Shown here: one piece after another, positions 1-64,000 of the stretch
Layout of the letters: the number at the start of each line of letters is the position of its first letter
Position numbering within the stretch: position 1 is the stretch's first letter
Assembly (NCBI RefSeq): GCF_040537815.1
Contig: NZ_JBEWSZ010000002.1
Coordinates: forward strand, 732,239-796,238
DNA length: 64,000 nucleotides
Direction of reading: 5' to 3'
Source: Mesorhizobium shangrilense
Lineage (GTDB): Bacteria > Pseudomonadota > Alphaproteobacteria > Rhizobiales > Rhizobiaceae
The notes under the pieces: generated by a model
Database searches by the model: none
What the model was told of the DNA's origin: nothing
The model's input: the letters and a program-made list of their open reading frames with translations, nothing else
Position numbers and translations under genes: made by a program

Positions 1-40
1 CGGAGGCACGCGGCTTAGTCCAAAACTTTCCAATTTGGGG

Positions 41-101
41 ATAGAGGTTAGCCGATGCCGTCCGAAGGCGGAGGTCACAGGTTCGAATCCTGTCGGGAGC
101 G
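41..101 (+). pseudogene. 3' remnant of a tRNA-Arg (CCG) gene
   Basis: The sequence has an anticodon loop GTCCGAA (anticodon CCG at 62-64), a perfect T-arm (ACAGG, TTCGAAT, CCTGT) and a 3' acceptor strand CGGGAGC at 94-100. The matching 5' acceptor strand GCTCCCG is absent from the 60 bases before it, and only a D-loop-like ggatagag is left of the D-arm. It therefore looks like a decayed gene or the duplicated 3' end left by an integrated element. It resembles the intact tRNA-Arg at 38617-38693 but differs at about five of 41 aligned positions, so it is not a simple copy of that gene. Confidence 0.5.
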
Positions 102-183
102 CTCGACGGGTTCGGGACAACGGAAGCCCACAAAGAGATTGCGACCGACCGAGTAGGCACTAATGCGCGTCGTTTCCACATGT

Positions 184-957
184 TCATTCCTTCATGAGGA
201 TCTCGCCAAGGTCGGCGAGGCGCTCGATCACGTGGTCCGGTCTGAATGGAAACCGCTCCATATCAGCCCGCGTGCTCACCCCCGTAAGAACAAGAGCTGT
301 CTTCAGACCCGATTCCAATCCGGCGGCAACGTCCGTATCCATTCTGTCTCCGACTATGATCGTGTCGGCTGCACTAACTCCTAGACGGTCGAGCGCGCTT
401 CGCATCATGAATGCGTTCGGTTTGCCGATGAAATAGGGCTGACGGCCGGTAGCCTTTTCGATCAGGGCTGCGACCGCGCCGCAGGCCGGATGGAAGCCGC
501 GCTCGGTCGGGCCGGTGGCATCCGGATTGGTGGCGAGAAACCACGCGCCCTTTGCCACAAGCTCGGCGCCGGCGGCGATCTGCTCGTAGTGGTACGAAGT
601 GGTGTCGCCGAGGATCACGAAATCCGGGGCAAACTGCGTGATCCGACAGCCTGCGTGCCGGAGGGCCCCGACCAGGCCATTGTCGCCGATGACATACGCG
701 GATGATCCGGGCTTTTGCAGCTCCACGAATCGCGCAGTGGCGAGCGCCGATGTGTAGATGTGCTCTGGCTGAACGAGGAAGCCAACCGCCCTCAAACGTT
801 CCGCATGATCCTCCGGCGTGAAGCGTGAGTTATTGGTGAAGATCTGAAACGGCTTGCCGTTGCAGACCAGCCCGGCGACATAGTCGATCGAGCCTGCAAT
901 CGGCTGGCCGCCGCGGACCAAAACCCCGTCCATGTCAAGCAGGTGCGCCACTATCAT
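184..957 (-). CDS. HAD-superfamily (class IIA, NagD-like) phosphatase
   Basis: This is a probable cytoplasmic sugar or nucleotide phosphatase of about 257 residues, a usual length for NagD-like HAD IIA enzymes. All four HAD motifs can be read in order: LLDMDGVL near the N-terminus (nucleophile Asp and acid/base Asp), FTNNS (motif II), GKPNAFM (motif III Lys) and VGDRMDTDVAAG (motif IV acidic pair). The family often labels such genes as 4-nitrophenylphosphatase-like; the true substrate cannot be read from sequence. I chose the ATG at 957 because it places the first motif about seven residues in, as is usual; an in-frame ATG at 993 would add 12 residues but has no visible ribosome binding site. 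The gene stands alone, next to the tRNA remnant. Confidence 0.85.
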   Translation of the reverse strand: MIVAHLLDMDGVLVRGGQPIAGSIDYVAGLVCNGKPFQIFTNNSRFTPEDHAERLRAVGFLVQPEHIYTSALATARFVELQKPGSSAYVIGDNGLVGALRHAGCRITQFAPDFVILGDTTSYHYEQIAAGAELVAKGAWFLATNPDATGPTERGFHPACGAVAALIEKATGRQPYFIGKPNAFMMRSALDRLGVSAADTIIVGDRMDTDVAAGLESGLKTALVLTGVSTRADMERFPFRPDHVIERLADLGEILMKE

Positions 958-1589
958 CAGACTTCGCCCCGTGATGTCTCTGGATTGGCGCATGGCAAAG
1001 GTGCGTTATAGTTCACGTACGTTGTTCCCTTTCAGGTGATGGAGTGGGCCAATGTACGCACCAAGAGCAATGTGGGAACGGCACGCGATCGACCGTGCGG
1101 CAATTAGGACATTTGCAGCGTGCAAAAGGGTCCGTTGAAGTTCGCTCGAAGATGACGCGGTGACCGATGGCCGCCCATTTTGGGGGCGGATAGGGTGCAT
1201 TGGGTCGAGAAATTGTTGTTGTTGCTGATGGTAGCGCTAGCGCTGCCGCCTTTCCCCACATTCGGAAACCTTGCGATATTTTCGACGGTGTTGGGCATGA
1301 TGGGCCTGTCTCCGTGCTGCAAAGACCGGTGGGGAACGGGAAAGTCTGATCCGAAGCCGACGACTTTTCCGCAACGCGAACGGTAGCTTTGCGCCCTTAT
1401 TCCGGGCATTGAGCAACGGATTTCCGAATCTTAAAAGCTGACCTTTGATCGCGCAGCCGAAAACTACCCAGATTTCTTCACTGCGCACTAGCAAGTTCTA
1501 CTGCTCAAAAGGATAGTGGGACGCTGAGGTGGCACGAAGTACACGCGCACAAAATTGAGCGGTCGAGCCTCGCCGGGGAGAAGATCGAC
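958..1589. other. Intergenic region, no supported gene
   Basis: About 630 bases between the divergent HAD phosphatase and the large ATPase gene. Short open frames exist on both strands, but none has a ribosome binding site with a recognisable protein. The promoters of both flanking genes should lie here. The only clear signal is GGGGAGAAGATCGAC just before the ATG at 1590, the ribosome binding site of the ATPase gene. Confidence 0.5.
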
Positions 1590-4500
1590 ATGAACTTGCT
1601 GGATATTCAACTGCCTCTTGGCGAGTCGGCTGCCAGCTACATCCAATCCATCTTCGATCGGGAGATGGGCGTCACCCTGAGCAATGCGATCGCTGGTTCT
1701 TCCCGCGATGACGCGATGCGGGAGCTGACCCGGACCACCGCAGGACTATACGCAAAGCGCGTTCTCCGCGAACTCATCCAGAATGCCTTCGACGGGGCCA
1801 GCAAGGTCGGCGACGCTCGTATCGTGGTCCGCCTGGATATGAACCATGGCGACCACGGCACCCTCTACGTCGCCAATACCGGGGAGGGTTTCACCGAGAG
1901 CAATGTCGACGCGATCGCCAATCCGGCACTGAGCAACAAGCGCCCCGGCAATTTTATCGGTCACAAGGGCCTGGGATTCCGCAGCGTGGAACTGCTGTCT
2001 GACGAAGTCCAAATATTCTCGGTTGCCGGCGAAGGACGCAACGGAGGTACCTTCGACGGATTCTGCTTCCAATTCGCGACGGCGGTAGACGAGCGGAACT
2101 GGCTCGATGGTCACGGCGCGTCCGAGCACGCCGGGAAAGTCGTCGGCAGGGCGCATCGGCTCCAACTGCCCGTTCCCATCATCGATATTCCCCCGCATGT
2201 CCGCGATTTCGCAGCCGCTGGCTTCGCAACCCTGGTTAGGCTGCCCCTCCGCGACGAGTCCGCGGCGACACGAGCGGCGGAGGAACTAACTCTGCTCCTT
2301 GAAGAAGACACGTCTCTAACCCTATTCCTCGACCGCCTTTCATCCCTGACCCTCGAGCGAATTCCGGTCGAGGGCAAAACTGTTTCGAAGGTGCTTACCC
2401 GTACTGCTCGCAATCAGCGTTCGGTATCGCGTGGACGCGGGTTGACCATGCAGACCGTTTCGGTGGACCGGCGGCGCTATCTCATGGCGTCGATGCCAGT
2501 CGACGACGATGCGTTCCGGGAGAGCGTTGCCAAAGCTGTTGCCCAGCGTCACCCCGTCGAGAAGTGGTTGGAGTGGAAGGGCGCTCCGGCAGTATCCATA
2601 GCGATCCCACTGTCCGCCGACGCAAAGGCGGGCAACTACTTCGCGTTCCTGCCGATGGACACGGTCTCCCCATTCAACGGCTACCTCGATGCACCGTTCT
2701 ATCCGGACCCGGACCGACGAGATCTCGACCTTGGCAACCCGCTCAATGGCTTCTTGCTGGATTCGGTAGCCGAGCTTTGCCTGGCCGTGGCGGAGGAGCT
2801 TGCCGATGCCAATGAGGCCGATGTCGAGATGGCCGCCGCTGCAGTCGACGCGTTGTGCTGGTATGGAGATCCGGACCGGCTGATCGAAGCGGCTGGTCGA
2901 CTTGGCAGCGAGATCGGCGCGCTCCGCTTCCCCTCCATGCGAAGGAAGGAAGATGCGAGCCGCTGGGCCCGCCTCGATGTAATCTTTGACTGGGATGACG
3001 TCGACAAACGATACCTGACCGCAGGGCGTCTGGTCCGGGTGTGCAACATCCCGATGCTAAGGCGCAATCTCGGATCATCGCGCCTAAAGGCGCTACACGA
3101 TTTTGTCGACGCTACCGAGTTCGGGCTGTTTCCAGCCGCTTCGAATTGGACCGAATGGGCTCCGGCCCTGGCCGAAGACCTGAGATCCAAAGCCAAGAAA
3201 GTGCTGCTGGATTGGGACGATTTCTACGCCGATCTGGCCGATCTCAGCGGTGTCCTTCCGCATCTTCGTGGAACGACTATCTTTGTGAACGAGGCCGGCA
3301 AGCTGGTCGCGGCCAACAGCCCGGAAACGCTGGCGCAACGCGAGTTCTATATTCGTCCAGCACTCAGTAGCGTTGCCGGCCGACGAATCCGAAAGGTGGC
3401 AGGGACCGCATCATTCCCACCGAACAGCGTCGCCAAGAACATGGAGTTCGCCGACCCGGCGCTGCTATGGCCGGTCATTGTCACTAAGGCATTCTTCGAC
3501 GCTGGCCTGGCAACCGAGTTCAGCCTTCCCAAAGTCATTGAGGGCATCGGCAGATTTTCTGGGCAACGCCCGACCAAGCAAGTGCTGCTCGCCGTACTGA
3601 GATGGACGTTCTCCGCATGGTCAGCCAATAGAACGCCCGAGGTGGAAGCCGCGCTTCGGAAGGGCAAGTTCAAGGTACCACCCGCCGAAGGCAACTATCA
3701 GTTTGCGACGCAGCTACGGTTCGGTCGAGGGTGGCGTGATACCCAGGGCGATCTGCTTGCCGATTTCGTGGACAACGCCCATAGCGTTTCGCGTGCCGTG
3801 GCTAATATGCAAGGGTTACTTCTGCCCTCTTGGGACAAATGGCCCCTAAAGGAGCACGGGACGGCGGCAGATTGGACGGTCTTCCTCAGAGCCATCGGCG
3901 TTCGGGATGGCATTGTTACAAACTGGTACAAAGCAATCGAGTACCATGTAGACGTCTGGCGGGGATGGGTCGCTGGCTCGAATTCGCAGTTGCCAATCGA
4001 GAGCTCGTTGGGTGGTATCTGGCGGGAGGCAGTTCGCAATGCACCTGATCGACAAGGTTTCTCCTATCAGAGTGGTCACTACTCCACCGACGCCACTCTG
4101 ACTGCTTTCCCAGGGCAGGCAGATCACACCAAATTCTCTGACGTGGCCAAGCTGGCCTATGCGCGGCTGATCGCGAACTGCATTTCCTCAATCCCGACTG
4201 ACTCACTAAGCACTGTTCTCCGACGCACAAGTGGGAATTATGACACCGCCCGTTGGCCCAGCCCGTTGCTCGGCTTCCTCAGAGAAGCAGAATGGGTCCC
4301 TGTCCTCATCCACGACGCCATCGTGTGGAGGCGACCGCGCGACTGCTGGTACAGTCCCAGGACGGATCCGCTGCCACGTTTCGTTCCCAAGATTGATCGC
4401 TCCATTCGGGATCTTCTCGATGCTTCCGCGCAGACTAGGGATTTCTTCTCCAAGAGACTCGGCATGCGCGTGTGGCTCGAAACGTCGACCGCAATCGCGC

Positions 4501-6950
4501 GTCTGGAACATCTCGGCGAAATGCTTCAAGCCGGGACTGTTCCAGAAAGCGAGCAGGACAGCTTCCGCAAAGCCCATCGCGATGCTTGGATTGATTGGAG
4601 TAAGGGGGAACCCAAACTTGTCCTGCCGACCAGTCTTGTGCTTGCCGTGCAATCGGGCGGGCAGTTTGTGCCCTTCGTCACCGGGGGCGGTCCGGAGGAG
4701 ACCGGCGTCTTCATTGGGGATGGTGAGGACCAGGCCGTCGAAGGCCTGTTGGTCTCCCTCGGACACCCTCTGTTGCCGGCCCCGACCGGATCCGCACAAG
4801 CGATGCAGGAAGCGCTGTCCAAGACCCTGGCGAGCAGCCGCTTCGAACTGGTCTCGACCACCAAGCCCACCATTCTCATCGACGGCGCGGAATTCGACCC
4901 ATCGACTGCCTCCCGGCTGGTCGGCGATGGACGAGAGTGGCTCGCCGAGCTTGGCGTGCTGGTCCTCGAATTCAATCAAGGCTTTACCAACCGAAACACT
5001 GCGCGCACGCGCCAGTCACTCTTCGAGGCCTTCGGCCGACTGCACGTGAAGTTCGCGAATGAAGTGGCGGTTCGAATCGAGGGCAAGACCGGCGATCTTC
5101 CGCATGAACTCGATGGTGTCCTTGCAGTGCCCCACGGCGACCGGCCAACTCTGATTGTTCAGAGCCAGTCGACGAGCCTCGACTGGCCGACTCTTGCCAG
5201 ATTGTCCCGCGGCATTGCCCCGGCCGTGGATAGGGCTTGGTTGCATACGGACATGCGCATGGTATTCCAGGCGATCGCCGCAATGCACCCCCAGATCGGC
5301 GGTGGGCTTGAGCAACCCAATGACGAAGTCATTGCTCGAGCCATCGGGCAGCCAATCCACCGGGTTCGCGAAGTGCTTCGTTCTCTCAGATCAACCAGTA
5401 GAAGACTGTTCGACTTCTTGGTGCCAGCGGCGGTTGTCAGATGGGGCAGCGAGGTCGCTTACCTGTTGCTGGACGGCGAAAGCAAGTTCCTCGAGGATCA
5501 GGACATTGTCACCGCATTGTCGGCGACCGGGGTAGACCCGGCAGAGGCACGACAGGTCTTGTTACTGTGCCGCGAAGCCGACAGCATCGATGATCTGCGT
5601 CGCGCAATGAACGTGGACCTTCCCACCTTCAACATCGCATTGGTCGAACTGGGCTTGCCTTGGAAGCCGCTCAATTTCGAGGGACGGATTCGCGATGGCT
5701 TCGCCTCCCGGATCGCTGAGCGTCGCAACGCATTGGAACAACGCGTTCGTGACGCGTTCTTGAAGGATTTCGACGACCAGAAGGATCTTTCGCGATATGC
5801 CGAAGAACGGCGACTGTCGTGGCTCGACATCGACATGGGCTGGATCACCGCTCGAGACACGTTGGAAAATCAGCTGATCGACGACTATTGCAACGACCAG
5901 TTCGACAAGCGCTACGGTCAGCAAATCGACCGCGATGATCTCGTTTCGATCGAGACCACTCGCCAGTACAATCGTACGAAGCTGGTCGAGTCCGGCGAGA
6001 TGTTGCGTAAGCTTGTTTCTGCGTGGCACGCCAAGAATCCGCAACGTGGTACCATGCCCGACGCTTGGCGCGGAAACGTGGAACAGATTGCCCGAGATGC
6101 TATGGCCACTGGCGCGATGGACTTCAGACGCACCGACCGCGAGCAACTGCCGGTTCTCCTGGGCGTCGCGGGGATTTGGCCTCAGAGCATGCCTCGGTCG
6201 GTCGACCTTGCAGCCCTGGATTTGAAGGAGGACGATCTGCAGGTGCAGGCCCGACGTGAGCAGGAGAACCGCGAAGCTGCCGCAAAGTTGCGGAGAACGG
6301 TGACGATTGGGACTACGTCGATCGACGGCGGCCTTGAGGGTGCTTTCCAGGCAGCTGCAACTGCACTCGAAGCGAGTCTCTCGGGTGATGCATTTCTGTC
6401 GCGTTCCGGACCAGCAAATCTGCGACGATTCCCAGCCCAAGATGGCTCGGGCCGCTCTCGATCAGGTTCCCGTTCCGGTGGGAAGGACCCGGAATACATG
6501 TCGGACGAGCGACGTGGGCTGATCGGTTTCGCTGGTGAATACGCCGCGTACCGCTACCTCAAGAAGAACGTTCGCAATTTTTCGGACGAACACTGGATCT
6601 CATCCATGGGCCGCCGTTACCTTGCCCTCGCGGTGAGGCAGGACGAAGACGGCTACGACTTCGAGGTACCGAGGACCCGCGGCAACCTCTACTACGAGGT
6701 GAAGGCCCACGAAGGCGACCCGGGCCATGTCGATCTGGAACGCAGCCAAGTGGCGGCTGCTGTTTCATACGCCGACGAGAAGAAGGGGCGATGGCATATC
6801 CTCTACGTGGCGTACGCCACCAACCCGGATCGGGTCACGGTCTACGAACTGCCGAACCCTTTCAGCAAGAATGGGCTAGATCTCTTCCGCCCAAGCACAA
6901 GGCAGGGCGTCAGACTGCTGATCGAGCATGAAGATGAGTTTCTCAAATAG
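1590..6950 (+). CDS. Giant sacsin/HSP90-like ATPase with C-terminal DUF3883 nuclease-like domain
   Basis: A 1786-residue cytoplasmic protein. The N-terminus is a GHKL (HSP90/sacsin-type) ATP-binding domain: N-box ELIQNAFDGA at about 61-70, a G1-like NTGEGF at 96-101 and a G2 lid GHKGLGFRS at 124-132. The middle 1,400 residues match no domain I recognise. Residues about 1637-1770 form a DUF3883 domain with GFAGEYAA (Glu ~1650), YDFEV (Asp ~1690) and YYEVKAH (Glu ~1703, Lys ~1705), which is the E...D...ExK pattern of PD-(D/E)XK nuclease folds. The start has a good ribosome binding site (GGGGAGAAG, 6 nt). It faces the helicase/nuclease pair at 7064-13032 across a 113-base gap. Related HATPase-DUF3883 proteins often occur in defence islands (family knowledge), so an anti-phage or DNA-surveillance role is an inference. 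There is no signal peptide or membrane segment. Confidence 0.85.
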   Translation: MNLLDIQLPLGESAASYIQSIFDREMGVTLSNAIAGSSRDDAMRELTRTTAGLYAKRVLRELIQNAFDGASKVGDARIVVRLDMNHGDHGTLYVANTGEGFTESNVDAIANPALSNKRPGNFIGHKGLGFRSVELLSDEVQIFSVAGEGRNGGTFDGFCFQFATAVDERNWLDGHGASEHAGKVVGRAHRLQLPVPIIDIPPHVRDFAAAGFATLVRLPLRDESAATRAAEELTLLLEEDTSLTLFLDRLSSLTLERIPVEGKTVSKVLTRTARNQRSVSRGRGLTMQTVSVDRRRYLMASMPVDDDAFRESVAKAVAQRHPVEKWLEWKGAPAVSIAIPLSADAKAGNYFAFLPMDTVSPFNGYLDAPFYPDPDRRDLDLGNPLNGFLLDSVAELCLAVAEELADANEADVEMAAAAVDALCWYGDPDRLIEAAGRLGSEIGALRFPSMRRKEDASRWARLDVIFDWDDVDKRYLTAGRLVRVCNIPMLRRNLGSSRLKALHDFVDATEFGLFPAASNWTEWAPALAEDLRSKAKKVLLDWDDFYADLADLSGVLPHLRGTTIFVNEAGKLVAANSPETLAQREFYIRPALSSVAGRRIRKVAGTASFPPNSVAKNMEFADPALLWPVIVTKAFFDAGLATEFSLPKVIEGIGRFSGQRPTKQVLLAVLRWTFSAWSANRTPEVEAALRKGKFKVPPAEGNYQFATQLRFGRGWRDTQGDLLADFVDNAHSVSRAVANMQGLLLPSWDKWPLKEHGTAADWTVFLRAIGVRDGIVTNWYKAIEYHVDVWRGWVAGSNSQLPIESSLGGIWREAVRNAPDRQGFSYQSGHYSTDATLTAFPGQADHTKFSDVAKLAYARLIANCISSIPTDSLSTVLRRTSGNYDTARWPSPLLGFLREAEWVPVLIHDAIVWRRPRDCWYSPRTDPLPRFVPKIDRSIRDLLDASAQTRDFFSKRLGMRVWLETSTAIARLEHLGEMLQAGTVPESEQDSFRKAHRDAWIDWSKGEPKLVLPTSLVLAVQSGGQFVPFVTGGGPEETGVFIGDGEDQAVEGLLVSLGHPLLPAPTGSAQAMQEALSKTLASSRFELVSTTKPTILIDGAEFDPSTASRLVGDGREWLAELGVLVLEFNQGFTNRNTARTRQSLFEAFGRLHVKFANEVAVRIEGKTGDLPHELDGVLAVPHGDRPTLIVQSQSTSLDWPTLARLSRGIAPAVDRAWLHTDMRMVFQAIAAMHPQIGGGLEQPNDEVIARAIGQPIHRVREVLRSLRSTSRRLFDFLVPAAVVRWGSEVAYLLLDGESKFLEDQDIVTALSATGVDPAEARQVLLLCREADSIDDLRRAMNVDLPTFNIALVELGLPWKPLNFEGRIRDGFASRIAERRNALEQRVRDAFLKDFDDQKDLSRYAEERRLSWLDIDMGWITARDTLENQLIDDYCNDQFDKRYGQQIDRDDLVSIETTRQYNRTKLVESGEMLRKLVSAWHAKNPQRGTMPDAWRGNVEQIARDAMATGAMDFRRTDREQLPVLLGVAGIWPQSMPRSVDLAALDLKEDDLQVQARREQENREAAAKLRRTVTIGTTSIDGGLEGAFQAAATALEASLSGDAFLSRSGPANLRRFPAQDGSGRSRSGSRSGGKDPEYMSDERRGLIGFAGEYAAYRYLKKNVRNFSDEHWISSMGRRYLALAVRQDEDGYDFEVPRTRGNLYYEVKAHEGDPGHVDLERSQVAAAVSYADEKKGRWHILYVAYATNPDRVTVYELPNPFSKNGLDLFRPSTRQGVRLLIEHEDEFLK

Positions 6951-7063
6951 CGTCTTCCGGTAAGGCAATATCCTGCTTCCGCTGCCACGCAGTCGTCCGA
7001 CTTTGGCCCGAGAACGGCTGCGTCGGTCTGGGTTCGACCGAAAAGCGGTCAGGCAGCTCACGG

Positions 7064-10000
7064 CTAACGAAGATAGTGGTGCGTAGCTGCTGAGCTTCGA
7101 TTCACGGGCAGGACAGACACGATTTCGCCGGTAGTCATATATACGATCGCGCCGCGTGGCGCCGAGGTTGCTTGAAGGTAGCGCTGCAGTTGCTGAACAT
7201 ACGCAGCGCGGTTCAGGCTTGTGTCACGATCGCTCTTCCAGTCCAGAACTTCCACGACTTTGCCGCCCTCGATTGCGATCGCATCGACGCGGCCGGCGAG
7301 CAGAGTGCCGGCCTCTATCGCGCCCCAGATGGACAGTTCAGGCACAAGGATAGGCAAGAGACGTTGCACATACGGCAGCCGATAGGTCTGTAGCGTGGTC
7401 GTCGCGAGTGCGCCTGGAGCCGGGAGCGGTCCCTCCGCGGGGTCGATGGCAAGAAGCTCGTTGAGAAGACGTTCAGCGCGCGCGACAACGTCATCCTGCG
7501 GTGAGAGTTCGCCCGTCAGAAGTTCCTCCATAAGCTTATGAAGAACCAGCCCGCGAGTCCTGCCGGCGCCAATGGGCTCGATATATTCGAACGCGCCGCT
7601 CGGTTCGATCGCCATGGTCGGTGCGAGGATTTCGGCACGATCCGCATCGTGGGCACTGGGATTGATCCAGCGAAGTGATGGCGAGGCTGCCTGAACGATG
7701 GCGGCTTGCCGTGCGAAAGTATCTGCGTCCTGAGGCAACGCGGCCGCGTCGAAATTGGTGGTCATTAGTGGCTCGAGCTGGTTGAACTTCAATTCCTCAA
7801 GCAGGTCGAATCTCAGGTTGAGCAGTTTCGACCAAGCGCCCGGCTTGGCCGACGAAAGATTGGGAACGACCAACAGGTCGCGGGCGCGTGTAGAGGCGAC
7901 ATACCACATGCGTTGATGTTCCAGCGCCTGACGCTGCGCTTGCTCTTCGCGAGCACGCTTGAGCGCCAAGGAACAGACGCCGCCGATGATCCAGTGCAGC
8001 GTGTTGTCGGATTGACGATGAACGAAACGTTCGGAGGGTCTTGCACGCGTGCCCATGTTGATGGGGATCACCACCGGCCACTCAAGGCCTTTGGCGCTGT
8101 GAATGGTCACGATCTCGACCGCGTCCTTCGACGCGTCGATCCGGCCCTCCTGCCGCGAGGCGCGACGGTCCCAATCGAGCTGGAGATGACGGGCGAAAGA
8201 CCGGAGCCCCCGGACATCAAATGGCCGCGCCAGTTCAACGATGCGATCAAGATTGGCAAGTGAGCGCGCAGCCCGGTTGTTGCCGCTGCGCGCCGACAGA
8301 GCGACGCGCAGCTGAAGCTGCTCTATGGCCTCGGCCAACAAAATGCGCGGCGTCGTGACGTTCACCCGCGCGCGGAGTTTTTGCAGGTTCTCGAGAACGG
8401 AGCTGGCGATGCGATGGGACACCAGAGGCGGCGGTGTCGTGATGTCAAAGAGGCCAGTCGGTGAAGCGTCTGGTCCGGCCTGATGGACCTCTTCGGCGAT
8501 GTCGAGCAGCTCTTCATCGGTTAGACCCACCATGGGTCCACGCATGAAGGCACCGAAGGCAAGCCGGTCGCGCGAATCCGCCAGCGTCCGCAGCAGCGCC
8601 AGAACGTCCTGGGTCTCCTGCTGGAGCAACAGTGTCTTGCCAGCCTGCGACGCGACGGCAAGCCCAAGCGCCTCCAGTGCCCGTTCGTAGCGCCAAAGGT
8701 CAGTTCCGGTTGGAGCAAGCAGGGCAATGTCGCCCGCTTCAAGGAGGCGGCGCCTGCCATCGTGCTCGTCTTCGATCTCGATTGCTCCGACGAGTTTGGA
8801 ACATATCCGCGCAACGATGGCTGCCTCGTCGTCGCGCTGCTCGGGCATACTCGCCGTTCGACCGTCGCCAATGGTCACATGGGACGCGGAAGGCAGTCCA
8901 TGGAAGGCGCCTTCGCGTGTGGCGGTGAGTGCGCCATAACTTGGCTGACCGTCAGCATCAAGAACGGGTTGGAATGCGGCGTTCACGTAGTCAATGATGC
9001 CTGGCTGGCAGCGAAAGTTGGCCCCGATATGGACAACGCGTTCGTCCCCCAGGCGTCCAATCGTCCGCTTCGCCTGATTGTAGCTGTCGATGTCGGCACC
9101 ACGAAAGGCATAGATGGATTGCTTGGGATCGCCGACCATAAACAGCGCCCCGTCGCGAAGGTCGGCATCCTGCCAGCGATCGGGCATGGCGCGCGCCGCG
9201 ATCGAAAACAGGATGCTGGCCTGGATGGGATCGGTGTCCTGAAATTCATCGACCAGGATATGCGCAAAGCGTCGACCGACAGCCTCGCGCACGACATCGT
9301 TCTTGGTCACAAGGGCATGGGCGCGCAGCAGGAGGTCGTCGAAATCGAGGACAGCCGCGTCGCCCTTGCGTTCAACATAGAGGTCGGTGACGGGGTCGAG
9401 GGCACGTGACATCTGATCGACCATGGCATCGCCGATCTGGCCGAGGAGTTCTGCGAATTGCGTCTCACAGTCATGGGAATGCGTCTCGGCCTGGTGATCG
9501 AGTTCTGGTCCTTTGTCCTTGCCATAGGCCGATCTCCAATAGCCGAGATTGCGCTGCTTTTTAAAAGCGAACTCGTTCCATTTCATCGAGGCAGTGCGCG
9601 GCGGGTCGGCAAGTTCCCATAGCCGAGCAAATGTCGGCTGCGTCTCGAAGCAGTTCTCGTAGAATGCGGCGAGGGTTTCGAACTCTCCAACCAGGGTCCC
9701 GGTGCGGCCTTCCTTGGGATAGTCCGCTTGCCAGCGTCGGAACGCACGGACGCTCTCGACAAAATCGATATCCTTGCGCAGCGAGAAGTCGACCGAAGCC
9801 GTGCCGACCCCTGGGTGTTCAAGCTTGAGCTTGGCAAGGTCGAAGCTATCCTTGACGACCTTCAAGGGTTCGAACCTGGAGAGGACCGCGACCGGATCCT
9901 CGCCCCCCCTGGTTTGTAGGGAGAGACGCTCGAACAGCCATTTGGAGATGACGCTCTCGAACATCGTATCGGCCGCAGGCCCATCCATCATTCGCGATCC

Positions 10001-10399
10001 GGGATCGAGTCCCGTTTCGACGGCATAGGCCATGATAATCTGTTGGCAGAACGCGTGAATCGTGCACGCGGTTATCTCGTCGAAGGCATCGATTGCCGAC
10101 TTGAGGACAGCCTTCCGTTCGTTGAGCAGCTCAAGGGTTACAGCGCCGCGCAGGACCTTCGGGATTTCTCCTGCCAGCAACTCGGTTGCGTATTCGCGAA
10201 TACGCAGCGAAAGCTCGCTGGCGGCCAGTTCGGTAAACGTAATCGCGGCGATGCTGCGGGGCGGCGCACCGTATAGCATCAGCATGACGACGCGGCCGGC
10301 AATCAGCGACGTCTTGCCCGTGCCAGCGGCCGCTTCGACCAGCAATGTGCTGTCGAGTTCCGTGAGAACGCGACTGCGCTCGAACGCATCGCTCAGCAT
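7064..10399 (-). CDS. UvrD/AddA-like superfamily 1 helicase with RecB-type nuclease domain
   Basis: A helicase-nuclease of 1111 residues. SF1A helicase motifs are complete: Walker A AAAGTGKT (23-30), TIHAFCQ, Walker B LVDEFQDTDPIQ (~385), motif III VGDPKQSIYAFRGAD, motif IV NFRCQ, motif V TIHSAKGLEWP (~770) and motif VI RMWYVASTRARD. The C-terminus carries a RecB-family nuclease: RGLVLHKLMEELL, then GRVDAI and VLDWKSDRD (~1050). It is likely to unwind and cut DNA ends with the upstream partner. The ATG at 10399 is preferred: GGAGGG lies 7 nt upstream and it overlaps the partner's stop codon as TGATG, so translation is coupled; an ATG at 10414 would add five residues. It could be the housekeeping AddA, but its position beside the sacsin-like ATPase and the weak partner helicase domain suggest a separate defence-type AddAB pair. 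Confidence 0.85.
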   Translation of the reverse strand: MLSDAFERSRVLTELDSTLLVEAAAGTGKTSLIAGRVVMLMLYGAPPRSIAAITFTELAASELSLRIREYATELLAGEIPKVLRGAVTLELLNERKAVLKSAIDAFDEITACTIHAFCQQIIMAYAVETGLDPGSRMMDGPAADTMFESVISKWLFERLSLQTRGGEDPVAVLSRFEPLKVVKDSFDLAKLKLEHPGVGTASVDFSLRKDIDFVESVRAFRRWQADYPKEGRTGTLVGEFETLAAFYENCFETQPTFARLWELADPPRTASMKWNEFAFKKQRNLGYWRSAYGKDKGPELDHQAETHSHDCETQFAELLGQIGDAMVDQMSRALDPVTDLYVERKGDAAVLDFDDLLLRAHALVTKNDVVREAVGRRFAHILVDEFQDTDPIQASILFSIAARAMPDRWQDADLRDGALFMVGDPKQSIYAFRGADIDSYNQAKRTIGRLGDERVVHIGANFRCQPGIIDYVNAAFQPVLDADGQPSYGALTATREGAFHGLPSASHVTIGDGRTASMPEQRDDEAAIVARICSKLVGAIEIEDEHDGRRRLLEAGDIALLAPTGTDLWRYERALEALGLAVASQAGKTLLLQQETQDVLALLRTLADSRDRLAFGAFMRGPMVGLTDEELLDIAEEVHQAGPDASPTGLFDITTPPPLVSHRIASSVLENLQKLRARVNVTTPRILLAEAIEQLQLRVALSARSGNNRAARSLANLDRIVELARPFDVRGLRSFARHLQLDWDRRASRQEGRIDASKDAVEIVTIHSAKGLEWPVVIPINMGTRARPSERFVHRQSDNTLHWIIGGVCSLALKRAREEQAQRQALEHQRMWYVASTRARDLLVVPNLSSAKPGAWSKLLNLRFDLLEELKFNQLEPLMTTNFDAAALPQDADTFARQAAIVQAASPSLRWINPSAHDADRAEILAPTMAIEPSGAFEYIEPIGAGRTRGLVLHKLMEELLTGELSPQDDVVARAERLLNELLAIDPAEGPLPAPGALATTTLQTYRLPYVQRLLPILVPELSIWGAIEAGTLLAGRVDAIAIEGGKVVEVLDWKSDRDTSLNRAAYVQQLQRYLQATSAPRGAIVYMTTGEIVSVLPVNRSSAATHHYLR

Positions 10400-13032
10400 C
10401 ACCGCTCCCTCCAAAGGGGCGCGAGCTTGTGCTGCGCGGCGTTGAAACCTTCATCCTTGCGCCCCTGGTAGCGGTCGAGCGCCGCAGGCAGCGCGATCCT
10501 GAGTTGGTTGTAGCCAGCAAACGCATCTGGTCCCGGAAAGGCGATCCCACCTGTGAGCCCTTCGACCGCGATATCGATGAAGCGCAGCAGCGTCTCTTCC
10601 GCTTGCTCGAGCACATCGCCTTCAAGACGCGCGGGAGGTTCCATGGTGTCGAGGTAGACCAGGCGGGAGATGATCGTGCTTGCCTCGGGGATGAGCTGTT
10701 TGATCGTGACGGCGTAGAGCGCGCGCTGAACTTCCGCTCCGCCGGCGAGGATGACGTCGCGCAGATCGCGCGGGGTCTTGCCTGTCTTGTAATCGGACAT
10801 CCGGACGCCACGGCGGTCGGGCTTCACGTCGACGCGGTCGATGCGACCCTTCAAGAGGATGCGGAAACGGCCGATCAGGACCTCTTGTTCTTCGCGCCAG
10901 GGATCGGAACGCTTTGCCTGCGATTCAGGCGTGCCGAACGGCACCTCGCTGAAACTGTGGGTGCCAGGACCGAAGCGGTCATCGACTGTCAGTCCGCGGC
11001 GGGCCCGTCGCCGTGCCTCTTCGATCGTGTCCAGCCAGAGCAACCTCGGCGGCACTGCCCGGGTCAGCGGCCAGTGCTCCGCGATGGTGTTGGCTGCTGC
11101 CTCAAGCGCGGTATCGATTTCATCTGGCGTTGCGCTGACAAGGCTGGGCATGCGCTCGACCGCAAGGCGCAGCAATTCATGCACCAACTCGCCGAAGGTC
11201 ATCGCATCGAGTTGCAGCGGCTGAATAGCGAGCTCAGGCGCGGTCATCCCCAACACTCTTAGCCACACATAGCCCAAGGGATCACGCAACAGCCGCCGCA
11301 GCGAGGTAGCGGATTGCGGCAAGCTCAGAGCGCGCAGAACAGTCGGATGGTCCTTCCGGAACCCGCCGTCATGTGGCGTTGTTTCAAGCCTGCGCGTCCA
11401 GTCGGTCCAGCAGGAAATGACGCTCTGTATGCGCGGCAAGGCGAGCGCATCCTCGGCGCGAGCCAGCAGACGATCCCCCTCGCTGAACGCATGCTCCGGC
11501 GCTCTCGTCCGGGAAAGGGGACGCTCGGCAACCTGACGCTGCAGCAATCCGCTCTTGGCGATGAACGCGCCTTCGGCCGATCGCCTGCTGCGCGACAGGG
11601 TGACCTTCGAATCTGGGTGGCCGGTCAGGATCTCAAAGGCCAGCCGATCGCGCTCGAGCCGGGGCAGGTCCACCAACTCGCGCTCGTTGAGCACATGCTC
11701 GGGCAGGAGCGGGTCAGCGTTGCCGCCACGCGGCCAGCTTCTGCTCGAAAGCCCAAGCAGACGCATATGCTTGCGTGGCGCACCAACCAGGTCCGCCGCC
11801 CGTGCCCAGACCACATTGTTGGCAGGGTCGCGCTCATCCGCGATGCGCAACGACGTCAGAGTCATCTCCATTGCTGCCGCCGGCGCCAGACGAAGGGCCT
11901 CCTGCCAGAGCCCAAAGCTGCTGCCGCGCAGGAGCAACTTTCCGAGTTTGACCGCAGCTTTTGCGCCGTCCACAAGGTCATAAAGCACCGGCATCACGAT
12001 CGTTGCGATCGGGGGACCATCTGCAGGGGAGAGTGTCTCCAGACTTTTTGCCCAATGCTCCGGCTCAAACAGACCCGCCTCGGTGGAGATACCTTTCATC
12101 CAGTCAGTCGGAAGTGCCTCCGACAGATAGGGGGAGAGCTGGGACAGACGACGAATGCGATCCTGCGACAGACCGTTGATCATCGCATCGGCGAGCGCCG
12201 CGCAGGTCTGGCCGGCGCGCGTGCTCAGGGCTGAAACGCCGCCAGCGAAATGGATCGGGAGATCAGCGTCCGCCGCCAGGACCAGCATGTGATCATCCCA
12301 CACGCTCAAGTCAGCACTGGCGATCGCGATGTCGCTGGCTTGGGTCACGCCATCGCTCAACAACGCGCGCGCCCAGCGAAGCGCTTCAACCACCTCCGCG
12401 CGTGGATCGGCGCAAACCTCACAGATCAGCTGTTCGGGGCGCTGGAGGGGTCTTGCCAGGATCTTACCAGGAAACCAGCTCCGGTCGCGCGTGCCTGGCG
12501 CGTCCCACGTGATTTCGATGACCGAGGCGAGGGCTCCGACGAGGGGCCGCCAGAGCGGGTCGACGGAAACAAGACGGTGGAGATGGAGAGGGCCGACGAC
12601 AGTGCGCGCATGATCGATGCGCGCAATCGCCCGATCGCGCAGATCCACGGGCAATAGCGCGCCGGTTGGAAGATGCTCGCGTAAGAAGGCTTCGATGTGA
12701 CCAAGGTCGCTCAGCCTGGCGCTTGGATTGAGTGGATCGAAAAGGCGAATGTCAGCGGCCCACACGCGCTCCAGACTGGAGAGGACAGCCCGCGCCATGC
12801 CAGGCCTTGCCTTGACCTTTTCGAGTTCTTCAAAAGTAATCTCTGCAAGTGCTCGGGCAACGATTGGCACAAGCGTTGCGTGGTCGGCTGGTCGGCTGAA
12901 ACCGCCCGCGAGGCGCGCCGCGAGCAGCGGGACTGTGGCGACGTCGAGACCGTGGTCACCCGCTTGCGCGGCTGCGACACGTTGCATGCGAAAGGCTAAG
13001 GTGCCCTCGACGACGACGGTGTGACGTTCCAT
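10399..13032 (-). CDS. AddB/RecB-like PD-(D/E)XK exonuclease subunit
   Basis: An 877-residue protein and the first gene of a two-gene operon with the helicase. The C-terminal third (~590-830) is a PF12705-type PD-(D/E)XK nuclease: TFGELVHELL (His of the motif), KGRIDRVDV (Asp), RMSDYKTGK (D...K) and QRALYAV (QhxxY motif). The N-terminal two thirds resemble the degenerate helicase of AddB-type subunits. I see no intact Walker A and no four-cysteine iron-sulphur cluster pattern. It probably pairs with the downstream helicase as an end-processing heterodimer. The ATG at 13032 is the only good N-terminal start; the stop codon shares one base with the next gene's ATG. Whether it is housekeeping recombination or defence is undecided; the neighbouring sacsin-like ATPase argues for the latter. 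Confidence 0.8.
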   Translation of the reverse strand: MERHTVVVEGTLAFRMQRVAAAQAGDHGLDVATVPLLAARLAGGFSRPADHATLVPIVARALAEITFEELEKVKARPGMARAVLSSLERVWAADIRLFDPLNPSARLSDLGHIEAFLREHLPTGALLPVDLRDRAIARIDHARTVVGPLHLHRLVSVDPLWRPLVGALASVIEITWDAPGTRDRSWFPGKILARPLQRPEQLICEVCADPRAEVVEALRWARALLSDGVTQASDIAIASADLSVWDDHMLVLAADADLPIHFAGGVSALSTRAGQTCAALADAMINGLSQDRIRRLSQLSPYLSEALPTDWMKGISTEAGLFEPEHWAKSLETLSPADGPPIATIVMPVLYDLVDGAKAAVKLGKLLLRGSSFGLWQEALRLAPAAAMEMTLTSLRIADERDPANNVVWARAADLVGAPRKHMRLLGLSSRSWPRGGNADPLLPEHVLNERELVDLPRLERDRLAFEILTGHPDSKVTLSRSRRSAEGAFIAKSGLLQRQVAERPLSRTRAPEHAFSEGDRLLARAEDALALPRIQSVISCWTDWTRRLETTPHDGGFRKDHPTVLRALSLPQSATSLRRLLRDPLGYVWLRVLGMTAPELAIQPLQLDAMTFGELVHELLRLAVERMPSLVSATPDEIDTALEAAANTIAEHWPLTRAVPPRLLWLDTIEEARRRARRGLTVDDRFGPGTHSFSEVPFGTPESQAKRSDPWREEQEVLIGRFRILLKGRIDRVDVKPDRRGVRMSDYKTGKTPRDLRDVILAGGAEVQRALYAVTIKQLIPEASTIISRLVYLDTMEPPARLEGDVLEQAEETLLRFIDIAVEGLTGGIAFPGPDAFAGYNQLRIALPAALDRYQGRKDEGFNAAQHKLAPLWRER

Positions 13033-13339
13033 GGTGACAAGGACATTTGTTGCGGCGCTGCAAGCCGGTCATCCGAATGTAGATTCTGACGTATCGTAGA
13101 TCAGGGACCTTGGACTGCAAGCCTACCGTTTACAAAAGCAGGGACAACCTTTTTCAGATTGCCTGCTAACATGGTCGCGGGACGGTCTCTTGAGTGCCGA
13201 TCCGCTTTTCATCGTGCCCTCGATAGCCTTACTGTAAACAGGTCGCCCAGGTGCGGAGCCTCCCATGTGTAACGATTTGTCTGATTGCGATACGTCATTC
13301 AACCCTTCATTTTGAGCTTCTCCGCGTTACGCCGGCGGG
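13033..13339. other. Intergenic region upstream of the AddB-like gene
   Basis: About 307 bases between the start of the AddB-like gene and the end of the TauE gene. I see no open frame worth calling. The promoter of the addB/addA-like operon should be here; no confident -35/-10 pair was found. Confidence 0.4.
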
Positions 13340-14146
13340 CTAAGCGTGGCGCCAGACCTTTACCGCAGAGATCAGCAAGATCACTGCGAGGGCCGGCAAC
13401 AGAAGGGCGTTTGGCACTATGCCAAGCAACAATCCGCCGATGAAGGTTCCGACGATCGATCCCGCCGCCATAACGAGCAGAAACGACTTGTTGCGGCCGA
13501 GAACGGAGAAGCTTTGATCGCGGCTGTATCGCGTGAAGCCAACGAGCATTGTTGGCAGGCTGACCGCGAGGGACAGGCTTCCGGCGAGTTTGATATCTGC
13601 TCCGAACAATAGCACCAGAGTTGGGATGAGCAGTTCACCACCCGCCACCCCGAGAAGCGACGCCACAACGCCGATGATGAAGCCCGCAATCACGCCCGCG
13701 ATGAGCTGCGCCGGCCCTGTCAAAAGAGGCTGGCCTGCAGTGGCGTCATGCCCAAGGACCAGCACAATGGCGATAGCGACCAGCAGGGCGGCAATGACTT
13801 TGTAAAGCGTCTCGGACTTCAGCCTTGTTGCCCATCCCGCTCCGAACCAGGCTCCTATCAGGCTCCCGGCGAGCAGGTTGACGATAATAGGCCAGTTTTC
13901 AGCGATAGCGCTGAAAGGCACTGTTCTCGCGCGGAACGGTAAAGCCGTCGCGACTACAACGAGGCTCATGGCCTTGTTGAGGATCACAGCTTCCAAAGCG
14001 GCAAAATTGAAAAGGCCAATAAGAAGCGGCAGACGGAATTCCGCACCGCCAAGGCCAATTAGTCCCCCGAGCGCGCCTATGACGGCACCCCCGCCGAAAG
14101 CAGCCGGGGCGTTGCGTGCGATGATTGTGTTTGACGAGCTATCCAT
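13340..14146 (-). CDS. TauE/SafE-family membrane permease (sulfite exporter-like)
   Basis: An inner-membrane protein of about 268 residues, close to the usual TauE/SafE length. It has the family's two-fold repeat: glycine-rich GGLIGLGGAEFRLPLL near the N-terminus and GVVASLLGVAGGELLIPTL in the middle, each starting a bundle of hydrophobic helices (about eight segments in all). Members export small anions such as sulfite, taurine-derived sulfonates or organic acids; the substrate here is unknown. The longer frame from 14194 adds 16 polar residues; I prefer the ATG at 14146 (MDSSSN) because the family begins close to the first helix. The gene is monocistronic, with no sulfur-metabolism neighbours to narrow its role. 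Confidence 0.8.
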   Translation of the reverse strand: MDSSSNTIIARNAPAAFGGGAVIGALGGLIGLGGAEFRLPLLIGLFNFAALEAVILNKAMSLVVVATALPFRARTVPFSAIAENWPIIVNLLAGSLIGAWFGAGWATRLKSETLYKVIAALLVAIAIVLVLGHDATAGQPLLTGPAQLIAGVIAGFIIGVVASLLGVAGGELLIPTLVLLFGADIKLAGSLSLAVSLPTMLVGFTRYSRDQSFSVLGRNKSFLLVMAAGSIVGTFIGGLLLGIVPNALLLPALAVILLISAVKVWRHA

Positions 14147-14296
14147 GCTCGATATGTATGCACGAACAGAACGCTTTGGATAGAAGCAGACCATCGTCGA
14201 CCATTCGGCAACATGGCGCCCCGCGAGGCTCTCTCTTGTCTACGAGGTCGATGCATTGATCGCCTCAAGATGGTGGTCCGATAGTCGAAGGCTGCT

Positions 14297-15523
14297 ATCT
14301 ACGAAAGCGTGCTGCAGCACAATCGTTGCAACGCAGTCACCTCGACCAGGTCCTTGCGGGACATCACTCTGCCTCAGGCAGATTCTGGAATTCTGTTCGC
14401 GCCAAGTCAGTTGGTCGCCGCGGCTTTGCCCTCCCAGCGATATTCGGTTCCCTCCGCCCAGATACGATGCATGACGATGGCGAGCTTCCGCGCGACGGCC
14501 ACAACTGCCCGCCGAAGGCCGCGCCTCTTCGCAACCGCGAGGCCCCATGCCCTGATGGCCGAGTTCTTGGTCGAGCGCGTCAGCAACGCGAGACTGGCCT
14601 GGTAGAGGGTGGACCGCATTGCGACGTCACCGCATTTGGAGATGCCGCTGTTTCGGTCGACCTCTCCGGAGGCGTATTTCTTTGGCGTCAGGCCAAGATG
14701 TGCGCCGACGTCTCGAGAGCGTTCAAAGCGCGCTGGGTCATCAATGGTCGTGAGATAGGTCACGGCGGTGATCGCTCCGACGCCAGGAATGGTCATCAGC
14801 CGGCGGCAGGTTTCGTCTTTTCGAACCATGTCGAGCATCATCTTGTGCAACACCGCGCATTGCTGCCGAAGAGCCGCCCGGGCTATCAGCATCGGTTTCA
14901 CCATGGCCGCCAAGCGGGGCGCGTTCTCAATCAGGTCCAGGACGCGGCCTTCGAAAGGGCCAGAGGTTATGCGACCGGCGAGCTTGATGCCGAAGACGCG
15001 GAGCGTCCCGCGGATTTCGTTCTCGATGTCGATCTGTTTCGTCTGCAGCGTACGACGGTTGCAGAGAAGCATTCGGATTTCTTGGCTCTCATCACTTTTG
15101 ACATGGACAATGGAGAACCAGCCGACGCGCATGCATCCGGCGATCGCGCGCGCATCGTTACGGTCGTTCTTGATGGGCATCGTCTTGGTAAGGGCCCGCA
15201 GCCGCCTCGGATCGATGCAGATTGCGGCCAGACCGCGCTTCCTCAGGCCGTTGTATAACCAAGCTGCGGTTGCGCCAGCTTCAAGGCCAACTCTTGCCAG
15301 ATTCAGGTCGAGCCGCTCGAGCCAGTCGGCGATATCGTTTGGATCCGATGCAGCCACTCCTTCGCGGAAAATGATACCGTCCTCGTCGACCACGCAGATT
15401 GCGGTTTCAGCCAACGACACATCCAGACCGACATAGTGCTTCATGCTCTGCTCCCTTTTCGAACATCACGTTGCGCGAAGCAGACCAAGACTTGGGAGCG
15501 ACCGCAATCACCCCATCTACGAA
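14297..15523. mobile_element. IS110-family insertion sequence (tentative ends)
   Basis: The element contains one transposase gene (14407-15444). IS110 elements usually lack clear terminal inverted repeats and none is obvious here. The same 9-mer ATCTACGAA occurs at 14297-14305 and 15515-15523, enclosing about 1.2 kb, a normal IS110 size, so it may mark the target or the ends. That is tentative because the left flank does not continue the interrupted SRAP gene on the right. Confidence 0.5.
14407..15444 (-). CDS. IS110-family transposase
   Basis: A full-length 345-residue transposase. The N-terminal DEDD (RuvC-like) domain begins YVGLDVSLAETAI, with further acidic positions in VGLEAGATAAWL and the KNDRNDARAI motif. 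The C-terminal Transposase_20 (IS116/IS110/IS902) domain has MTIPGVGAITAVTYL and LGLTPKKYASGE. IS110 enzymes use a bridge RNA and a conserved serine for recombination. Nothing is truncated, so it may be active. It lies between the TauE gene and a beheaded SRAP gene. Confidence 0.92.
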   Translation of the reverse strand: MKHYVGLDVSLAETAICVVDEDGIIFREGVAASDPNDIADWLERLDLNLARVGLEAGATAAWLYNGLRKRGLAAICIDPRRLRALTKTMPIKNDRNDARAIAGCMRVGWFSIVHVKSDESQEIRMLLCNRRTLQTKQIDIENEIRGTLRVFGIKLAGRITSGPFEGRVLDLIENAPRLAAMVKPMLIARAALRQQCAVLHKMMLDMVRKDETCRRLMTIPGVGAITAVTYLTTIDDPARFERSRDVGAHLGLTPKKYASGEVDRNSGISKCGDVAMRSTLYQASLALLTRSTKNSAIRAWGLAVAKRRGLRRAVVAVARKLAIVMHRIWAEGTEYRWEGKAAATN

Positions 15524-16099
15524 CAGCATGTACTCTGGGCTGAATATTGCCGGATGATGGCGTCGCTGGCGCTCAAAATCCCTAGCCACCAAACCGAACT
15601 TGATTTGCCTCAGGCGGATGACGTCCACATAAATGACCCGGCGCCAATAATGCGTGCCGCTGATGAAACAATCGAACTGGCATCGATGACGTTCGGATTT
15701 CCACCGACCGGACCAAAAGGCGGGCCTGTGTTCAATTTCCGCTCCGAAGGCCGGCAGCTCGGAAACAGCAACCGCTGCCTCGTTCTTGCGTCAGCGTTCT
15801 TCGAATTCACCGGCACGAAATATCCAAAGGCGAAACATCGCTTCACGCTTAATGGCTCTCCATTCATGACCATCGCAGGGCTTTGGCGTGAAGCCTTTGG
15901 CAACAAGCCGCCCACCTTCACCATGCTGACGACCGATCCCGGGCCGGATGTCGCGCCATATCATAACCGGCAGGTGGTCGTCCTCCAGCCGGAGAATTGG
16001 GCGGCCTGGATCAATTTGACAAAGCCTGAGGCTGAGCTGTTGCGGCCGCTTCCAGCCGGATCGCTCTCGGTGGAGACAGTTCGACCAGAAAGCGCGTGA
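15515..16099 (+). pseudogene. SRAP (YedK/HMCES-like) gene lacking its N-terminus
   Basis: From YEQHVLWAEYC onward the reading frame matches the SOS-response-associated peptidase family, which shields abasic sites in single-stranded DNA by a covalent link to Cys2. Conserved parts are FNFRSEG (substrate Asn/Arg), SAFFEFTG (catalytic Glu), GLWRE and APYHNRQVVVL (active-site His). The essential MCN/MCG start is missing: the frame instead runs back into the IS110 end and reads Met-Leu-Cys, so no N-terminal cysteine could form. The insertion probably removed the first few codons. It reads as a recently inactivated gene of the ICE backbone. Confidence 0.65.
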
Positions 16100-16100
16100 C

Positions 16101-16482
16101 TCAGCTGCGCAGGATCTTCGGCACGCTGAGCGGACCGAGATCGAGAACCGGCGCGTATTTGCCCGTGCGGCGCCAGATGCCCCGCACCTTTCCATTCTCC
16201 CGATCCCGCCTCGGATCGAACATCAGCCCCTCGAAGTGACCCACGGAACGCCGCTGCGGAGGCGGCATCGCGGAAGCAATGGAGCCGATAGGTTTCATAT
16301 TTGCCGTTCGGCCATATCGCCTGCACATGCCGCGTCTGGTGCTTAAGCCCTCGTTCCTGGCAGAACGTCGCGATCATGGTGAAGTTTCGGTCGGTGCAGA
16401 GGTCATCCGGCAGCGCAACCTGGTGGGGCCAATCGCGGTCGATGACCGATGGCGTTGGGGAGCCCCGACTGCGTTTGACCAC
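16101..16482 (-). pseudogene. Small conserved hypothetical gene with a frameshift
   Basis: The frame starts at GTG 16482 (MVKRSRGSPT), reads DWPHQVALPDDLC and KHQTRHVQAIWPNGKYETY, and reaches AAAFRG near 16245. The coherent protein then continues in another frame as GHFEGLMFDPRRDRE and GIWRRTGKYAPVLDLG, ending at 16101. One extra base near 16240 accounts for the break; the restored protein would be about 125 residues. The function is unknown. Its GTG overlaps the stop of the upstream gene by one base (TAGTG), so the two formed an operon. Confidence 0.55.
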
Positions 16483-17237
16483 TATTCGAAATGCATGGAC
16501 TGGCCGCGCATCATTGCCAGCGTCAGCGCGATTGCAGGATTTGCCGGCGGCTTCTGCATATACAGGGAGCCGTCGAAATCACGCCATGCCGCCATGCGCA
16601 ATTCATCATCGTCATCGCTGGCCGTCGGGTCGAAAACATGGGCATCACAGGGATCTCGGTCAATCTCGATTGTCCAGTCCTTGAGCGCCTTGCGAGCCAT
16701 CTCTTCGACCTGCGCAAGGTCGCTGGTGAAGAAGGGGATACGGTCTCCTTCTTCCGAAAGCGGCTCAACCCGATCCAGCGTCGGTCGCTCGGCAACCCAA
16801 CCGAGAACGAAGGCAATGTCGAAATCGATCTGGCGGTCCGGGCCGGTCGTGATTTCCAGCCGCTTGACGACGTCAGAATAAAGCTGCTTCCGCTCCGGCC
16901 AGGTGTCTGGAACCGCCTCGGCCTGCAACTTCGTTCGGGGAACATTGATCAGTTCCATGACCTGATGGTGCGGAACGTTGTCCTCCGGCCAGCCCGCACA
17001 ACATGCCGCCGCCGCAGCCTCATCGGCCTCCAGCCAAACTGTGGCGGCTCGGTCCTCGTCCTCGGTAGGCTTGTCGTCTTCAGGAAAGCCTTTGATATCC
17101 CAACCTTCCAACGCAAACAGTCCTTCCGCGCCTTGCAAAGCTGTAATGCCGGCGCGTGCAAACACGGCTTCGGCTGCCGCGATGCCGCGGGCGAGCTCTG
17201 CGGGTTTTGCGTCCTCGATTTTCAAGCGAAGTTCCAT
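16482..17237 (-). CDS. Hypothetical acidic protein of the ICE backbone
   Basis: A protein of 251 residues that I do not recognise. It is soluble and acidic, with runs of Asp/Glu (DDKPTEDEDRAAT, DPTASDDDDELRMAA), and begins MELRLKIEDAKPAELARG, so it may be a small helical plus mixed alpha/beta protein. There is no signal peptide or membrane helix. The ATG at 17237 is chosen because GGAGG lies 6 nt upstream; an in-frame start at 17276 would add 13 residues without support. It is co-transcribed with the frameshifted gene downstream. Confidence 0.65.
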   Translation of the reverse strand: MELRLKIEDAKPAELARGIAAAEAVFARAGITALQGAEGLFALEGWDIKGFPEDDKPTEDEDRAATVWLEADEAAAAACCAGWPEDNVPHHQVMELINVPRTKLQAEAVPDTWPERKQLYSDVVKRLEITTGPDRQIDFDIAFVLGWVAERPTLDRVEPLSEEGDRIPFFTSDLAQVEEMARKALKDWTIEIDRDPCDAHVFDPTASDDDDELRMAAWRDFDGSLYMQKPPANPAIALTLAMMRGQSMHFE

Positions 17238-17394
17238 GGTTCGCCTCCTATGACCTAATCCTGCCAATGTGAACAAAATGAGAACAAAGAGTCAAGCATG
17301 CCCTTGACGGGAGAGGAATATGTTCCTTATTTCAGCGTGATCTGGAGCAGCAAAGGACCATGGCTCGGCGTCAAACGCGCTAGCCGGCGAAGCT

Positions 17395-17856
17395 ATGGCA
17401 AAAACAACGGAAGACAATTTTCGGATCGAGGTCTGGGATCGCGAGGAGCAGGCGCTGTCAGAAACCATCTCGCGCTCTCCGGATTCAACCGTGAGTCAGG
17501 CAGCCTGGCAGGCCGCCATCCGGCGCCGGCCGGGCATGCTGCTGATCCACTACAACAGCCGGCATGTGATGGAGAAGATCCTGACACCAGGCGAGGTGAA
17601 GATTCCGCCACAGACCATCATCGACGGCAGCGTTCACGCCGGTCTTGATGTGGCGCTCGGAGATCTTCGCGAATGGCATGTGTTGCGGGCCTGGTGCAGA
17701 TCCTGTTCGCACCATGCAACGGTAAAGCCTGCCGGGCTCATCGAGCGCTATGGAAAGGGTGCTCTGTTCAGTTCGGTCGAGCGCGCACTTTTCTGCACCA
17801 GCTGTGACAGGGGTGGGCCGGTCAGGCTGGAAATTCACAAGCTGCCACGCAATTGA
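17395..17856 (+). CDS. Hypothetical protein with a putative zinc ribbon
   Basis: A protein of 153 residues, unrecognised. The first half has regular mixed secondary structure (FRIEVWDREEQALSETI, AAWQAAIRRRPGMLLIH). The second half has two Cys-x2-Cys pairs, WCRSCSHH (~110) and FCTSCDRGG (~139), which could bind one zinc as a ribbon. The ATG at 17395 lacks a strong ribosome binding site, so the exact start is uncertain. It lies 16 bases before the surviving part of a ParB-like gene, at what seems to be a deletion junction. Confidence 0.6.
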   Translation: MAKTTEDNFRIEVWDREEQALSETISRSPDSTVSQAAWQAAIRRRPGMLLIHYNSRHVMEKILTPGEVKIPPQTIIDGSVHAGLDVALGDLREWHVLRAWCRSCSHHATVKPAGLIERYGKGALFSSVERALFCTSCDRGGPVRLEIHKLPRN

Positions 17857-17871
17857 GAGGAGCCGAAGGGC

Positions 17872-19518
17872 GCAGGACCTGATCGATTTCTTCCAGGCCA
17901 GCTCGTACGGCAGCGCCTGCGGCTTGGCGCGGTCAGCCCCAAGCTGATGCAGGTCTATCGCGAGGAGGGCCTGGCGCTCGACCAGTTGATGGCCTTTGCC
18001 ATCACAGACGATCACGCGCGTCAGGAGCAGGTTTTCGAAAACCTCACCTACAATCGCGACCCTTACATCATCCGCCGCGAGCTAACGCGGACCCATATTG
18101 CGGCGAACGACCGGCGAGCCATCTTCATCGGCGCGGAAGCCTACATGGGAGCCGGTGGCGCCATCCTGCGCGACCTGTTCACCGAGGATCGTGGCGGCTT
18201 CTACGAAGATGCTGCGTTGCTTGACCGCTTGGTGATCGAGAAGCTGGAAGGTATCTCCGAAACCGTCAAGCAGGCCGAAGGCTGGAAATGGGCAGATGTC
18301 CATATCGACTACCCGCACGCAAACGGCTTACGACGCACCTACCCGCAACCGGTGGATTTGTCGGAGGAAGACAAAGCTGCCTACGCAATGGCATCCGACG
18401 AGTTCAACCGGCTCACGGAAGAATGGGATAGCGCTGAGGAACTGCCGGACGATGTCGATCAGCGTTTTGGCAGGCTTGAAGCGGAGATCGAGCGCATCGA
18501 CGCCCTGCGTCACGCCTTCGATCCCGATGTTGTTGCGCGTGGTGGCGTATTCGTTGTCCTTGCCCATGACGGAACGGCCCGCATCGAACGTGGCTTCATT
18601 CGCGCCGAGGATGAGCAGGCGGGACCGGAAGCGGAAACGCGGTCAGACGGCGAGGACTACGCCGTCAACGATGATTGCGAGATCATCGAAGACGGCAGTG
18701 GTTCGGATTCTGATGGCGGCAGCGACGAAGAAGCGGAGGACGACGGCAAGCCGTTGTCGGACCTTCTCATTCGCGACTTGACCGCTCATCGGACGCTTGG
18801 GCTTCGCCTTGCGCTTGGCGAACAGTCGGACATCGCCCTTTTCGCGGTGACCCATACGCTTGCCGCGCAGACCTTCTATCAGGGTACTGAGGCCCATTGC
18901 CTCGAAATCCGCCCAACCAGCGTCTATCTCGCCGGTCACGCGGACGGCATCGAGGATACGGCGGCAGGCAAGGCACTGGCAGATCGACATGCGGAGTGGG
19001 CTGCGGACATGCCTCGCGATGTGGGTGACCTGTGGGGCTTCATCGCCTCACTCGACCATGCCAGCGTCATGGCGTTGTTCGCCCATTGCGCCTCGCTCAC
19101 CATCAACGCTGTAAAGCAGCCTTGGGAGCGCAAGCCTCGCGCCCACGAGACTGCGAACAGGCTGGCGGCAGCGGTCAACCTCGACATGACGGCACATTGG
19201 ACGCCGACCGTCCGGACGTATCTCGGGCGCATCACCAAGGCACATATCCTCGATGCCGTGCGCGAAGCTGCCAGCGAAGAGGCGGCGGAAAGACTGTCGG
19301 ACCTGAAAAAGCAGCCGATGGCGGAAGCCGCCGAGCAGTTGCTCGCCGGAACCGGGTGGCTGCCAGTGGTCTTGCGCGCCGAGCAACTTGTGATGTCGGC
19401 TGAACGGCAGGACGAGGCAGCAGATGCAGGATCGGCGGACGTTGCCGAACTGGGGCCGAAACCCGCTCAGCCGGAAACGGCCGAGGAAGACGTGGCCTTC
19501 AACGTCGCCGCCGAATGA
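17872..19518 (+). pseudogene. ParB/Srx-type partition protein, N-terminal domain missing
   Basis: The frame opens in QLVRQRLRLGAVSPKLMQ, which belongs after the ParB nuclease domain of the ~700-residue ParB-like proteins common on rhizobial plasmids and ICEs. The HTH region follows (REEGLALDQLMAFAI), then a long acidic C-terminal region of unknown function to 19518. The first ~150 residues, with the CTPase/nuclease motifs, are absent. ATG 17947 is the first Met, but it has no ribosome binding site and lies inside the conserved segment. A deletion next to the 17395-17856 gene is the simplest explanation. The intact protein would aid maintenance of the excised element; this remnant probably cannot load on DNA. 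Confidence 0.65.
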
Positions 19519-19526
19519 CTCGCCAC

Positions 19527-19560
19527 AGGCCGGAACCGCCACGCGGTTCCGGCCTGCTTT
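19527..19560 (+). terminator. Hairpin terminator after the ParB-like gene
   Basis: A perfect 13-bp inverted repeat, AGGCCGGAACCGC with loop CAC, is followed by GCTTTT. It starts nine bases after the stop codon. A second perfect 11-bp hairpin (TCGGCCGCGCC, loop ATT) lies at 19572-19596. Confidence 0.7.
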
Positions 19561-19596
19561 TCGGCAATTTTTCGGCCGCGCCATTGGCGCGGCCGA

Positions 19597-20403
19597 ACAC
19601 CTCGACAGCACGAAGTTTTAGAAGCGCTGGAACGCTGATGATGTCCACTGAGACGAATATCGTCCCGGCGCGACATCGCCCTGCCATGTGGTCCATGCCT
19701 CTGCATCAAGTGTCTTCTGCGAAGGCAACCCTTTCCCGGCAATGCCTCACCGTGCGCGAGTAGGTTAGCGTAGCGGGATTACTCGGCGATGCTGCGGAGG
19801 ATCGGGTGTGATGAATCTTCCTTGCCTCCGATCTCAACCGGGCTCGCATCCACTCGACTTGAGACGTGAAATCGTCACGGCGTCGGCGGCTTGGAAGCCG
19901 GTGCCCTCAGCAATCAATCGGTCGCCTTCGGAGCAGCCCCGAACGCGATGGCGGTTCAGCCCAAAGATCAGGGAAATCGGGGGTCCCTTCGTCACATGTT
20001 GGAGTAGTGACCGACACTGTCCTGGCGCTTGAGGTGACGTTTTTGACCGAGGCGTAGAAGCGTTTCGGCGCGGACGACAATGGCCATGACCGATTGTAGC
20101 CATCGTGGCGTTCCCTCTCGTCGGTTCGTTCTAGGCCACGCCCACGGCGTCCTCGAATGGATTGGGTCTGACCGAAGACCGCCTTCGCTTCACTCAGTCT
20201 CGATCGTCTTCCCGCAACGACGTCGCTGCGTTTTCTTCCCCTGACCGCTGCGCGTCCATTCCTCGCGGTTCAAGAAAGCCTAGCGCCGCCGTCTTTCACT
20301 TCGTTTCAGCCCCTTCGGGGTGCGGACCGATCGTCTCCAGTCTCACGACCACCGTCGAGGCCGCGATGGGCGCGGCTCGAGAAAAACAGAAGGAACCACC
20401 ACA
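19597..20403. other. Long intergenic region, no supported gene
   Basis: About 800 bases between the ParB remnant and the DUF736 gene. Short frames exist on both strands (for example 19808-20032 plus and 19834-20103 minus), but none has a ribosome binding site or a recognisable protein. It may be debris of a lost gene. The promoter for DUF736 should lie near its 3' end. Confidence 0.4.
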
Positions 20404-20715
20404 ATGGCTACGATCGGCACTTTCTCTCGCACCGCGAATGGCTTCTCCGGCTCGGTCAAGACCCTCAACCTCAACGTCAAGACGGTGACGTTCTCTCCGG
20501 CCGATGGCGAAAATGAAAAGGGACCCGATTTCCGCATCTTCGCCGGCGCCACCGAGTTTGGGGCGGCATGGAAGAAGACCTCGCGCGAGGGCCGCGACTA
20601 CCACTCCGTCAAGCTCGACGATCCGAGCTTCCCCGCTCCGATCTATGCGAGCCTGGTCGAGACCGACACCGAGGGCGACTTCTCGCTCATCTGGTCCCGC
20701 CGCACCGCAGAATGA
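20404..20715 (+). CDS. DUF736 family protein (copy 1)
   Basis: A 103-residue soluble protein of the DUF736 family, which is strongly tied to alphaproteobacterial plasmids and ICEs. Typical features are the start [16 protein letters not shown], a beta-rich body, [14 protein letters not shown] and [10 protein letters not shown]. The function is unknown. A weak GGAA lies upstream of the ATG. A second, diverged copy is at 27429-27755. It stands alone, ending in a hairpin. Confidence 0.88.
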
Positions 20716-20727
20716 TCCAGTCCAAAA

Positions 20728-20756
20728 GAGAAGCCCCGCGCAAGGCGGGGTTTCTC
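20728..20756 (+). terminator. Hairpin terminator after DUF736 copy 1
   Basis: A 12-bp stem (GAGAAGCCCCGC against GCGGGGTTTCTC, one G-T pair) with a 5-base loop, starting 13 bases after the stop codon. The 3' arm itself supplies TTT. Confidence 0.6.
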
Positions 20757-20802
20757 TATGTTCAGGTCCGCTTTTGCAGGGCACTGCCTGAATTGCACAG
20801 TC

Positions 20803-21338
20803 CTATTTTTTGACGGGCGCCTTTCGCGGCTTCTTTGCCGGCGATTTTACTGCCGATGCAGTCATCGCGGCAGTCGCTGCGCGTGCTGCTCGTTTTGGTT
20901 TTTCTACCGCAGCAGGTGCAGGCGTTGACGCCTTGCGCCCGAGCCCGGATGCCTTTGCCAACGCAGAACGGGCAGCGGCATAGTTCGGCGCTACCATCGG
21001 ATAGTCGGACGGCAGGTTCCATTTCTGCCGATATTCGTCGGGGGTCAGATTGTAGTGGGTTCCGACATGCCGCTTCAGGGATTTGAACTTTTTGCCGTCT
21101 TCCAGGCAAATGATGTAATCCGGCGTCACCGACTTCTTGATCGACACCGCCGGCTCCAGTTTGGCAGTTGCCGGGGCAACGGACGTGCCAATCCCTTGCA
21201 GCGCGACATAGGTATCAGCGATCAACTTCGACAACTCTCCGACCGGCAATGGATTGTTCGAAACGTAAGCGGAGACGATGTCGGCGGCGATCGATACGAG
21301 ATCAGCCTGGTTGTCCTGGTCGGGAGAAACAATCATGG
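20803..21338 (-). CDS. MucR/Ros-family zinc-finger transcription regulator
   Basis: A DNA-binding regulator of 178 residues. The MucR domain is clear: YIICLEDGKKFKSLKRH followed by VGTHYNLTPDEYRQKW and APNYAAARSALAKASGLG. The finger has Cys, then Asp in place of the second Cys (CLEDG), then two His, as is usual in Mesorhizobium MucR relatives. The C-terminal tail is basic and rich in Ala/Lys/Pro (KPRKAPVKK), longer than in typical 140-residue MucR, and may add non-specific DNA binding. The ATG at 21338 is preferred; an earlier in-frame start at 21435 adds residues unlike the family. Such proteins act as H-NS-like repressors of AT-rich or acquired genes. Its targets on this element are unknown. 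Confidence 0.85.
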
Positions 21339-21752
21339 AGTTTACCTCTTGTTTTATTGGGGGGCACGGTGAAACGCTTGATCTGTGTATTCGCCAATCG
21401 GGCAAATATTTCGTTGTCTCTCCAACAATCCTCATTCTCCGCGAATATCAAGTCGGCAAGCTTCGCTTTCGTTGCTTGATCGGCTGCGGACGAGCCTTGC
21501 CAATCGTTGAGGAAAGCGAGGGGACTTCCCCTCGCTTCCCCACCATTGCCGTCTGTGCAGAGCAGGGCCGCCGGCTCGCAAAGCGGCCGACCGCAGCAAA
21601 TCTCTCGCAACAATCTCAATCCGCTTCGCTCGACCGCGCAGCCCGGCTCCGCGCGCCGGCATTGGCCCCCATCACTCCCGCGCGCTCACGCGCCCCCGGA
21701 AGGCATGCCGAGGGGACATGCCTTCGGCATTGACGGAAAAGGAGTGAGCACA

Positions 21753-22964
21753 ATGAACATGACCACCACCATCAACGGCAAGAGCAACAGCCAGCAGCAG
21801 GCGCCTACCACCGGCTTCCGTGTCGACATCACACGCGGCGAGCGGATCGGGCGGGTTTCCTCGGAATGGTTTTCGCGTCCCGACGACGAGCGGTATCTGA
21901 GCCTCACCGAGCTCTATGATGCCGTGAAGCGGCGGGCGGACCGCGCCACTGCTCGCACCGTCGAGAGCCGCGCCGTGCGTGTAGAAGCGTCCCGCGACAA
22001 TGCGGAGCGGCTTTCGCTTATCGTTTCCGGACAGGAGCGGCCAATCGCGCCGACGCATTGGAGTTTTGGGCAGCTTTGCAACCTCGTCAGCGCACCGGCC
22101 ACCTATATGCGCCAACTGCCCGCACCGCTGGCAGGCATCAATTTGCAGCACGGCCTTTTGAGCCATCGGGCGGAATTGATGAAGACCCTTGAGACTGAGG
22201 ACGGACGCGTTGAGCTTCGCGCCGTCACCGGCCCGGACTATGGCCGCATCTGGGATCATGAGCTTGTCGCCGCCGTCATGAAGATCGCGGGCAACGGCAC
22301 CGGCGACACCATGTGGAAAGTGCCGGGCGTTCTGGATTGGGCAACCATGACGCACAATCCGTTCGTGGACATCACGAAGGACACCACGACGCTTTACGCC
22401 AGCGACCGCGACGTGTTCCTGTTTCTGGTTGATGACACACATCCGATCGAAGCCGGACGACTGCCGAATGGCGAACCGGATTTGTATTTTCGCGGCTTCT
22501 ATTGCTGGAATTCCGAGGTCGGGTCGAAGACGCTGGGCATTGCGAGCTTCTATCTCCGCGCCGTTTGCATGAACCGCAATCTGTGGGGTGTGGAAGGTTT
22601 CGAGGAAATCACCATCCGGCATTCGAAATTTGCTGCACAGCGTTTTGCGCATGAGGCAGCGCCCGCTTTGACGAGCTTTGCCAACTCAAGTCCGGCGCCT
22701 TTCATCGCTGGGATCAAGGCCGCCCGTGAGAAGATCGTTGCGCGCAGTGACGAAGACCGCGAAAGCTTCCTGCGCAAGCGCGGGTTCTCGAAGAGCGAAA
22801 CAGGGAAGGTCATCGAGGCTGTGTTGCAGGAGGAGGGACGTCCGCCAGAAAGCATCTTCGATTTCGTGCAAGGCATGACAGCGCATGCCCGCACCAAAGC
22901 CCATCAGGATAGCCGACTCGAGCTTGAGGGCAGGGCAAAGGCCTTGTTGGAAAGGGCTGCATGA
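21753..22964 (+). CDS. DUF932 family protein
   Basis: A protein of 403 residues of the DUF932 family, found on plasmids, ICEs and phages. Characteristic parts are YLSLTELYDAVKRRADR, HWSFGQLCNLVSAPATY, LRAVTGPDYGRIWDHE, YASDRDVFLFLVDD and FRGFYCWNSEVGSKTLG. Its biochemical role is unknown; LAGL-like single-stranded DNA-related roles have been suggested only by association. The ATG at 21753 has GGAG 8 nt upstream and follows a long untranslated leader. It is monocistronic, ending in a strong hairpin. Confidence 0.87.
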   Translation: MNMTTTINGKSNSQQQAPTTGFRVDITRGERIGRVSSEWFSRPDDERYLSLTELYDAVKRRADRATARTVESRAVRVEASRDNAERLSLIVSGQERPIAPTHWSFGQLCNLVSAPATYMRQLPAPLAGINLQHGLLSHRAELMKTLETEDGRVELRAVTGPDYGRIWDHELVAAVMKIAGNGTGDTMWKVPGVLDWATMTHNPFVDITKDTTTLYASDRDVFLFLVDDTHPIEAGRLPNGEPDLYFRGFYCWNSEVGSKTLGIASFYLRAVCMNRNLWGVEGFEEITIRHSKFAAQRFAHEAAPALTSFANSSPAPFIAGIKAAREKIVARSDEDRESFLRKRGFSKSETGKVIEAVLQEEGRPPESIFDFVQGMTAHARTKAHQDSRLELEGRAKALLERAA

Positions 22965-22970
22965 GCAGAC

Positions 22971-23009
22971 GAAAGGCCGCGCGGCGAAACTCTCGCCGCG
23001 CGGCCTTTC
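22971..23009 (+). terminator. Strong hairpin terminator after DUF932
   Basis: A perfect 17-bp inverted repeat starting GAAAGGCCGCGCGGCGA with a 5-base loop, six bases after the stop codon. The 3' arm ends in CTTTC. Confidence 0.75.
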
Positions 23010-23192
23010 AGGTCCGCCACATCAACAGACGGCTGTCATAAGAACAACAGTAGGCAAGCAATGCGGATCGTCGCGTGCACCCGTACCGATTGCGGCGGCC
23101 GCTCGCCGGGTTCCGCCCGGCTCGCAACGCGACTACTGTCATAATTACAACTGGTACACACGTCCGGTCAGCGGGCCATCCCGCCAAGCAGT

Positions 23193-23408
23193 TCACCGCG
23201 TCGTTTTTCTGATCAACTCGCATGGGTCCACATTTAGCGCACTTGCAATCCTGCCAAGGACACTGACGCTGGCAGAAACCCGGGCGCGCTCGATCGATCC
23301 GACGTAGCGCATGCTCAATCCAGAGCGAGCGGCCAGTTCCTCCTGCGTCACATTCTGATCATGGCGAAGACGACGCATGTTTACCGCCATGATCTCCTTG
23401 AGATCCAT
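23193..23408 (-). CDS. QseC-like XRE/Cro-family repressor
   Basis: A 71-residue single-domain Cro/C1 helix-turn-helix protein: LKEIMAVNMRRLRHDQNVT, then TQEELAARSGLS and RYVGSIERARV (recognition helix), then a short C-terminal helix. In the ICEMlSymR7A model, qseC encodes such a small repressor, transcribed divergently from the antiactivator gene qseM, and it controls both by binding the shared intergenic operators. The same divergent arrangement, with dyad repeats between the genes, is seen here. The call rests on context and size; XRE proteins are too common for sequence alone to decide. Confidence 0.7.
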   Translation of the reverse strand: MDLKEIMAVNMRRLRHDQNVTQEELAARSGLSMRYVGSIERARVSASVSVLGRIASALNVDPCELIRKTTR

Positions 23409-23430
23409 GGCGGATTACGGACCAGAAAGG

Positions 23431-23477
23431 GAACTATCGTTCTAGGAATGATCGTTCCTATTCGTTATGATCAGAAC
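23431..23477. promoter_or_regulatory. Operator-like dyads between qseC-like and qseM-like genes
   Basis: Three related dyads stand in a row: GAACTATCGTTC (23431-23442), AGGAATGATCGTTCCT (23444-23459) and GTTATGATCAGAAC (23464-23477). They share GAAC/GTTC-type arms about 16-20 bp apart, as expected for a small Cro-like dimer that represses both divergent promoters. Confidence 0.6.
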
Positions 23478-23533
23478 TCGATCCAACGGATGGTTCCTTC
23501 TCGACCGCTGCCGAAACATGAGCGATCAATACT

Positions 23534-23812
23534 GTGCTTAAGCCTCTACTCGACCCCGACGTGGCTGACGTTGCGCCAGATGTCCCTATCCTGACCGGCT
23601 ACGACGAAGAGCGGCTACTCACCTACATCCGGCTACTCGACGCGGCGGCGGAAGATGCCGACTGGCGTGAGGTGGCCAAGATCGTCCTACACATTGACGC
23701 CGAGCATGAGCCGGACCGGGCGTTCCGGGCCTGGGAGACCCATCTTGCCCGCGCCCGGTGGATGACGACGAACGGCTACCGATATCTTCTTGCGGGCGGT
23801 GCGCCACACTGA
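23534..23812 (+). CDS. QseM-like antiactivator (small DUF2285 protein)
   Basis: A 92-residue protein made mainly of a DUF2285 domain (DADWREVAKIVLHIDAEHE, FRAWETHLARARWMTTNGY, RYLLAGGAP). In ICEMlSymR7A the small DUF2285 protein QseM binds and blocks both TraR and the excision activator FseA. Here it lies between a divergent QseC-like gene and an FseA-like gene, the same order. The start is GTG 23534; the nearby ATG at 23518 is in another frame and stops at once. The ribosome binding site is weak, which would suit low expression. No traR/traI is in this window. Confidence 0.72.
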   Translation: MLKPLLDPDVADVAPDVPILTGYDEERLLTYIRLLDAAAEDADWREVAKIVLHIDAEHEPDRAFRAWETHLARARWMTTNGYRYLLAGGAPH

Positions 23813-23831
23813 GTGACGCCGGCGCTCGCTA

Positions 23832-23854
23832 CGTTGTGCTGAATCAACACAACG
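23832..23854. promoter_or_regulatory. Perfect dyad upstream of the fseA-like gene
   Basis: CGTTGTG and CACAACG are separated by nine bases, about 85 bases before the fseA-like start. It is a candidate activator or repressor site (in R7A the equivalent gene is TraR-activated), but it does not closely match the classical tra box known from Ti plasmids. It also starts 20 bases after the qseM-like stop, so a terminator role is possible, though no T-run follows. Confidence 0.4.
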
Positions 23855-23937
23855 GTTTGCTGACTCTCAGACTACTCAACTTCCGGATTGGACTTGATGT
23901 TCTTTCCGGTTTTGGAATCCGGAGAGGAGTTGGCGCA

Positions 23938-24733
23938 TTGCAAGGCGATTGGACCGATCCGACGGTTTACGCCCAGATGCGCGGCTACGACGCTTCGGAG
24001 TTTGCAGCCGAGTATCTGATCCGAAACGATGACTTCGTCGCGGAGTGCGGCCACTTGGCATTGCAGGGCGCCGGTGCTGGAGAACTTATCGGCACTCGCG
24101 ACTTCGTCATCCGTTGGGGCGCGCGATTTCACGGCCACCGTAGACGGATCTCCTTCATCTGAGAACATCGTGTGGACGGAACAGGCTTCGCCGCGCGTAT
24201 TGCGCGGCACGCGGTTGCCTGCCTCTATTAGCCCTTCGCCCCAGACCGTAGATCTCTTGGGGCTCAGTACCGTCAGTGTATGGGTTCGAGACGAAGAGTT
24301 GCAGGCTGTTTGGCCGGCTTCTGCATCGACGCATCGCCTGACTGCCGAAAGTCGCGAAAGCTCGTTTGGCATCAATGCTATCGTTCTGCCGCTCGACGGC
24401 TCCTTCGAGACACGGCTTGATGCGGCGCGTCGGTTTTGGCGCGAACTCAACTGCCGACCGCCCGGTTCTCCCTACGGCACGTTGCCGATCCAGACAAAGG
24501 CGAGGCACATTATCAACCTGCGCGCCCATGACGCCCGCCGTGCAGGCGCCACCTATCGTGAGATCGCGCAGGCGCTTTTGTCACGCGAGCCGATCGCGCC
24601 TCGAGACTGGCGTGACCATCATCTGCGGCACAAGGTTCGGGCGATCCTGCGGAGGGCCGATCGACTTGTCGCGGGTGGCTACCGAGATCTTCTCTTCTAT
24701 CCGCATAGCCGCTGCCACAAATCCGATCGCTGA
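23938..24733 (+). CDS. fseA: FseA-like excision activator made by +1 ribosomal frameshift
   Basis: Two overlapping frames form one protein of about 264 residues. The first (TTG 23938 with GGAGAGGAG 8 nt upstream, to 24162) begins MQGDWTDPTVYAQ, the DUF6499-like N-terminus. It reaches IRWGARF, where UUU (24127-24129) is followed by C. A +1 slip of tRNA-Phe from UUU to UUC enters the second frame (TATVDGSPSSEN...), which ends at 24733 with a DUF2285 domain (IINLRAHDARRAGATYREI). This is the msi172/msi171 layout of ICEMlSymR7A, where the same UUU-to-UUC slip makes FseA, the activator of rdfS. Without slipping, a 74-residue product ends at 24162. It lies directly upstream of the rdfS-like gene. 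The frameshift is inferred from sequence and precedent; a plain mutation is the alternative. Confidence 0.75.
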
Positions 24734-24747
24734 CGCACTTCTTTGCA

Positions 24748-24772
24748 GGGGGGTAGCAAAACACATCCCCCC
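24748..24772. promoter_or_regulatory. G6/C6 dyad between fseA-like and rdfS-like genes
   Basis: GGGGGG at 24748-24753 and CCCCCC at 24767-24772, 13 bases apart, follow the fseA stop by 14 bases. It could be a terminator-like hairpin without a T-run, or a control element of the rdfS promoter. Confidence 0.35.
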
Positions 24773-24870
24773 GATATTTGCCCTCCCTCGTCCTTTCTCA
24801 TCTCGGCCATCGTCCGTTTCGCGCGTCCCGGCAGGCCAGGACGACAGCAAAACCGAACGGAGATCGAGCG

Positions 24871-25161
24871 ATGTCGAAGGGTCCCGCGGACGCGCCCCAA
24901 AAATACCTGCGAACCAAGGAGGCTGCACCTATCGTCGGCCTTTGCGCCCGGACACTGGAAAAACACCGAACCTATGGTACTGGCCCAAAGTACCGGAAAG
25001 TCGGTGGGCGCGTGCTCTACGACATCGACGATCTTCATGCCTGGATCGAACTCGGCGCGCGCACCTCCACCAGTGACGCGGACGCGACCTTTGTTCCGCC
25101 GGCCAAGCCACATGCCGCCCGCGCACCTGCCTATGCCGGCAGACGCGGCCGCGCCTCCTAA
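24871..25161 (+). CDS. rdfS: RdfS-like excisionase (AlpA-type winged helix)
   Basis: A 96-residue MerR/AlpA-type helix-turn-helix protein: KYLRTKEAAPIVGLCARTLE, then GTGPKYRKVGGRVLYDIDDLHAWI, followed by a disordered Ala/Pro/Arg tail. Recombination directionality factors of the RdfS type bend DNA at the attachment site and turn the integrase towards excision; in R7A rdfS is switched on by FseA. The ATG at 24871 has GGAG 9 nt upstream. It is followed five bases later by repA, then the transfer genes, matching the rdfS-led transfer operon. No integrase gene is present in this window. Confidence 0.78.
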   Translation: MSKGPADAPQKYLRTKEAAPIVGLCARTLEKHRTYGTGPKYRKVGGRVLYDIDDLHAWIELGARTSTSDADATFVPPAKPHAARAPAYAGRRGRAS

Positions 25162-25166
25162 CGCAG

Positions 25167-26042
25167 GTGGCTTCAGTGCAGTACCGTTCCGAAGGCCAAC
25201 TCGATCTGTTTCATGCTCGTGCCAGTGTCACTGCGCCACGCGACGCGCAGGACCTCATGTCGTGGCCGTTCTTCTCGCTCGCCAAATCCCGCCGCGTCAC
25301 GCCGATCGACTTTCGCTTGGGCGACGTGTCGATCCGTGTCGAGGCGACGGTCGAACATGGTATGGCGACCATCTGGGACGCCGACATTCTAATCTGGGCT
25401 GCCAGCCAGATCGTCGACGCGCGAGACAACGGCCTTCGCACGTCTCGTTTCATGGCGACCACACCCTACGAGATACTTGCCTTCATCGGTCGCGGGGATT
25501 CCGCGCGTAGCTACGACAGGCTAAAGGCTGCTCTTGATCGGCTGCAGTCGACCACGGTCGCAACGTCGATCCGACAGCCGGCCGAACGGCGGCGGCATCG
25601 CTTCTCCTGGATCAACGAGTGGAAGGAACGGATGGACGCCAGCGGGCGCCCGCTCGGCATCGAGCTTATCCTGCCCGACTGGTTTTATGCCGGCGTCCTC
25701 GACGATGCCCTGATCCTCACCATTGACCGAGAGTACTTTAGGCTGACTGGGGGCTTGGAGCGATGGCTCTACCGTCTGGTGCGAAAACACGGTGGCCGCC
25801 AGACCTATGGCTGGAGCTTTGATCTCCACCATCTCCATCTGAAGTCAGGCGGCCTCTCTCCGTTCAAGCGCTTCACATTTGACTTGCGCGACATCGTCCG
25901 TCGCCAGCCGCTGCCTGGCTATTGCCTGGCGCTCACCATCGATCCTGACGGCCGATCGCGCCTGACCTTTCAACCCAATCCGCCCGAACTGTACGCGGCG
26001 CAATGCACGCCCCGCGCCCGAACGACCAGGGCTGTGAAATGA
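25167..26042 (+). CDS. repA: Plasmid-type replication initiator RepA (RPA family)
   Basis: A protein of 291 residues of the alphaproteobacterial RPA family (PF10134 type). Signatures are the entry QLDLFHARAS, MSWPFFSLAKSRR, TIWDADILIWAASQI, YDRLKAALDRLQSTTV, LPDWFYAGVLDDALILTID and the winged-helix end SPFKRFTFDLRDIVRRQPLPGY. It is likely to bind iterons and open an origin so that the excised ICE can replicate. GTG 25167 is the start, five bases after the rdfS stop; a GTG at 25176 is the alternative. Iteron-like repeats lie just past its 3' end. It is co-transcribed with rdfS. Confidence 0.85.
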   Translation: MASVQYRSEGQLDLFHARASVTAPRDAQDLMSWPFFSLAKSRRVTPIDFRLGDVSIRVEATVEHGMATIWDADILIWAASQIVDARDNGLRTSRFMATTPYEILAFIGRGDSARSYDRLKAALDRLQSTTVATSIRQPAERRRHRFSWINEWKERMDASGRPLGIELILPDWFYAGVLDDALILTIDREYFRLTGGLERWLYRLVRKHGGRQTYGWSFDLHHLHLKSGGLSPFKRFTFDLRDIVRRQPLPGYCLALTIDPDGRSRLTFQPNPPELYAAQCTPRARTTRAVK

Positions 26043-26053
26043 CTGTGGACAGT

Positions 26054-26119
26054 CCCGTGCTATCAGGAACCGCAACTCCCGTGCCATCGGGAACCGGATT
26101 CCCGTGCTATCAGGAACCG
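26054..26119 (+). repeat. Three iteron-like repeats, candidate oriV
   Basis: CCCGTGCTATCAGGAACCG occurs at 26054 and 26101, and a near copy (CCCGTGCCATCGGGAACCG) at 26078, at 24- and 23-base spacing, i.e. on about the same helix face. Each unit contains a CCC/GGG-type dyad. A GAATCC-TTC-GGATTC hairpin and repeated TCTAAC motifs follow at 26160-26205. The position right after repA suggests an origin of replication. The rest of the gap to 26361 shows no gene. Confidence 0.65.
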
Positions 26120-26361
26120 GAATCGGGCTTAAGCGATTGCAGCGATTGCCGAACCCGCTCCTCTAACGTTTCTAACAGTGAATCCTTCGGATTCTTTCTA
26201 ACGGAAAGCGCCAATCAGCGAGGCTGTGGACGACAGCGGAGCCATGATCTTTCGGCCAGGCCGAGAACGATCGACGCCCGTTTTTCTTCTCGAAGCACAG
26301 CTGTCTTCTTTGATCCTCGTGTCGCCATACTGACTGCTGGCCTCCTGTCACGGAAGCAGGC

Positions 26362-26826
26362 ATGAGCAATCTCACCGACGTCGAATTGGTGTGGCTGAAG
26401 AAGCGGATCGAGAACTATATCCGGTTCGGCAAAGTTGCTTCCAACAGGAACATCGACCGTAGTCGTCGTGTCGTGACCTTCACGCCAGGCTGCGTCTTCG
26501 CCTTCGTCCGCTGGACCGCGAGCGATTTTGGCACTGTCGCCTCGCGCATCGACATCCTGCGTACCGTCGCCATCGGCAAGCGCTGCTCGACAATCGCTTA
26601 TGTGCGTCCCGGCGCTGACATCCTGCTTACAGCTATCGGATGGCCGAACGTCGACAAGGTGCTTAAGATCATCGACACCATCGAGGCGATCGGCATCGAT
26701 CCTGTTGATGTCTCGCCGGACTACTGGCGGCATGCCCACAGCCGACTCGCCGCGCGTGAGGCGCCCAGGCCCTACACTCGCCAGCGCCATGAGGCATGGC
26801 TCCTGCGCCGCAAGATTGAGCCATGA
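26362..26826 (+). CDS. DUF2840 family protein
   Basis: A 154-residue protein of the DUF2840 family, found immediately before traF in rhizobial plasmids and ICEs. Typical segments are LTDVELVWLKKRIENYIRFG, RRVVTFTPGCVFAFVRW, FGTVASRIDILRTV and PVDVSPDYWRHAHSRLA. The function is unknown; association points to conjugation or element maintenance. ATG 26362 has GGAAGCAGG upstream. Its stop overlaps the traF start by four bases (ATGA). Confidence 0.85.
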   Translation: MSNLTDVELVWLKKRIENYIRFGKVASNRNIDRSRRVVTFTPGCVFAFVRWTASDFGTVASRIDILRTVAIGKRCSTIAYVRPGADILLTAIGWPNVDKVLKIIDTIEAIGIDPVDVSPDYWRHAHSRLAAREAPRPYTRQRHEAWLLRRKIEP

Positions 26827-27383
26827 GCACGCGCGCAACAATCATCGTCGCGATGCTCGGCGGTGCGGTCCTCGTCGGCGCGCCGGCATGGATGGGCAAT
26901 CGACCGCAGTTCATCTGGAATGCATCAGCGAGCGTCCCCACTGGGCTCTATCGCGTCGAGCCGGCCGACAGGATCGGTGTCGCCGATATCGCCGTCGTCA
27001 TGCCGCCCGAACCGCTGGCCGACCTCCTCGCTGAGCGCGGATATCTGCCGAACGGCGTGCCGCTTCTGAAGCGCGTGCTGGCGCTTGGCGCGGGGACGGT
27101 CTGTCGACAAGGCACAGCCATCATCGCCTACGGCGTGACCTTTGGACTTGCGCGTAAGCGTGACAGTCGCGGCAGAACACTGCCCGACTGGCAGGGCTGC
27201 CGCGTCATCGCCGGCGACGAAGTCTTCCTCATGAACTGGGTTGCAACTGACAGCTTTGACAGCCGGTATTTCGGACCGCTCCCGCTCACTTCAATCATCG
27301 GCCGCGCAGACCCGGTCTGGACAACCGAGAGCACCTCTCCGGCGCCGGATGCTTCCGACAGACCTGTCCCTGGCGAGCCGTGA
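26823..27383 (+). CDS. traF: TraF-like S26 signal peptidase
   Basis: A 186-residue membrane-anchored serine protease of the S26C (TraF) family, which matures the conjugative pilin. An N-terminal membrane segment (IIVAMLGGAVLVGAPAWM) is followed by NASASVPTGLYRV with the catalytic Ser (~38), LLKRVLALGAGTVC with the catalytic Lys (~83), and the C-terminal box DSFDSRYFGPLPLTSIIGRA. Length is normal. It is translationally coupled to DUF2840 by ATGA. The other mating-pair genes it would serve are not in the window. Confidence 0.88.
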   Translation: MSTRATIIVAMLGGAVLVGAPAWMGNRPQFIWNASASVPTGLYRVEPADRIGVADIAVVMPPEPLADLLAERGYLPNGVPLLKRVLALGAGTVCRQGTAIIAYGVTFGLARKRDSRGRTLPDWQGCRVIAGDEVFLMNWVATDSFDSRYFGPLPLTSIIGRADPVWTTESTSPAPDASDRPVPGEP

Positions 27384-27428
27384 CACCTCGCACCAACCCT
27401 CATCAACGCTCATGAAAGGAGCACCGCA

Positions 27429-27755
27429 ATGGCCCAGATCGGCACCTTCACCCGCAACGATGACGGCTTCTTCGGCAACATCTCGACGCTGACGCTCGAC
27501 GCGAAGCTTGCCATCGTGCCTGCCGAGAAATCGGATGCCGAAAACGCGCCAGACCATCGCGTCTTCTGCGAAGGCATGGAGATCGGCGCGGCATGGGATC
27601 GCACCGGCGAGAAGGCCGGCAACTATCTCTCCGTCTCCATCGACGACCCGTCCTTCACGCAACCGATCCGCGCCAATCTGTTTAAGTCCGATGCCGAGAG
27701 AAGTGTCTGGGCGTTGCACTGGAGCAGGCAATCGAAGCGCGACGAGAGAGGCTGA
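27429..27755 (+). CDS. DUF736 family protein (copy 2)
   Basis: A 108-residue DUF736 protein: MAQIGTFTRNDDGFFG at the start, then GAAWDRTGEKAGNY and IDDPSFTQPIRANL. It has diverged from the copy at 20404, so this is not a recent duplication; elements of this type often carry two. AAAGGAG lies 6 nt before the ATG. It sits between traF and the transglycosylase in the transfer operon. Function unknown. Confidence 0.88.
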   Translation: MAQIGTFTRNDDGFFGNISTLTLDAKLAIVPAEKSDAENAPDHRVFCEGMEIGAAWDRTGEKAGNYLSVSIDDPSFTQPIRANLFKSDAERSVWALHWSRQSKRDERG

Positions 27756-27759
27756 TCGG

Positions 27760-28848
27760 ATGCTCCGAGGGCGCTTCAGTGGCCTTTCTGCGTCAAACCC
27801 GTTGATCGATCGGGCGCCGTTCAAACCCTTCGACCCGATCGCCAATCAGGCGGCCGCCGCGCGCAGCGAACGTCAGGGGCGGCCCGACGCTTGCCCGTCG
27901 TTCAGGACGTTTACCACGCCGCGGTTCGCAGCAAGCAGGTTCGGCCGGCGAAGCCTTGCCCTTGACGGGAGCGAGCACGGTGGCAGGCTGCAGACGCGTC
28001 GGGAACGTGGTGCATGTGATTTTATCTGCCGAGGCATTGCAGCACTGTCTGCAAGCGTCATGCTCACCCTTCCAGCGCCTACTGTCTGTGCAGAGCTTTC
28101 CGCTCATCGTGAGCGGCCGGCGCACTCCGGCAGCACCATCTCGTCCTCTGATCCCTGGTCGGTGCATATCCGGGAGGCTGCCAAACGCTTTGCCATTCCC
28201 GAGCGGCTGCTTCGCGCTGTCATGCATGTCGAGAGCGTTGGTGATGTTCATGCGGTGTCGAGCAAGGGCGCGATGGGCTTGATGCAGCTCATGCCGGCGA
28301 CATGGGAGGAACTGCGCATCAGGTATCATCTCGGAGACAATCCTTATCTGCCGCGCGACAACATTTTCGCAGGTGCAGCGTATCTCCGCGAGATGCTCGA
28401 CCGCTTCGGTCGCAACGGCTTCCTCGCGGCTTACAATGCCGGTCCTGGGCGATACGAAGGGCACCTTGCAACCGGTCGGCCGCTGCCGCGTGAGACGATC
28501 GACTACGTCAGGAAACTCGCGCCTTTGATCGACGGAACAGCTCCCATTCCGTTGCGCGCACGGCAGGCGGCGGGCAGAGCGAGCGCATTTGAAGCGGCGG
28601 TTTTCGCGCGTGGCGGAAGCACACGGAATAGCTCAGGTTCGCAAGGCGATCACCAGACCAATATTCCTTTCGAAACTGTGTTCACGGCGATCCGCTCACC
28701 CAGCGTGAGATCACCAGCGGTTAAAGCGGTCACCGATCTTACCGCGCTCGTACCGCCACAGGACGGCTCGCGCAGTGAAGGTGGACTGTCTCCGCCCTCT
28801 GCTGTCCATAGCCCGTTTGCGCAGGGTTCGTCCGAGACGTCACAATGA
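27760..28848 (+). CDS. Lytic transglycosylase (SLT/VirB1-like)
   Basis: A protein of 362 residues. The SLT domain lies at about 135-245: FAIPERLLRAVMHVESVGD (catalytic Glu), SSKGAMGLMQLMPATW, YLREMLDRFGRNGFLAAYNAGPGR. A hydrophobic stretch at about 95-112 (GIAALSASVMLTLPAP) may be an export signal, so translation could start later than ATG 27760, within the long arginine-rich N-terminus. It would cut peptidoglycan locally for the conjugation channel. It is four bases after DUF736 and is the last gene before the IS66 insertion; the Pro/Ser-rich C-terminus is unremarkable. Confidence 0.82.
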   Translation: MLRGRFSGLSASNPLIDRAPFKPFDPIANQAAAARSERQGRPDACPSFRTFTTPRFAASRFGRRSLALDGSEHGGRLQTRRERGACDFICRGIAALSASVMLTLPAPTVCAELSAHRERPAHSGSTISSSDPWSVHIREAAKRFAIPERLLRAVMHVESVGDVHAVSSKGAMGLMQLMPATWEELRIRYHLGDNPYLPRDNIFAGAAYLREMLDRFGRNGFLAAYNAGPGRYEGHLATGRPLPRETIDYVRKLAPLIDGTAPIPLRARQAAGRASAFEAAVFARGGSTRNSSGSQGDHQTNIPFETVFTAIRSPSVRSPAVKAVTDLTALVPPQDGSRSEGGLSPPSAVHSPFAQGSSETSQ

Positions 28849-29017
28849 TCGGTGCATTGCTGGTCAATCGCATTCCGGCCTGTTCCGTCGCAGAAATTGC
28901 GGAGGGAGGGTGGGTTTCGGGGCAGCACGGTAAGCGTTCGGCCACTGCACGTCAGGTCAGGCTTGACATGAATCCTGGGTTTGCAGGTTCAAGGAGGCAG
29001 GCCGTCGACGCAGCCTG

Positions 29018-29227
29018 CTATTCTCCGGGAGCTTCCGATTTCGCGATTACTGCTTCAGCACGCTCTATCGCGGCACGAAGTTCATCGCTCTGCCATGAAT
29101 CGGCGGAATGGCCATCGTCGAACGATCGGTCTTGCGTCTCTCGCGCGCAAGACGTCAGCTCACGAAGCGCGGCAATGGCCTCGGCAAGCAGTCTTGCCTC
29201 TGCTCCGTTTGCTGAAGACTGGGTCAT
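29018..29227 (-). CDS. Small passenger ORF inside the IS66 element
   Basis: A 69-residue frame (MTQSSANGAEARLLAEAIAA...), helical and acidic, ending KSEAPGE. It lies downstream of tnpC, within the IS ends, and GGGGAT stands upstream of the ATG. I do not recognise it. Some rhizobial IS66 elements carry a short frame here; it may also be noise. Confidence 0.4.
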   Translation of the reverse strand: MTQSSANGAEARLLAEAIAALRELTSCARETQDRSFDDGHSADSWQSDELRAAIERAEAVIAKSEAPGE

Positions 29228-29342
29228 CTGTTTATCCCCATCACACTGCAACTATGAATCATCAACCGGGGTCGCCACAACATACGACCACCGCCATTGT
29301 GTGTTGTCCAATACTCATCATTCGGCGAGACCCAAGGCTTGC

Positions 29343-30872
29343 TCAGTCAGCGGCCCGGCCATGCGCTACCCAGTTCCATGGCAGCAATTCGTCAAGGCGG
29401 TTGATGGGGTACCCGTCAACCATGCGCGCGAGCACGTCCTGAAGATAGGCGTAGGGTTCGACGTCGTTGAGCTTGCAGGTTTCGATGAGCGAACACAGCA
29501 CCGCCCACCGATGGCCGCCGCCGTCGCTGCCCGCGAAGAGATGGTTCTTGCGGCCGAGCGCGACAGGTCTGATCGCGCGCTCGACCGGGTTGGTGTCGAG
29601 CTCGATGCGGCCGTCGTGCAGGAAGCGGGTCAGGCCGTCCCAGCGCGAGAGCGCATAGCGGGCGGCTTCGGCGAGCGTACTGCGACCCGACAACAGCGGC
29701 AGCTGTGCTTCGAGCCAGATCCGCATGGCGTCGACGATTGGTTTGGAGCGGCTGCGCCTGGATGCAAGCCGATGGCCCGGCGATTGACCCCGAACGTCGG
29801 CCTCGACAGCATAGAGTTCGCCTATCCTTTGCAAGGCTTCCACCGCGATCGGCGCGCTGGTCGCCTGCGCCACGTCGTAGAACTTGCGCCGTGTATGGCT
29901 CCAGCACGCGGCCAGAACGATATCTCCCTTGCCGGTAAGGCGCTCGAAGCCGACATAGCCATCGACATGCAGAACGCCCTTGAAGTGCTCGAGATGCGAG
30001 ACGGGACGTTCGGCCTTGCGGTCCGGCGCGAACACATAGACCGCGGCCGGCGGCTCCGGTCCGCCCCATGGCCTCTGCTCGCGGGCGTAGACCCAAAGCC
30101 TTCCAGTCTTGGTGCGGCCGCGGCCTGGATCGAGCACCGGGACCGGTGTGTCATCGGCAAAAAGATGGTTCGAGGCGAAGATGCTTTTGGCGAGCCGCTC
30201 GTGCAGGGCTTCGAGCCACCAGCAGGCGCCGCCGACCCAGCCGGCAAGGGTGGAGCGCGGAAGTTCGACGCCATTGCGGGCGAAGATTTGCGACTGCCGA
30301 TAGAGCGGCGTGTGATCGCAATATTTGCTGACCAGCACCTGCGCCAGCAACGCCGGCGTCGCCAGACCGCCAGCGATTGGCCGCTCCGGCGCCGGCGCCT
30401 GCATCACCGTCTCGCAGGTCCGGCAGGCATATTTTGGCCGCGTCGTCCTGATCACGCGAAGCTGCGCTGGCACCCAATCCAGCATCTCGCTCACGCTTTC
30501 GCCGATGGCATGCAGCGCGCCGCCGCAGCAGGCGCAGACCATGCTGTCGACATCGACCAGGACGTTTTCGCGCGGCAGATGATCGGGCAGCGGCTTGCGA
30601 TGCGACGGCCGCTCAGTCGACGGCTTGCTGACGAACAGACGGCTCTCCTGGATGCGCGCGACGTCAGCGTCGAGTTCTTCCAACGCGAGTGCAAGCTGAT
30701 CGGGATCGAGCCGCTCCGAGCTGCGGCCGAACTGCGCCCGCTGGAGCTTTTTGATGATCGAATGAAGCCGCTCGATCTCCCCGTCGCGGCTCTCGACCGC
30801 AGCCGCCATGTCGTGCACGAGGCGTTGAAGAAGTGCTGGATCGGACGGCAGGTTTTCGAGATCGACCAACAT
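29343..30872 (-). CDS. tnpC: IS66 transposase TnpC
   Basis: The DDE transposase of the IS66 element, about 509 residues from the ATG at 30872 (MLVDLENLPSDPALL); an ATG at 30896 would add eight. The order is an N-terminal coiled coil (MAAAVESRDGEIERLHS), a zinc finger (VCACCGGALHAIGE ... YACRTCETV), then the catalytic core with FADDTPVPVLDPGRG (Asp), LHVDGYVGFERL (Asp) and the C-terminal NPVERAIRPVALGRKNHLF box (Glu). Full length and apparently intact. Confidence 0.92.
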   Translation of the reverse strand: MLVDLENLPSDPALLQRLVHDMAAAVESRDGEIERLHSIIKKLQRAQFGRSSERLDPDQLALALEELDADVARIQESRLFVSKPSTERPSHRKPLPDHLPRENVLVDVDSMVCACCGGALHAIGESVSEMLDWVPAQLRVIRTTRPKYACRTCETVMQAPAPERPIAGGLATPALLAQVLVSKYCDHTPLYRQSQIFARNGVELPRSTLAGWVGGACWWLEALHERLAKSIFASNHLFADDTPVPVLDPGRGRTKTGRLWVYAREQRPWGGPEPPAAVYVFAPDRKAERPVSHLEHFKGVLHVDGYVGFERLTGKGDIVLAACWSHTRRKFYDVAQATSAPIAVEALQRIGELYAVEADVRGQSPGHRLASRRSRSKPIVDAMRIWLEAQLPLLSGRSTLAEAARYALSRWDGLTRFLHDGRIELDTNPVERAIRPVALGRKNHLFAGSDGGGHRWAVLCSLIETCKLNDVEPYAYLQDVLARMVDGYPINRLDELLPWNWVAHGRAAD

Positions 30873-30944
30873 GATCGATTCTATCACAAACAGCACAAGA
30901 ACCCAAGGATTCCGGGCTTCTTTACGACAGTAGAAGTGCCGGTT

Positions 30945-31298
30945 TCAGCCGGCCAGCATCGGTCGCCAGAAGCGTTCCGGCGCGCGCCAGTCGATGCCCT
31001 CGATGAGCATCGCGAGTTGTGCTGGCGACAGTGCCACCGAGCCGCCTGGCTCAGCCAGGCGCGGCCACATGAACTGTCCGTGATCCATGCGCTTGGTGAA
31101 CAGACACAGTCCCGTTCCGTCCCAAAAAAGGATCTTCAGGAGCGAGGCATTCTTGCCGCGGAAGACGAACAGATGACCCGAGAAGGGATCCTTCTTCAGA
31201 TGCTCCTGGATCAGCGTGGCGAGCCCATCGAGACCTTTGCGCATGTCAGTGTGACCCAACGCCAGATGCACTTTCACACCCGCCGGAACGACGATCAT
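30945..31298 (-). CDS. tnpB: IS66 accessory protein TnpB
   Basis: The 117-residue IS66 Orf2 protein (not the RNA-guided TnpB). It shows VHLALGHTDMRKGLDGL, FVFRGKNASLLKILFWDG and GLCLFTKRMDHGQFMWP, the family core. It is required with TnpA and TnpC for IS66 transposition. Its start overlaps the tnpA stop by four bases (ATGA). Confidence 0.93.
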   Translation of the reverse strand: MIVVPAGVKVHLALGHTDMRKGLDGLATLIQEHLKKDPFSGHLFVFRGKNASLLKILFWDGTGLCLFTKRMDHGQFMWPRLAEPGGSVALSPAQLAMLIEGIDWRAPERFWRPMLAG

Positions 31299-32215
31299 GA
31301 TGCCTTCTCCTTGCCGGCCAGGTGCCGCTTGACCGCAGCCGCAGACGAGCCCGCCGGCGCAAACACGCGCCGCCCATCATCCAGTTCGATCGCCACCATG
31401 CCGTCCGGCGGCCGCACGAGATCGCGCAAGGCGGCAAGCGCCGGCGGCTCAGTTTCACCTCCATCGGCGAGCTCGACCAGCGCCAGTTCCGGCGCCTTGC
31501 GGGCGGTCAGGCCGAACTCCTCCCGCCAGCGGAAGGCCATGCTGGTGGCAATGCCATGGCGGCGGCAAACTTGCGCCACAGCGACGCCGGGCTTCTCCGT
31601 CTCCTGCACGATCGCCCGCTTCTGCTGCTCGGTGAAGCTGCGCCGGTGCGATCGACCGTCCACCGCGTCGGGTGTCAAGCGATATTGGCGCCGCGCGCAA
31701 TTAGCAGCGCTGCTTAATTGGGCCCGGGCACTGGGATGAAGAAGCAATCGCCAGTCCATTTCGTCGCCGGATTCTTCCAGGCGATCGCGCCAGATCCGCA
31801 ACGCGTGTCGCGAAAGTCCGAGCGCGGCGGCGTACTCGGCATGGCCCATGCCGCTCCAATTCAGCGCCTCGACATGCATGCTCCAGAACGCCCGCAGAGC
31901 AATCGGGCCGCTGTCCGTGCGCTTGCCGTAACGATAGCGGGGCCGCCTCTGGGGACGCTTCGGCTGTTGCGTCTTGCGCTTACGTCCGGACTTCTCGCGG
32001 CGCAAATTCTGCAGCTTTTCCGCACGCTTGCGCAGGTCGTCGCCGCTCACCAGATGGTGCATCCACAGATCGAACGTCCTGATCGAGAGATCGCGCCGGC
32101 GGCAGAATTCCTGCGCACTGAGATTGCTGGCGATCCAGCTCGCGACCTGCGACGACCAGTAGGGGCTGTTGGCCTTGGCCCAGGAGCGGCGAGGCGCCAT
32201 CCGAATATCCTCCAC
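31295..32215 (-). CDS. tnpA: IS66 accessory protein TnpA
   Basis: The first gene of the IS66 operon, 306 residues, longer than the ~150 residues of minimal TnpA. The N-terminal half is an extra segment (SPYWSSQVASWIASNLSAQE, ALGLSRHALRIWRDRLEES). The C-terminal half is the usual TnpA: HRRSFTEQQKRAIVQETEKP, VAVAQVCRRHGIATSMAF and RWREEFGLTA, a helix-turn-helix that binds the ends. The extended N-terminus resembles elements often found in rhizobia. Confidence 0.88.
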   Translation of the reverse strand: MEDIRMAPRRSWAKANSPYWSSQVASWIASNLSAQEFCRRRDLSIRTFDLWMHHLVSGDDLRKRAEKLQNLRREKSGRKRKTQQPKRPQRRPRYRYGKRTDSGPIALRAFWSMHVEALNWSGMGHAEYAAALGLSRHALRIWRDRLEESGDEMDWRLLLHPSARAQLSSAANCARRQYRLTPDAVDGRSHRRSFTEQQKRAIVQETEKPGVAVAQVCRRHGIATSMAFRWREEFGLTARKAPELALVELADGGETEPPALAALRDLVRPPDGMVAIELDDGRRVFAPAGSSAAAVKRHLAGKEKAS

Positions 32216-32316
32216 AAACCGAAGGAACCCGACATGACGCGAGATTGCACTACTTCAAATATGTGCAGGGACCGGACGGTTACGCAGCACGGGAAGGGAT
32301 GGCAGGATAAAGGGCC

Positions 32317-32398
32317 GCGATGTGCGGCTCGGTCGGTTGGTTGTTTTTCTTACGGTTTTCGCCTTGCTGCGCGATGTGCGTTGGAAATCTGCGATGTG
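32317..32398 (+). repeat. GCGATGTG repeats upstream of the relaxase, candidate oriT region
   Basis: GCGATGTG occurs at 32317, 32371 and 32391; the last two are exactly 20 bases apart. The first is inside a GCCGC-GATGT-GCGGC hairpin. The 165 bases between the IS66 end and the relaxase start otherwise hold no gene. Relaxase-proximal repeats are typical of oriT or of auto-regulatory sites; no nick site can be identified by eye. Confidence 0.4.
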
Positions 32399-32456
32399 AA
32401 CCGACGCGTTTTTTCAATCGTTCCAATGGAAATCGCACCTCGCGGTGTCCGCAGCC

Positions 32457-34196
32457 ATGAGTCGAGATGATGGCTTTCGCGTTCGCCCCGGCCGTATTCG
32501 CTCTCGTGTCGACCAGCGCGCGCGCCCTTTCATTTCCCAGGCGCTCGCGGCGGCACAGCAAGCGGGCGGCCACATCTCGCGCAAGGGCCGGATCATCTCC
32601 CCACGCGCCTCGACGTTCGGTCGCGGCAGGTCGGAGAGTATCCGCGCCGATCGCCTCGTCACCAGCCGCTCACGGGCCGCCGTCATTAAGGCGCGTGTCG
32701 TCCGTCAGTTCAGGGGATCGACGCCGCTCATTGCCCATCTAAAATACCTTCGTCGCGAGGGCGTGACACGTGACGACGAGAAAGCAAAGATGTTTGGGCC
32801 CGACACTGACGACGCCGAACATGATGCCTTCGCCGAACGATGCAAGGACGACCGGCATCATTTCCGTTTCATCGTCTCACCTGATGACGCCCACGAGTTG
32901 GGCGACCTCAAAGCCTTCGCCCGCGACCTGATGGTCGATATGCAGCGCGACCTCGGCACGAAACTCGACTGGGTAGGTATCGACCATTGGAACACCGAAC
33001 ATCCGCACATTCATATCCTTGTGCGCGGCGTCGCCGACGATGGCCAGAATCTCGTCATCTCACGCGACTACATCCGCCAGGGCATCCGCGATCGCGCAGG
33101 CGATATCCTTACCCAGACACTCGGGCCACGCACCGACCACGACATCCGTCGGACTATCGTGCAGCAGATCGGCACCGAACGTTGGACGCAACTCGACCGC
33201 CAGCTTGTTCGAGACAGTGATCGCGATGGCATCATCGATCTCGCGCCGCGTCCGGATCGCCAGCCTGACGAGTTCATAGCGCTGAAGGTCGGACGGCTCC
33301 GGAAGCTGGAAAACCTTGGTCTCACCAACGAGGTTGGTCCCGGCCAGTGGATCATGGCGGATGACGCAGAAGCCACATTGCGCGCGCTCGGCGAACGTGG
33401 CGACATCATCAAGCGAATGCATCGTAGCCTTGCTGGTCATCGCATCGATAGGCCTGCAGCCAGCTTTGTCTTAGGTGGCGAGAAGATCGATACGCCTGTC
33501 ATTGGCAGGCTGCTCGACCGCGGCCTGGATGACGAATTGCATGGTTCGGCCTACGCCGTCGTCGATGGTCTTGACGGGCGTATCCATCACATTCGCTTCC
33601 GTGATCTGGAAGCCACCGGAGATTCCGTTCCCGGCTCCATGGTAGAGCTTCGCCACTATGCAGATTTGAAGGGGCACGAGCGTGTCGCTCTCGCCGTCCG
33701 CTCAGACCTCTCGATCGAAGAGCAGGTCCGTGCTGGCGGCGCGACATGGCTCGACCGGCAGCTCGTCGCACAGAATCCGGTCGAGTGCGGGGAGGGCGGT
33801 TTTGGCAGGGACGTCAAGCAGGCGCTGCAGGATCGCACTGACCATCTTGTTGAGCAGGGTTTTGCACGACGCGAGGGACAGCGCACCATCTTTGCGCGTA
33901 ACCTGATCGATACCTTGAGAAGCAGCGAGGTAGATGCGCTCGCCGCGCGGCTTGCAGGCAAGACCGGGCTTCCGTTCACGAAGCCTGCACCTGGCAGCCA
34001 GGTGTCAGGCATCTACCGGCAACGTTTCTCCCTTGCTTCCGGTCGTTTCGCCATGATCGATGACGGGCTGGGTTTCCAGCTCGTACCTTGGTCGCCATCT
34101 GTCGAGCGGCACCTGGGCAAGCATATTTCCGGTATCGCCTACGCAGGGGGCCGAGTCGATTGGACCTTTGGAAAGGAGCGAGCACTGGGCTTGTGA
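32457..34196 (+). CDS. rlxS: RlxS-like VirD2-type relaxase (DUF3363)
   Basis: A 579-residue MobP/VirD2-type relaxase. The N-terminal domain has the metal-binding triad HWNTEHPHIHILVRG (~180-195) and the likely nucleophile Tyr in LKYLRREGVTRDDE. The rest is a DUF3363-type C-terminal region (YAVVDGLDGRIHHIRF, GGATWLDRQLVAQNP). It would nick oriT and pilot the strand into the recipient. ATG 32457 is preferred over GTG 32445. In R7A-type ICEs rlxS follows traF; here an IS66 copy has inserted between them, so read-through from the rdfS/traF operon may be blocked. Confidence 0.85.
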   Translation: MSRDDGFRVRPGRIRSRVDQRARPFISQALAAAQQAGGHISRKGRIISPRASTFGRGRSESIRADRLVTSRSRAAVIKARVVRQFRGSTPLIAHLKYLRREGVTRDDEKAKMFGPDTDDAEHDAFAERCKDDRHHFRFIVSPDDAHELGDLKAFARDLMVDMQRDLGTKLDWVGIDHWNTEHPHIHILVRGVADDGQNLVISRDYIRQGIRDRAGDILTQTLGPRTDHDIRRTIVQQIGTERWTQLDRQLVRDSDRDGIIDLAPRPDRQPDEFIALKVGRLRKLENLGLTNEVGPGQWIMADDAEATLRALGERGDIIKRMHRSLAGHRIDRPAASFVLGGEKIDTPVIGRLLDRGLDDELHGSAYAVVDGLDGRIHHIRFRDLEATGDSVPGSMVELRHYADLKGHERVALAVRSDLSIEEQVRAGGATWLDRQLVAQNPVECGEGGFGRDVKQALQDRTDHLVEQGFARREGQRTIFARNLIDTLRSSEVDALAARLAGKTGLPFTKPAPGSQVSGIYRQRFSLASGRFAMIDDGLGFQLVPWSPSVERHLGKHISGIAYAGGRVDWTFGKERALGL

Positions 34197-34419
34197 TTCC
34201 AGACGACGGTTGTGCGAATTCATACGCGGGAGCGGACATTCCAGATGCACGGCCAAACGGCCGCTTTGCGCCCAATCATCGCCATCCAGACTTACAATTG
34301 CTTCGCCCGATAGCAGACATTCGAAAACCTTGTTGATCTGCAACGCGACGTGCCCGTGAGCCGCACAAAAAGTCACATCGCGCAGTGTCGCGGACATCGC
34401 AATGTCGCCCTACAGTCGA

Positions 34420-35310
34420 TCATTGGTCGCTCACCAGCACCTGCTCCAGGTAGTCGCTGAAGGCACGCGCTTTCAGTGACGGGCGTCGGCCGGCAGGGAA
34501 GACTGCATAGGCCGTTGCCGGCGCGAGCCGATAGTCGGGCAAGACCTCGACAAGCGCGCCGGAGGCGAGTTCATCCGCGCACATCCATGTCGATGCGATC
34601 GCTATGCCAAGGCCGGCGCTCGCACAGGCGACAGCGCCGATGGCCGAGTGGGTCCGCACACGCGGATCAAACGGCTGAATCTCAGTTACTCCGTCGCGAA
34701 GAGCGGTCCAGTTCTGCTCGCCGCCGTCGCTCGGGCCGCCGACAAGGTGGTGCTGGCCGAGCTCGGCAAAGTTCTTAGGCGTGCCGCGGCGGGCAAGATA
34801 AGCGGGCGCGGCGACGAACAGGCGCCGGGTCGCGGCAAGCTTCCGCGTCACGAAGCTGGAATCCGGCTGATTGCCGATGCGAAGAGCCATGTTGGCGCCC
34901 TCGGCGATCAGGTTCTCGTATCGGTCGGACATCATCAAGTCGGCTCTGAGCAGCGGATGCCGTTCCAAGAATGCGGGCAGCAGCGGCACGATTTGCTTGA
35001 CGCCAAAGGTCGCTGGCATCGACACGCGCAGCGTGCCGGACAGCCGGTCCGCGCCGCGCGCCGCGTTCTCAGCCTCCTCGATGCCGGCAAGCGCTTCGCG
35101 CGCACGGGAAAGCAGTGTCTCGCCGGCATCAGTCAGGGAGAGTTGGCGCGTGGTCCTGGTGAGCAGCTTGACGCCCAGCCGCTCCTCAAGTGCCGCGACC
35201 GTGCGCGAGACGGAAGGCTGCGACAGACCGCACTCCCTGGCCACTTTCGAGAAGCTGCCGGTCTCGACCGTGCGGACGAAGATCGCGAGTTGTTGGAGTC
35301 GGTCATTCAT
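34420..35310 (-). CDS. LysR-family transcription regulator
   Basis: A 296-residue LysR regulator. The N-terminal winged helix is typical (LAIFVRTVETGSFSKVAREC, LSQPSVSRTVAALEERLGV, LTRTTRQLSLTDAG) and the effector domain follows (GTLRVSMPATFGVKQIVPLL). It belongs to the CrgA/DhcR-like subgroup by the ARGADRLSGTLRVSMP-type linker. It is transcribed divergently from the SDR gene at 35427, its probable target. Sequence before it (34197-34419) holds no gene. Confidence 0.9.
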   Translation of the reverse strand: MNDRLQQLAIFVRTVETGSFSKVARECGLSQPSVSRTVAALEERLGVKLLTRTTRQLSLTDAGETLLSRAREALAGIEEAENAARGADRLSGTLRVSMPATFGVKQIVPLLPAFLERHPLLRADLMMSDRYENLIAEGANMALRIGNQPDSSFVTRKLAATRRLFVAAPAYLARRGTPKNFAELGQHHLVGGPSDGGEQNWTALRDGVTEIQPFDPRVRTHSAIGAVACASAGLGIAIASTWMCADELASGALVEVLPDYRLAPATAYAVFPAGRRPSLKARAFSDYLEQVLVSDQ

Positions 35311-35426
35311 ACAGATTGCGTATATATCATATCAGGTTAGCCACGCTACTCACTTATCTGCGCATGATTTACCTCTTGGGCAACTCGCCGGCTGGCGGCG
35401 GTTCGTAGAGTTGAAGGAGAAAGATC

Positions 35427-36173
35427 ATGGACGAGCTGAAAGGCAAAGTAGCGATCGTCACCGGTGCGTCGAAAGGCATAGGCGCGGCAATCGCCCGGCG
35501 ATTTGCCGAGGCGGGCGCGGCCGTGGTGGTTAACTACGCATCGAGCAAGGAGGATGCGGACAAGGTGGTCGGCGATATCCTGCGCGACGGCGGCAAGGCG
35601 GTGGCGATCCAGGCAGATGCCAGCAAGCGCGCCGACGTGAAACGGCTCTTTGACGAGACGAAAGCGGCGTTCGGCACACCCAGCATCCTCGTCAACAATG
35701 CTGGCGTGTATCGCTTCGGACCGCTTGAAGACGTGACCGAAGCGGAGTTCCACCGGCAGTTCGACACGAACGTGCTGAGCACCATCCTGACCACACAGGA
35801 GGCGGTCAGGGCCTTTGACGGCCGTGGGGGTAGCGTGATCAACCTCAGCACGATTTCGAGTGCCAACCCTGTGCCGAACTCCGTCGTCTATTCGGCTTCC
35901 AAGAGTGCGGTGGACACTATCACCAGGGCCCTCGCCGACGAGCTCGTCGGCCGCAAGATCAGGGTCAATGCGATCGCGCCCGGGATGACCGAGACCGAAG
36001 GTCTCGCGGTGGCGGGCATCGATGGCGAGACCGCCAGCAACATAGCAGCGACCTTGCCGATGGGTCGGCTCGGAAAGCCTGACGACATCGCGCGCGTTGC
36101 CGTGTTCCTAGCTTCCGACCAGTCCGCCTGGCTGACCGGTGAACGCATCACCGCCTCTGGTGGGCAGCGCTAG
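35427..36173 (+). CDS. SDR-family oxidoreductase
   Basis: A 248-residue classical short-chain dehydrogenase, probably a NADP-dependent ketone or 3-oxoacyl reductase. It has the cofactor motif TGASKGIG (12-19), NNAG, the catalytic Ser in NLSTISS, YSASK (Tyr and Lys) and the C-terminal FLASDQSAWLTGE. AAGGAG stands 7 nt before the ATG. The substrate is unknown. It lies divergent from a LysR gene and upstream of a flavoprotein gene, suggesting a small regulated catabolic or detoxifying set. Confidence 0.9.
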   Translation: MDELKGKVAIVTGASKGIGAAIARRFAEAGAAVVVNYASSKEDADKVVGDILRDGGKAVAIQADASKRADVKRLFDETKAAFGTPSILVNNAGVYRFGPLEDVTEAEFHRQFDTNVLSTILTTQEAVRAFDGRGGSVINLSTISSANPVPNSVVYSASKSAVDTITRALADELVGRKIRVNAIAPGMTETEGLAVAGIDGETASNIAATLPMGRLGKPDDIARVAVFLASDQSAWLTGERITASGGQR

Positions 36174-36288
36174 CCGCCCGCCCTAAGTTCGGTGTTGATC
36201 TCGCAGAGGTGTTGCGGCAAGCGAACAGACGCCTCCGATTGCCGCGACATCTTCATTGTTGTCACCAGAATTGCAGCGGAGAACGCTT

Positions 36289-37689
36289 ATGTCTCAATCA
36301 GAACATTATGACTTCCTCATCCTCGGCAGCGGGCAAGGCGGCAAGCTGCTCGCCTGGCATCTGGCCCGGTCCGGGCGACGGGTTGCCGTCGTCGAGCGCC
36401 GCTGGGTCGGCGGCTCCTGTCCCGCCGTCGCCTGCATGCCCAGCAAGAACGAGGTCTGGAGCGCGCGGGTCGCGCATCTCGCCCACAATGCCGCACAGTT
36501 CGGCACGATGACCGGCCCGGTCTCGACGGACATGGCGAAGGTCCGCCGGCGCAAGCAGGAGATGGTCGATCGCGAGATCGGACTTCACCTCAACGCCTAC
36601 AAGACCAGCGGCGCTGAACTGATCATGGGCAGCGGTCGTTTCGTGGAGCCGAAGATGATCGAAGTGACGCTGAACGAAGGCGGCACACGCGTGCTCACTG
36701 GCGATAAGGTCGTCATCAATGTCGGAACGCATGCGGCCATCCCCAGCGTTCCCGGTCTCGAGGAATCCCAGCCGCTCACCCATATCGGCGCCCTGGAGCT
36801 CGACACCTTGCCGCCGCATCTTGTCGTGCTTGGCGGCGGCTACACCGGCCTGGAACTGGCACAGGCCTATCGCCGCTTCGGTAGCCGTGTGACGGTGATC
36901 GAGGCCGGACCTCAGCTTGTTGGCCGAGAGGACGGCGACGTCGCCGACCAGATGCAACGGCTCCTTGGAAGCGAGAGCATTGAGTTCCTCGTCGGTGCCG
37001 AGCCGCTTGCGGTGCGCGGCCGCTCCGGCGAAGAGGTCATTGTGACCGTGCGCACGGCTTCGGGCGAGCGCAAGATCGAGGGTAGCCATCTGCTCGTTGC
37101 CGTCGGGCGTGTCCCGAACACCGCTGGCATACAACTCGAAGAGGCCGGCGTCGAGCTGGATGGCCGCGGCTTTATCCGCGTCAACGAGCGGCTGGAGACG
37201 AGCGCTCCCGACATATGGGCGCTCGGCGAATGTGCCGGCAGCCCCCAGTTCACCCACGTCTCGGTCGACGACTTCCGCATCGTCAGGGACAATCTGGCCG
37301 GCGGGAACCGCAGCACACGCGACCGTCAGGTGCCTTACACCATGTTCACGGACCCACCGCTCGCCCGCGTCGGCCTCAGCGAAGGCGAGGCGCAACGCCA
37401 GGGCATCATCGTGCGCGTCGCCAAGCTGCCGATGAGTGCCGTGCTGCGCACCGAGGCGACGGACGAAACGCAAGGCTTCATGAAGGTCGTCGTGGGCGGC
37501 GATGACGACCGCATCCTTGGCTTCACGATGATCGGCTCCGAGGCCGGCGAGGTGCTGGCTGCGGTGCAGACGGCAATGCTGGCGAACCTGCCCTATCCGA
37601 AGCTGCGCGACGCCGTCATCACGCACTTGACCATCGCGGAGGGACTTGGCCCGCTGCTGTCGAACGTGCCGCCAAAAGCACACCAATAG
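36289..37689 (+). CDS. Class I pyridine nucleotide-disulfide oxidoreductase (MerA-like)
   Basis: A 466-residue FAD enzyme: FAD motif LGSGQGGKLLAWHLA, redox pair GGSCPAVACMPSK (Cys44, Cys49), NAD motif VLGGGYTGLELAQAYRRFG, second FAD motif IWALGECAG, and a dimer domain ending ITHLTIAEGL with the conserved His and Glu. It resembles the mercuric reductase/dihydrolipoamide dehydrogenase group, but there is no N-terminal metal-binding domain or C-terminal Cys pair for Hg, so the substrate is more likely a small disulfide or quinone. ATG 36289 has GGAGAAC just upstream; an earlier frame start (36256) is not supported. Confidence 0.87.
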   Translation: MSQSEHYDFLILGSGQGGKLLAWHLARSGRRVAVVERRWVGGSCPAVACMPSKNEVWSARVAHLAHNAAQFGTMTGPVSTDMAKVRRRKQEMVDREIGLHLNAYKTSGAELIMGSGRFVEPKMIEVTLNEGGTRVLTGDKVVINVGTHAAIPSVPGLEESQPLTHIGALELDTLPPHLVVLGGGYTGLELAQAYRRFGSRVTVIEAGPQLVGREDGDVADQMQRLLGSESIEFLVGAEPLAVRGRSGEEVIVTVRTASGERKIEGSHLLVAVGRVPNTAGIQLEEAGVELDGRGFIRVNERLETSAPDIWALGECAGSPQFTHVSVDDFRIVRDNLAGGNRSTRDRQVPYTMFTDPPLARVGLSEGEAQRQGIIVRVAKLPMSAVLRTEATDETQGFMKVVVGGDDDRILGFTMIGSEAGEVLAAVQTAMLANLPYPKLRDAVITHLTIAEGLGPLLSNVPPKAHQ

Positions 37690-37771
37690 ATCGGGTGAAG
37701 AAACTCCGACCTTATCATCGCTAAGTGCTGGCTTTTCCGGACACTGAACAACCCGAACAAAGGAGCAACCC

Positions 37772-38545
37772 ATGTCCCGTTTCGACGCCTATCGCTCGTC
37801 CTTCCCAAACGCCAAGCTCACCCGCTCGGAAAGCGGGGTGCTCGAGGTGGCACTGCACACCAATGGCGGAAAGCTCGTCTTCAACGGCCACACCCATGAG
37901 CAGTTCATGGACCTGTTCCACGCCATTGGCTCGGACCCCGACAACCGCGTCGTGATCCTTACCGGCTCGGGCGACGCATTCATGGACACGATCAGCTCGG
38001 AGGGCTTCGATTTCTTTTCGCCGCGCGGCTACGACAAGATCTACCGCGAGGGCAAAAAGGTCCTTATGAACATCCTCGACATCGAGGTCCCGGTGATCGC
38101 GGCGCTGAACGGGCCGGTGTTGTTGCACTCTGAATACGCTCTGCTGGCGGACATCGTCCTGGCGACCCCGGAGACTGTGTTTCAGGACAAACCGCACTTC
38201 GACTTCGGCATCGTGCCTGGCGACGGCGTCAACCTCCTGTGGCCGGAGGTGATTGGCAGCGTACGCGGCCGCTACTTCATCCTGACGCGCCAGCAACTTG
38301 ACGCCGAGACGGCTAAGGCCTGGGGTGCGGTGAACGAGGTGGTGCCCGCGGACCGCCTGTTGGTCCGCGCCCATGAGATCGCCGAGGGCCTGGCCGCCTT
38401 GCCGCCGCTGACCAGCCGCTACACGCGGATCGCACTGACGCAGAAACTGCGTCGCATCGTCGACGAGGGCGCGGGCTACGGCCTCGCCCTGGAAGGCATC
38501 AGCGCCGCTGAGGTGGCGCGGACCATGGCCGCCGCCAACGCCTGA
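37772..38545 (+). CDS. 6-oxocamphor hydrolase-like crotonase (beta-diketone C-C hydrolase)
   Basis: A 257-residue crotonase-fold protein. It matches the 6-oxocamphor hydrolase subgroup rather than true enoyl-CoA hydratases: [16 protein letters not shown] (His119), [16 protein letters not shown] (His142, Asp151), [17 protein letters not shown] and GAVNEV, with Glu241 and the His pair near 40-42 also kept. In the known enzyme the equivalent His, Asp and Glu residues carry out a retro-Claisen cleavage of a cyclic beta-diketone. The same chemistry is a reasonable inference here; the substrate is unknown. GGAG lies 7 nt before the ATG. It follows the flavoprotein by about 80 bases. Confidence 0.8.
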
Positions 38546-38616
38546 TTTTGCCAGAATCGTCGCCCCTGTACCGTAGGGCAGTCTGTAGTCGACGTCGGCT
38601 TAAGCGACTGAGAGAT

Positions 38617-38693
38617 GCACCCGTAGCTCAGCTGGATAGAGCGCCACCCTCCGAAGGAGGAGGCCACACGTTCGAATCGTGTCGGGTGCGCCA
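38617..38693 (+). tRNA. tRNA-Arg (anticodon CCG)
   Basis: A full 77-base cloverleaf with encoded CCA: acceptor GCACCCG/CGGGTGC, D-arm GCTC/GAGC, anticodon loop CTCCGAA, T-arm ACACG-TTCGAAT-CGTGT. The anticodon stem has one A-A mismatch, which is unusual. It is oriented with the flanking crotonase gene and ends 18 bases before the LysR gene. Such 3' ends are common ICE target sites, but no exact duplicate is seen in this window. Confidence 0.95.
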
Positions 38694-38710
38694 TCTCTCT
38701 CGAAACGCCT

Positions 38711-39613
38711 TTAGGGGGCCAGACTGGGCTCTTCAGCGAAAATTTCAGCCAGAAAATCGATGAAGACCCTGACCTTGCTGGCGAGGAACCTTCCGTTGGG
38801 CCTGACCGCGCTGATCGCAAGCTTTGGGCGCGAGTAATCCTTCAACACCTCCCGCACAGTTCCGGAGGCGATCTCCGCGGCAAACAGCCAGCCCGGTGTG
38901 TGCGCTAGGCCCAGGCCAGCCAGGACGGCAGCGCGGATCTGCTCCGCATCGTTGGTGCGGAAGGCGCCCTTTGGGTGGTGGACGATGGGACCGAAGCGGC
39001 CCGAAAACTCCCAGACGCGCGGCGCGCCATCGGGCGCATAGATCACGCAAGCGTGGCGTTCCAGATCGTCGGGCGTCTGCGGCTCGCCATGTTCCGCCAA
39101 GTAGGCGGGGGTGGCGACGGTGACGATTGGCGTCTGGGCAATCTTCCTGGCGATCAGGCTGGAATCCGATAGTTCGCCATTGTGGATGCCGAGATCGACG
39201 CCCCCTTCGATCAGGTTGACCAGGTGATCGGTGACGACCAGTTCGACGGATACCCCGGAGTAGCTGGCAAAAAACGCGCTCAACCGAGGCACGATATAGA
39301 GCCGGCCGAACACGGGCGTCACATTGGCCCTTACCAGGCCGGATGGCGCGACGACGCCGCGTCCGACACGGGATTCCGCAGCTTCGAGGTCGCCTAACAG
39401 TCGCACGCCGGACTCGTAGAAGTCACGGCCGGCCTCGGTGAGGGTCAGGCTGCGGGACGTCCGCTGCAGCAGCTGCGCGCCGAGGTATGCTTCGAGAGCC
39501 GCGATCTGCTTGCTCACCGCCGGCTGCCCGACGCTTAAGGTGCGGGCCACAGCGGAAAAGCTTCCGGCGTCCACCACCCGGACGAACAGGCTGATGGCAC
39601 CCATACGGTCCAT
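38711..39613 (-). CDS. LysR-family transcription regulator
   Basis: A 300-residue LysR protein: [39 protein letters not shown] and [14 protein letters not shown] form the DNA-binding part; the effector domain starts [18 protein letters not shown]. It is divergent from the NTF2-like gene at 39749, with a perfect dyad in between, so that gene and itself are its probable targets. Confidence 0.9.
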
Positions 39614-39625
39614 CTGCGTCTCCCA

Positions 39626-39647
39626 TCAATTCCTAAAATGGAATTGA
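39626..39647. promoter_or_regulatory. LysR-type operator dyad
   Basis: A perfect TCAATTCC-N6-GGAATTGA dyad lies 12 bases upstream of the LysR start, followed by a half-copy ATTCCAATC. The T-N11-A core fits a LysR-family binding site controlling the divergent genes. Confidence 0.55.
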
Positions 39648-39748
39648 TTCTATTCCAATCAGCTTTCTACCCCCTCGTTCAAGGAAAGGATAGTTCTTTT
39701 CTCATCCGCCGGAGGAAAGCCCCCGGTGCATTCGAAAAGGAGATTGCC

Positions 39749-40162
39749 ATGACCAAGAGCACTGACGAGAAGGCCCTCACCGACATCGTGAGGGAAATGG
39801 CTACGTCCATGACCGCTGAACAAAGCACGCGGCATTGGGCTGACGATGCGCTGTGGTTCGACATTCCGGCCTTCGCTTCAAGGGGCCTTGAGCCGGCGAA
39901 GAAGATGTTCGACCGCGTGTTCAGCGGGTTCAAATCCTGCGACATCGACATCCTCGAAGAGGATGTGAAGATCAGCGGCGACATCGGGATCGTCTGTACG
40001 GTCCAGAAGGCCAAGATCGTGCTCAAGAACGGCGAGACCAAGCACGCCTGGGTGCGCCAGACCGACTGCTTCGAGCGGCGGGGCGGCGAGTGGAAGCTGT
40101 TCCATGAACACGCCTCATCCCCCGCCGGCGGGGAATGGGACGGCAAGATCATCACAGCCTAG
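39749..40162 (+). CDS. NTF2-like/SnoaL-type protein
   Basis: A protein of 137 residues with the cone-like NTF2 fold pattern: TDIVREMATSMTAEQSTRHW, ALWFDIPAFASRGLEPAKKMF, and strands GIVCTVQKAKIVLKNGE, WVRQTDCFERRGGEWKLFHEH. The family includes small isomerases, hydrolases and binding proteins; no specific activity can be assigned. AAGGAG lies 7 nt before ATG 39749. It is divergent from the LysR gene. Confidence 0.8.
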   Translation: MTKSTDEKALTDIVREMATSMTAEQSTRHWADDALWFDIPAFASRGLEPAKKMFDRVFSGFKSCDIDILEEDVKISGDIGIVCTVQKAKIVLKNGETKHAWVRQTDCFERRGGEWKLFHEHASSPAGGEWDGKIITA

Positions 40163-40198
40163 TTGGGGGCTACAGCAAGCCCAGGAAGGGAAGCCGCC

Positions 40199-40415
40199 AT
40201 GGTCCTTGCGATGGATCGTCAGATCACAGCTGCACTCGACCGAATGGTCGCGGGGCTGGGCGAGGTCCAACCTCGCCCGCCCGTCGGCGACTGGCGCACG
40301 CGCCGTGAAGGCGGCACTGCCATGTTCGGCATGTGGGCCGCCCCTTCAATCGGTCCCCACGGACGTGGTCACGCGCGACATCTCGATCCTGTCGCACGGC
40401 GGCGAGCCGAACTGA
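40199..40415 (+). pseudogene. Fragment of an alpha/beta-hydrolase (acetyl esterase-like) gene
   Basis: The frame reads MVLAMDRQITAALDRMVAGL and GDWRTRREGGTAMFGMWAA, which looks like the N-terminus of HSL-type esterases. It then shifts frame at about 40340 (one extra C) to LQSVPTDVVTRDISIL and stops at 40415. The catalytic domain is missing. The fragment overlaps the tail of the minus-strand cyclase gene, marking a recombination scar. Confidence 0.55.
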
Positions 40416-40976
40416 GCCTGCGAAGAGGGGAACGACAGCTTTGCGCCCCATGTCGGACGTTAGAACCCGGTAGGCACGCACAGGGCCAGCAATGTTCTTC
40501 ATCGCATGCTCGCCCAGGTCGACGAGCGTATAGGGAATCTTTCCCTTCACTTGATCATAGACGCTGCGTCCAATGACGACCCCTCCGGGCTCACTGACCT
40601 TTTCCAGCCAGGCGGCCACTTTTACGCAGTCACCGTAGATCGTCGTCTCATCCAGGATAACCTCGCCGGCGTTGACACCCATTCTGAAGGCCATGCGCCG
40701 GTCTTCAGGAAGATCTGTATTGCGCGCCGTTATGCGTTCTTGCGTCTCGACTGCGAACTGCAACGCGTCGACAGCGCTGGGAAACTCAATCAGCAGACTG
40801 TCGCCCGCTGTGCCGACCAGCCGACCCCTGAATTGCGCGACCTTCGGATCGATCACTTCGGCGCGCAGTGCCTTTAGTTGGAAGAGAGTCCCGGCCTCAT
40901 CGGCCCCCATCAAACACGAGTAGCCAGCTACGTCCGCTGCCAAAACCGCCACAAGCTTTCGTTCCGGGCGCGCCAC
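40224..40976 (-). CDS. Class III adenylate/guanylate cyclase, catalytic domain only (truncated)
   Basis: The cyclase homology domain fills residues 1-175: RKLVAVLAADVAGYSCLM (metal Asp), GRLVGTAGDSLLIEFPSAVDA (second Asp), FRMGVNAGEVI, IYGDCVKVAAWLE and GGVVIGRSVYDQV. It makes cAMP (or cGMP) from ATP/GTP. Rhizobial relatives usually continue into TPR or adenylate-cyclase-associated C-terminal domains. Here the frame leaves the family after RAYRVLTSDMG (~40450) and runs antisense through the hydrolase fragment, so the last ~75 residues are not native. Whether the shortened protein is active is unknown. Confidence 0.75.
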   Translation of the reverse strand: MARPERKLVAVLAADVAGYSCLMGADEAGTLFQLKALRAEVIDPKVAQFRGRLVGTAGDSLLIEFPSAVDALQFAVETQERITARNTDLPEDRRMAFRMGVNAGEVILDETTIYGDCVKVAAWLEKVSEPGGVVIGRSVYDQVKGKIPYTLVDLGEHAMKNIAGPVRAYRVLTSDMGRKAVVPLFAGSVRLAAVRQDRDVARDHVRGDRLKGRPTCRTWQCRLHGACASRRRAGEVGPRPAPRPFGRVQL

Positions 40977-41337
40977 GATGCCTCCTGGACTACAAAGACG
41001 TCACGTGGGTTTGCTGGGAGCGTAGCACTCGCGTGTATGCGCAACTAGCCGCCATAGAACGTCCGCTTTGGCACAGCTTCAGACCTTGGTCCCACCGGGC
41101 TGAACGTCCGCCGTCGTTCTTCGCACGCCAGAAGCCGCCATTCTCGTGGCGCAGATGAGATAGACACCGGCGACCGGATTTCGCTGTTAGCAAAACGGTC
41201 GATTTGCGGACAGATAGCGCCGCTTCTCTGAGAGTCCGTGCAATCTGGTCAAATCAATGTGACCTTGAAGGTACGGAGGTTGCACGGCCGGGTTGTCTAT
41301 GATGAAAGTCTAATATTGTCCTGGGATTTGAAATCTC
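40977..41337. other. Intergenic region before the peptidase operon
   Basis: About 360 bases between the divergent cyclase and C1 peptidase genes. No open frame is convincing. It should hold the promoter of the peptidase-OmpA-caspase operon; I could not place a reliable -35/-10. Confidence 0.4.
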
Positions 41338-42372
41338 ATGCATTTGACGGCTGAAGATCGGTCGCGCGTATTAAACGCAATAGCGGTCGTTGTCGTTAAC
41401 GTCATTTTTGCTGGAGGCGCATCGGCGCAATCGCCAACGGCAGAGGAGCCCCCGGAAACACCCGATCCGCTGGGGACCCATTATGCGACGGGTCTCAAAT
41501 TGATGTCGACTGCAGAGACGAGAGGCCTCCCAGAACTGCCTACATTTAGGGCCTTCTTGCCGGAAACAGCCGATCTGTCTTCCAGATTTCCACTGCCGGG
41601 CGATCAGGGCGGCCTCGGCTCATGTGCTTCCTGGGCTGTCGGGTATGCTGCGCGCAGTTACTACACGTCAACCATCGAGGGGAAGAAGTTAATCCCCGCT
41701 ACTATCGTCAGCCCGAGCTATCTCTTTAACCGCGCGCGTTCAGGCAGCTGCGAAAACGGATCAAGCCTGTCAGCGAATGTCTACGCACTTAAGGACGGTG
41801 CAGTATCGCTCGCACAACATCCATACGCTGACAAATGCGAGACGATACTGCCTGAAGAGATTGGTCGGGCGACCAACTTTAAGGTCCAGGGTCTGTCAAG
41901 GCTGGATGCCACTAAGATCGACGATGTTAAGGGACGGTTGGCCCAAGGGGAACCGGTTATTCTGAGTTTGCAGGTGTTGCCAAGCTTCGAAAATTACCGC
42001 GGCGGCGTCTATGAACTTAGTTCGACGAGCAGCGAGGCCGCCAATCATGGAGTGGTGGCTATAGGATACGATGATCGTCGCCAAGCCCTGCATATAATCA
42101 ACTCTTGGGGTAGGAAATGGGGCGAACGCGGCTTTATGTGGCTATCCTACGACGCTTACGCCAAAATGGCGGAGGAAGCAGTAGTGTTGCACGTTGCTGG
42201 CTTTAAACCTAGTCCGCCGGTGCAGCCCATAGACACGTCCGAACTGTCTCAACTTATCGCTGAAATCAACACGCGGACCTGCGCGAACCTAACCTTCCAC
42301 CAAGATGGCAAGCAATCGTCGTATCCGGATTTGTTGGCAGCGACGTGGACCTCAAACGCGTGGAGGACCTAG
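41338..42372 (+). CDS. Exported papain-like (C1) cysteine peptidase, 5' part of a frameshifted gene
   Basis: The N-terminus (AIAVVVVNVIFAGGASAQS) is a signal peptide, so the protein is periplasmic or secreted. The papain-type domain is complete: GDQGGLGSCASWAVG (Gln and Cys96), SPSYLFNRARSG, ANHGVVAIGYDD (His237) and INSWGRKWGERGFMWLS (Asn255). After residue ~320 the frame drifts (SSYPDLLAATWTS) and stops at 42372. The logical continuation is in the +2 frame from about 42315 (AIVVSGFVGSDVDLKRVEDL), so one base seems to have been lost near GGCAAGCAATCG. The catalytic part would still be made. It is first in an operon with OmpA-like and caspase-like genes. Confidence 0.75.
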   Translation: MHLTAEDRSRVLNAIAVVVVNVIFAGGASAQSPTAEEPPETPDPLGTHYATGLKLMSTAETRGLPELPTFRAFLPETADLSSRFPLPGDQGGLGSCASWAVGYAARSYYTSTIEGKKLIPATIVSPSYLFNRARSGSCENGSSLSANVYALKDGAVSLAQHPYADKCETILPEEIGRATNFKVQGLSRLDATKIDDVKGRLAQGEPVILSLQVLPSFENYRGGVYELSSTSSEAANHGVVAIGYDDRRQALHIINSWGRKWGERGFMWLSYDAYAKMAEEAVVLHVAGFKPSPPVQPIDTSELSQLIAEINTRTCANLTFHQDGKQSSYPDLLAATWTSNAWRT

Positions 42373-42899
42373 CGGCTAAGAAGCCCGAGATCAAGGTTGA
42401 CTCCGTCTTGCTTGCGGCCTGGCCACAGTGCGAACTGAAGCAGATGCTAGCTCGGGCGGTGGACGAACCGGATAAGCCGATTATCTCTGTTGTGGACCAG
42501 GACCATCTCTACCCCGGCCGTCTGCTTGACGTGACGGTCCGTACGCCCGGGCATTTCAGCTATGTCTATATAAGCTACATTCAAGCGAACCAAACTGTCG
42601 TTCATCTGGTGCAGCCGAACGGGGCAGAAGGCCAGACGGAGCCTGGTCGCGAACTACGCTTTGGCGATGGTCAGCAAGGCCGCCCCAAGTTCACGATCTC
42701 ATCACCCCTTGGACGAGAGATGATAGTAGTGGTGACATCCCGGAGTCCGCTTTTCGAAACCAAGCTTCCGACCATTCAGGACGCTAGGGATTATCTGAGC
42801 CTGCTGCGGAAAGCATTGATCTACCGGCCCCGGTCCGATCTTCCCGAACGCGTGATAGCGGCATCCCTCATCGACTTCGAAACGAAGGCAACACCATGA
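42345..42899 (+). CDS. BON/DUF4384-like C-terminal part of the C1 peptidase gene
   Basis: This is the 3' part of the frameshifted peptidase gene, about 184 residues from GTG 42345. In-frame sequence before the GTG (VSGFVGSD) completes a BON-like fold (VDLKRVEDLAAKKPEIKVDSV), and a beta-rich DUF4384-like domain follows (HFSYVYISYIQANQTVVHLV, PLGREMIVVVTSRSPLF). Such domains are found in periplasmic, cell-surface regulatory proteins. It probably cannot be made alone unless translation restarts. The stop overlaps the OmpA-like ATG (ATGA). Confidence 0.6.
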   Translation: MDLKRVEDLAAKKPEIKVDSVLLAAWPQCELKQMLARAVDEPDKPIISVVDQDHLYPGRLLDVTVRTPGHFSYVYISYIQANQTVVHLVQPNGAEGQTEPGRELRFGDGQQGRPKFTISSPLGREMIVVVTSRSPLFETKLPTIQDARDYLSLLRKALIYRPRSDLPERVIAASLIDFETKATP

Positions 42900-43441
42900 G
42901 AGAGCTAGTTGCGGCCACTCTGGTGGCGCTGCTTTCAACCGCGGTTCCTGGCGCAGCTCAAAACTTGAGTTCGGACGAGATACGTTGCCGGCTCGACCCA
43001 ACTTGCCCCAAGCCAGGGTTTCGGTCTCTTCCTTTCGGCAAACGGGGCGTCACGGTTGATCCGACCGTGGTCGCGGACAAGCCCAACGCTGTGAACCTGT
43101 ATGTCACGTTTGCGTACGATTCTGCGGATCTTCTAAACGATTCCATCATAACGCTGGACGCGCTGGGGAAAGCCCTCACAGATCCCAGCCTCGCATCGGC
43201 TCGTTTCCTCATATCTGGGCACACTGATGCTCGCGGAACTGATGAATACAACCAGAAACTCTCAGAGCGTCGCGCGAAAGCCGTCGCGGACTATCTTGTC
43301 TCCAAGTTTGGCGTCGATGCGTCTCGCCTGGAGGTGAAGGGATACGGCAAGACGGAACTTTATGATCCAAACAGGCCTGACGATCAGGTCAACAGACGTG
43401 TGCAGGTCGTGAATCTAAGTGCAAATGACCTTGGCAACTAG
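42896..43441 (+). CDS. OmpA-family peptidoglycan-binding protein
   Basis: A 181-residue exported protein. A signal peptide (LVAATLVALLSTAVPGAAQ) precedes a short linker with one Cys pair (RCRLDPTCPKPG) and the OmpA C-terminal domain: VTFAYDSADLLNDSII, FLISGHTDARGTDEYNQKLS, ERRAKAVADYLVSKFGV and YGKTELYDPNRPDDQVNRRV, with the conserved Asp and Arg that bind diaminopimelate. There is no lipobox or membrane barrel. It would hold a complex to the cell wall. It overlaps its upstream neighbour by four bases and lies 16 bases before the caspase-like gene, so the three are likely one operon. Confidence 0.85.
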   Translation: MRELVAATLVALLSTAVPGAAQNLSSDEIRCRLDPTCPKPGFRSLPFGKRGVTVDPTVVADKPNAVNLYVTFAYDSADLLNDSIITLDALGKALTDPSLASARFLISGHTDARGTDEYNQKLSERRAKAVADYLVSKFGVDASRLEVKGYGKTELYDPNRPDDQVNRRVQVVNLSANDLGN

Positions 43442-43457
43442 CGCAGAGGGGCTCTCG

Positions 43458-46400
43458 ATGAGGTGGGTTTCGGCTTTCCGAAGCGTCGTTCCGCATTTGC
43501 TGGTTTGGCTCATCGCAGTCCTGATCGCCGCCAGTTTCGAGAGATCGGCGTTCGCATCCGATGAGACGCGCGAGCTCCAAAGAAAACTGTGGGTGCTTGG
43601 ACTCTCTGACGAAGAGCTAGACGGCAAGGATAGTCGCGCACTGCGAGATAGCCTAGCTCGATTCATGTCAGAGCATGGTAAGAATTTTACCACGGAGAAC
43701 GACGCCGCTGGCGTGCTCGACCAAGCTATAAAAGATAAAATCCACGAAGCCATTGGCCCCTATGAGAGTACTCAACCATTTGACCGGCCATCCTTTTCAA
43801 AGGATATTATATCGAACCTCGAAATTTCCCCAGAGGATAATATTGTTCTTGCTGGAGATTGTCAAAACATTGCCCGGTTTCGCCTAGACACAGGGATGCC
43901 GCTGAAAAGTTTTATGCAAACTACCGGCCAACACTTCACGTACAGTAGTGCCACCAAAAAAATAATCTGCTTCGCCTCATGGGCTGGCACAAATAACGGA
44001 CTGCATGTTATAGATTCTGTCTCGGGAATTTCTGCCGACTACATTAGGATTCCTGGATTGGCGAGCTTTACGTTCGCTAAAATCACGGCAGCATCTGCCA
44101 GTTCCGTTATCTGGGTACTCGCAGACGATGGAGTATGGTCTGTCGACCTCGCGAGACGCGATGTCCGTGAACTCGACAGAATTACCCAGAAAATCATGCC
44201 GGGGAAATTGTTCGTATCTTCGGACGGTTCGATAATTGCGGTTCAATTTCTCGATCTAGGCAAGAAGCGCGAAGAGATAAGGGTCTATGATACATCTTCT
44301 GGGCGCCGACTTACGAGCGGTACGGAATATGATTGGTTCCAGTTGTCGGACAGCGGCAATTATTATTACATTCGGACGAGTAAATCTGCAGAGATACATG
44401 ACTCCAGGTCTGGGAATGTCGTTTTCACAAATAGATTTGAAAATGGTGAAGGACCATTCGACGCTGTAGCGTTCACTTCAGATGATAAATCCCTTCTATT
44501 TGTCAATAATTCTGATGATGTGAGTTCAGTTTTTCAATGGGATTTTGCGACTGGAGACGTTCGAAATATTTCTCATTTTCCGTCCACCGGTACCGAGCTG
44601 CAGATTGATGAGAGACGGGGTGAGATTTACACCGTCGGCAGCGACGGCGTGTCTAGGTACCGACTGATGACTGGGGAGGCTCTAATACCTCGCACGGCGG
44701 TACGCCGATTGGCCCTGGATGCTGCGGCGGTCAGCCTAGACGGGAGCGTGGCAATAGGTATCGCTGGTACGGTCGCCTACGTTCTTGACACCCAAACCGG
44801 GCAAATGCGCACGTTGCATTTTGAAGCCTGCAACGTCAGCGGGTCTGAGGAAATCACTGATGCGGTCGAATTGGCAGATTTTATTGGAAACGAGCACATA
44901 GCTATAGCCTGTGATGATGGGTCTATAAAGGAACTTGATCTCACAAATGGAAAAGTTAGACCAATTACAAATTTTTCTAAGGAGCAGGCAAAGGATATAA
45001 GAGTGTCTCCGGATGGCCGATATGTAGCGGCGAGGTACTCCGAATACAGCCCAAAGTCAAAGCATACGTTACTGGTGGCGGAAGCGGCTACGGGAAAGAT
45101 TGTGGTCCAAAAGACGTCATCAGACTGGCTAACTGCATTCAACTTTGTCGATGGAGGTAGCAGCCTTCTCTATGGTCTCGACCACTTTGCTATCGTTCAA
45201 AATCTTTCTACAGGGAGGATTGTATCTCGCCAGGAGCTCAGGTTGGAAACGACGAGATCCGGCAACAGAACGAGATGGTATTGGGGTGTGGTAAAGTGGG
45301 TAATTCCCGATACTCGCACAGACGCGGCACTCCTCGGTGTCGGTGGGTCCGGCGGCCTGATTTACAAATACGAAAGCGGGAAATTTACATTGCTTGCCGG
45401 ACAACTGACTGCCGGCAAAAAATCAGCTGACACGATCGCCCGGGCTTCGAGAGCCAGCCGGTTGGGAGGCAACCGTCTTGTGAGCCTAGTTGGCCCTAAC
45501 GAGCCTATAACCGAGGTTGTTGGCGCGGACGATTTTAGCTCTCAACATGATGTTACGGGTGGGAGAATCCTTGCACTGGCACCGCAGAAGGAAGGACGTT
45601 TTCTAGCGATAACAGACGTTGGTGACTTCTTGCTCTATGACGTTGATAAGCCGCAGCCGATCTTAAGGACTGTGCTGAGCGAAAATGGGAACTGGTTGAG
45701 CCGCATTGATGGCGGCTATTTTGGTGGGACGAGAGAGGCGGCTCAAAACCTGTTTCTTGCGCCAAGTCTAAATGAAACCGTCACCATCGATAGCTTCTTT
45801 AACACACTCTATAGACCTGATTTGGTCGCTGCCGTCGCCTCAGGAAGCCGCGGTGCGCAGAAGGAAGACGACGGTCCGACGATAAATACGCTTCTGAAGG
45901 ATGGGCTGCCGCCGACCATAAAGATTCTATCGCCAGCAGGCGAAAGCATTGCGGACAAGGATACCATCGTTGCGAAAGCCACGGTAACGGCCTCAACTGG
46001 AGGCATCGGTCGTATAGAATGGCGAGTGAATGGGATCGCCCGTGTTGCTCGTACGTTGCCTCCCTCTGTAAAAGTAAATCAAGGCGAGCCGATCGCAATT
46101 GACGACAGCCTGCTTCTGGAGCCAGGCAACAACGTCATAGAGCTTATTGTTTTCAATGCGTCGAATGGAATTGCATCCACGCCCGCCACTACAAACGTTA
46201 GCTGGGCGGCAACCGGTACTTCAGTTTCGCCTCGGCTTTTTGTACTCGCCGTGGGCATCAACGAATATTGGGATAGCCGGCTCACCCTTAAATTCGCGGC
46301 GAATGACGCAGCCGATTTGACCCATTCCTTTGAGCTTGCAGGTGCCGATCTCTTCGATGGTGTGAAAACCTGGCTAGTGACAGACAAAAAGGCGACAAGA

Positions 46401-47198
46401 AACGGAATCGATGCGGCGTTTGACGGTATCGCCAAGCAAATTCGATCGACAGACGTGTTTGTTCTTTTCGTGGCTGGGCATGGGAAGACTGAGGATGGGC
46501 GGTACTATTTCATACCGTACGATTTCAAGTATTCAGGTCCCAGCTCAGTCTCGGAGCAGGGTATCAACCAGGACGACTGGCAACGTTGGCTGACTCGTGT
46601 CGCAACTCGGAAATCCTTGCTGATGTTTGACACTTGTGAGAGCGGCACGCTGACTCTCGAGCGCACTACCCGTGGTTTCGATCGCCTTGCTGCTCTTGAT
46701 CGCCTCACGCGCGCGACCGGACGGTCGGTGCTTGCCGCCTCCAGTGATGACGGTCCAGCACTCGAGGGCTTTCAAGGTCACGGTGTATTTGCCTACTCTG
46801 TGATGGAGGGGCTTGGTGTAGCGGACCCCAACAGAACCGGCTTGATCCAGGTGACGGCCTTGGCATCATACGTGGGCGCGCGGGTGCCCGACCTATCTTT
46901 TGGCAAGTTCGGCATACGTCAGGTTCCGCAGATGAAACTTATCGGTGAGGATTTCGCGGTCGGACGGACAGTAAATGCCTTGGCAAATCCGTCGGAGGAT
47001 TTCGTGCCGATACAGCCGACCCACGTAGTCATCGCGGTTGCTCCAATCACCGACGCAAAGGGAGTCACAATTGGAGAACCTCTTCATCCAGGCACTCTGG
47101 TCAGAGTTGTAGGCACCGCTGCGGCGAAGTCGGAGGTAGCTCGCGATGGAAAGCGCATTGGCTTTGTCTCTTCGACGACTTTAGCTCCGATGCAGTGA
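43458..47198 (+). CDS. Caspase-like (C14) peptidase with beta-propeller and SH3-like domains
   Basis: An exported protein of 1246 residues. Signal peptide: VVPHLLVWLIAVLIAASFERS; then a peptidoglycan-binding-like helical segment (TRELQRKLWVLGLSDEELD), a long WD40-like beta-propeller region (~110-770) and an Ig-like insert (IKILSPAGESIADKDTIVAK). The C14 domain (~925-1165) has FVLFVAGHGKTEDGRYYFIP (His1008) and KSLLMFDTCESGTL (Cys1060), the caspase/metacaspase dyad; an SH3-like end follows (VARDGKRIGFVSSTTLAPM). ATG 43458 has AGAGGGG 7 nt upstream. The propeller part is visibly more A+T-rich than the flanks, suggesting acquisition. It ends an operon with the C1 peptidase and OmpA-like genes. 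Confidence 0.85.
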   Translation: MRWVSAFRSVVPHLLVWLIAVLIAASFERSAFASDETRELQRKLWVLGLSDEELDGKDSRALRDSLARFMSEHGKNFTTENDAAGVLDQAIKDKIHEAIGPYESTQPFDRPSFSKDIISNLEISPEDNIVLAGDCQNIARFRLDTGMPLKSFMQTTGQHFTYSSATKKIICFASWAGTNNGLHVIDSVSGISADYIRIPGLASFTFAKITAASASSVIWVLADDGVWSVDLARRDVRELDRITQKIMPGKLFVSSDGSIIAVQFLDLGKKREEIRVYDTSSGRRLTSGTEYDWFQLSDSGNYYYIRTSKSAEIHDSRSGNVVFTNRFENGEGPFDAVAFTSDDKSLLFVNNSDDVSSVFQWDFATGDVRNISHFPSTGTELQIDERRGEIYTVGSDGVSRYRLMTGEALIPRTAVRRLALDAAAVSLDGSVAIGIAGTVAYVLDTQTGQMRTLHFEACNVSGSEEITDAVELADFIGNEHIAIACDDGSIKELDLTNGKVRPITNFSKEQAKDIRVSPDGRYVAARYSEYSPKSKHTLLVAEAATGKIVVQKTSSDWLTAFNFVDGGSSLLYGLDHFAIVQNLSTGRIVSRQELRLETTRSGNRTRWYWGVVKWVIPDTRTDAALLGVGGSGGLIYKYESGKFTLLAGQLTAGKKSADTIARASRASRLGGNRLVSLVGPNEPITEVVGADDFSSQHDVTGGRILALAPQKEGRFLAITDVGDFLLYDVDKPQPILRTVLSENGNWLSRIDGGYFGGTREAAQNLFLAPSLNETVTIDSFFNTLYRPDLVAAVASGSRGAQKEDDGPTINTLLKDGLPPTIKILSPAGESIADKDTIVAKATVTASTGGIGRIEWRVNGIARVARTLPPSVKVNQGEPIAIDDSLLLEPGNNVIELIVFNASNGIASTPATTNVSWAATGTSVSPRLFVLAVGINEYWDSRLTLKFAANDAADLTHSFELAGADLFDGVKTWLVTDKKATRNGIDAAFDGIAKQIRSTDVFVLFVAGHGKTEDGRYYFIPYDFKYSGPSSVSEQGINQDDWQRWLTRVATRKSLLMFDTCESGTLTLERTTRGFDRLAALDRLTRATGRSVLAASSDDGPALEGFQGHGVFAYSVMEGLGVADPNRTGLIQVTALASYVGARVPDLSFGKFGIRQVPQMKLIGEDFAVGRTVNALANPSEDFVPIQPTHVVIAVAPITDAKGVTIGEPLHPGTLVRVVGTAAAKSEVARDGKRIGFVSSTTLAPMQ

Positions 47199-47663
47199 CT
47201 TCGCGACAGTACAAAGGCGGACATGGTGTCCGGACACAGCAATGTCGCGTATTGATCATATTGTGAGAACCCCTCTTGAGAGTGCAAAGGTCGGCTTTGC
47301 GCCTCATGTCGGACATTTAGGTCAACTTGGCCATCTCCTGAAAGCCGCCATCCCAAGCGACCAGGGAGGCTGTGGTTGAGCGGGTTCGTTCCGAGGGCAA
47401 GGATACGATTAGCCACCGTTTTCGCTAGCCGACATCGATGGCTTTCATCAATGAGGCGGTCGTCATAGGATCGGTTCAGGCAAAGCAAATTGCCGCCGCG
47501 GGAATTACGTTGCTTGATCCAATGGCGCTGGTTTGCCAGCGGTTCGTTGCGAACTTTGCGTTGTCGTAGCTCGGATGAAGAAATAGATCGCGTTCATCTT
47601 TGACCTTGGCGACCTCGGTTTCGAATGCGGCGTAGCTCACCGGATCTCTTCAACCGGTCATAA
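47199..47663. other. Intergenic region with a possible gene fragment
   Basis: About 465 bases between the convergent caspase-like and dppF-like genes. On the minus strand a short stretch near 47510-47650 reads VSYAAFETEVAKVKDE... LFLHPSYDN, which looks like real protein but has no intact gene around it. A GGCTTTGCGCCtCATGTCGGAC stretch near 47295 nearly repeats one at 40438. Confidence 0.35.
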
Positions 47664-48680
47664 TTATGCAGTGATTTTTTCGAGCGCCGGCTTGCCGAAC
47701 TCAGTCAGATGACAGGCAGAAAAATGAGCCGGTCCTTGGTTGGAGAGCTGCGGCCGTTCGGCAAAGCAACGCTCGAATGCGAACGGACATCGCGTGTTGA
47801 ACAGACAGCCGGCGGGCAGGTTGAGCGGATTGGGAAGTTCGCCGCGGGCTGCCGCAACGCGCGTTCGCCGCGCCGGATCTAGTTCGGGCGCTGCATCGAG
47901 CAGCGCCTTCGAATAGGGGTGGCGGGGTGCTGCAAACAGCGCTTCAGTTGGCCCGATCTCGACGACCTTACCAAGGTACATGACCGCGATGCGGTGTGAA
48001 ATGTGGCGCACCAGCCTGAGGTCATGCGCGACGAACACGATTGTAAGTTTCAGCCGATCCTGGAGGTCCAGCAGAAGGTTGATGACCTGCGCCTGCACCG
48101 AGACGTCCAGCGCGGAGACGAGCTCGTCGGCGACCAGCACCTCCGGCTCGACCGCAAGAGCGCGCGCGATGCCGATGCGCTGACGCTGGCCGCCGGAGAA
48201 CTCATGCGGATAGCGGTCGGCTGCGTCCGCCGGGAGGCGGACCAGGCCCAGCAGTTCGGTGATGCGCGCCGGAATATCGGCCTTTGGCCGCATCGCATGC
48301 GCGCTCAGCGCTTCGGACAGAACCTGTCGCACCGACATGCGCGGGTTGAGCGAGGAGTAGGGATCCTGAAAGATCATCTGGACGCGGCGGTTGAAGGCGC
48401 GCCGTTCCACCGGGCGCAGTACACTGATGTCCTGGCCGTCGAAACGCACCAGTCCTTCGTCCGGCTCCATGAGCCGCACGAGACAACGCGCCAGCGTGGA
48501 TTTTCCGCAGCCGGATTCGCCAACGATGCCCAGCGTCTCGCCGCGATGCACGTCCAGATCGACATTGTTCAACGCATGGACAGCGGCGGGTGGTCTGCCG
48601 GTGAGTATGTCGGACGCGGTGCGGGGAAAGCGAAACCGCTTGGAGACGCCTTCGACGGAGATCAGTGGCATTTCCCGCAT
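47664..48680 (-). CDS. Peptide-type ABC transporter ATP-binding protein (DppF/OppF-like)
   Basis: A 338-residue ATPase: Walker A GIVGESGCGKST, Q-loop MIFQDPYSSLNPR, signature HEFSGGQRQRIGIARA, Walker B VLVADELVSALDVSVQ (the catalytic Glu follows Asp, as DE) and H-loop VAHDL. The C-terminal oligo_HPY region has HPYSKALLDAAP and LFNTRCPFAFERC, with the cysteines that hold an iron-sulphur cluster in DppD/DppF-type proteins. It is the last gene of a dppABCDF-like operon; its start overlaps the previous stop (TGATG). Confidence 0.9.
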   Translation of the reverse strand: MREMPLISVEGVSKRFRFPRTASDILTGRPPAAVHALNNVDLDVHRGETLGIVGESGCGKSTLARCLVRLMEPDEGLVRFDGQDISVLRPVERRAFNRRVQMIFQDPYSSLNPRMSVRQVLSEALSAHAMRPKADIPARITELLGLVRLPADAADRYPHEFSGGQRQRIGIARALAVEPEVLVADELVSALDVSVQAQVINLLLDLQDRLKLTIVFVAHDLRLVRHISHRIAVMYLGKVVEIGPTEALFAAPRHPYSKALLDAAPELDPARRTRVAAARGELPNPLNLPAGCLFNTRCPFAFERCFAERPQLSNQGPAHFSACHLTEFGKPALEKITA

Positions 48681-49696
48681 CAGGCCGCCTCCGCCATCGC
48701 GGCCACTGTCCGATGGTGGAAGCAGGCGACCTCTCTGCCGGCGGCGAAGCTTTCGAGCGGCGGACGCTCGGCGCGGCAGCGGTCAGTGGCGAAGGAACAG
48801 CGTGGATGAAAGGCGCAGCCGTCCGGCAAGTCGGTCAGGCCCGGTGGCGTGCCCTCGATCGGTAAAAGCATGCTGCGCTCGGCGCCGATGCGCGGCACGG
48901 AACCGAGCAGCCCGCGCGTATAGGGATGGTGCGGCTCGGCGAACACCCGCGCCACCGTGCCGGTCTCGACGATGCGCCCGGCATACATCACCGCCATGCG
49001 GTCGCAGGTCGCCGCGACGACGCCGAGATCATGGGTGACGAACACCACGCTCATGCCGAAACGGTCGCGCAGGTCGAGGATAAGCTTCAGGATCTGGTCC
49101 TGTATGGTCACGTCGAGCGCCGTTGTCGGCTCGTCGGCAAGCAGCAGCTTCGGCGAACTGGCCAGCGCGATCGCGATCATCACCCGCTGGCGCATGCCGC
49201 CAGAGAACTGGTGCGGATATTCGTCGAGCCGCCGCTCGGCGGCTGGAATGCCGACGATGTTCATCAGTTCCAGCGCGCGTTGACGGCGGGCGCGGCGATC
49301 GAGCGTGCTGTGGGCACTGAGATTTTCCTCGATCTGCAGGCGGACCGGCAGCACGGGGTTGAGCGCCGTCATCGGCTCTTGAAAAATCATCGCGATCTCG
49401 GCGCCGCGCACCTTGCGAAGCTCCGCCTCGCTCATCGCCATCAGGTCGCGGCCCTGCCATTCGACCTGACCGCTCACCTTGCCCGGTTCGCGCACCAGCC
49501 GCACGATCGAGCGCAGTGTGATGCTCTTGCCCGATCCCGACTCGCCGACCAGACCGACGATCTCGCCCGGCGCGACATCGAGATTGATGCCGTCGACGAC
49601 GGCGGCCGGGCCTCGTGGCGTCGCGAAGGTGGTGGTGAGGCCGCGCACCTTGAGTCCACCGCCGGCCGTCTTTCGATCTGGAGACGGCGCCGTCAT
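48680..49696 (-). CDS. Peptide-type ABC transporter ATP-binding protein (DppD/OppD-like)
   Basis: A 338-residue ATPase with [17 protein letters not shown] (Walker A), [15 protein letters not shown] (Q-loop), [16 protein letters not shown] (signature), [16 protein letters not shown] (Walker B) and FVTHDL (H-loop). The C-terminal [12 protein letters not shown] and [14 protein letters not shown] sequences belong to the oligo_HPY extension. It pairs with the DppF-like ATPase. The ATG at 49696 overlaps the permease stop by four bases. Confidence 0.92.
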
Positions 49697-50541
49697 CGGT
49701 TGACCCTCAGCAAATCGGCCAGCGCGTCTCCTGCGAGGCTGAAGCCCAGGCCGGTGATGACGATGGCGATGCCGGGAAAAACCGACACCCACCATGCGGT
49801 GGTCATGAAATTCTTGCCGTCGGCGATCAGCACGCCCCATTCCGCGGCCGGCGGCTGCGCGCCAAGGCCGAGATAGCCGAGGCTGGAGCCGAGCAGGATG
49901 GCGAGTGCCATGTCGGTCATCAAATAGACCACCGCCGGCGTTATCGCGTTGGGCAGCAGATGCCGGAAGATGATGCGCGTGTGGCCGTAACCCATGCCAC
50001 GTGCCGCATCGGCGTAGTCGAGCCGGCGCTGGATTCTGACCTCGGCGGAGACCAGCCTTGCATAGAACACCCAGTCGACGACGCCGACGGCGATGTACAT
50101 GTTGCGCAGGCCCGGGCCGAGCACCGAGACGATGGCGATGACCAGCACGAGGAACGGGAAGGTGATGACCGCGTCGACGACGCGGCCGAACACCGCCTCC
50201 ACCCAGCCACCCACATAGCCGACCAGGGCGCCGACGATGGTGCCGAAGATGAAAGGACCCGTCGTCGCGAACACCGCGATCTGCATGTTGATGCGATAGG
50301 CGTGGATGACACGCGAAAGCATGTCGCGGCCGAAATTGTCGGTGCCGAAAGGGTGCGCCCAACTCGGGCCCTGCATGATGGCGTTGTAGTCGAAGGCGGT
50401 CGGATCGTGGGGGGCGAAGAGACTTGGAAAGAATGCCATGGCAAGACTGGCGCCAAGCACTATGACCGCGCCGGCCAGCATGGCTGGCAATACCCGGCGC
50501 CGTTTCGCCGGCAGGGCGATTGGGGCGGCGCCCGCGCTCAT
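49693..50541 (-). CDS. Peptide-type ABC transporter permease (DppC-like)
   Basis: A 282-residue inner-membrane permease with about six helices, beginning LPAMLAGAVIVLGASLAMAF. The typical N-terminal HPFGTDNFGRDMLSRVI motif and EAA loop DAARGMGYGHTRIIFRHLLPN contact the ATPases. Its start overlaps the DppB-like stop by four bases and its stop overlaps the DppD-like start, so it is tightly coupled in the operon. Confidence 0.92.
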   Translation of the reverse strand: MSAGAAPIALPAKRRRVLPAMLAGAVIVLGASLAMAFFPSLFAPHDPTAFDYNAIMQGPSWAHPFGTDNFGRDMLSRVIHAYRINMQIAVFATTGPFIFGTIVGALVGYVGGWVEAVFGRVVDAVITFPFLVLVIAIVSVLGPGLRNMYIAVGVVDWVFYARLVSAEVRIQRRLDYADAARGMGYGHTRIIFRHLLPNAITPAVVYLMTDMALAILLGSSLGYLGLGAQPPAAEWGVLIADGKNFMTTAWWVSVFPGIAIVITGLGFSLAGDALADLLRVNR

Positions 50542-51476
50542 CGGGCCACCCGTGGGTCGAGCCAGGCCTGGACGATGTCGGTCAGGAGAAAGGTGAACGA
50601 CACGAGCAGCGCCAGCGCGATCGTCAGTCCCTGGATGACGGGATAGTCGCGGCCGTAGATGGCCTCGATCATCAGCCGTCCGGCGCCGGGGATCGCGAAC
50701 ACCGTTTCGGTGATGACCGCGCCGCCGAGCAGCGTGCCGATCGACAGGCCGAACAGCGTCACTGTCGAAATCAGCGCATTGCGCAGGACATGGCGCGTCA
50801 TGATCACCCTCGCGCGAAGGCCCTTGGCGCGGGCAAAGTCGACATAGTCGGCGCCAACCACTCCGATGATGGCGGCGCGCAGATTGCGCATGAGCACGGC
50901 GGAAAGGCTGAGCGCCAGCGTCGTGGCGGGAAGGAAGAGATGATAGAGATCGTCGAGGAAGTTCTGGCCATAGCCGCCGACCGGAAACCAGCGCAATTTT
51001 GCGGCAAACACGGTCAGCAGTACCAACCCGACATAGAAGACGGGCATCGACAGGCCGATCTGGAAGGTGCCGCGGATGATGGCATCCGGCGCGCCGCCAC
51101 GGTTGAGCGCCGCGACGAAGGACAGCGGCACCGCCACCAGCAGCGCGATCAGGGCAGCCATTCCGGTAAGCATCAATGTGACGGGGAGACGGTGCGCGAT
51201 CAGTTCGATGACCGGCAGCTTCAGGCCGATCGAGTTGCCGAGATCGCCGGTAAAGACCGCCTTGGTGAAGTAGAGGAACTGCACAGGGATCGGCTGGTCG
51301 AGCCCGAGCTTGGCATTGATGCGCTGGACGTCGGCGTCGATGGCGCGGTCCCCGAGCATGGCGCTGGCCGGGTCGCCCGGCAAAAGCCGGACGAGGATGA
51401 AGGTGACCACCAGGATGAAGGCGATGGTCGGGATCGTTTGCAGAACTCGTCGGAAAATGAAGCCCAACAGCGGCAA
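50538..51476 (-). CDS. Peptide-type ABC transporter permease (DppB-like)
   Basis: A 312-residue inner-membrane permease: N-terminal FIFRRVLQTIPTIAFILVV, the family LPGDPASAMLG loop, an EAA loop DFARAKGLRARVIMTRHVLRN and ETVFAIPGAGRLMIEAI. It forms the channel with the DppC-like subunit. A gap of 76 bases separates it from the binding-protein gene, where weak attenuation could occur. Confidence 0.92.
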   Translation of the reverse strand: MPLLGFIFRRVLQTIPTIAFILVVTFILVRLLPGDPASAMLGDRAIDADVQRINAKLGLDQPIPVQFLYFTKAVFTGDLGNSIGLKLPVIELIAHRLPVTLMLTGMAALIALLVAVPLSFVAALNRGGAPDAIIRGTFQIGLSMPVFYVGLVLLTVFAAKLRWFPVGGYGQNFLDDLYHLFLPATTLALSLSAVLMRNLRAAIIGVVGADYVDFARAKGLRARVIMTRHVLRNALISTVTLFGLSIGTLLGGAVITETVFAIPGAGRLMIEAIYGRDYPVIQGLTIALALLVSFTFLLTDIVQAWLDPRVAR

Positions 51477-51552
51477 GAGGTGATCCAGACCTTGTTGAAT
51501 TGGAGCGAAATGGCGGCGAACGGGGCACCGTTCGCCGCCTCAGGCGATTAGC

Positions 51553-53130
51553 CTACTTCTCCAGCCACGCGGCGCCAAAGATATTGTTGCCGAGCGGGAT
51601 CTGCACGAAGCCTTGCACCTTCTTGCTCAACGCGACCGGATAGGGGGTCTGGTAGAGCGGGACGATCGGTCCGCTGGTGTTGTAGATGTCCTGCATCTTG
51701 GCATACTGATCCGCACGCTTGGCGGCGACGATCTCTTTCTGCGAGGCTTCGAAAAGCTTGTCGGCCTCGTCGCTCTTCCAGCCGCTATGCAGCGCCGCGA
51801 TGGTCGGCGAATAGACGAAGTACGAAGCGATCTCGTTCGGGTCGGCGATGTCGTCGGTCCACGCCGCTTCGCGCATCGTGAACGTGCCGTCGCGGTATTG
51901 CTGGGTGCGGCTCGGATTGTCGACCTGTTGCAGGTCGAGCTTGATGCCTATCTGGCCCCACATCTGCTGCAGCGCCGTGGCGATGCCGATCTCGTCCTGG
52001 TTGCCGGCGAGCACGAGCAGGCTGGTTTGGAAGCCGTTCTCGAAGCCGGCGTCCTTCATCAGCTGCTTGGCCTTGTCGAGATCGTAGGGATAGAGCGGCT
52101 TGTCACCTTTGTGCAGCGGCGTCGCCGAGGACATGAACGAGGTCATCTGCGACCCGACCCCATGGGTCACCACCTGGATGATCGCCTCCTTGTTTGTCGC
52201 GTAGTTCATCGCCTGGCGGACTTTTTCGTTCGACAGCGGATTGTCCTTGTCGCCGATCTTCGGGCGCACGTTCATGGTGATGTACTCGACGCGGGTCGAC
52301 GGGTAGAGTTTCATGTCGATGCCGTCGGCCTGCTTCAATTCGTCGACGCGGGCATAGGGGATGAATTCCGCGCCATCGATCTCGCCCGACTGCAATTTCA
52401 GGATGCGCGTGGCATCATCGGGGATCACCTCGAAATCGATGCCGTCGAGATAAGGCAACGGCTTGCCGTCTTCACCCTTCGCCCAATAGTTCTCGTTACG
52501 GGTCAGCTTCATCGACTGGCCGTGGTCCCAGGATTGCAGGACGAACGGACCGGAACTGATCGGATGCGCCGAGAAGCTCTTCGCCTTTTCCTCATCGGTC
52601 GTCCCTTGCGACGCTTCGAACGCCTTCATCGGCAGGATCGCGGTGTTGAACACGGTGAGCGCGGCGAGGATCGCCGGATCGGTGTTCTTGAGCTTGATGA
52701 TGACGGTGTGATCGCCTTCGGTGGTGACGTCCTGGATCGAGCCGACCAGGAAATTCCAGATGCCTTTCTTCGGGTCGGCGGCGCGCTTCAGCGACCATTG
52801 CACGTCCGCTGGGGTGATCGGCGATCCGTCGGAGAATTTGATGCCGTCGCGTAGTGTCAGCGTGACGGAAAGCCCATCGTCGGAGACCTTCCATTCCGTC
52901 GCCAGGCCCGGCTTCAGGCCCTTGCCATCGTCAGTGGGCAGGATCAGCGTGTCGTAGAGATTGGACAGGACCCAGATGTCGACATTGGCGTCATTGAGCA
53001 CTGGATCGAGAAAGAGGCTGTCCGCATAGCGGCCGTATTTCAGCGTGCCGCCGCGTTCGACGGCAAGCGCACTATAGCTGGTTCCAACGAGAAGTGCCGC
53101 GCTCAGCGCAGCCTTGACGAGCATGTTCAT
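51553..53130 (-). CDS. Periplasmic substrate-binding protein of the dpp-like transporter
   Basis: A 525-residue SBP_bac_5 family protein. It has a signal peptide (LVKAALSAALLVGTSYSALA), GTLKYGRYADSLFLDP, LVFNLYDTLI-like YDTLILPTDDGKGLKPGLA, LRDGIKFSDGSPITPADVQW and QLMKDAGFENGFQ, all normal for DppA/OppA-type receptors. ATG 53130 is preferred (GGGAG 5 nt upstream); a start at 53190 would add 20 residues before the signal peptide. It is the first gene of the operon, 189 bases from the divergent GntR gene. The ligand is unknown. Confidence 0.9.
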   Translation of the reverse strand: MNMLVKAALSAALLVGTSYSALAVERGGTLKYGRYADSLFLDPVLNDANVDIWVLSNLYDTLILPTDDGKGLKPGLATEWKVSDDGLSVTLTLRDGIKFSDGSPITPADVQWSLKRAADPKKGIWNFLVGSIQDVTTEGDHTVIIKLKNTDPAILAALTVFNTAILPMKAFEASQGTTDEEKAKSFSAHPISSGPFVLQSWDHGQSMKLTRNENYWAKGEDGKPLPYLDGIDFEVIPDDATRILKLQSGEIDGAEFIPYARVDELKQADGIDMKLYPSTRVEYITMNVRPKIGDKDNPLSNEKVRQAMNYATNKEAIIQVVTHGVGSQMTSFMSSATPLHKGDKPLYPYDLDKAKQLMKDAGFENGFQTSLLVLAGNQDEIGIATALQQMWGQIGIKLDLQQVDNPSRTQQYRDGTFTMREAAWTDDIADPNEIASYFVYSPTIAALHSGWKSDEADKLFEASQKEIVAAKRADQYAKMQDIYNTSGPIVPLYQTPYPVALSKKVQGFVQIPLGNNIFGAAWLEK

Positions 53131-53319
53131 GACGGCTCCCGTATCTCCAGAGGAATTTTCAAGTGTTCTTGTTGGGCATAACGTTTTCATGCGTGGCCTA
53201 TCCTGTCAACGGGATTGTCCCATCCAATCCGCCGCTCTGGCGCAAGAACGTGCTTGTCACCCAAGATTGACCGGACTAAGCGTTATAGGTGGATGATACA
53301 CTTGATTGGACAGACCTGA

Positions 53320-54294
53320 ATGGAGTTCTCGGTTGACCGCGATCTGCCAGTGCCGCTGCGCACGCAACTGCAGGGCCTGATCGAATACGGCATCGCCTGC
53401 GGCCAATTGCTGCCGGGAGAGTTGCTTCCGTCGGTCAGGGAACTGGCCGAGCGCATCGGCGTGGCCCCAATGACGGTCAGCCAGGTCTATGGTGACCTGA
53501 AGGCTTCAGGCATGATCGAAACACGTCCCGGTTCCGGCTCCTTCGTCACCAGCAGCGGGCATGCACGGCTCGCCGCCCGTCCGGAGGCGATGGAACTGCA
53601 CAGGCGGATCGACGCGCTGATTGACGCCGGAACCGCTGCGGGGATCCGGCCGGCCGAACTCGTCTCGCTGGTCAGCGCGCGCGCCTTCTATCGCGACAGC
53701 ATAGGTGCCCGGACCAGGATCGTCATGATCGGGCTGTTCACCGACGCTACCGCCAGCTATTCGCGCTTCATCGCCGCGCGCCTCGGAAATAGCGTGACCG
53801 TCGAACCGCTGACGATCTCGGCGATTGAACGTGACCCCGCCGCCCGCGCGCGCGCCAATTCGGCCGATCTCGCCGTCACCTTCGTCAATCGCCAGCGCGA
53901 AGTGATGTCGCTGGTCACCAACACCAAGGTGGTGTCGATCAGTTTCATCCCTTCGGAAGAAACGCGAAAGGCGCTGGCCGCGCTGGATTCTCTGGCGCGG
54001 GTCGCTGTTATATCCAGGTTCCCGGATTTCCTGCCGATCATGAAGGCCGGCGTCCAGCGCTTCGCCCCCCATGTCGAGCATCTGACAGGCGCCACGCTCG
54101 AGACGCCGGATCTGGAGGATCTGCTCGGCGCGTCCGATGTCGTCGTGTTCGCCAGCGGCGCCGAGGATGTCCTGACGAAATTGCAGGGGCGTGTCACCGC
54201 GTTCGAATACCGGCACGCCCCCGACACCGCCGAAATCGAGCGTGTGCTGGTGCCGCTGATCAATGCAACGGACGAGGAAAGGAAGGCGTCGTGA
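53320..54294 (+). CDS. GntR-family transcription regulator with sugar-binding-like C-terminus
   Basis: A 324-residue regulator. The winged helix is at 8-78 (VPLRTQLQGLIEYGIACGQL, LPSVRELAERIGVAPMTVSQ, GMIETRPGSGSFV). Instead of a FadR or UTRA domain, the C-terminal part (TRIVMIGLFTDATASYSRFI, ...) looks like a periplasmic-binding-protein fold of the LacI type, so the effector may be the imported substrate. It is the first gene of a five-gene operon, divergent from dppA, and probably controls both. Its stop overlaps the next start (GTGA). Confidence 0.85.
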   Translation: MEFSVDRDLPVPLRTQLQGLIEYGIACGQLLPGELLPSVRELAERIGVAPMTVSQVYGDLKASGMIETRPGSGSFVTSSGHARLAARPEAMELHRRIDALIDAGTAAGIRPAELVSLVSARAFYRDSIGARTRIVMIGLFTDATASYSRFIAARLGNSVTVEPLTISAIERDPAARARANSADLAVTFVNRQREVMSLVTNTKVVSISFIPSEETRKALAALDSLARVAVISRFPDFLPIMKAGVQRFAPHVEHLTGATLETPDLEDLLGASDVVVFASGAEDVLTKLQGRVTAFEYRHAPDTAEIERVLVPLINATDEERKAS

Positions 54295-54992
54295 GAATTT
54301 CCGAATGCAACTGGCGGCAAGTTGAGCAGTATCTCGGCAAGGATGACCGCGCGATCCTTCCGCTCGGCAGCACGGAGCAACACGCGCAGCTCTCGTTGTC
54401 GGTCGATTCGATCCTGTCCGAGCGCGTCGCGATGGAAGCGGCTGAGCCACTCGGCATTCCGGTATTTCCGGTCGTCGCCTATGGGCTGACGCCCTATTTC
54501 ATGGCCTATCCCGGTTCGATCAGCCTGCGCACCGAAACCTATATACGCCTCGTCAGGGACATCCTTGACGGCATGCGAGCGCAAGGGTTCCGGCGCATCC
54601 TGATCGTCAACGGCCATGGCGGCAATCAGCCGGCCGGCGCCCTGGCGGTCGAATGGATGGCCGATAATCCCGATACCGCGATAAAATTCCACAATTGGTG
54701 GGCCGCCCCGGCAACGATGGGCAAGGTGCTGGAGATCGATCCGGTCGCCTCGCACGCCTCCTGGATGGAGAATTTCCCCTGGACCCGACTTGCCGGCGTG
54801 AAACCGCCGACGCAGCAGAAGCCGATGATAGACCTTGCCCGCATGCGGCTGATGTCGCCCAAGGCGGTTCGCGACTATCTCGGCGACGGCAATTTCGGCG
54901 GTTATTACGAGCGGCCGGATGAGGACATGCAGGCGATCTGGGACATCGCGGTCAAGGAGACGCGCGATCTGCTCGAAGGTCCATGGTCATGA
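54291..54992 (+). CDS. Creatininase-family amidohydrolase
   Basis: A 233-residue metal-dependent amidohydrolase. Metal ligands are visible in PLGSTEQHAQLSLSVD (Glu29, His31, Asp39) and NGHGGN (107-112). The family opens cyclic amides (creatinine, formamide-type intermediates). Start GTG 54291 overlaps the GntR stop. With a peptide-type transporter opposite and an M20 peptidase in the operon, an amide or lactam substrate is plausible. Confidence 0.85.
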   Translation: MRISECNWRQVEQYLGKDDRAILPLGSTEQHAQLSLSVDSILSERVAMEAAEPLGIPVFPVVAYGLTPYFMAYPGSISLRTETYIRLVRDILDGMRAQGFRRILIVNGHGGNQPAGALAVEWMADNPDTAIKFHNWWAAPATMGKVLEIDPVASHASWMENFPWTRLAGVKPPTQQKPMIDLARMRLMSPKAVRDYLGDGNFGGYYERPDEDMQAIWDIAVKETRDLLEGPWS

Positions 54993-56035
54993 ATGAGACC
55001 GGACCGATCCTGATCTGGGGTGCCGGAGCGATCGGCGGCACGCTTGGCGCCGCCTTCACCCGCGCCGGCCATGCCGTCGCCTTCGTCGATACTGACGTCA
55101 GCCATGTCAGTGCGATCAACGCCAATGGCTTGCGCATCGCCGGGCCGATCCTTCAGGATACGGTGAGAGCGCCGGCCTTTCTGCCGGCCGCCGCCACCGG
55201 CCGCTTCGAGCGGATTTTCCTGTGCGTCAAGGCGCATCACACGCGCATTGCCGCCACGGCGCTGATGCCTCACCTGGCCGATGGCGGCTGCGTGATCTCG
55301 GCGCAGAACGGGCTGAACGAACTCACCATCGCCGAAATCGTTGGCGAGCAGCGCACGATCGGCTGCTTCGTCAATTTCGGCGCGGACTACCTGGAGCCGG
55401 GCGTCGTCCATTACAGCGGCCATGGCGCGGTGGTCATCGGCGAACTCGACGGCAAGCGCACGTCGCGTATCGTAGGGCTTCACCGGCTGATGCAGGATTT
55501 CGAACCGAAGGCGGTGCTTACCGACAACATCTGGGGCTACCTCTGGGGCAAGATGATCTACGGCGCGCTGCTCTTCGCCACCGCGCTGACCGATGATGCC
55601 ATCGCCGATGTGTTTGCCGACCGGCGCTATCGCCCCGTACTCGCGGCGATAGGGCTGGAAGTCGGCGCCGTTGCCAAGGCGAATGGCGTCAGGGCAGAGG
55701 CGTTCGACGGCTTCGACCCCTGCGCTTTCTCGCCCGGCTCACCTATCGCCGCCACCGACCGCTCCTTTGACGAGATGGTCGTGCATAATCGTCGGTCGTC
55801 GAAATCGCACACCGGCATCTGGCGCGACCTCGCCATCCGCAAGCGCAAGACGGAGGTTGATGCGCAGATTTTCCCGATCGTCGAGATCGGACAGAAGCTC
55901 GGCGTGCCGACGCCGCTGACGGCGCGTACCGTCGAGATCATCCACGAAATCGAGGACGGCAAACGGCGCCTGGTTCTCAGCAATCTGGATGAACTGGCCG
56001 AAGCCATGCCAAGCACTCCGGCAGGCGCCAGATGA
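54989..56035 (+). CDS. Ketopantoate-reductase-like (ApbA/PanE) dehydrogenase
   Basis: A 348-residue NADP-dependent 2-oxoacid reductase homologue: GAGAIGGTLGAAFTRAGHAV, the nucleotide fold, CVKAHHTRIAA with the catalytic Lys, SAQNGLNELTIAE (Asn) and the helical C-terminal domain VGAVAKANGVRAEAF. Pantoate synthesis is unlikely from context; it probably acts on a catabolic keto acid. ATG 54989 overlaps the upstream stop by four bases (ATGA); a start at 54983 adds two residues. Confidence 0.82.
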   Translation: MNETGPILIWGAGAIGGTLGAAFTRAGHAVAFVDTDVSHVSAINANGLRIAGPILQDTVRAPAFLPAAATGRFERIFLCVKAHHTRIAATALMPHLADGGCVISAQNGLNELTIAEIVGEQRTIGCFVNFGADYLEPGVVHYSGHGAVVIGELDGKRTSRIVGLHRLMQDFEPKAVLTDNIWGYLWGKMIYGALLFATALTDDAIADVFADRRYRPVLAAIGLEVGAVAKANGVRAEAFDGFDPCAFSPGSPIAATDRSFDEMVVHNRRSSKSHTGIWRDLAIRKRKTEVDAQIFPIVEIGQKLGVPTPLTARTVEIIHEIEDGKRRLVLSNLDELAEAMPSTPAGAR

Positions 56036-56790
56036 ACATCAGCTTCGACAAGCGCACCGTCATCGTCACCGGAGCCGCACACGGCTTTGGGCGTGCGATC
56101 GCCAAGGCTTTCGCCGAACGCGGCGCGGCGGTTCATATCCTGGATGTCAACGAAGCCGGCCTTGACGAAACGCGCCAACTCTGCGGCGAACGCTGCCGCT
56201 CGCATGTCGTCGATGTTGGCGACCGCGACGCTGTACAGGCGGTCGTCAGCGCGATTGAAGCCGATGCGGGCGCTGTGGATATTCTCGTCAACAACGCTGG
56301 TGGCGTGCGCGGCCAGGTCGGGCGACCGCTGGAGGAGATCTCGCAGGCCGACTGGCAGACGATTTTCGACGTCAATCTCTCCGGCACCTTCTTCATGACG
56401 CAGGCCGTGGCGCCCGGCATGAAAAAGCGCCGCTATGGGCGCGTCATCAACATCTCCAGCGGCGCCGGGCTCGGTATCAGCCTCACCGGCATCCAGGCCT
56501 ATGCCAGCGCCAAGGCTGGCCAGATCGGGCTGACGCGTCAGCTCGCGCATGAACTCGGCCCGTGGAACATCACCGTCAACAACGTCGCGCCGGGTTTCGT
56601 GCGCTCCAATCCCACCACCGAGCGGCAATGGGTGGCGATGGGTGAGGACGGCCAGCAGAAGCTGCTCCAGAATATCGCGATGAAGCGGCTCGGCTCACCC
56701 GACGACATCGCGGCGATGGTAATGTTCTTCGCCTCCGATTTCGCCGGCTGGGTCAGCGGTCAGGTGATCAGCGTGGACGGCGGCAAGTGA
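56032..56790 (+). CDS. SDR-family oxidoreductase
   Basis: A 252-residue classical short-chain dehydrogenase: VIVTGAAHGFGRAIAKAFAE (cofactor), NNAGG, NISSGAG (Ser), YASAKAG (Tyr and Lys) and FASDFAGWVSGQVISVDGG. The substrate is unknown; the operon suggests an alcohol or ketone intermediate of amide breakdown. It is coupled by an ATGA overlap on both sides. Confidence 0.9.
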   Translation: MNISFDKRTVIVTGAAHGFGRAIAKAFAERGAAVHILDVNEAGLDETRQLCGERCRSHVVDVGDRDAVQAVVSAIEADAGAVDILVNNAGGVRGQVGRPLEEISQADWQTIFDVNLSGTFFMTQAVAPGMKKRRYGRVINISSGAGLGISLTGIQAYASAKAGQIGLTRQLAHELGPWNITVNNVAPGFVRSNPTTERQWVAMGEDGQQKLLQNIAMKRLGSPDDIAAMVMFFASDFAGWVSGQVISVDGGK

Positions 56791-58172
56791 GCGCCGTCGA
56801 AGCCTATCTCGTCGCCCACGCCGACGAGGCCCTGGAAGACTTGAAGGCGTTCTGCCGCATTCCGAGCGTCAGCACCGATCCGGCCTATCGCGACGGCATC
56901 CGTTCGGCGGCAAACTTTGTCGCGCAACGGCTGACGCGGGCTGGATTCCCAACCGTCGAGATCGTCGAGACAGATGGCCATCCGGCCGTGTTTGGTGAAA
57001 TCATCGGCGACGACGCCGCGCCGACCATCCTCGTCTACGGCCACTACGATGTGCAGCCGCCGGATCCGGTCGAGAAATGGACGACGCTGCCCTTCGAGCC
57101 AACGGTCCGCGACAATCGGCTCTATGGGCGCGGCGTTTCGGACGACAAAGGCCCGGTGCTGATCCCGATTCTGGTTGTCGAGGCATTCCTGAAGACCACC
57201 GGGCGCTTGCCGCTCAACATCAAGATACTGATCGAGGGCGAGGAGGAATCCGGCAGCCCGCATCTCTCGCCGCTGGTCGAAAAAATGCGCCAGCGCCTGG
57301 CCTGCGACCTCGTCGTCTCCGCAGATGGCGCCATGTGGCGCGCCGACCGGCCGTCGATGACGGTGGCGAGCCGCGGCATGGCCGCGCTCGACGTGGTGGT
57401 GACGGGCGCGGCCAAAGATCTTCATTCCGGCCGCCACGGCGGCAGTGCGCCAAATCCCATCCGCGCGCTCACCGCCATGCTGGCCAGCCTGCACGACAGG
57501 GACGGCGCCGTCACCGTGCCGGGCTTCACGAACGGCGTCACACCGGCCGACCCGGCCATTCTCGACGCGATCGACGCTGCCGCGTTCGACACCGCAGCCT
57601 ACTTCGCCGGGATCGGCGCACCAGCGCCCGATCCGCTGCCCAGCGGCCACGACCTTCTGGTCCGTCAGTGGCTGATGCCAACGCTTGAATTCAACGGCAT
57701 ATTCGGCGGCTATTCGGGGCCGGGCACCAAGACGGTCATCCCTTCGTCGGCAGGCACCAAGATCACGTGCCGCCTCGTCGCCGGGCAAGAGCCCGGCAAG
57801 GTTGCCGAGGCGATCCGACATCACCTCGAAGCACAATTGCCGACAGGCTATTCGATTGATGTCAAACGCCACGGCCCCGGCACCAAGGCGTTCTCGATCG
57901 ATCCCGGCCTGCCAGCACTTGCCATCGCCGAAACGTTGCTCGGCGAGATGATGGGCGCGAAATCGCTGCGGGTTGCCATGGGCGCGACGATCCCGATCGG
58001 CAGCGTGTTCAAGGAGCATCTCGGCGTCGGCACGATCTTCTTCTCGTTCTCGACCTCCGACGAGGACTACCATGCGCCGAACGAATTCTTCCGGCTGGAG
58101 AATTTCCGCATCGGGCAAATCGCGTGGGCTCGACTGTTCCAGCGCTTGGGCATGTCGATGAGCGCAAATTAA
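56787..58172 (+). CDS. M20-family metallopeptidase (dipeptidase/acylase-like)
   Basis: A 461-residue di-zinc peptidase: GHYDVQPPDP (His86, Asp88), YGRGVSDDKGP (bridging Asp), LIEGEEESGSP (catalytic Glu and ligand) and the C-terminal DEDYHAPNEFFRLEN (ligand His). The dimer domain lies between. It resembles the carnosinase/CPG2 group that splits dipeptides or N-acyl amino acids. GTG 56787 overlaps the SDR stop. It ends the operon and would hydrolyse the product of the transporter or creatininase step. Confidence 0.88.
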   Translation: MSAVEAYLVAHADEALEDLKAFCRIPSVSTDPAYRDGIRSAANFVAQRLTRAGFPTVEIVETDGHPAVFGEIIGDDAAPTILVYGHYDVQPPDPVEKWTTLPFEPTVRDNRLYGRGVSDDKGPVLIPILVVEAFLKTTGRLPLNIKILIEGEEESGSPHLSPLVEKMRQRLACDLVVSADGAMWRADRPSMTVASRGMAALDVVVTGAAKDLHSGRHGGSAPNPIRALTAMLASLHDRDGAVTVPGFTNGVTPADPAILDAIDAAAFDTAAYFAGIGAPAPDPLPSGHDLLVRQWLMPTLEFNGIFGGYSGPGTKTVIPSSAGTKITCRLVAGQEPGKVAEAIRHHLEAQLPTGYSIDVKRHGPGTKAFSIDPGLPALAIAETLLGEMMGAKSLRVAMGATIPIGSVFKEHLGVGTIFFSFSTSDEDYHAPNEFFRLENFRIGQIAWARLFQRLGMSMSAN

Positions 58173-58299
58173 TTTCGCGGCAAACCGACTTCCAGCAGGG
58201 AATATTACGTCAATCGTTGCCTTCACAACAGGGTGAAACCCCGGGAGCACCGGGCGGGTGCCAATTGGCCGACGTGCTGCCGCAGTCAAAGTCAGCTTT

Positions 58300-58920
58300 C
58301 GGACTATCGGGCGCGCATCTTCGAGGAACGAACTCCCTTTCGCCGGCCACCCGACTATCGCTGCCTGACATGCGGTCCGAGCGCGTCGCCCCGAGTTGGC
58401 GGCAAAGACCTTTCTGCGTCAGGAATGCGCCATGGGCATCGTTCCCGTCGAGATTCTATCTGGCGATGCGGGCCCCCTGTTTCGCATGACGCAAGGCGTC
58501 CCGGTCTATCGTGAGGCGGGTCTGTCCCGAGAAACCATCGCCAGAATGTTGGGTTGTGCCGAAACCGACCTTGCGGAAACTCCGCCTCAGGTGGTGTCGA
58601 CTGGAGTGCACCGGCTGATCGTCGAACTTGCCCGCTTCGAGACAATTTCTGCGCTTGAACCTGATCAGGCCTGATCGAGCATGAATGCAAGGTGCTTCGC
58701 GCTGCGGGAGTGACCGTCTTCGTCGAGCGCGATGCGGGACCGGCGCGCATCAGAGTGCGTACCTTTGCGCCCGGCGAGGGGGTCAGCGAGGATCCGGTCT
58801 GCGGCTGGCAACGGCTCGGTGCTGGCCTTCCTCGCGCAGCACAAACACGCCGGTGAGGCATCTGGAGGTTATCTCTCCGAACAGGGTATCGAGATCGGGC
58901 GAGACGGCGAGGTGCATGGG
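58300..58920 (+). pseudogene. Broken phzF-family gene
   Basis: Pieces of a PhzF (phenazine biosynthesis-like isomerase fold) protein appear in different frames: DYRARIF then NELPFAGHPTIA (active-site region, ~58337, ending at a TGA), then FLRQECAMGIVPVEI and YREAGLSRETIARMLGC (58396-58674), then ECKVLRAAGVTVFVERD and FAPGEGVSEDPVC in another frame (to ~58790), then GNGSVLAFLAQHKHAGEASG to about 58920. The N-terminus and a stretch between are missing. Several frameshifts show that the gene is dead. Confidence 0.6.
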
Positions 58921-58982
58921 TGTGGTAAGGGAACGGCAGCTCCCGGAAGCTGCCGTACGCTCACCTTCGGTCGACGGCTAAC

Positions 58983-59090
58983 ATGGACATTTCCGCTCGA
59001 GAGCTTTTGGCAAGATCGGCGCTGAGAGCTGCCTATCGCGAGGCCGCGGATTTGGTTGCGCTCTGCCGGCAACATCATGCCGTCGATTGA
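58983..59090 (+). CDS. Small hypothetical ORF (35 residues)
   Basis: A frame MDISARELLARSALRAAYREAADLVALCRQHHAVD (shown here only in part: it is helical, with RELLARSALRAAYREAA) starts at ATG 58983 and stops at 59090. The helical pattern looks coding, but there is no clear ribosome binding site and I do not recognise it. The following 59091-59500 holds no supported gene. Confidence 0.3.
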   Translation: MDISARELLARSALRAAYREAADLVALCRQHHAVD

Positions 59091-59500
59091 GCGTAGAAGA
59101 AAATCCGTATGGACGGGGCGACCCTCACAAACGGCGACATCAACAAAGTACCGCGTACCCGATGGTGGCCTTGGCCTCAAATCCAAGCTTGGCTAGAGTT
59201 TATAGCATGCTGAACGCCATTCACCACGAGGCAATAGCACAGTGCTCACATTCCGCCTTTTCGCGACGACGACCTGGCAGATAGAAATATCAAGACGGCG
59301 CTTTGAGCGCGTAGCACGATGGAAAAGGATGCCGCACTTTGTCCATTCTGGCCATGGCGCAGCATAAAGACGGTTCGATCTCGCGTTGTCCAGCGCAACC
59401 GTAGGCCTCCAATGATTCCTGTGTTTGGTGGCGGATCTATTGTATGTAATAATAAAACTAACAATATACACGCTTTGGTTGATGGCGAGGGGCGCGCCGA

Positions 59501-59698
59501 ATGATGGAATTCAACTTCGAGAGACCTCCTGTCGGTGATACTGTTGACATCTTGGCCGAATGCCGGCGCCAGTTGCTGCCTCTCGTGCGTGATATCGTCC
59601 AGGCGGCAGTCGCAGCCGGGTGGAGCCAGGAGGATGTTCTTCTGACCTTTGTGGAACTCACGTGGGATCTGTACGAGAAACGTCGCGGTGATCTTTAG
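59501..59698 (+). CDS. Small hypothetical protein (65 residues)
   Basis: A 65-residue frame, MMEFNFERPPVGDTVDI followed by LPLVRDIVQAAVAAGWSQED and LTFVELTWDLYEKRR; acidic, amphipathic helices. The start ATG 59501 has GAGGGG about 9 nt upstream; ATG 59504 is an alternative. I do not recognise the family; codon pattern and helical periodicity suggest a real small protein. Confidence 0.55.
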   Translation: MMEFNFERPPVGDTVDILAECRRQLLPLVRDIVQAAVAAGWSQEDVLLTFVELTWDLYEKRRGDL

Positions 59699-60068
59699 CA
59701 GCCGGAGGCGACCCTGCTGGCTCCACGCCGTGTCTTACCTGGCCGTCGACCCGACGGCAATGAACCAAGCAATGAATCTGCCGAAGCCGGACATTCCGTT
59801 ATATTAGCGCTTGATAAATAACGCAAAGGGCGCGCGACCGGTTGTACCAAAGCCGATGAACGAAACTCGGGATGGTGAAGAGTCGCCATCCCGGGGAAAT
59901 AGAATGCTCGCTAACTTTCATTGCTGGTTATTTTTTCTTTCTTTTCTCGAATAAGAATTTTTCTTTGCGCGTGGAAGTTCTTCCCCATCCGAGGCGTGTG
60001 CGTTACGTTGCCTTCGGGTTGGGCTAAGGGGGATTTCAAGCGACGGCAAGGCGGCTGAGGCGACGCGA
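59699..60068. other. A+T-rich intergenic region before the AraC genes
   Basis: About 370 bases; no gene is apparent. The A+T-rich stretch around 59925-59965 (TTATTTTTTCTTTC-like) stands out and may contain the promoter of the downstream AraC gene or the end of the small gene. Confidence 0.4.
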
Positions 60069-60980
60069 ATGAAAAATGCGGACGGGGCTCGGGAAGGCGG
60101 CGTTTCCCGAGGCGTCGATCGGTTAGCCCGATACGTCTTGGACATCATTCCAGAAAGTGCTGGTCCCAGACGAGCCACGGCGCGCGGCAGCGTCATTTAT
60201 TCCGTGCGCAGTCCCGGGTCGCAGACGTTCCTGGCCAGGGAACATTCCGTGGGAATTGTGCTGAGGCCATCACGCAAGTTGAGAGCCTCGCTCGGCAGTG
60301 ACAGGATCACGGAGTATGATGCGCCGGTCGGGTGTCTCGTCGTCAATCCGGCGGGCGTCGACAGCAGCCTCGCCTGGTCGCAGACCAGGGAAAACGCAGT
60401 CATTTCCATATCTCCCGAAGCGCTGTCGGAGTTGGCGGCTCATGAGTCCGATCTCGCCGATACCGAGCTTCAGCCGCCTGCGTTCGGCACCGTCGACCTG
60501 AGGGCCCTCAATATAGCCCAGATGATCACCGCCGAACTGACCGGGAAGCTACCTCCGAACGAGCTCTATCTGGACTCGCTGCTCACGGTGTTTGGCGTTC
60601 ATCTGCTGCGCACTTACACAAGCCGCAACAGGCAGGCCGTGTCGCCCAAGGGCGGGCTCTCTGCCGTTGGCGCCCGACGCGTACGCGAGTATCTCGACGA
60701 GAACTTCGTGCGAAAGGTGATGGTCGCCGAGCTCGCGTCGGTCGCGGGGGTTTCCCCCAATCATTTCATAGCAAGGTTCGCCAGCACGTTTGGGATGCCG
60801 CCGCACCGGTATCTGATCAATCTGCGCCTGGACCTCGCGGAAAAGCTGCTCGTCGATGGCGAACTCGCCATTGCCGAAGTCGCCTACCTCGCCGGGTTTT
60901 CGGATCAGAGCCATCTGGCCGCAACCATGAAGAAGTACCGGGGAAGAACGCCGACCGGCTATGCTTCGGTCAAGACCTGA
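60069..60980 (+). CDS. AraC-family transcription regulator
   Basis: A 303-residue regulator. The N-terminal half (~1-200) is an AraC_binding_2-like sensor; the C-terminal HTH_18 domain has GARRVREYLDENFVRKVMVAE, SVAGVSPNHFIARFASTFGM, PHRYLINLRLDLAEKLL and VAYLAGFSDQSHLAATMKKY. It lies upstream of a shorter AraC gene and the adhesin gene, a plausible target. Confidence 0.88.
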   Translation: MKNADGAREGGVSRGVDRLARYVLDIIPESAGPRRATARGSVIYSVRSPGSQTFLAREHSVGIVLRPSRKLRASLGSDRITEYDAPVGCLVVNPAGVDSSLAWSQTRENAVISISPEALSELAAHESDLADTELQPPAFGTVDLRALNIAQMITAELTGKLPPNELYLDSLLTVFGVHLLRTYTSRNRQAVSPKGGLSAVGARRVREYLDENFVRKVMVAELASVAGVSPNHFIARFASTFGMPPHRYLINLRLDLAEKLLVDGELAIAEVAYLAGFSDQSHLAATMKKYRGRTPTGYASVKT

Positions 60981-61220
60981 AAGCGCTGATATGGCAAAGT
61001 GGCCACACCTGTCGACCGGATATCAAAGGACCGGAATTTCCTACAAAGGTTCCGGAGTTTTCCAAAATACGTCCGTTACGACTGTGCCCATCCTCGGCGC
61101 GAGACATCATCGGGTGCGCTTTGGTGCTTTGGGGCCAGCATTTGGAAGCGGGATGTGGGATCGTCCACGGAAAGTCAGTGCGCGGAAATCGATAGCTTCG
61201 CTCCAAAGGCAGAAGCCGCG

Positions 61221-61592
61221 ATGCAACAGCCGGCGCTGAATGTAAAAGGTGGGCTGTCCGTTCGCAGTGCGCGCAGGGTGCAGGAGTTCCTGAACGAGAA
61301 CTTTTCGCGCAAGCTGGCGCTCGCCGAAATGGCCGCAGTTTGCAACCTTTCATCCTATCACTTCGTGCGGGCATTCTCCAGGACGTTCGGGGCACCGCCG
61401 CATCAGTACGTTCTCGATCTGCGGCTGGACTTCGCCGAAGGAATGCTTGCCGACAGCCGCATTACGATCGCGGACATCGCCCACTTGAGCGGTTTCTCAA
61501 GTCAAAGTCATTTTACTACCGTGATGAAGAAATACCGGGGTGTAACGCCATTGCAGGCGCGATTGAGTAAGATAAATTCCAAGGTTAAATGA
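61221..61592 (+). CDS. Short AraC-family regulator (HTH domain only)
   Basis: A frame of 123 residues from ATG 61221 containing the full double HTH: GGLSVRSARRVQEFLNENFS, AEMAAVCNLSSYHFVRAFS, PPHQYVLDLRLDFAEGML and IAHLSGFSSQSHFTTVMKKY. It parallels the C-terminal half of the upstream AraC protein, including the KGGLS start of the domain, so it looks like a tandem duplicate that lost its sensor. An upstream in-frame GTG (60999) adds 74 residues without family resemblance. Single-domain AraC proteins can act constitutively. Confidence 0.7.
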   Translation: MQQPALNVKGGLSVRSARRVQEFLNENFSRKLALAEMAAVCNLSSYHFVRAFSRTFGAPPHQYVLDLRLDFAEGMLADSRITIADIAHLSGFSSQSHFTTVMKKYRGVTPLQARLSKINSKVK

Positions 61593-61792
61593 TGGTCAGG
61601 CCTCAGTATGGTTTAATTGGTGCGCATCAAAGCATTAACTAAAGTAACCAACCGTTAACTCCTGCCAGGTTGTGCCACTCTTTTCTCACGAGACAGCAAT
61701 TTCCTGAAATACGGCCGGACGGAATCATGTCTTCCTGCCGTGAGCTGGAATTGTCAGACATTTTCGTGCCGGCTGGCGGCCAGAGAGGGATC

Positions 61793-64000
61793 ATGACCGA
61801 CAATCGCATTTCGAGTGGCTCGCTTGTTCGGCGTCGGGCGGTGAATTTCGTTGGGCATTGGATCGCGAACGCCGATCTTGGCTCACGCTCGCTGCGCCGC
61901 CGCCTGATGGCGATGCTGCGCATGGCCCATCGCGTGCTTGGCCTCAAGCGAGGCCGGCTGGGGCATGGGATGCTTGGCATCGGCGTGTCTGTCAGGGCGA
62001 CTCTGGCGCCGATGGTCGCGTTCGCCGCCCTTGTGGCAGCGACTTCAGCCGCGGGCGCAGCCACCGTGAACCTTGGCGGGGCGACCACTGGCGGTGCCGG
62101 GTCGCAAGTCGGCATAGGGACCGGCGCTCAGGCCGTCGCCAGCGGCACAGGCGGCTCTCCGATCGCCATAGGCAACAACGCCAATGCAAGCGGAACAGCC
62201 CCTGTCGGCTTTACTTTCGAAGCGACCGCGATTGGCAATGGGGCGACCGCCACCGGGGCGTGGTCCTCCGCCGTTGGCACGACCGCGTCAGCGACCGGGA
62301 CCGGCGCCAGCGCTTTCGGTACGTCGGCCAATGCCTCGGCAAATCAGGCCACGGCGATCGGAAATGGGGCGGCAGCCTCAAACCTCGAAGCGATGGCGGT
62401 CGGCTATCTCGCCAAAGCGTCGGGACAATACTCGGTGGCTCTTGGCCGGAGTGCGGCGGCCTCTGGCGACGGCGGCATGGCGTTGGGCGCAGGTACGGTC
62501 GCAAGTAATGTCAATGCAGTCGCACTCGGTGTTAACGCCAACGCCACCGCAGCCGGCGCCAGCGCCCTGGGCACCTTCGCCGTCGCCTCGGGAGGGAATT
62601 CCACCGCGGTTGGTGTCAGCTCCACGGCCAGCGCCAACTATGCGTTCGCCGCGGGCTGGTCATCCAATGCCAGCGCGGTCAGAGCGAGCGCTATGGGTTA
62701 TCAGGCCACTGCCAGCGCGGTGGACGCCATCGCCATGGGCACCAACGCCAAGGCTGATTCCGCCGAAGCGGTCGCCATGGGCACCAATGCGGTGGCGACC
62801 GGCGGCAAGGCGGTGTCGATCGGCTCCGGCAACACCGCCTACGGCAACGGCGCTGTCTCCATCGGCGATCCGAGCTATGCCAGCGGCACGGGTGCCTTCA
62901 CCGGCGGCGCCAACAACATCGCAAATAGCGACGGAACGGCAACGGCCACCGCCGCCAACCAGGCCAACGGTGCCGTCGCCATCGGCAACAACAACAAGGC
63001 GATCGGGCAAGGTTCCGTGGCGCTGGGTAATGACTCCACCGCGGGGGCCGCCGGCCTTGCGGGCAATGTCGCGCTGGGCAATGGCGCCACCGCGGCGGCG
63101 AGCTCCGGCGATGTGGCGCTGGGCTCGGGCTCGGTGACCGCCGTAGCGGTCGGCACGCCCAGCGCTGTGATCAATGGCACCACCTACGCCTTCCAGGGCA
63201 CCAACCCGACTTCGACGGTCAGCATCGGCGCGGTCGGCGCCGAGCGCACCATCACCAACTTAGCGGCGGGGCGGATCAGCGGATCCTCGACGGATGCGAT
63301 CAACGGCTCGCAGCTCTTCGCCACCAACCAGGCGGTCGACGCCATCGGCACGACCTTGAACAACATCAACACCGGCGGCGGCATCAAGTATTTCCATGCC
63401 AACTCGACGCTGGCGGACTCGTCGGCGACGGGTACGGACTCGGTCGCGATCGGACCTGTCGCGACCGCGACGGGGACGAGCGCCATCGCGGCCGGTACCA
63501 ATGCGAGCGCCTCCGGCATCAGCGCCTCGGCCTTCGGCAACGGCGCCGTTGCATCGGCCCTGAACGCAGCGGCGTTTGGATACATAGCCAAGGCCTCAGG
63601 CCAATACAGCACCGCCGTTGGGCCCAATGCCAATGCTTCGGCCACGTCCAGCACGGCGATCGGCCAGAACGCGGCTGCATCCGACGTTCAAGCGACCGCT
63701 CTCGGCACAGCAGCGAATGCCAGCGCCTCGGATGCGCTCGCTCTGGGCGCCAACGCCACCGCCGGCAACGCAGGCGCCGTCGCGCTTGGCTCGGGCAGTG
63801 TCACCGCCGCGGCGGTTGGGACGCCCAGCACTGTGATCAACGGCACGACCTATGCCTTCCAGGGCACCAACCCGACCTCGACGGTCAGCATCGGCGCGGT
63901 CGGCGCCGAGCGCACCATCACCAACTTAGCGGCGGGGCGGATCAGCGGATCCTCGACGGATGCGATCAACGGCTCGCAGCTCTTCGCCACCAACCAGGCG
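61793..64000 (+). CDS. Trimeric autotransporter adhesin (YadA/Hia-like), 5' part
   Basis: An open frame of 736 codons that continues past the window end. The start (MTDNRISSGSLVRRRAVNF) and the long hydrophobic region (RATLAPMVAFAALVAATSA) form an extended signal peptide. Then come many YadA-head (Hep_Hag) repeats of the type AxAxGxxSxALG, such as TAIGNGAAASN, VALGNDSTAGA and VAIGNNNKAIG. Two stalk/connector modules (AERTITNLAAGRISGSSTDA, INGSQLFATNQA) follow, each after head repeats. Such proteins trimerise on the outer membrane and bind host surfaces or matrix. The ATG at 61793 has GAGAGGG just upstream. The C-terminal membrane anchor must lie beyond 64000. Confidence 0.88.
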   Translation, partial: MTDNRISSGSLVRRRAVNFVGHWIANADLGSRSLRRRLMAMLRMAHRVLGLKRGRLGHGMLGIGVSVRATLAPMVAFAALVAATSAAGAATVNLGGATTGGAGSQVGIGTGAQAVASGTGGSPIAIGNNANASGTAPVGFTFEATAIGNGATATGAWSSAVGTTASATGTGASAFGTSANASANQATAIGNGAAASNLEAMAVGYLAKASGQYSVALGRSAAASGDGGMALGAGTVASNVNAVALGVNANATAAGASALGTFAVASGGNSTAVGVSSTASANYAFAAGWSSNASAVRASAMGYQATASAVDAIAMGTNAKADSAEAVAMGTNAVATGGKAVSIGSGNTAYGNGAVSIGDPSYASGTGAFTGGANNIANSDGTATATAANQANGAVAIGNNNKAIGQGSVALGNDSTAGAAGLAGNVALGNGATAAASSGDVALGSGSVTAVAVGTPSAVINGTTYAFQGTNPTSTVSIGAVGAERTITNLAAGRISGSSTDAINGSQLFATNQAVDAIGTTLNNINTGGGIKYFHANSTLADSSATGTDSVAIGPVATATGTSAIAAGTNASASGISASAFGNGAVASALNAAAFGYIAKASGQYSTAVGPNANASATSSTAIGQNAAASDVQATALGTAANASASDALALGANATAGNAGAVALGSGSVTAAAVGTPSTVINGTTYAFQGTNPTSTVSIGAVGAERTITNLAAGRISGSSTDAINGSQLFATNQA
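63165..64000 (+). repeat. 170-bp direct repeat within the adhesin gene
   Basis: 63165-63334 and 63831-64000 are nearly identical (both start CTGTGATCAA and end in the NQA codons), 666 bases (222 codons) apart. They encode the same connector module (NGTTYAFQGTNPTSTVSIGA onward). Long exact repeats of this type expand or contract by recombination and are also prone to assembly collapse. Confidence 0.85.

Follow-up and report, generated by a model that had tools for sequence, protein, structure and literature searches.

The window, by which we mean the whole 64,000-nucleotide stretch of DNA analysed here, carries near its left end a large ATPase gene that faces two coupled genes for an AddA-like helicase-nuclease and an AddB-like nuclease (hereafter "the pair"). 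The three open reading frames (ORFs) and their motifs lie where the first-pass annotation had placed them, as confirmed by the ORF listing and by Pfam, and the TGATG junction that it read between the helicase and nuclease genes is present at 10397-10401.

1590..6950, + strand: TmtA-type (Tiamat-like) stand-alone ATPase gene, 1786 aa; PADLOC model PDLC03971 (TmtA), 1515.8 bits
1755..2015, + strand: GHKL (HSP90/sacsin-like) ATP-binding domain of the ATPase, residues 56-142; Pfam HATPase_c, NCBIfam P_loop_sacsin and invariant residues
6543..6824, + strand: C-terminal NOV_C/DUF3883 domain of the ATPase, residues 1652-1745; Pfam NOV_C, E 0.012, under the cut-off
7064..10414, - strand: AddA-like helicase-nuclease gene, 1116 aa from a TTG start or 1111 aa from the in-frame ATG at 10399
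7160..7558, - strand: RecB-type nuclease domain of the AddA-like protein, residues 953-1085; Pfam PDDEXK_1, motif residues in 92-96% of 49 sequences
10397..10401, - strand: TGATG stop/start overlap, from the AddB-like to the AddA-like gene; AddB stop and AddA start overlap at 49 of 50 pair loci
10399..13032, - strand: AddB-like gene, 877 aa; PDDEXK_1, E 1.3e-18
10600..11313, - strand: RecB-type nuclease domain of the AddB-like protein, residues 574-811; Pfam PDDEXK_1, conserved motif residues

In the window, the ATPase gene and the pair are convergent, tail to tail, with a gap of 113 bp, so that a shared transcript would be unexpected there, and they are not one operon. The region as a whole resembles a mobile element that has integrated. 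A tyrosine recombinase gene lies just left of the window (L011 18297-19532; so annotated in two of the five matches listed), and an IS110 transposase and a DUF3363 relaxase-type gene occur within it at 14407-15444 and 32445-34196, respectively. Neither attachment sites nor element ends were found, and the tRNA-Arg gene at 38617-38693 has no repeat of 14 or more bases within 84 kb. Four same-strand genes of lower GC (0.51-0.56) occupy 41338-47198, the third with a weak ZorB-like (MotB) match and the last, of 1259 aa, with a caspase domain (E 1e-10 for Pfam Peptidase_C14 and E 1.6e-12 for the PADLOC caspase model). A 964-aa ORF at 28845-31739 is matched by neither Pfam nor PADLOC. Since its plasmid matches fall under IS66 annotations, it could be a shadow ORF opposite an IS66 element.

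The TmtA model covers nearly all of the ATPase (residues 13-1777, profile positions 12-1777 of 1782). Within the protein, HATPase_c (Pfam, E 8e-7) and P_loop_sacsin (NCBIfam, 63.8 bits against a cut-off of 50) are recognized, whereas the matches to SACS (23.8 of 32.8 bits) and NOV_C (16.1 of 22.1 bits) stay under their Pfam cut-offs. Across 42 aligned ATPase homologues the GHKL residues E61, N65, D68, N96, G98, G124, K126, G127 and G129 are invariant, as are the C-terminal residues E1650, D1690, E1703 and K1705, and the E...D...ExK pattern suggests that the C-terminal domain is a PD-(D/E)XK-like nuclease. TmtA is, we presume, the gene of the Tiamat system, which is defined as a stand-alone gene and was reportedly described by Millman and colleagues in 2022. 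The window ATPase shows each of the features expected of it, namely the full-length model match, an intact GHKL ATP site and a gene that stands alone. Judged by that full-length match, it is a known kind of stand-alone anti-phage ATPase gene and not a new one; the suspicion of an undescribed defence component was right for the two genes of the pair and wrong for the ATPase, a family that PADLOC already models. Tiamat has also been counted among island defence systems in a paper on Pseudomonas islands (PMC12629846).

Relatives of the ATPase are numerous (116 listed in the protein search), the closest among the matches listed being P0122 (85%) and P0123 (79%). Fifteen plasmid records hold a relative, four of them over most of the ATPase length, and the own genome holds a single TmtA gene. 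Across 56 TmtA loci, the window included and six of them being the same locus seen twice, no ORF family besides TmtA recurs at more than eight. Within the genus sample TmtA occurs only once more, at L158 (G053:C218), where it is broken into separate ORFs of 1328 and 499 aa; the pair in that genome lies on a different contig.

The first-pass annotation had proposed that the three genes form one defence system. This is not borne out by the genome samples, which comprised 101, 394 and 385 genomes, overlap, and contain many drafts: the set occurs together in the own genome only. Among the 101 relatives, a full-length AddB-like gene is found in 14 genomes (16 loci) and TmtA in two, the own genome and G053, where it lies in two frames; the genes adjoin in the own genome only. 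The count of 14 was obtained from 67 genomes matched at E<=0.001 by keeping full-length matches above 800 bits, the other 53 genomes reaching 27 bits at most. In the family sample of 394 genomes TmtA is found in nine, the pair in 23 and both in three (G000, G131 and G397), and in the class sample of 385 genomes the figures are three, eight and two (G000 and G551), with TmtA and the pair adjoining in both samples in G000 only. Of the 55 other TmtA loci, 49 of them distinct, none has the pair; 36 of these 55 are flanked by 5 kb or more in both directions. Nor was the pair found within the flanks of at least 80 loci from a TmtA contig scan, which sampled distant kin only, mostly 22-29% identical. 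The nearest relative of the pair that was found, at L130, has an AddB-like protein 90% identical to that of the window and no TmtA. The trio as a single system was rejected on these grounds. A young local combination, peculiar to this lineage, in which the three genes cooperate would fit their adjacency, the 113-bp convergent spacing and the defence-type character of both items, but with a convergent arrangement that is no operon, a set seen at no other locus and that same TmtA-free relative we regard it as very improbable. The ATPase and the pair are two separate items, neighbours by chance and not one system, and are better studied apart.

What kind of enzyme the pair encodes can be read from its domains. 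The AddA-like protein combines a UvrD-type SF1 helicase (Pfam UvrD-helicase, E 4.4e-52) with a C-terminal RecB-type nuclease (PDDEXK_1, E 4.4e-7), as AddA does, and in the PDB it matches RecB (E 1.5e-29) and AddA (E 1.8e-26). It nevertheless fails the NCBIfam family cut-offs, with 235-238.4 bits against 860.75 for TIGR02784 (addA_alphas) and 184.3 of 707.65 bits for TIGR02785. The AddB-like protein has no NCBIfam addB match and a weak one to Bacillus subtilis AddB in the PDB (E 0.65); its profile aligns with the AddB of the own genome at a probability of 94.5 (E 7.9e-8, 266 columns), in the C-terminal part only. By its works the pair appears to be of the AddAB type, although it fails the AddA family cut-off.

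A housekeeping addAB that merely happens to lie nearby was the alternative raised in the first-pass annotation, and gene order and domain make-up are indeed those of addB-addA. The genome, however, has a canonical AddA on contig C1 (L012; 1556 bits, above the curated cut-off, against 238 bits for the AddA-like protein of the pair), followed by a 1040-aa AddB, and the window protein is only 24% identical to this canonical AddA. Of the 61 same-genus genomes, 47 lack the pair. Together, the canonical AddAB on C1 and the patchy occurrence of the pair refute the housekeeping reading, to which we give next to no credence. A second addAB elsewhere in the genome, for which the first-pass annotation had suggested looking, exists twice over, as the canonical AddAB and as a further copy of the pair on contig C3, without TmtA, whose AddA-like and AddB-like proteins are about 81% and 78% identical to those of the window. 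This second copy is flanked by a VWA-PP2C-kinase row and, on the other side, by an SDH-type protease and a JAB-ThiF gene (L009 14858-18248, L010 7082-9686). In each of the 14 same-genus genomes with the pair, an additional ORF as large as canonical AddB gives a weak match (about 19-23 bits), confirmed as AddB in the own genome only.

To follow the pair beyond the window we compared 50 loci: two in the own genome, 42 in other whole genomes and six in plasmid records. These include 44 of the 49 loci from the genome searches (G130, G323 and G145, all three partial, as well as G774:C170 and G1022 were omitted) and six of the 61 plasmid records with a pair. The AddB-like gene is present at all 50 loci, and the AddA-like gene follows it as a clustered ORF at 49 and as a fragment at the fiftieth. 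As expected of coupled addAB genes, the AddB stop overlaps the AddA start at 49 loci. Protein distances of the two subunits are correlated at 0.99 over 47 loci, compared with at most 0.14 in 1000 permutations. Conservation is 92-100% for Walker A, the DEFQDTD (DExQ) motif and the nuclease residues in the two subunits, with the AddB-like nuclease residues H, D, DYK and E/Q..Y present in 50 of 50 sequences. The overlap, the distance correlation and the conserved motifs together point to one coupled, co-inherited and apparently active two-subunit enzyme.

This unit is patchily distributed (14 of 101, 23 of 394 and 8 of 385 genomes in the three samples, and 14 of 61 same-genus genomes), and a phylum sample of 229 genomes yielded three matches, none of them outside Alphaproteobacteria: the own genome, a second from its order and a third from its class. 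It occurs in 61 plasmid records, 40 of them typed conjugative and 52 conjugative or mobilizable, while some copies lie on chromosomal contigs (L115, L148). Recent transfer is indicated by L147 and L161, which have the Hma system in common and near-identical AddB-like proteins although their genomes come from two families (f93 and f1). A phage-borne module was also considered and rejected: the viral contigs held no relative (seven pattern matches, none confirmed), and 50,697 phage records gave no match.

Such a distribution could also be that of a module serving recombination or upkeep in the large plasmids and integrated elements of Alphaproteobacteria, working in end repair after conjugation or in resolution, with the defence genes around it as passengers. 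Along with the plasmid records just mentioned, repABC genes in some of the flanks and DUF1403-ScpB, which has the look of plasmid upkeep, at 10 of the 50 loci make a plasmid role possible. The reading is at odds, however, with the absence of the pair from most sampled genomes, with its chromosomal copies and above all with the company it keeps. The nearest ORF of at least 200 aa on each side of the pair (71 proteins, 36 loci) was compared with those at a distant site on the same contig (72 proteins), roughly opposite or, for two chromosomal contigs, 100 kb away; 14 loci, the six plasmid records and eight others, had no control site. PADLOC models match about 23 of the 71 neighbours at E<=1e-20 and 2 (at most 4) of the 72 control proteins, at which four models match, probably in two proteins (Fisher 1.5e-6 with two controls, 3.4e-5 with four). 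The enrichment of known defence genes that the first-pass annotation had envisaged is thus present near the pair, and we consider the upkeep reading unlikely.

The matched neighbours are GajB (7), ZacA (4), AbiEi (3) and one each of GajA, TmtA, Drt1a, SngC, BilD, BovA, AbiEii, PprPIWI and HerA; the remaining 48 of the 71 are unmatched by PADLOC at this threshold (1e-20). The count of 23 takes seven single matches to be seven proteins and would fall to 17 if they were one; with 16 matched neighbours the p values are 3e-4 against two controls and 4e-3 against four. These counts are not independent, as four of the GajB-like cases form one clade and L147 and L161 are near-identical.

Across all 50 loci, clusters with PADLOC-matching representatives place AbiE at 13, Gabija (of two kinds) at 10, Hma at 7, Azaca at 5 and Shango at 3. 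At least one of AbiE, Gabija, Hma, Azaca, Shango and TmtA is found at 31 loci, and at 37 once multiubiquitin/ThiF or JAB-ThiF modules are added; 13 loci have neither a named system nor a ubiquitin-like module. On a quick tree of 48 AddB-like proteins the minimum numbers of changes are 5 for Hma, 5 for Azaca, 6 for Gabija and 10 for AbiE, counts in which gain and loss are not separated. Some neighbours are very close: 2 bp separate SngC from the AddB-like gene (L018, L149) and 4 bp the AddA-like gene from ZacA (L146, L147), in each case on one strand. An SF2 helicase of 1113 aa (cluster c18; weak PADLOC match to PbeA, 48 bits) occurs at six of the 50 loci and at four of them starts 13-23 bp downstream of the AddA-like gene on the same strand (L018 18047-21382; L124 16074-19412; L125 13700-17038; L148 2911-6249); it is possibly a third subunit or else a separate defence gene.

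Two further arrangements recur upstream of the pair. At L122, L127 and L140-L143 the pair is directly preceded by a block of genes for a protein with IrrE, UvrD and PDDEXK domains (as read in L122), a multiubiquitin protein and a DUF6791-ThiF protein. Most of these loci add another small gene, and PADLOC matches neither the multiubiquitin nor the ThiF gene of the block. At L118, L120, L136 and L137 a 309-aa gene (cluster c33), which in L120 has no Pfam match, ends 10-19 bp before the AddB-like gene.

We favour, with moderate confidence, the explanation that the pair is a mobile AddAB-like module for DNA-end processing which accompanies whatever defence system it lands beside, in the window Tiamat. 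It is weakened by the many neighbours that PADLOC leaves unmatched, by the 13 loci with neither a named system nor a ubiquitin-like module, by DUF1403-ScpB at 10 loci, by the faint sequence relationship to AddB, by the lack of a common operon with TmtA in the window and by partners none of which is constant, so that the pair and the defence genes may do no more than occur in the same islands. The pair could, for instance, be an independent two-gene defence system that needs no partner and occurs in islands only through the clustering of defence genes. It is the only constant unit across the 50 loci, 13 of them lack a named partner, and close relatives differ in their neighbours, as do the window (TmtA) and L130 (none). 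Against this, the same-strand gaps to Shango and Azaca genes (2-4 bp) and to the SF2 helicase (13-23 bp) suggest shared transcripts at some loci, and a bare exonuclease would repeat the job of the host AddAB. We rate such independence as a serious alternative that nonetheless falls well short of being probable.

AddAB-type enzymes load on double-strand ends, unwind DNA with ATP and cut both strands. Under the favoured explanation the mobile region would hold two separate defence-type items, tail to tail. TmtA would act on its own as a Tiamat-type protein that switches through its GHKL ATPase and ends in a nuclease-like domain, and the pair as an accessory AddAB-type machine apart from the host AddAB, carried on plasmids and integrated elements. 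The AddA-like motor and the AddB-like subunit would most likely load together on double-strand ends, and ATP-driven unwinding would be followed by strand cutting at the two RecB-type nuclease sites. Complex formation, degradation of DNA ends and help to partner systems are what we infer. The help might take two forms. The pair could degrade linear phage or plasmid DNA, whether just entering the cell or previously broken by the adjacent system, or it could stand in for a host AddAB blocked by phage, so that host ends are protected and the partner hits invaders only. In strain PA14, according to PMC12407980, RecBCD protects DNA ends from Gabija, a system present at 10 of the 50 pair loci, and phages that keep RecBCD away become sensitive. 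A spare AddAB could thus finish broken DNA or guard host ends.

A broader version would make the AddAB-class helicase-nuclease a general plug-in of immunity, a coupled moving pair joined repeatedly to unrelated systems (Gabija, Azaca, Shango, Hma, AbiE, DRT, ubiquitin-like modules and Tiamat) as a phage-proof second AddAB that destroys broken invader DNA and shields host ends from the nuclease of its partner. We put this forward tentatively, as an idea with rather less than an even chance of holding. AddAB and RecBCD are treated as housekeeping enzymes, which some defence systems guard or compete with. If the idea is true, a mobile, partner-changing second AddAB makes the link between RecBCD and defence a heritable and testable module, and it points to helper genes that are missing from the PADLOC library.

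Among known systems, the ATPase resembles Tiamat in its GHKL domain, its C-terminal nuclease-like domain and its standing alone at the other loci seen; nothing was found that separates the two, a likeness known here from sequence. The pair resembles AddAB in its addB-addA order, in a UvrD helicase with a RecB nuclease, in a second RecB-type nuclease on the AddB-like protein and in the alignment of that protein's C-terminal part with AddB. It differs in an AddA-like subunit far under the family cut-offs, in a shorter AddB-like subunit (877 versus 1040 aa) and in being accessory, patchy and additional to the housekeeping AddAB. With GajB of Gabija the AddA-like protein shares a UvrD-type helicase, weakly matching GajB models (115.9 bits at best, PADLOC) and structures (E 5.7e-13). 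GajB, however, has neither a nuclease domain nor an AddB partner, and RecB and AddA match the AddA-like protein far better. The Gabija assignment fails in the window trio, as no GajA (OLD-type ATPase-TOPRIM) is present and the partner of the helicase is a PD-(D/E)XK protein. No PADLOC model matches the AddB-like protein at E<=0.01, and no description of the pair was found among titles and passages from one open-access library.

Two papers are precedents for the helper idea and not for these proteins. A nuclease-protease pair is recruited by several defence systems (PMC12799240) and, like the pair, is a two-gene nuclease module adopted repeatedly by unrelated systems, but it consists of an MBL-type pro-nuclease and a protease, partly fused to core genes, whereas the pair joins a helicase to a nuclease and no fusion was seen. 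For fused UvrD-Cas4-like proteins (pfam12705), an ancillary role in different defence pathways has been proposed (PMC5704561); these share with the pair a helicase and a RecB-like nuclease, with WYL regulators nearby in both. They are single fused proteins beside type III restriction or Dcm/Vsr genes, whereas the pair comprises two AddA/AddB-type subunits and stands beside Gabija, Azaca, Hma, Shango, AbiE and others.
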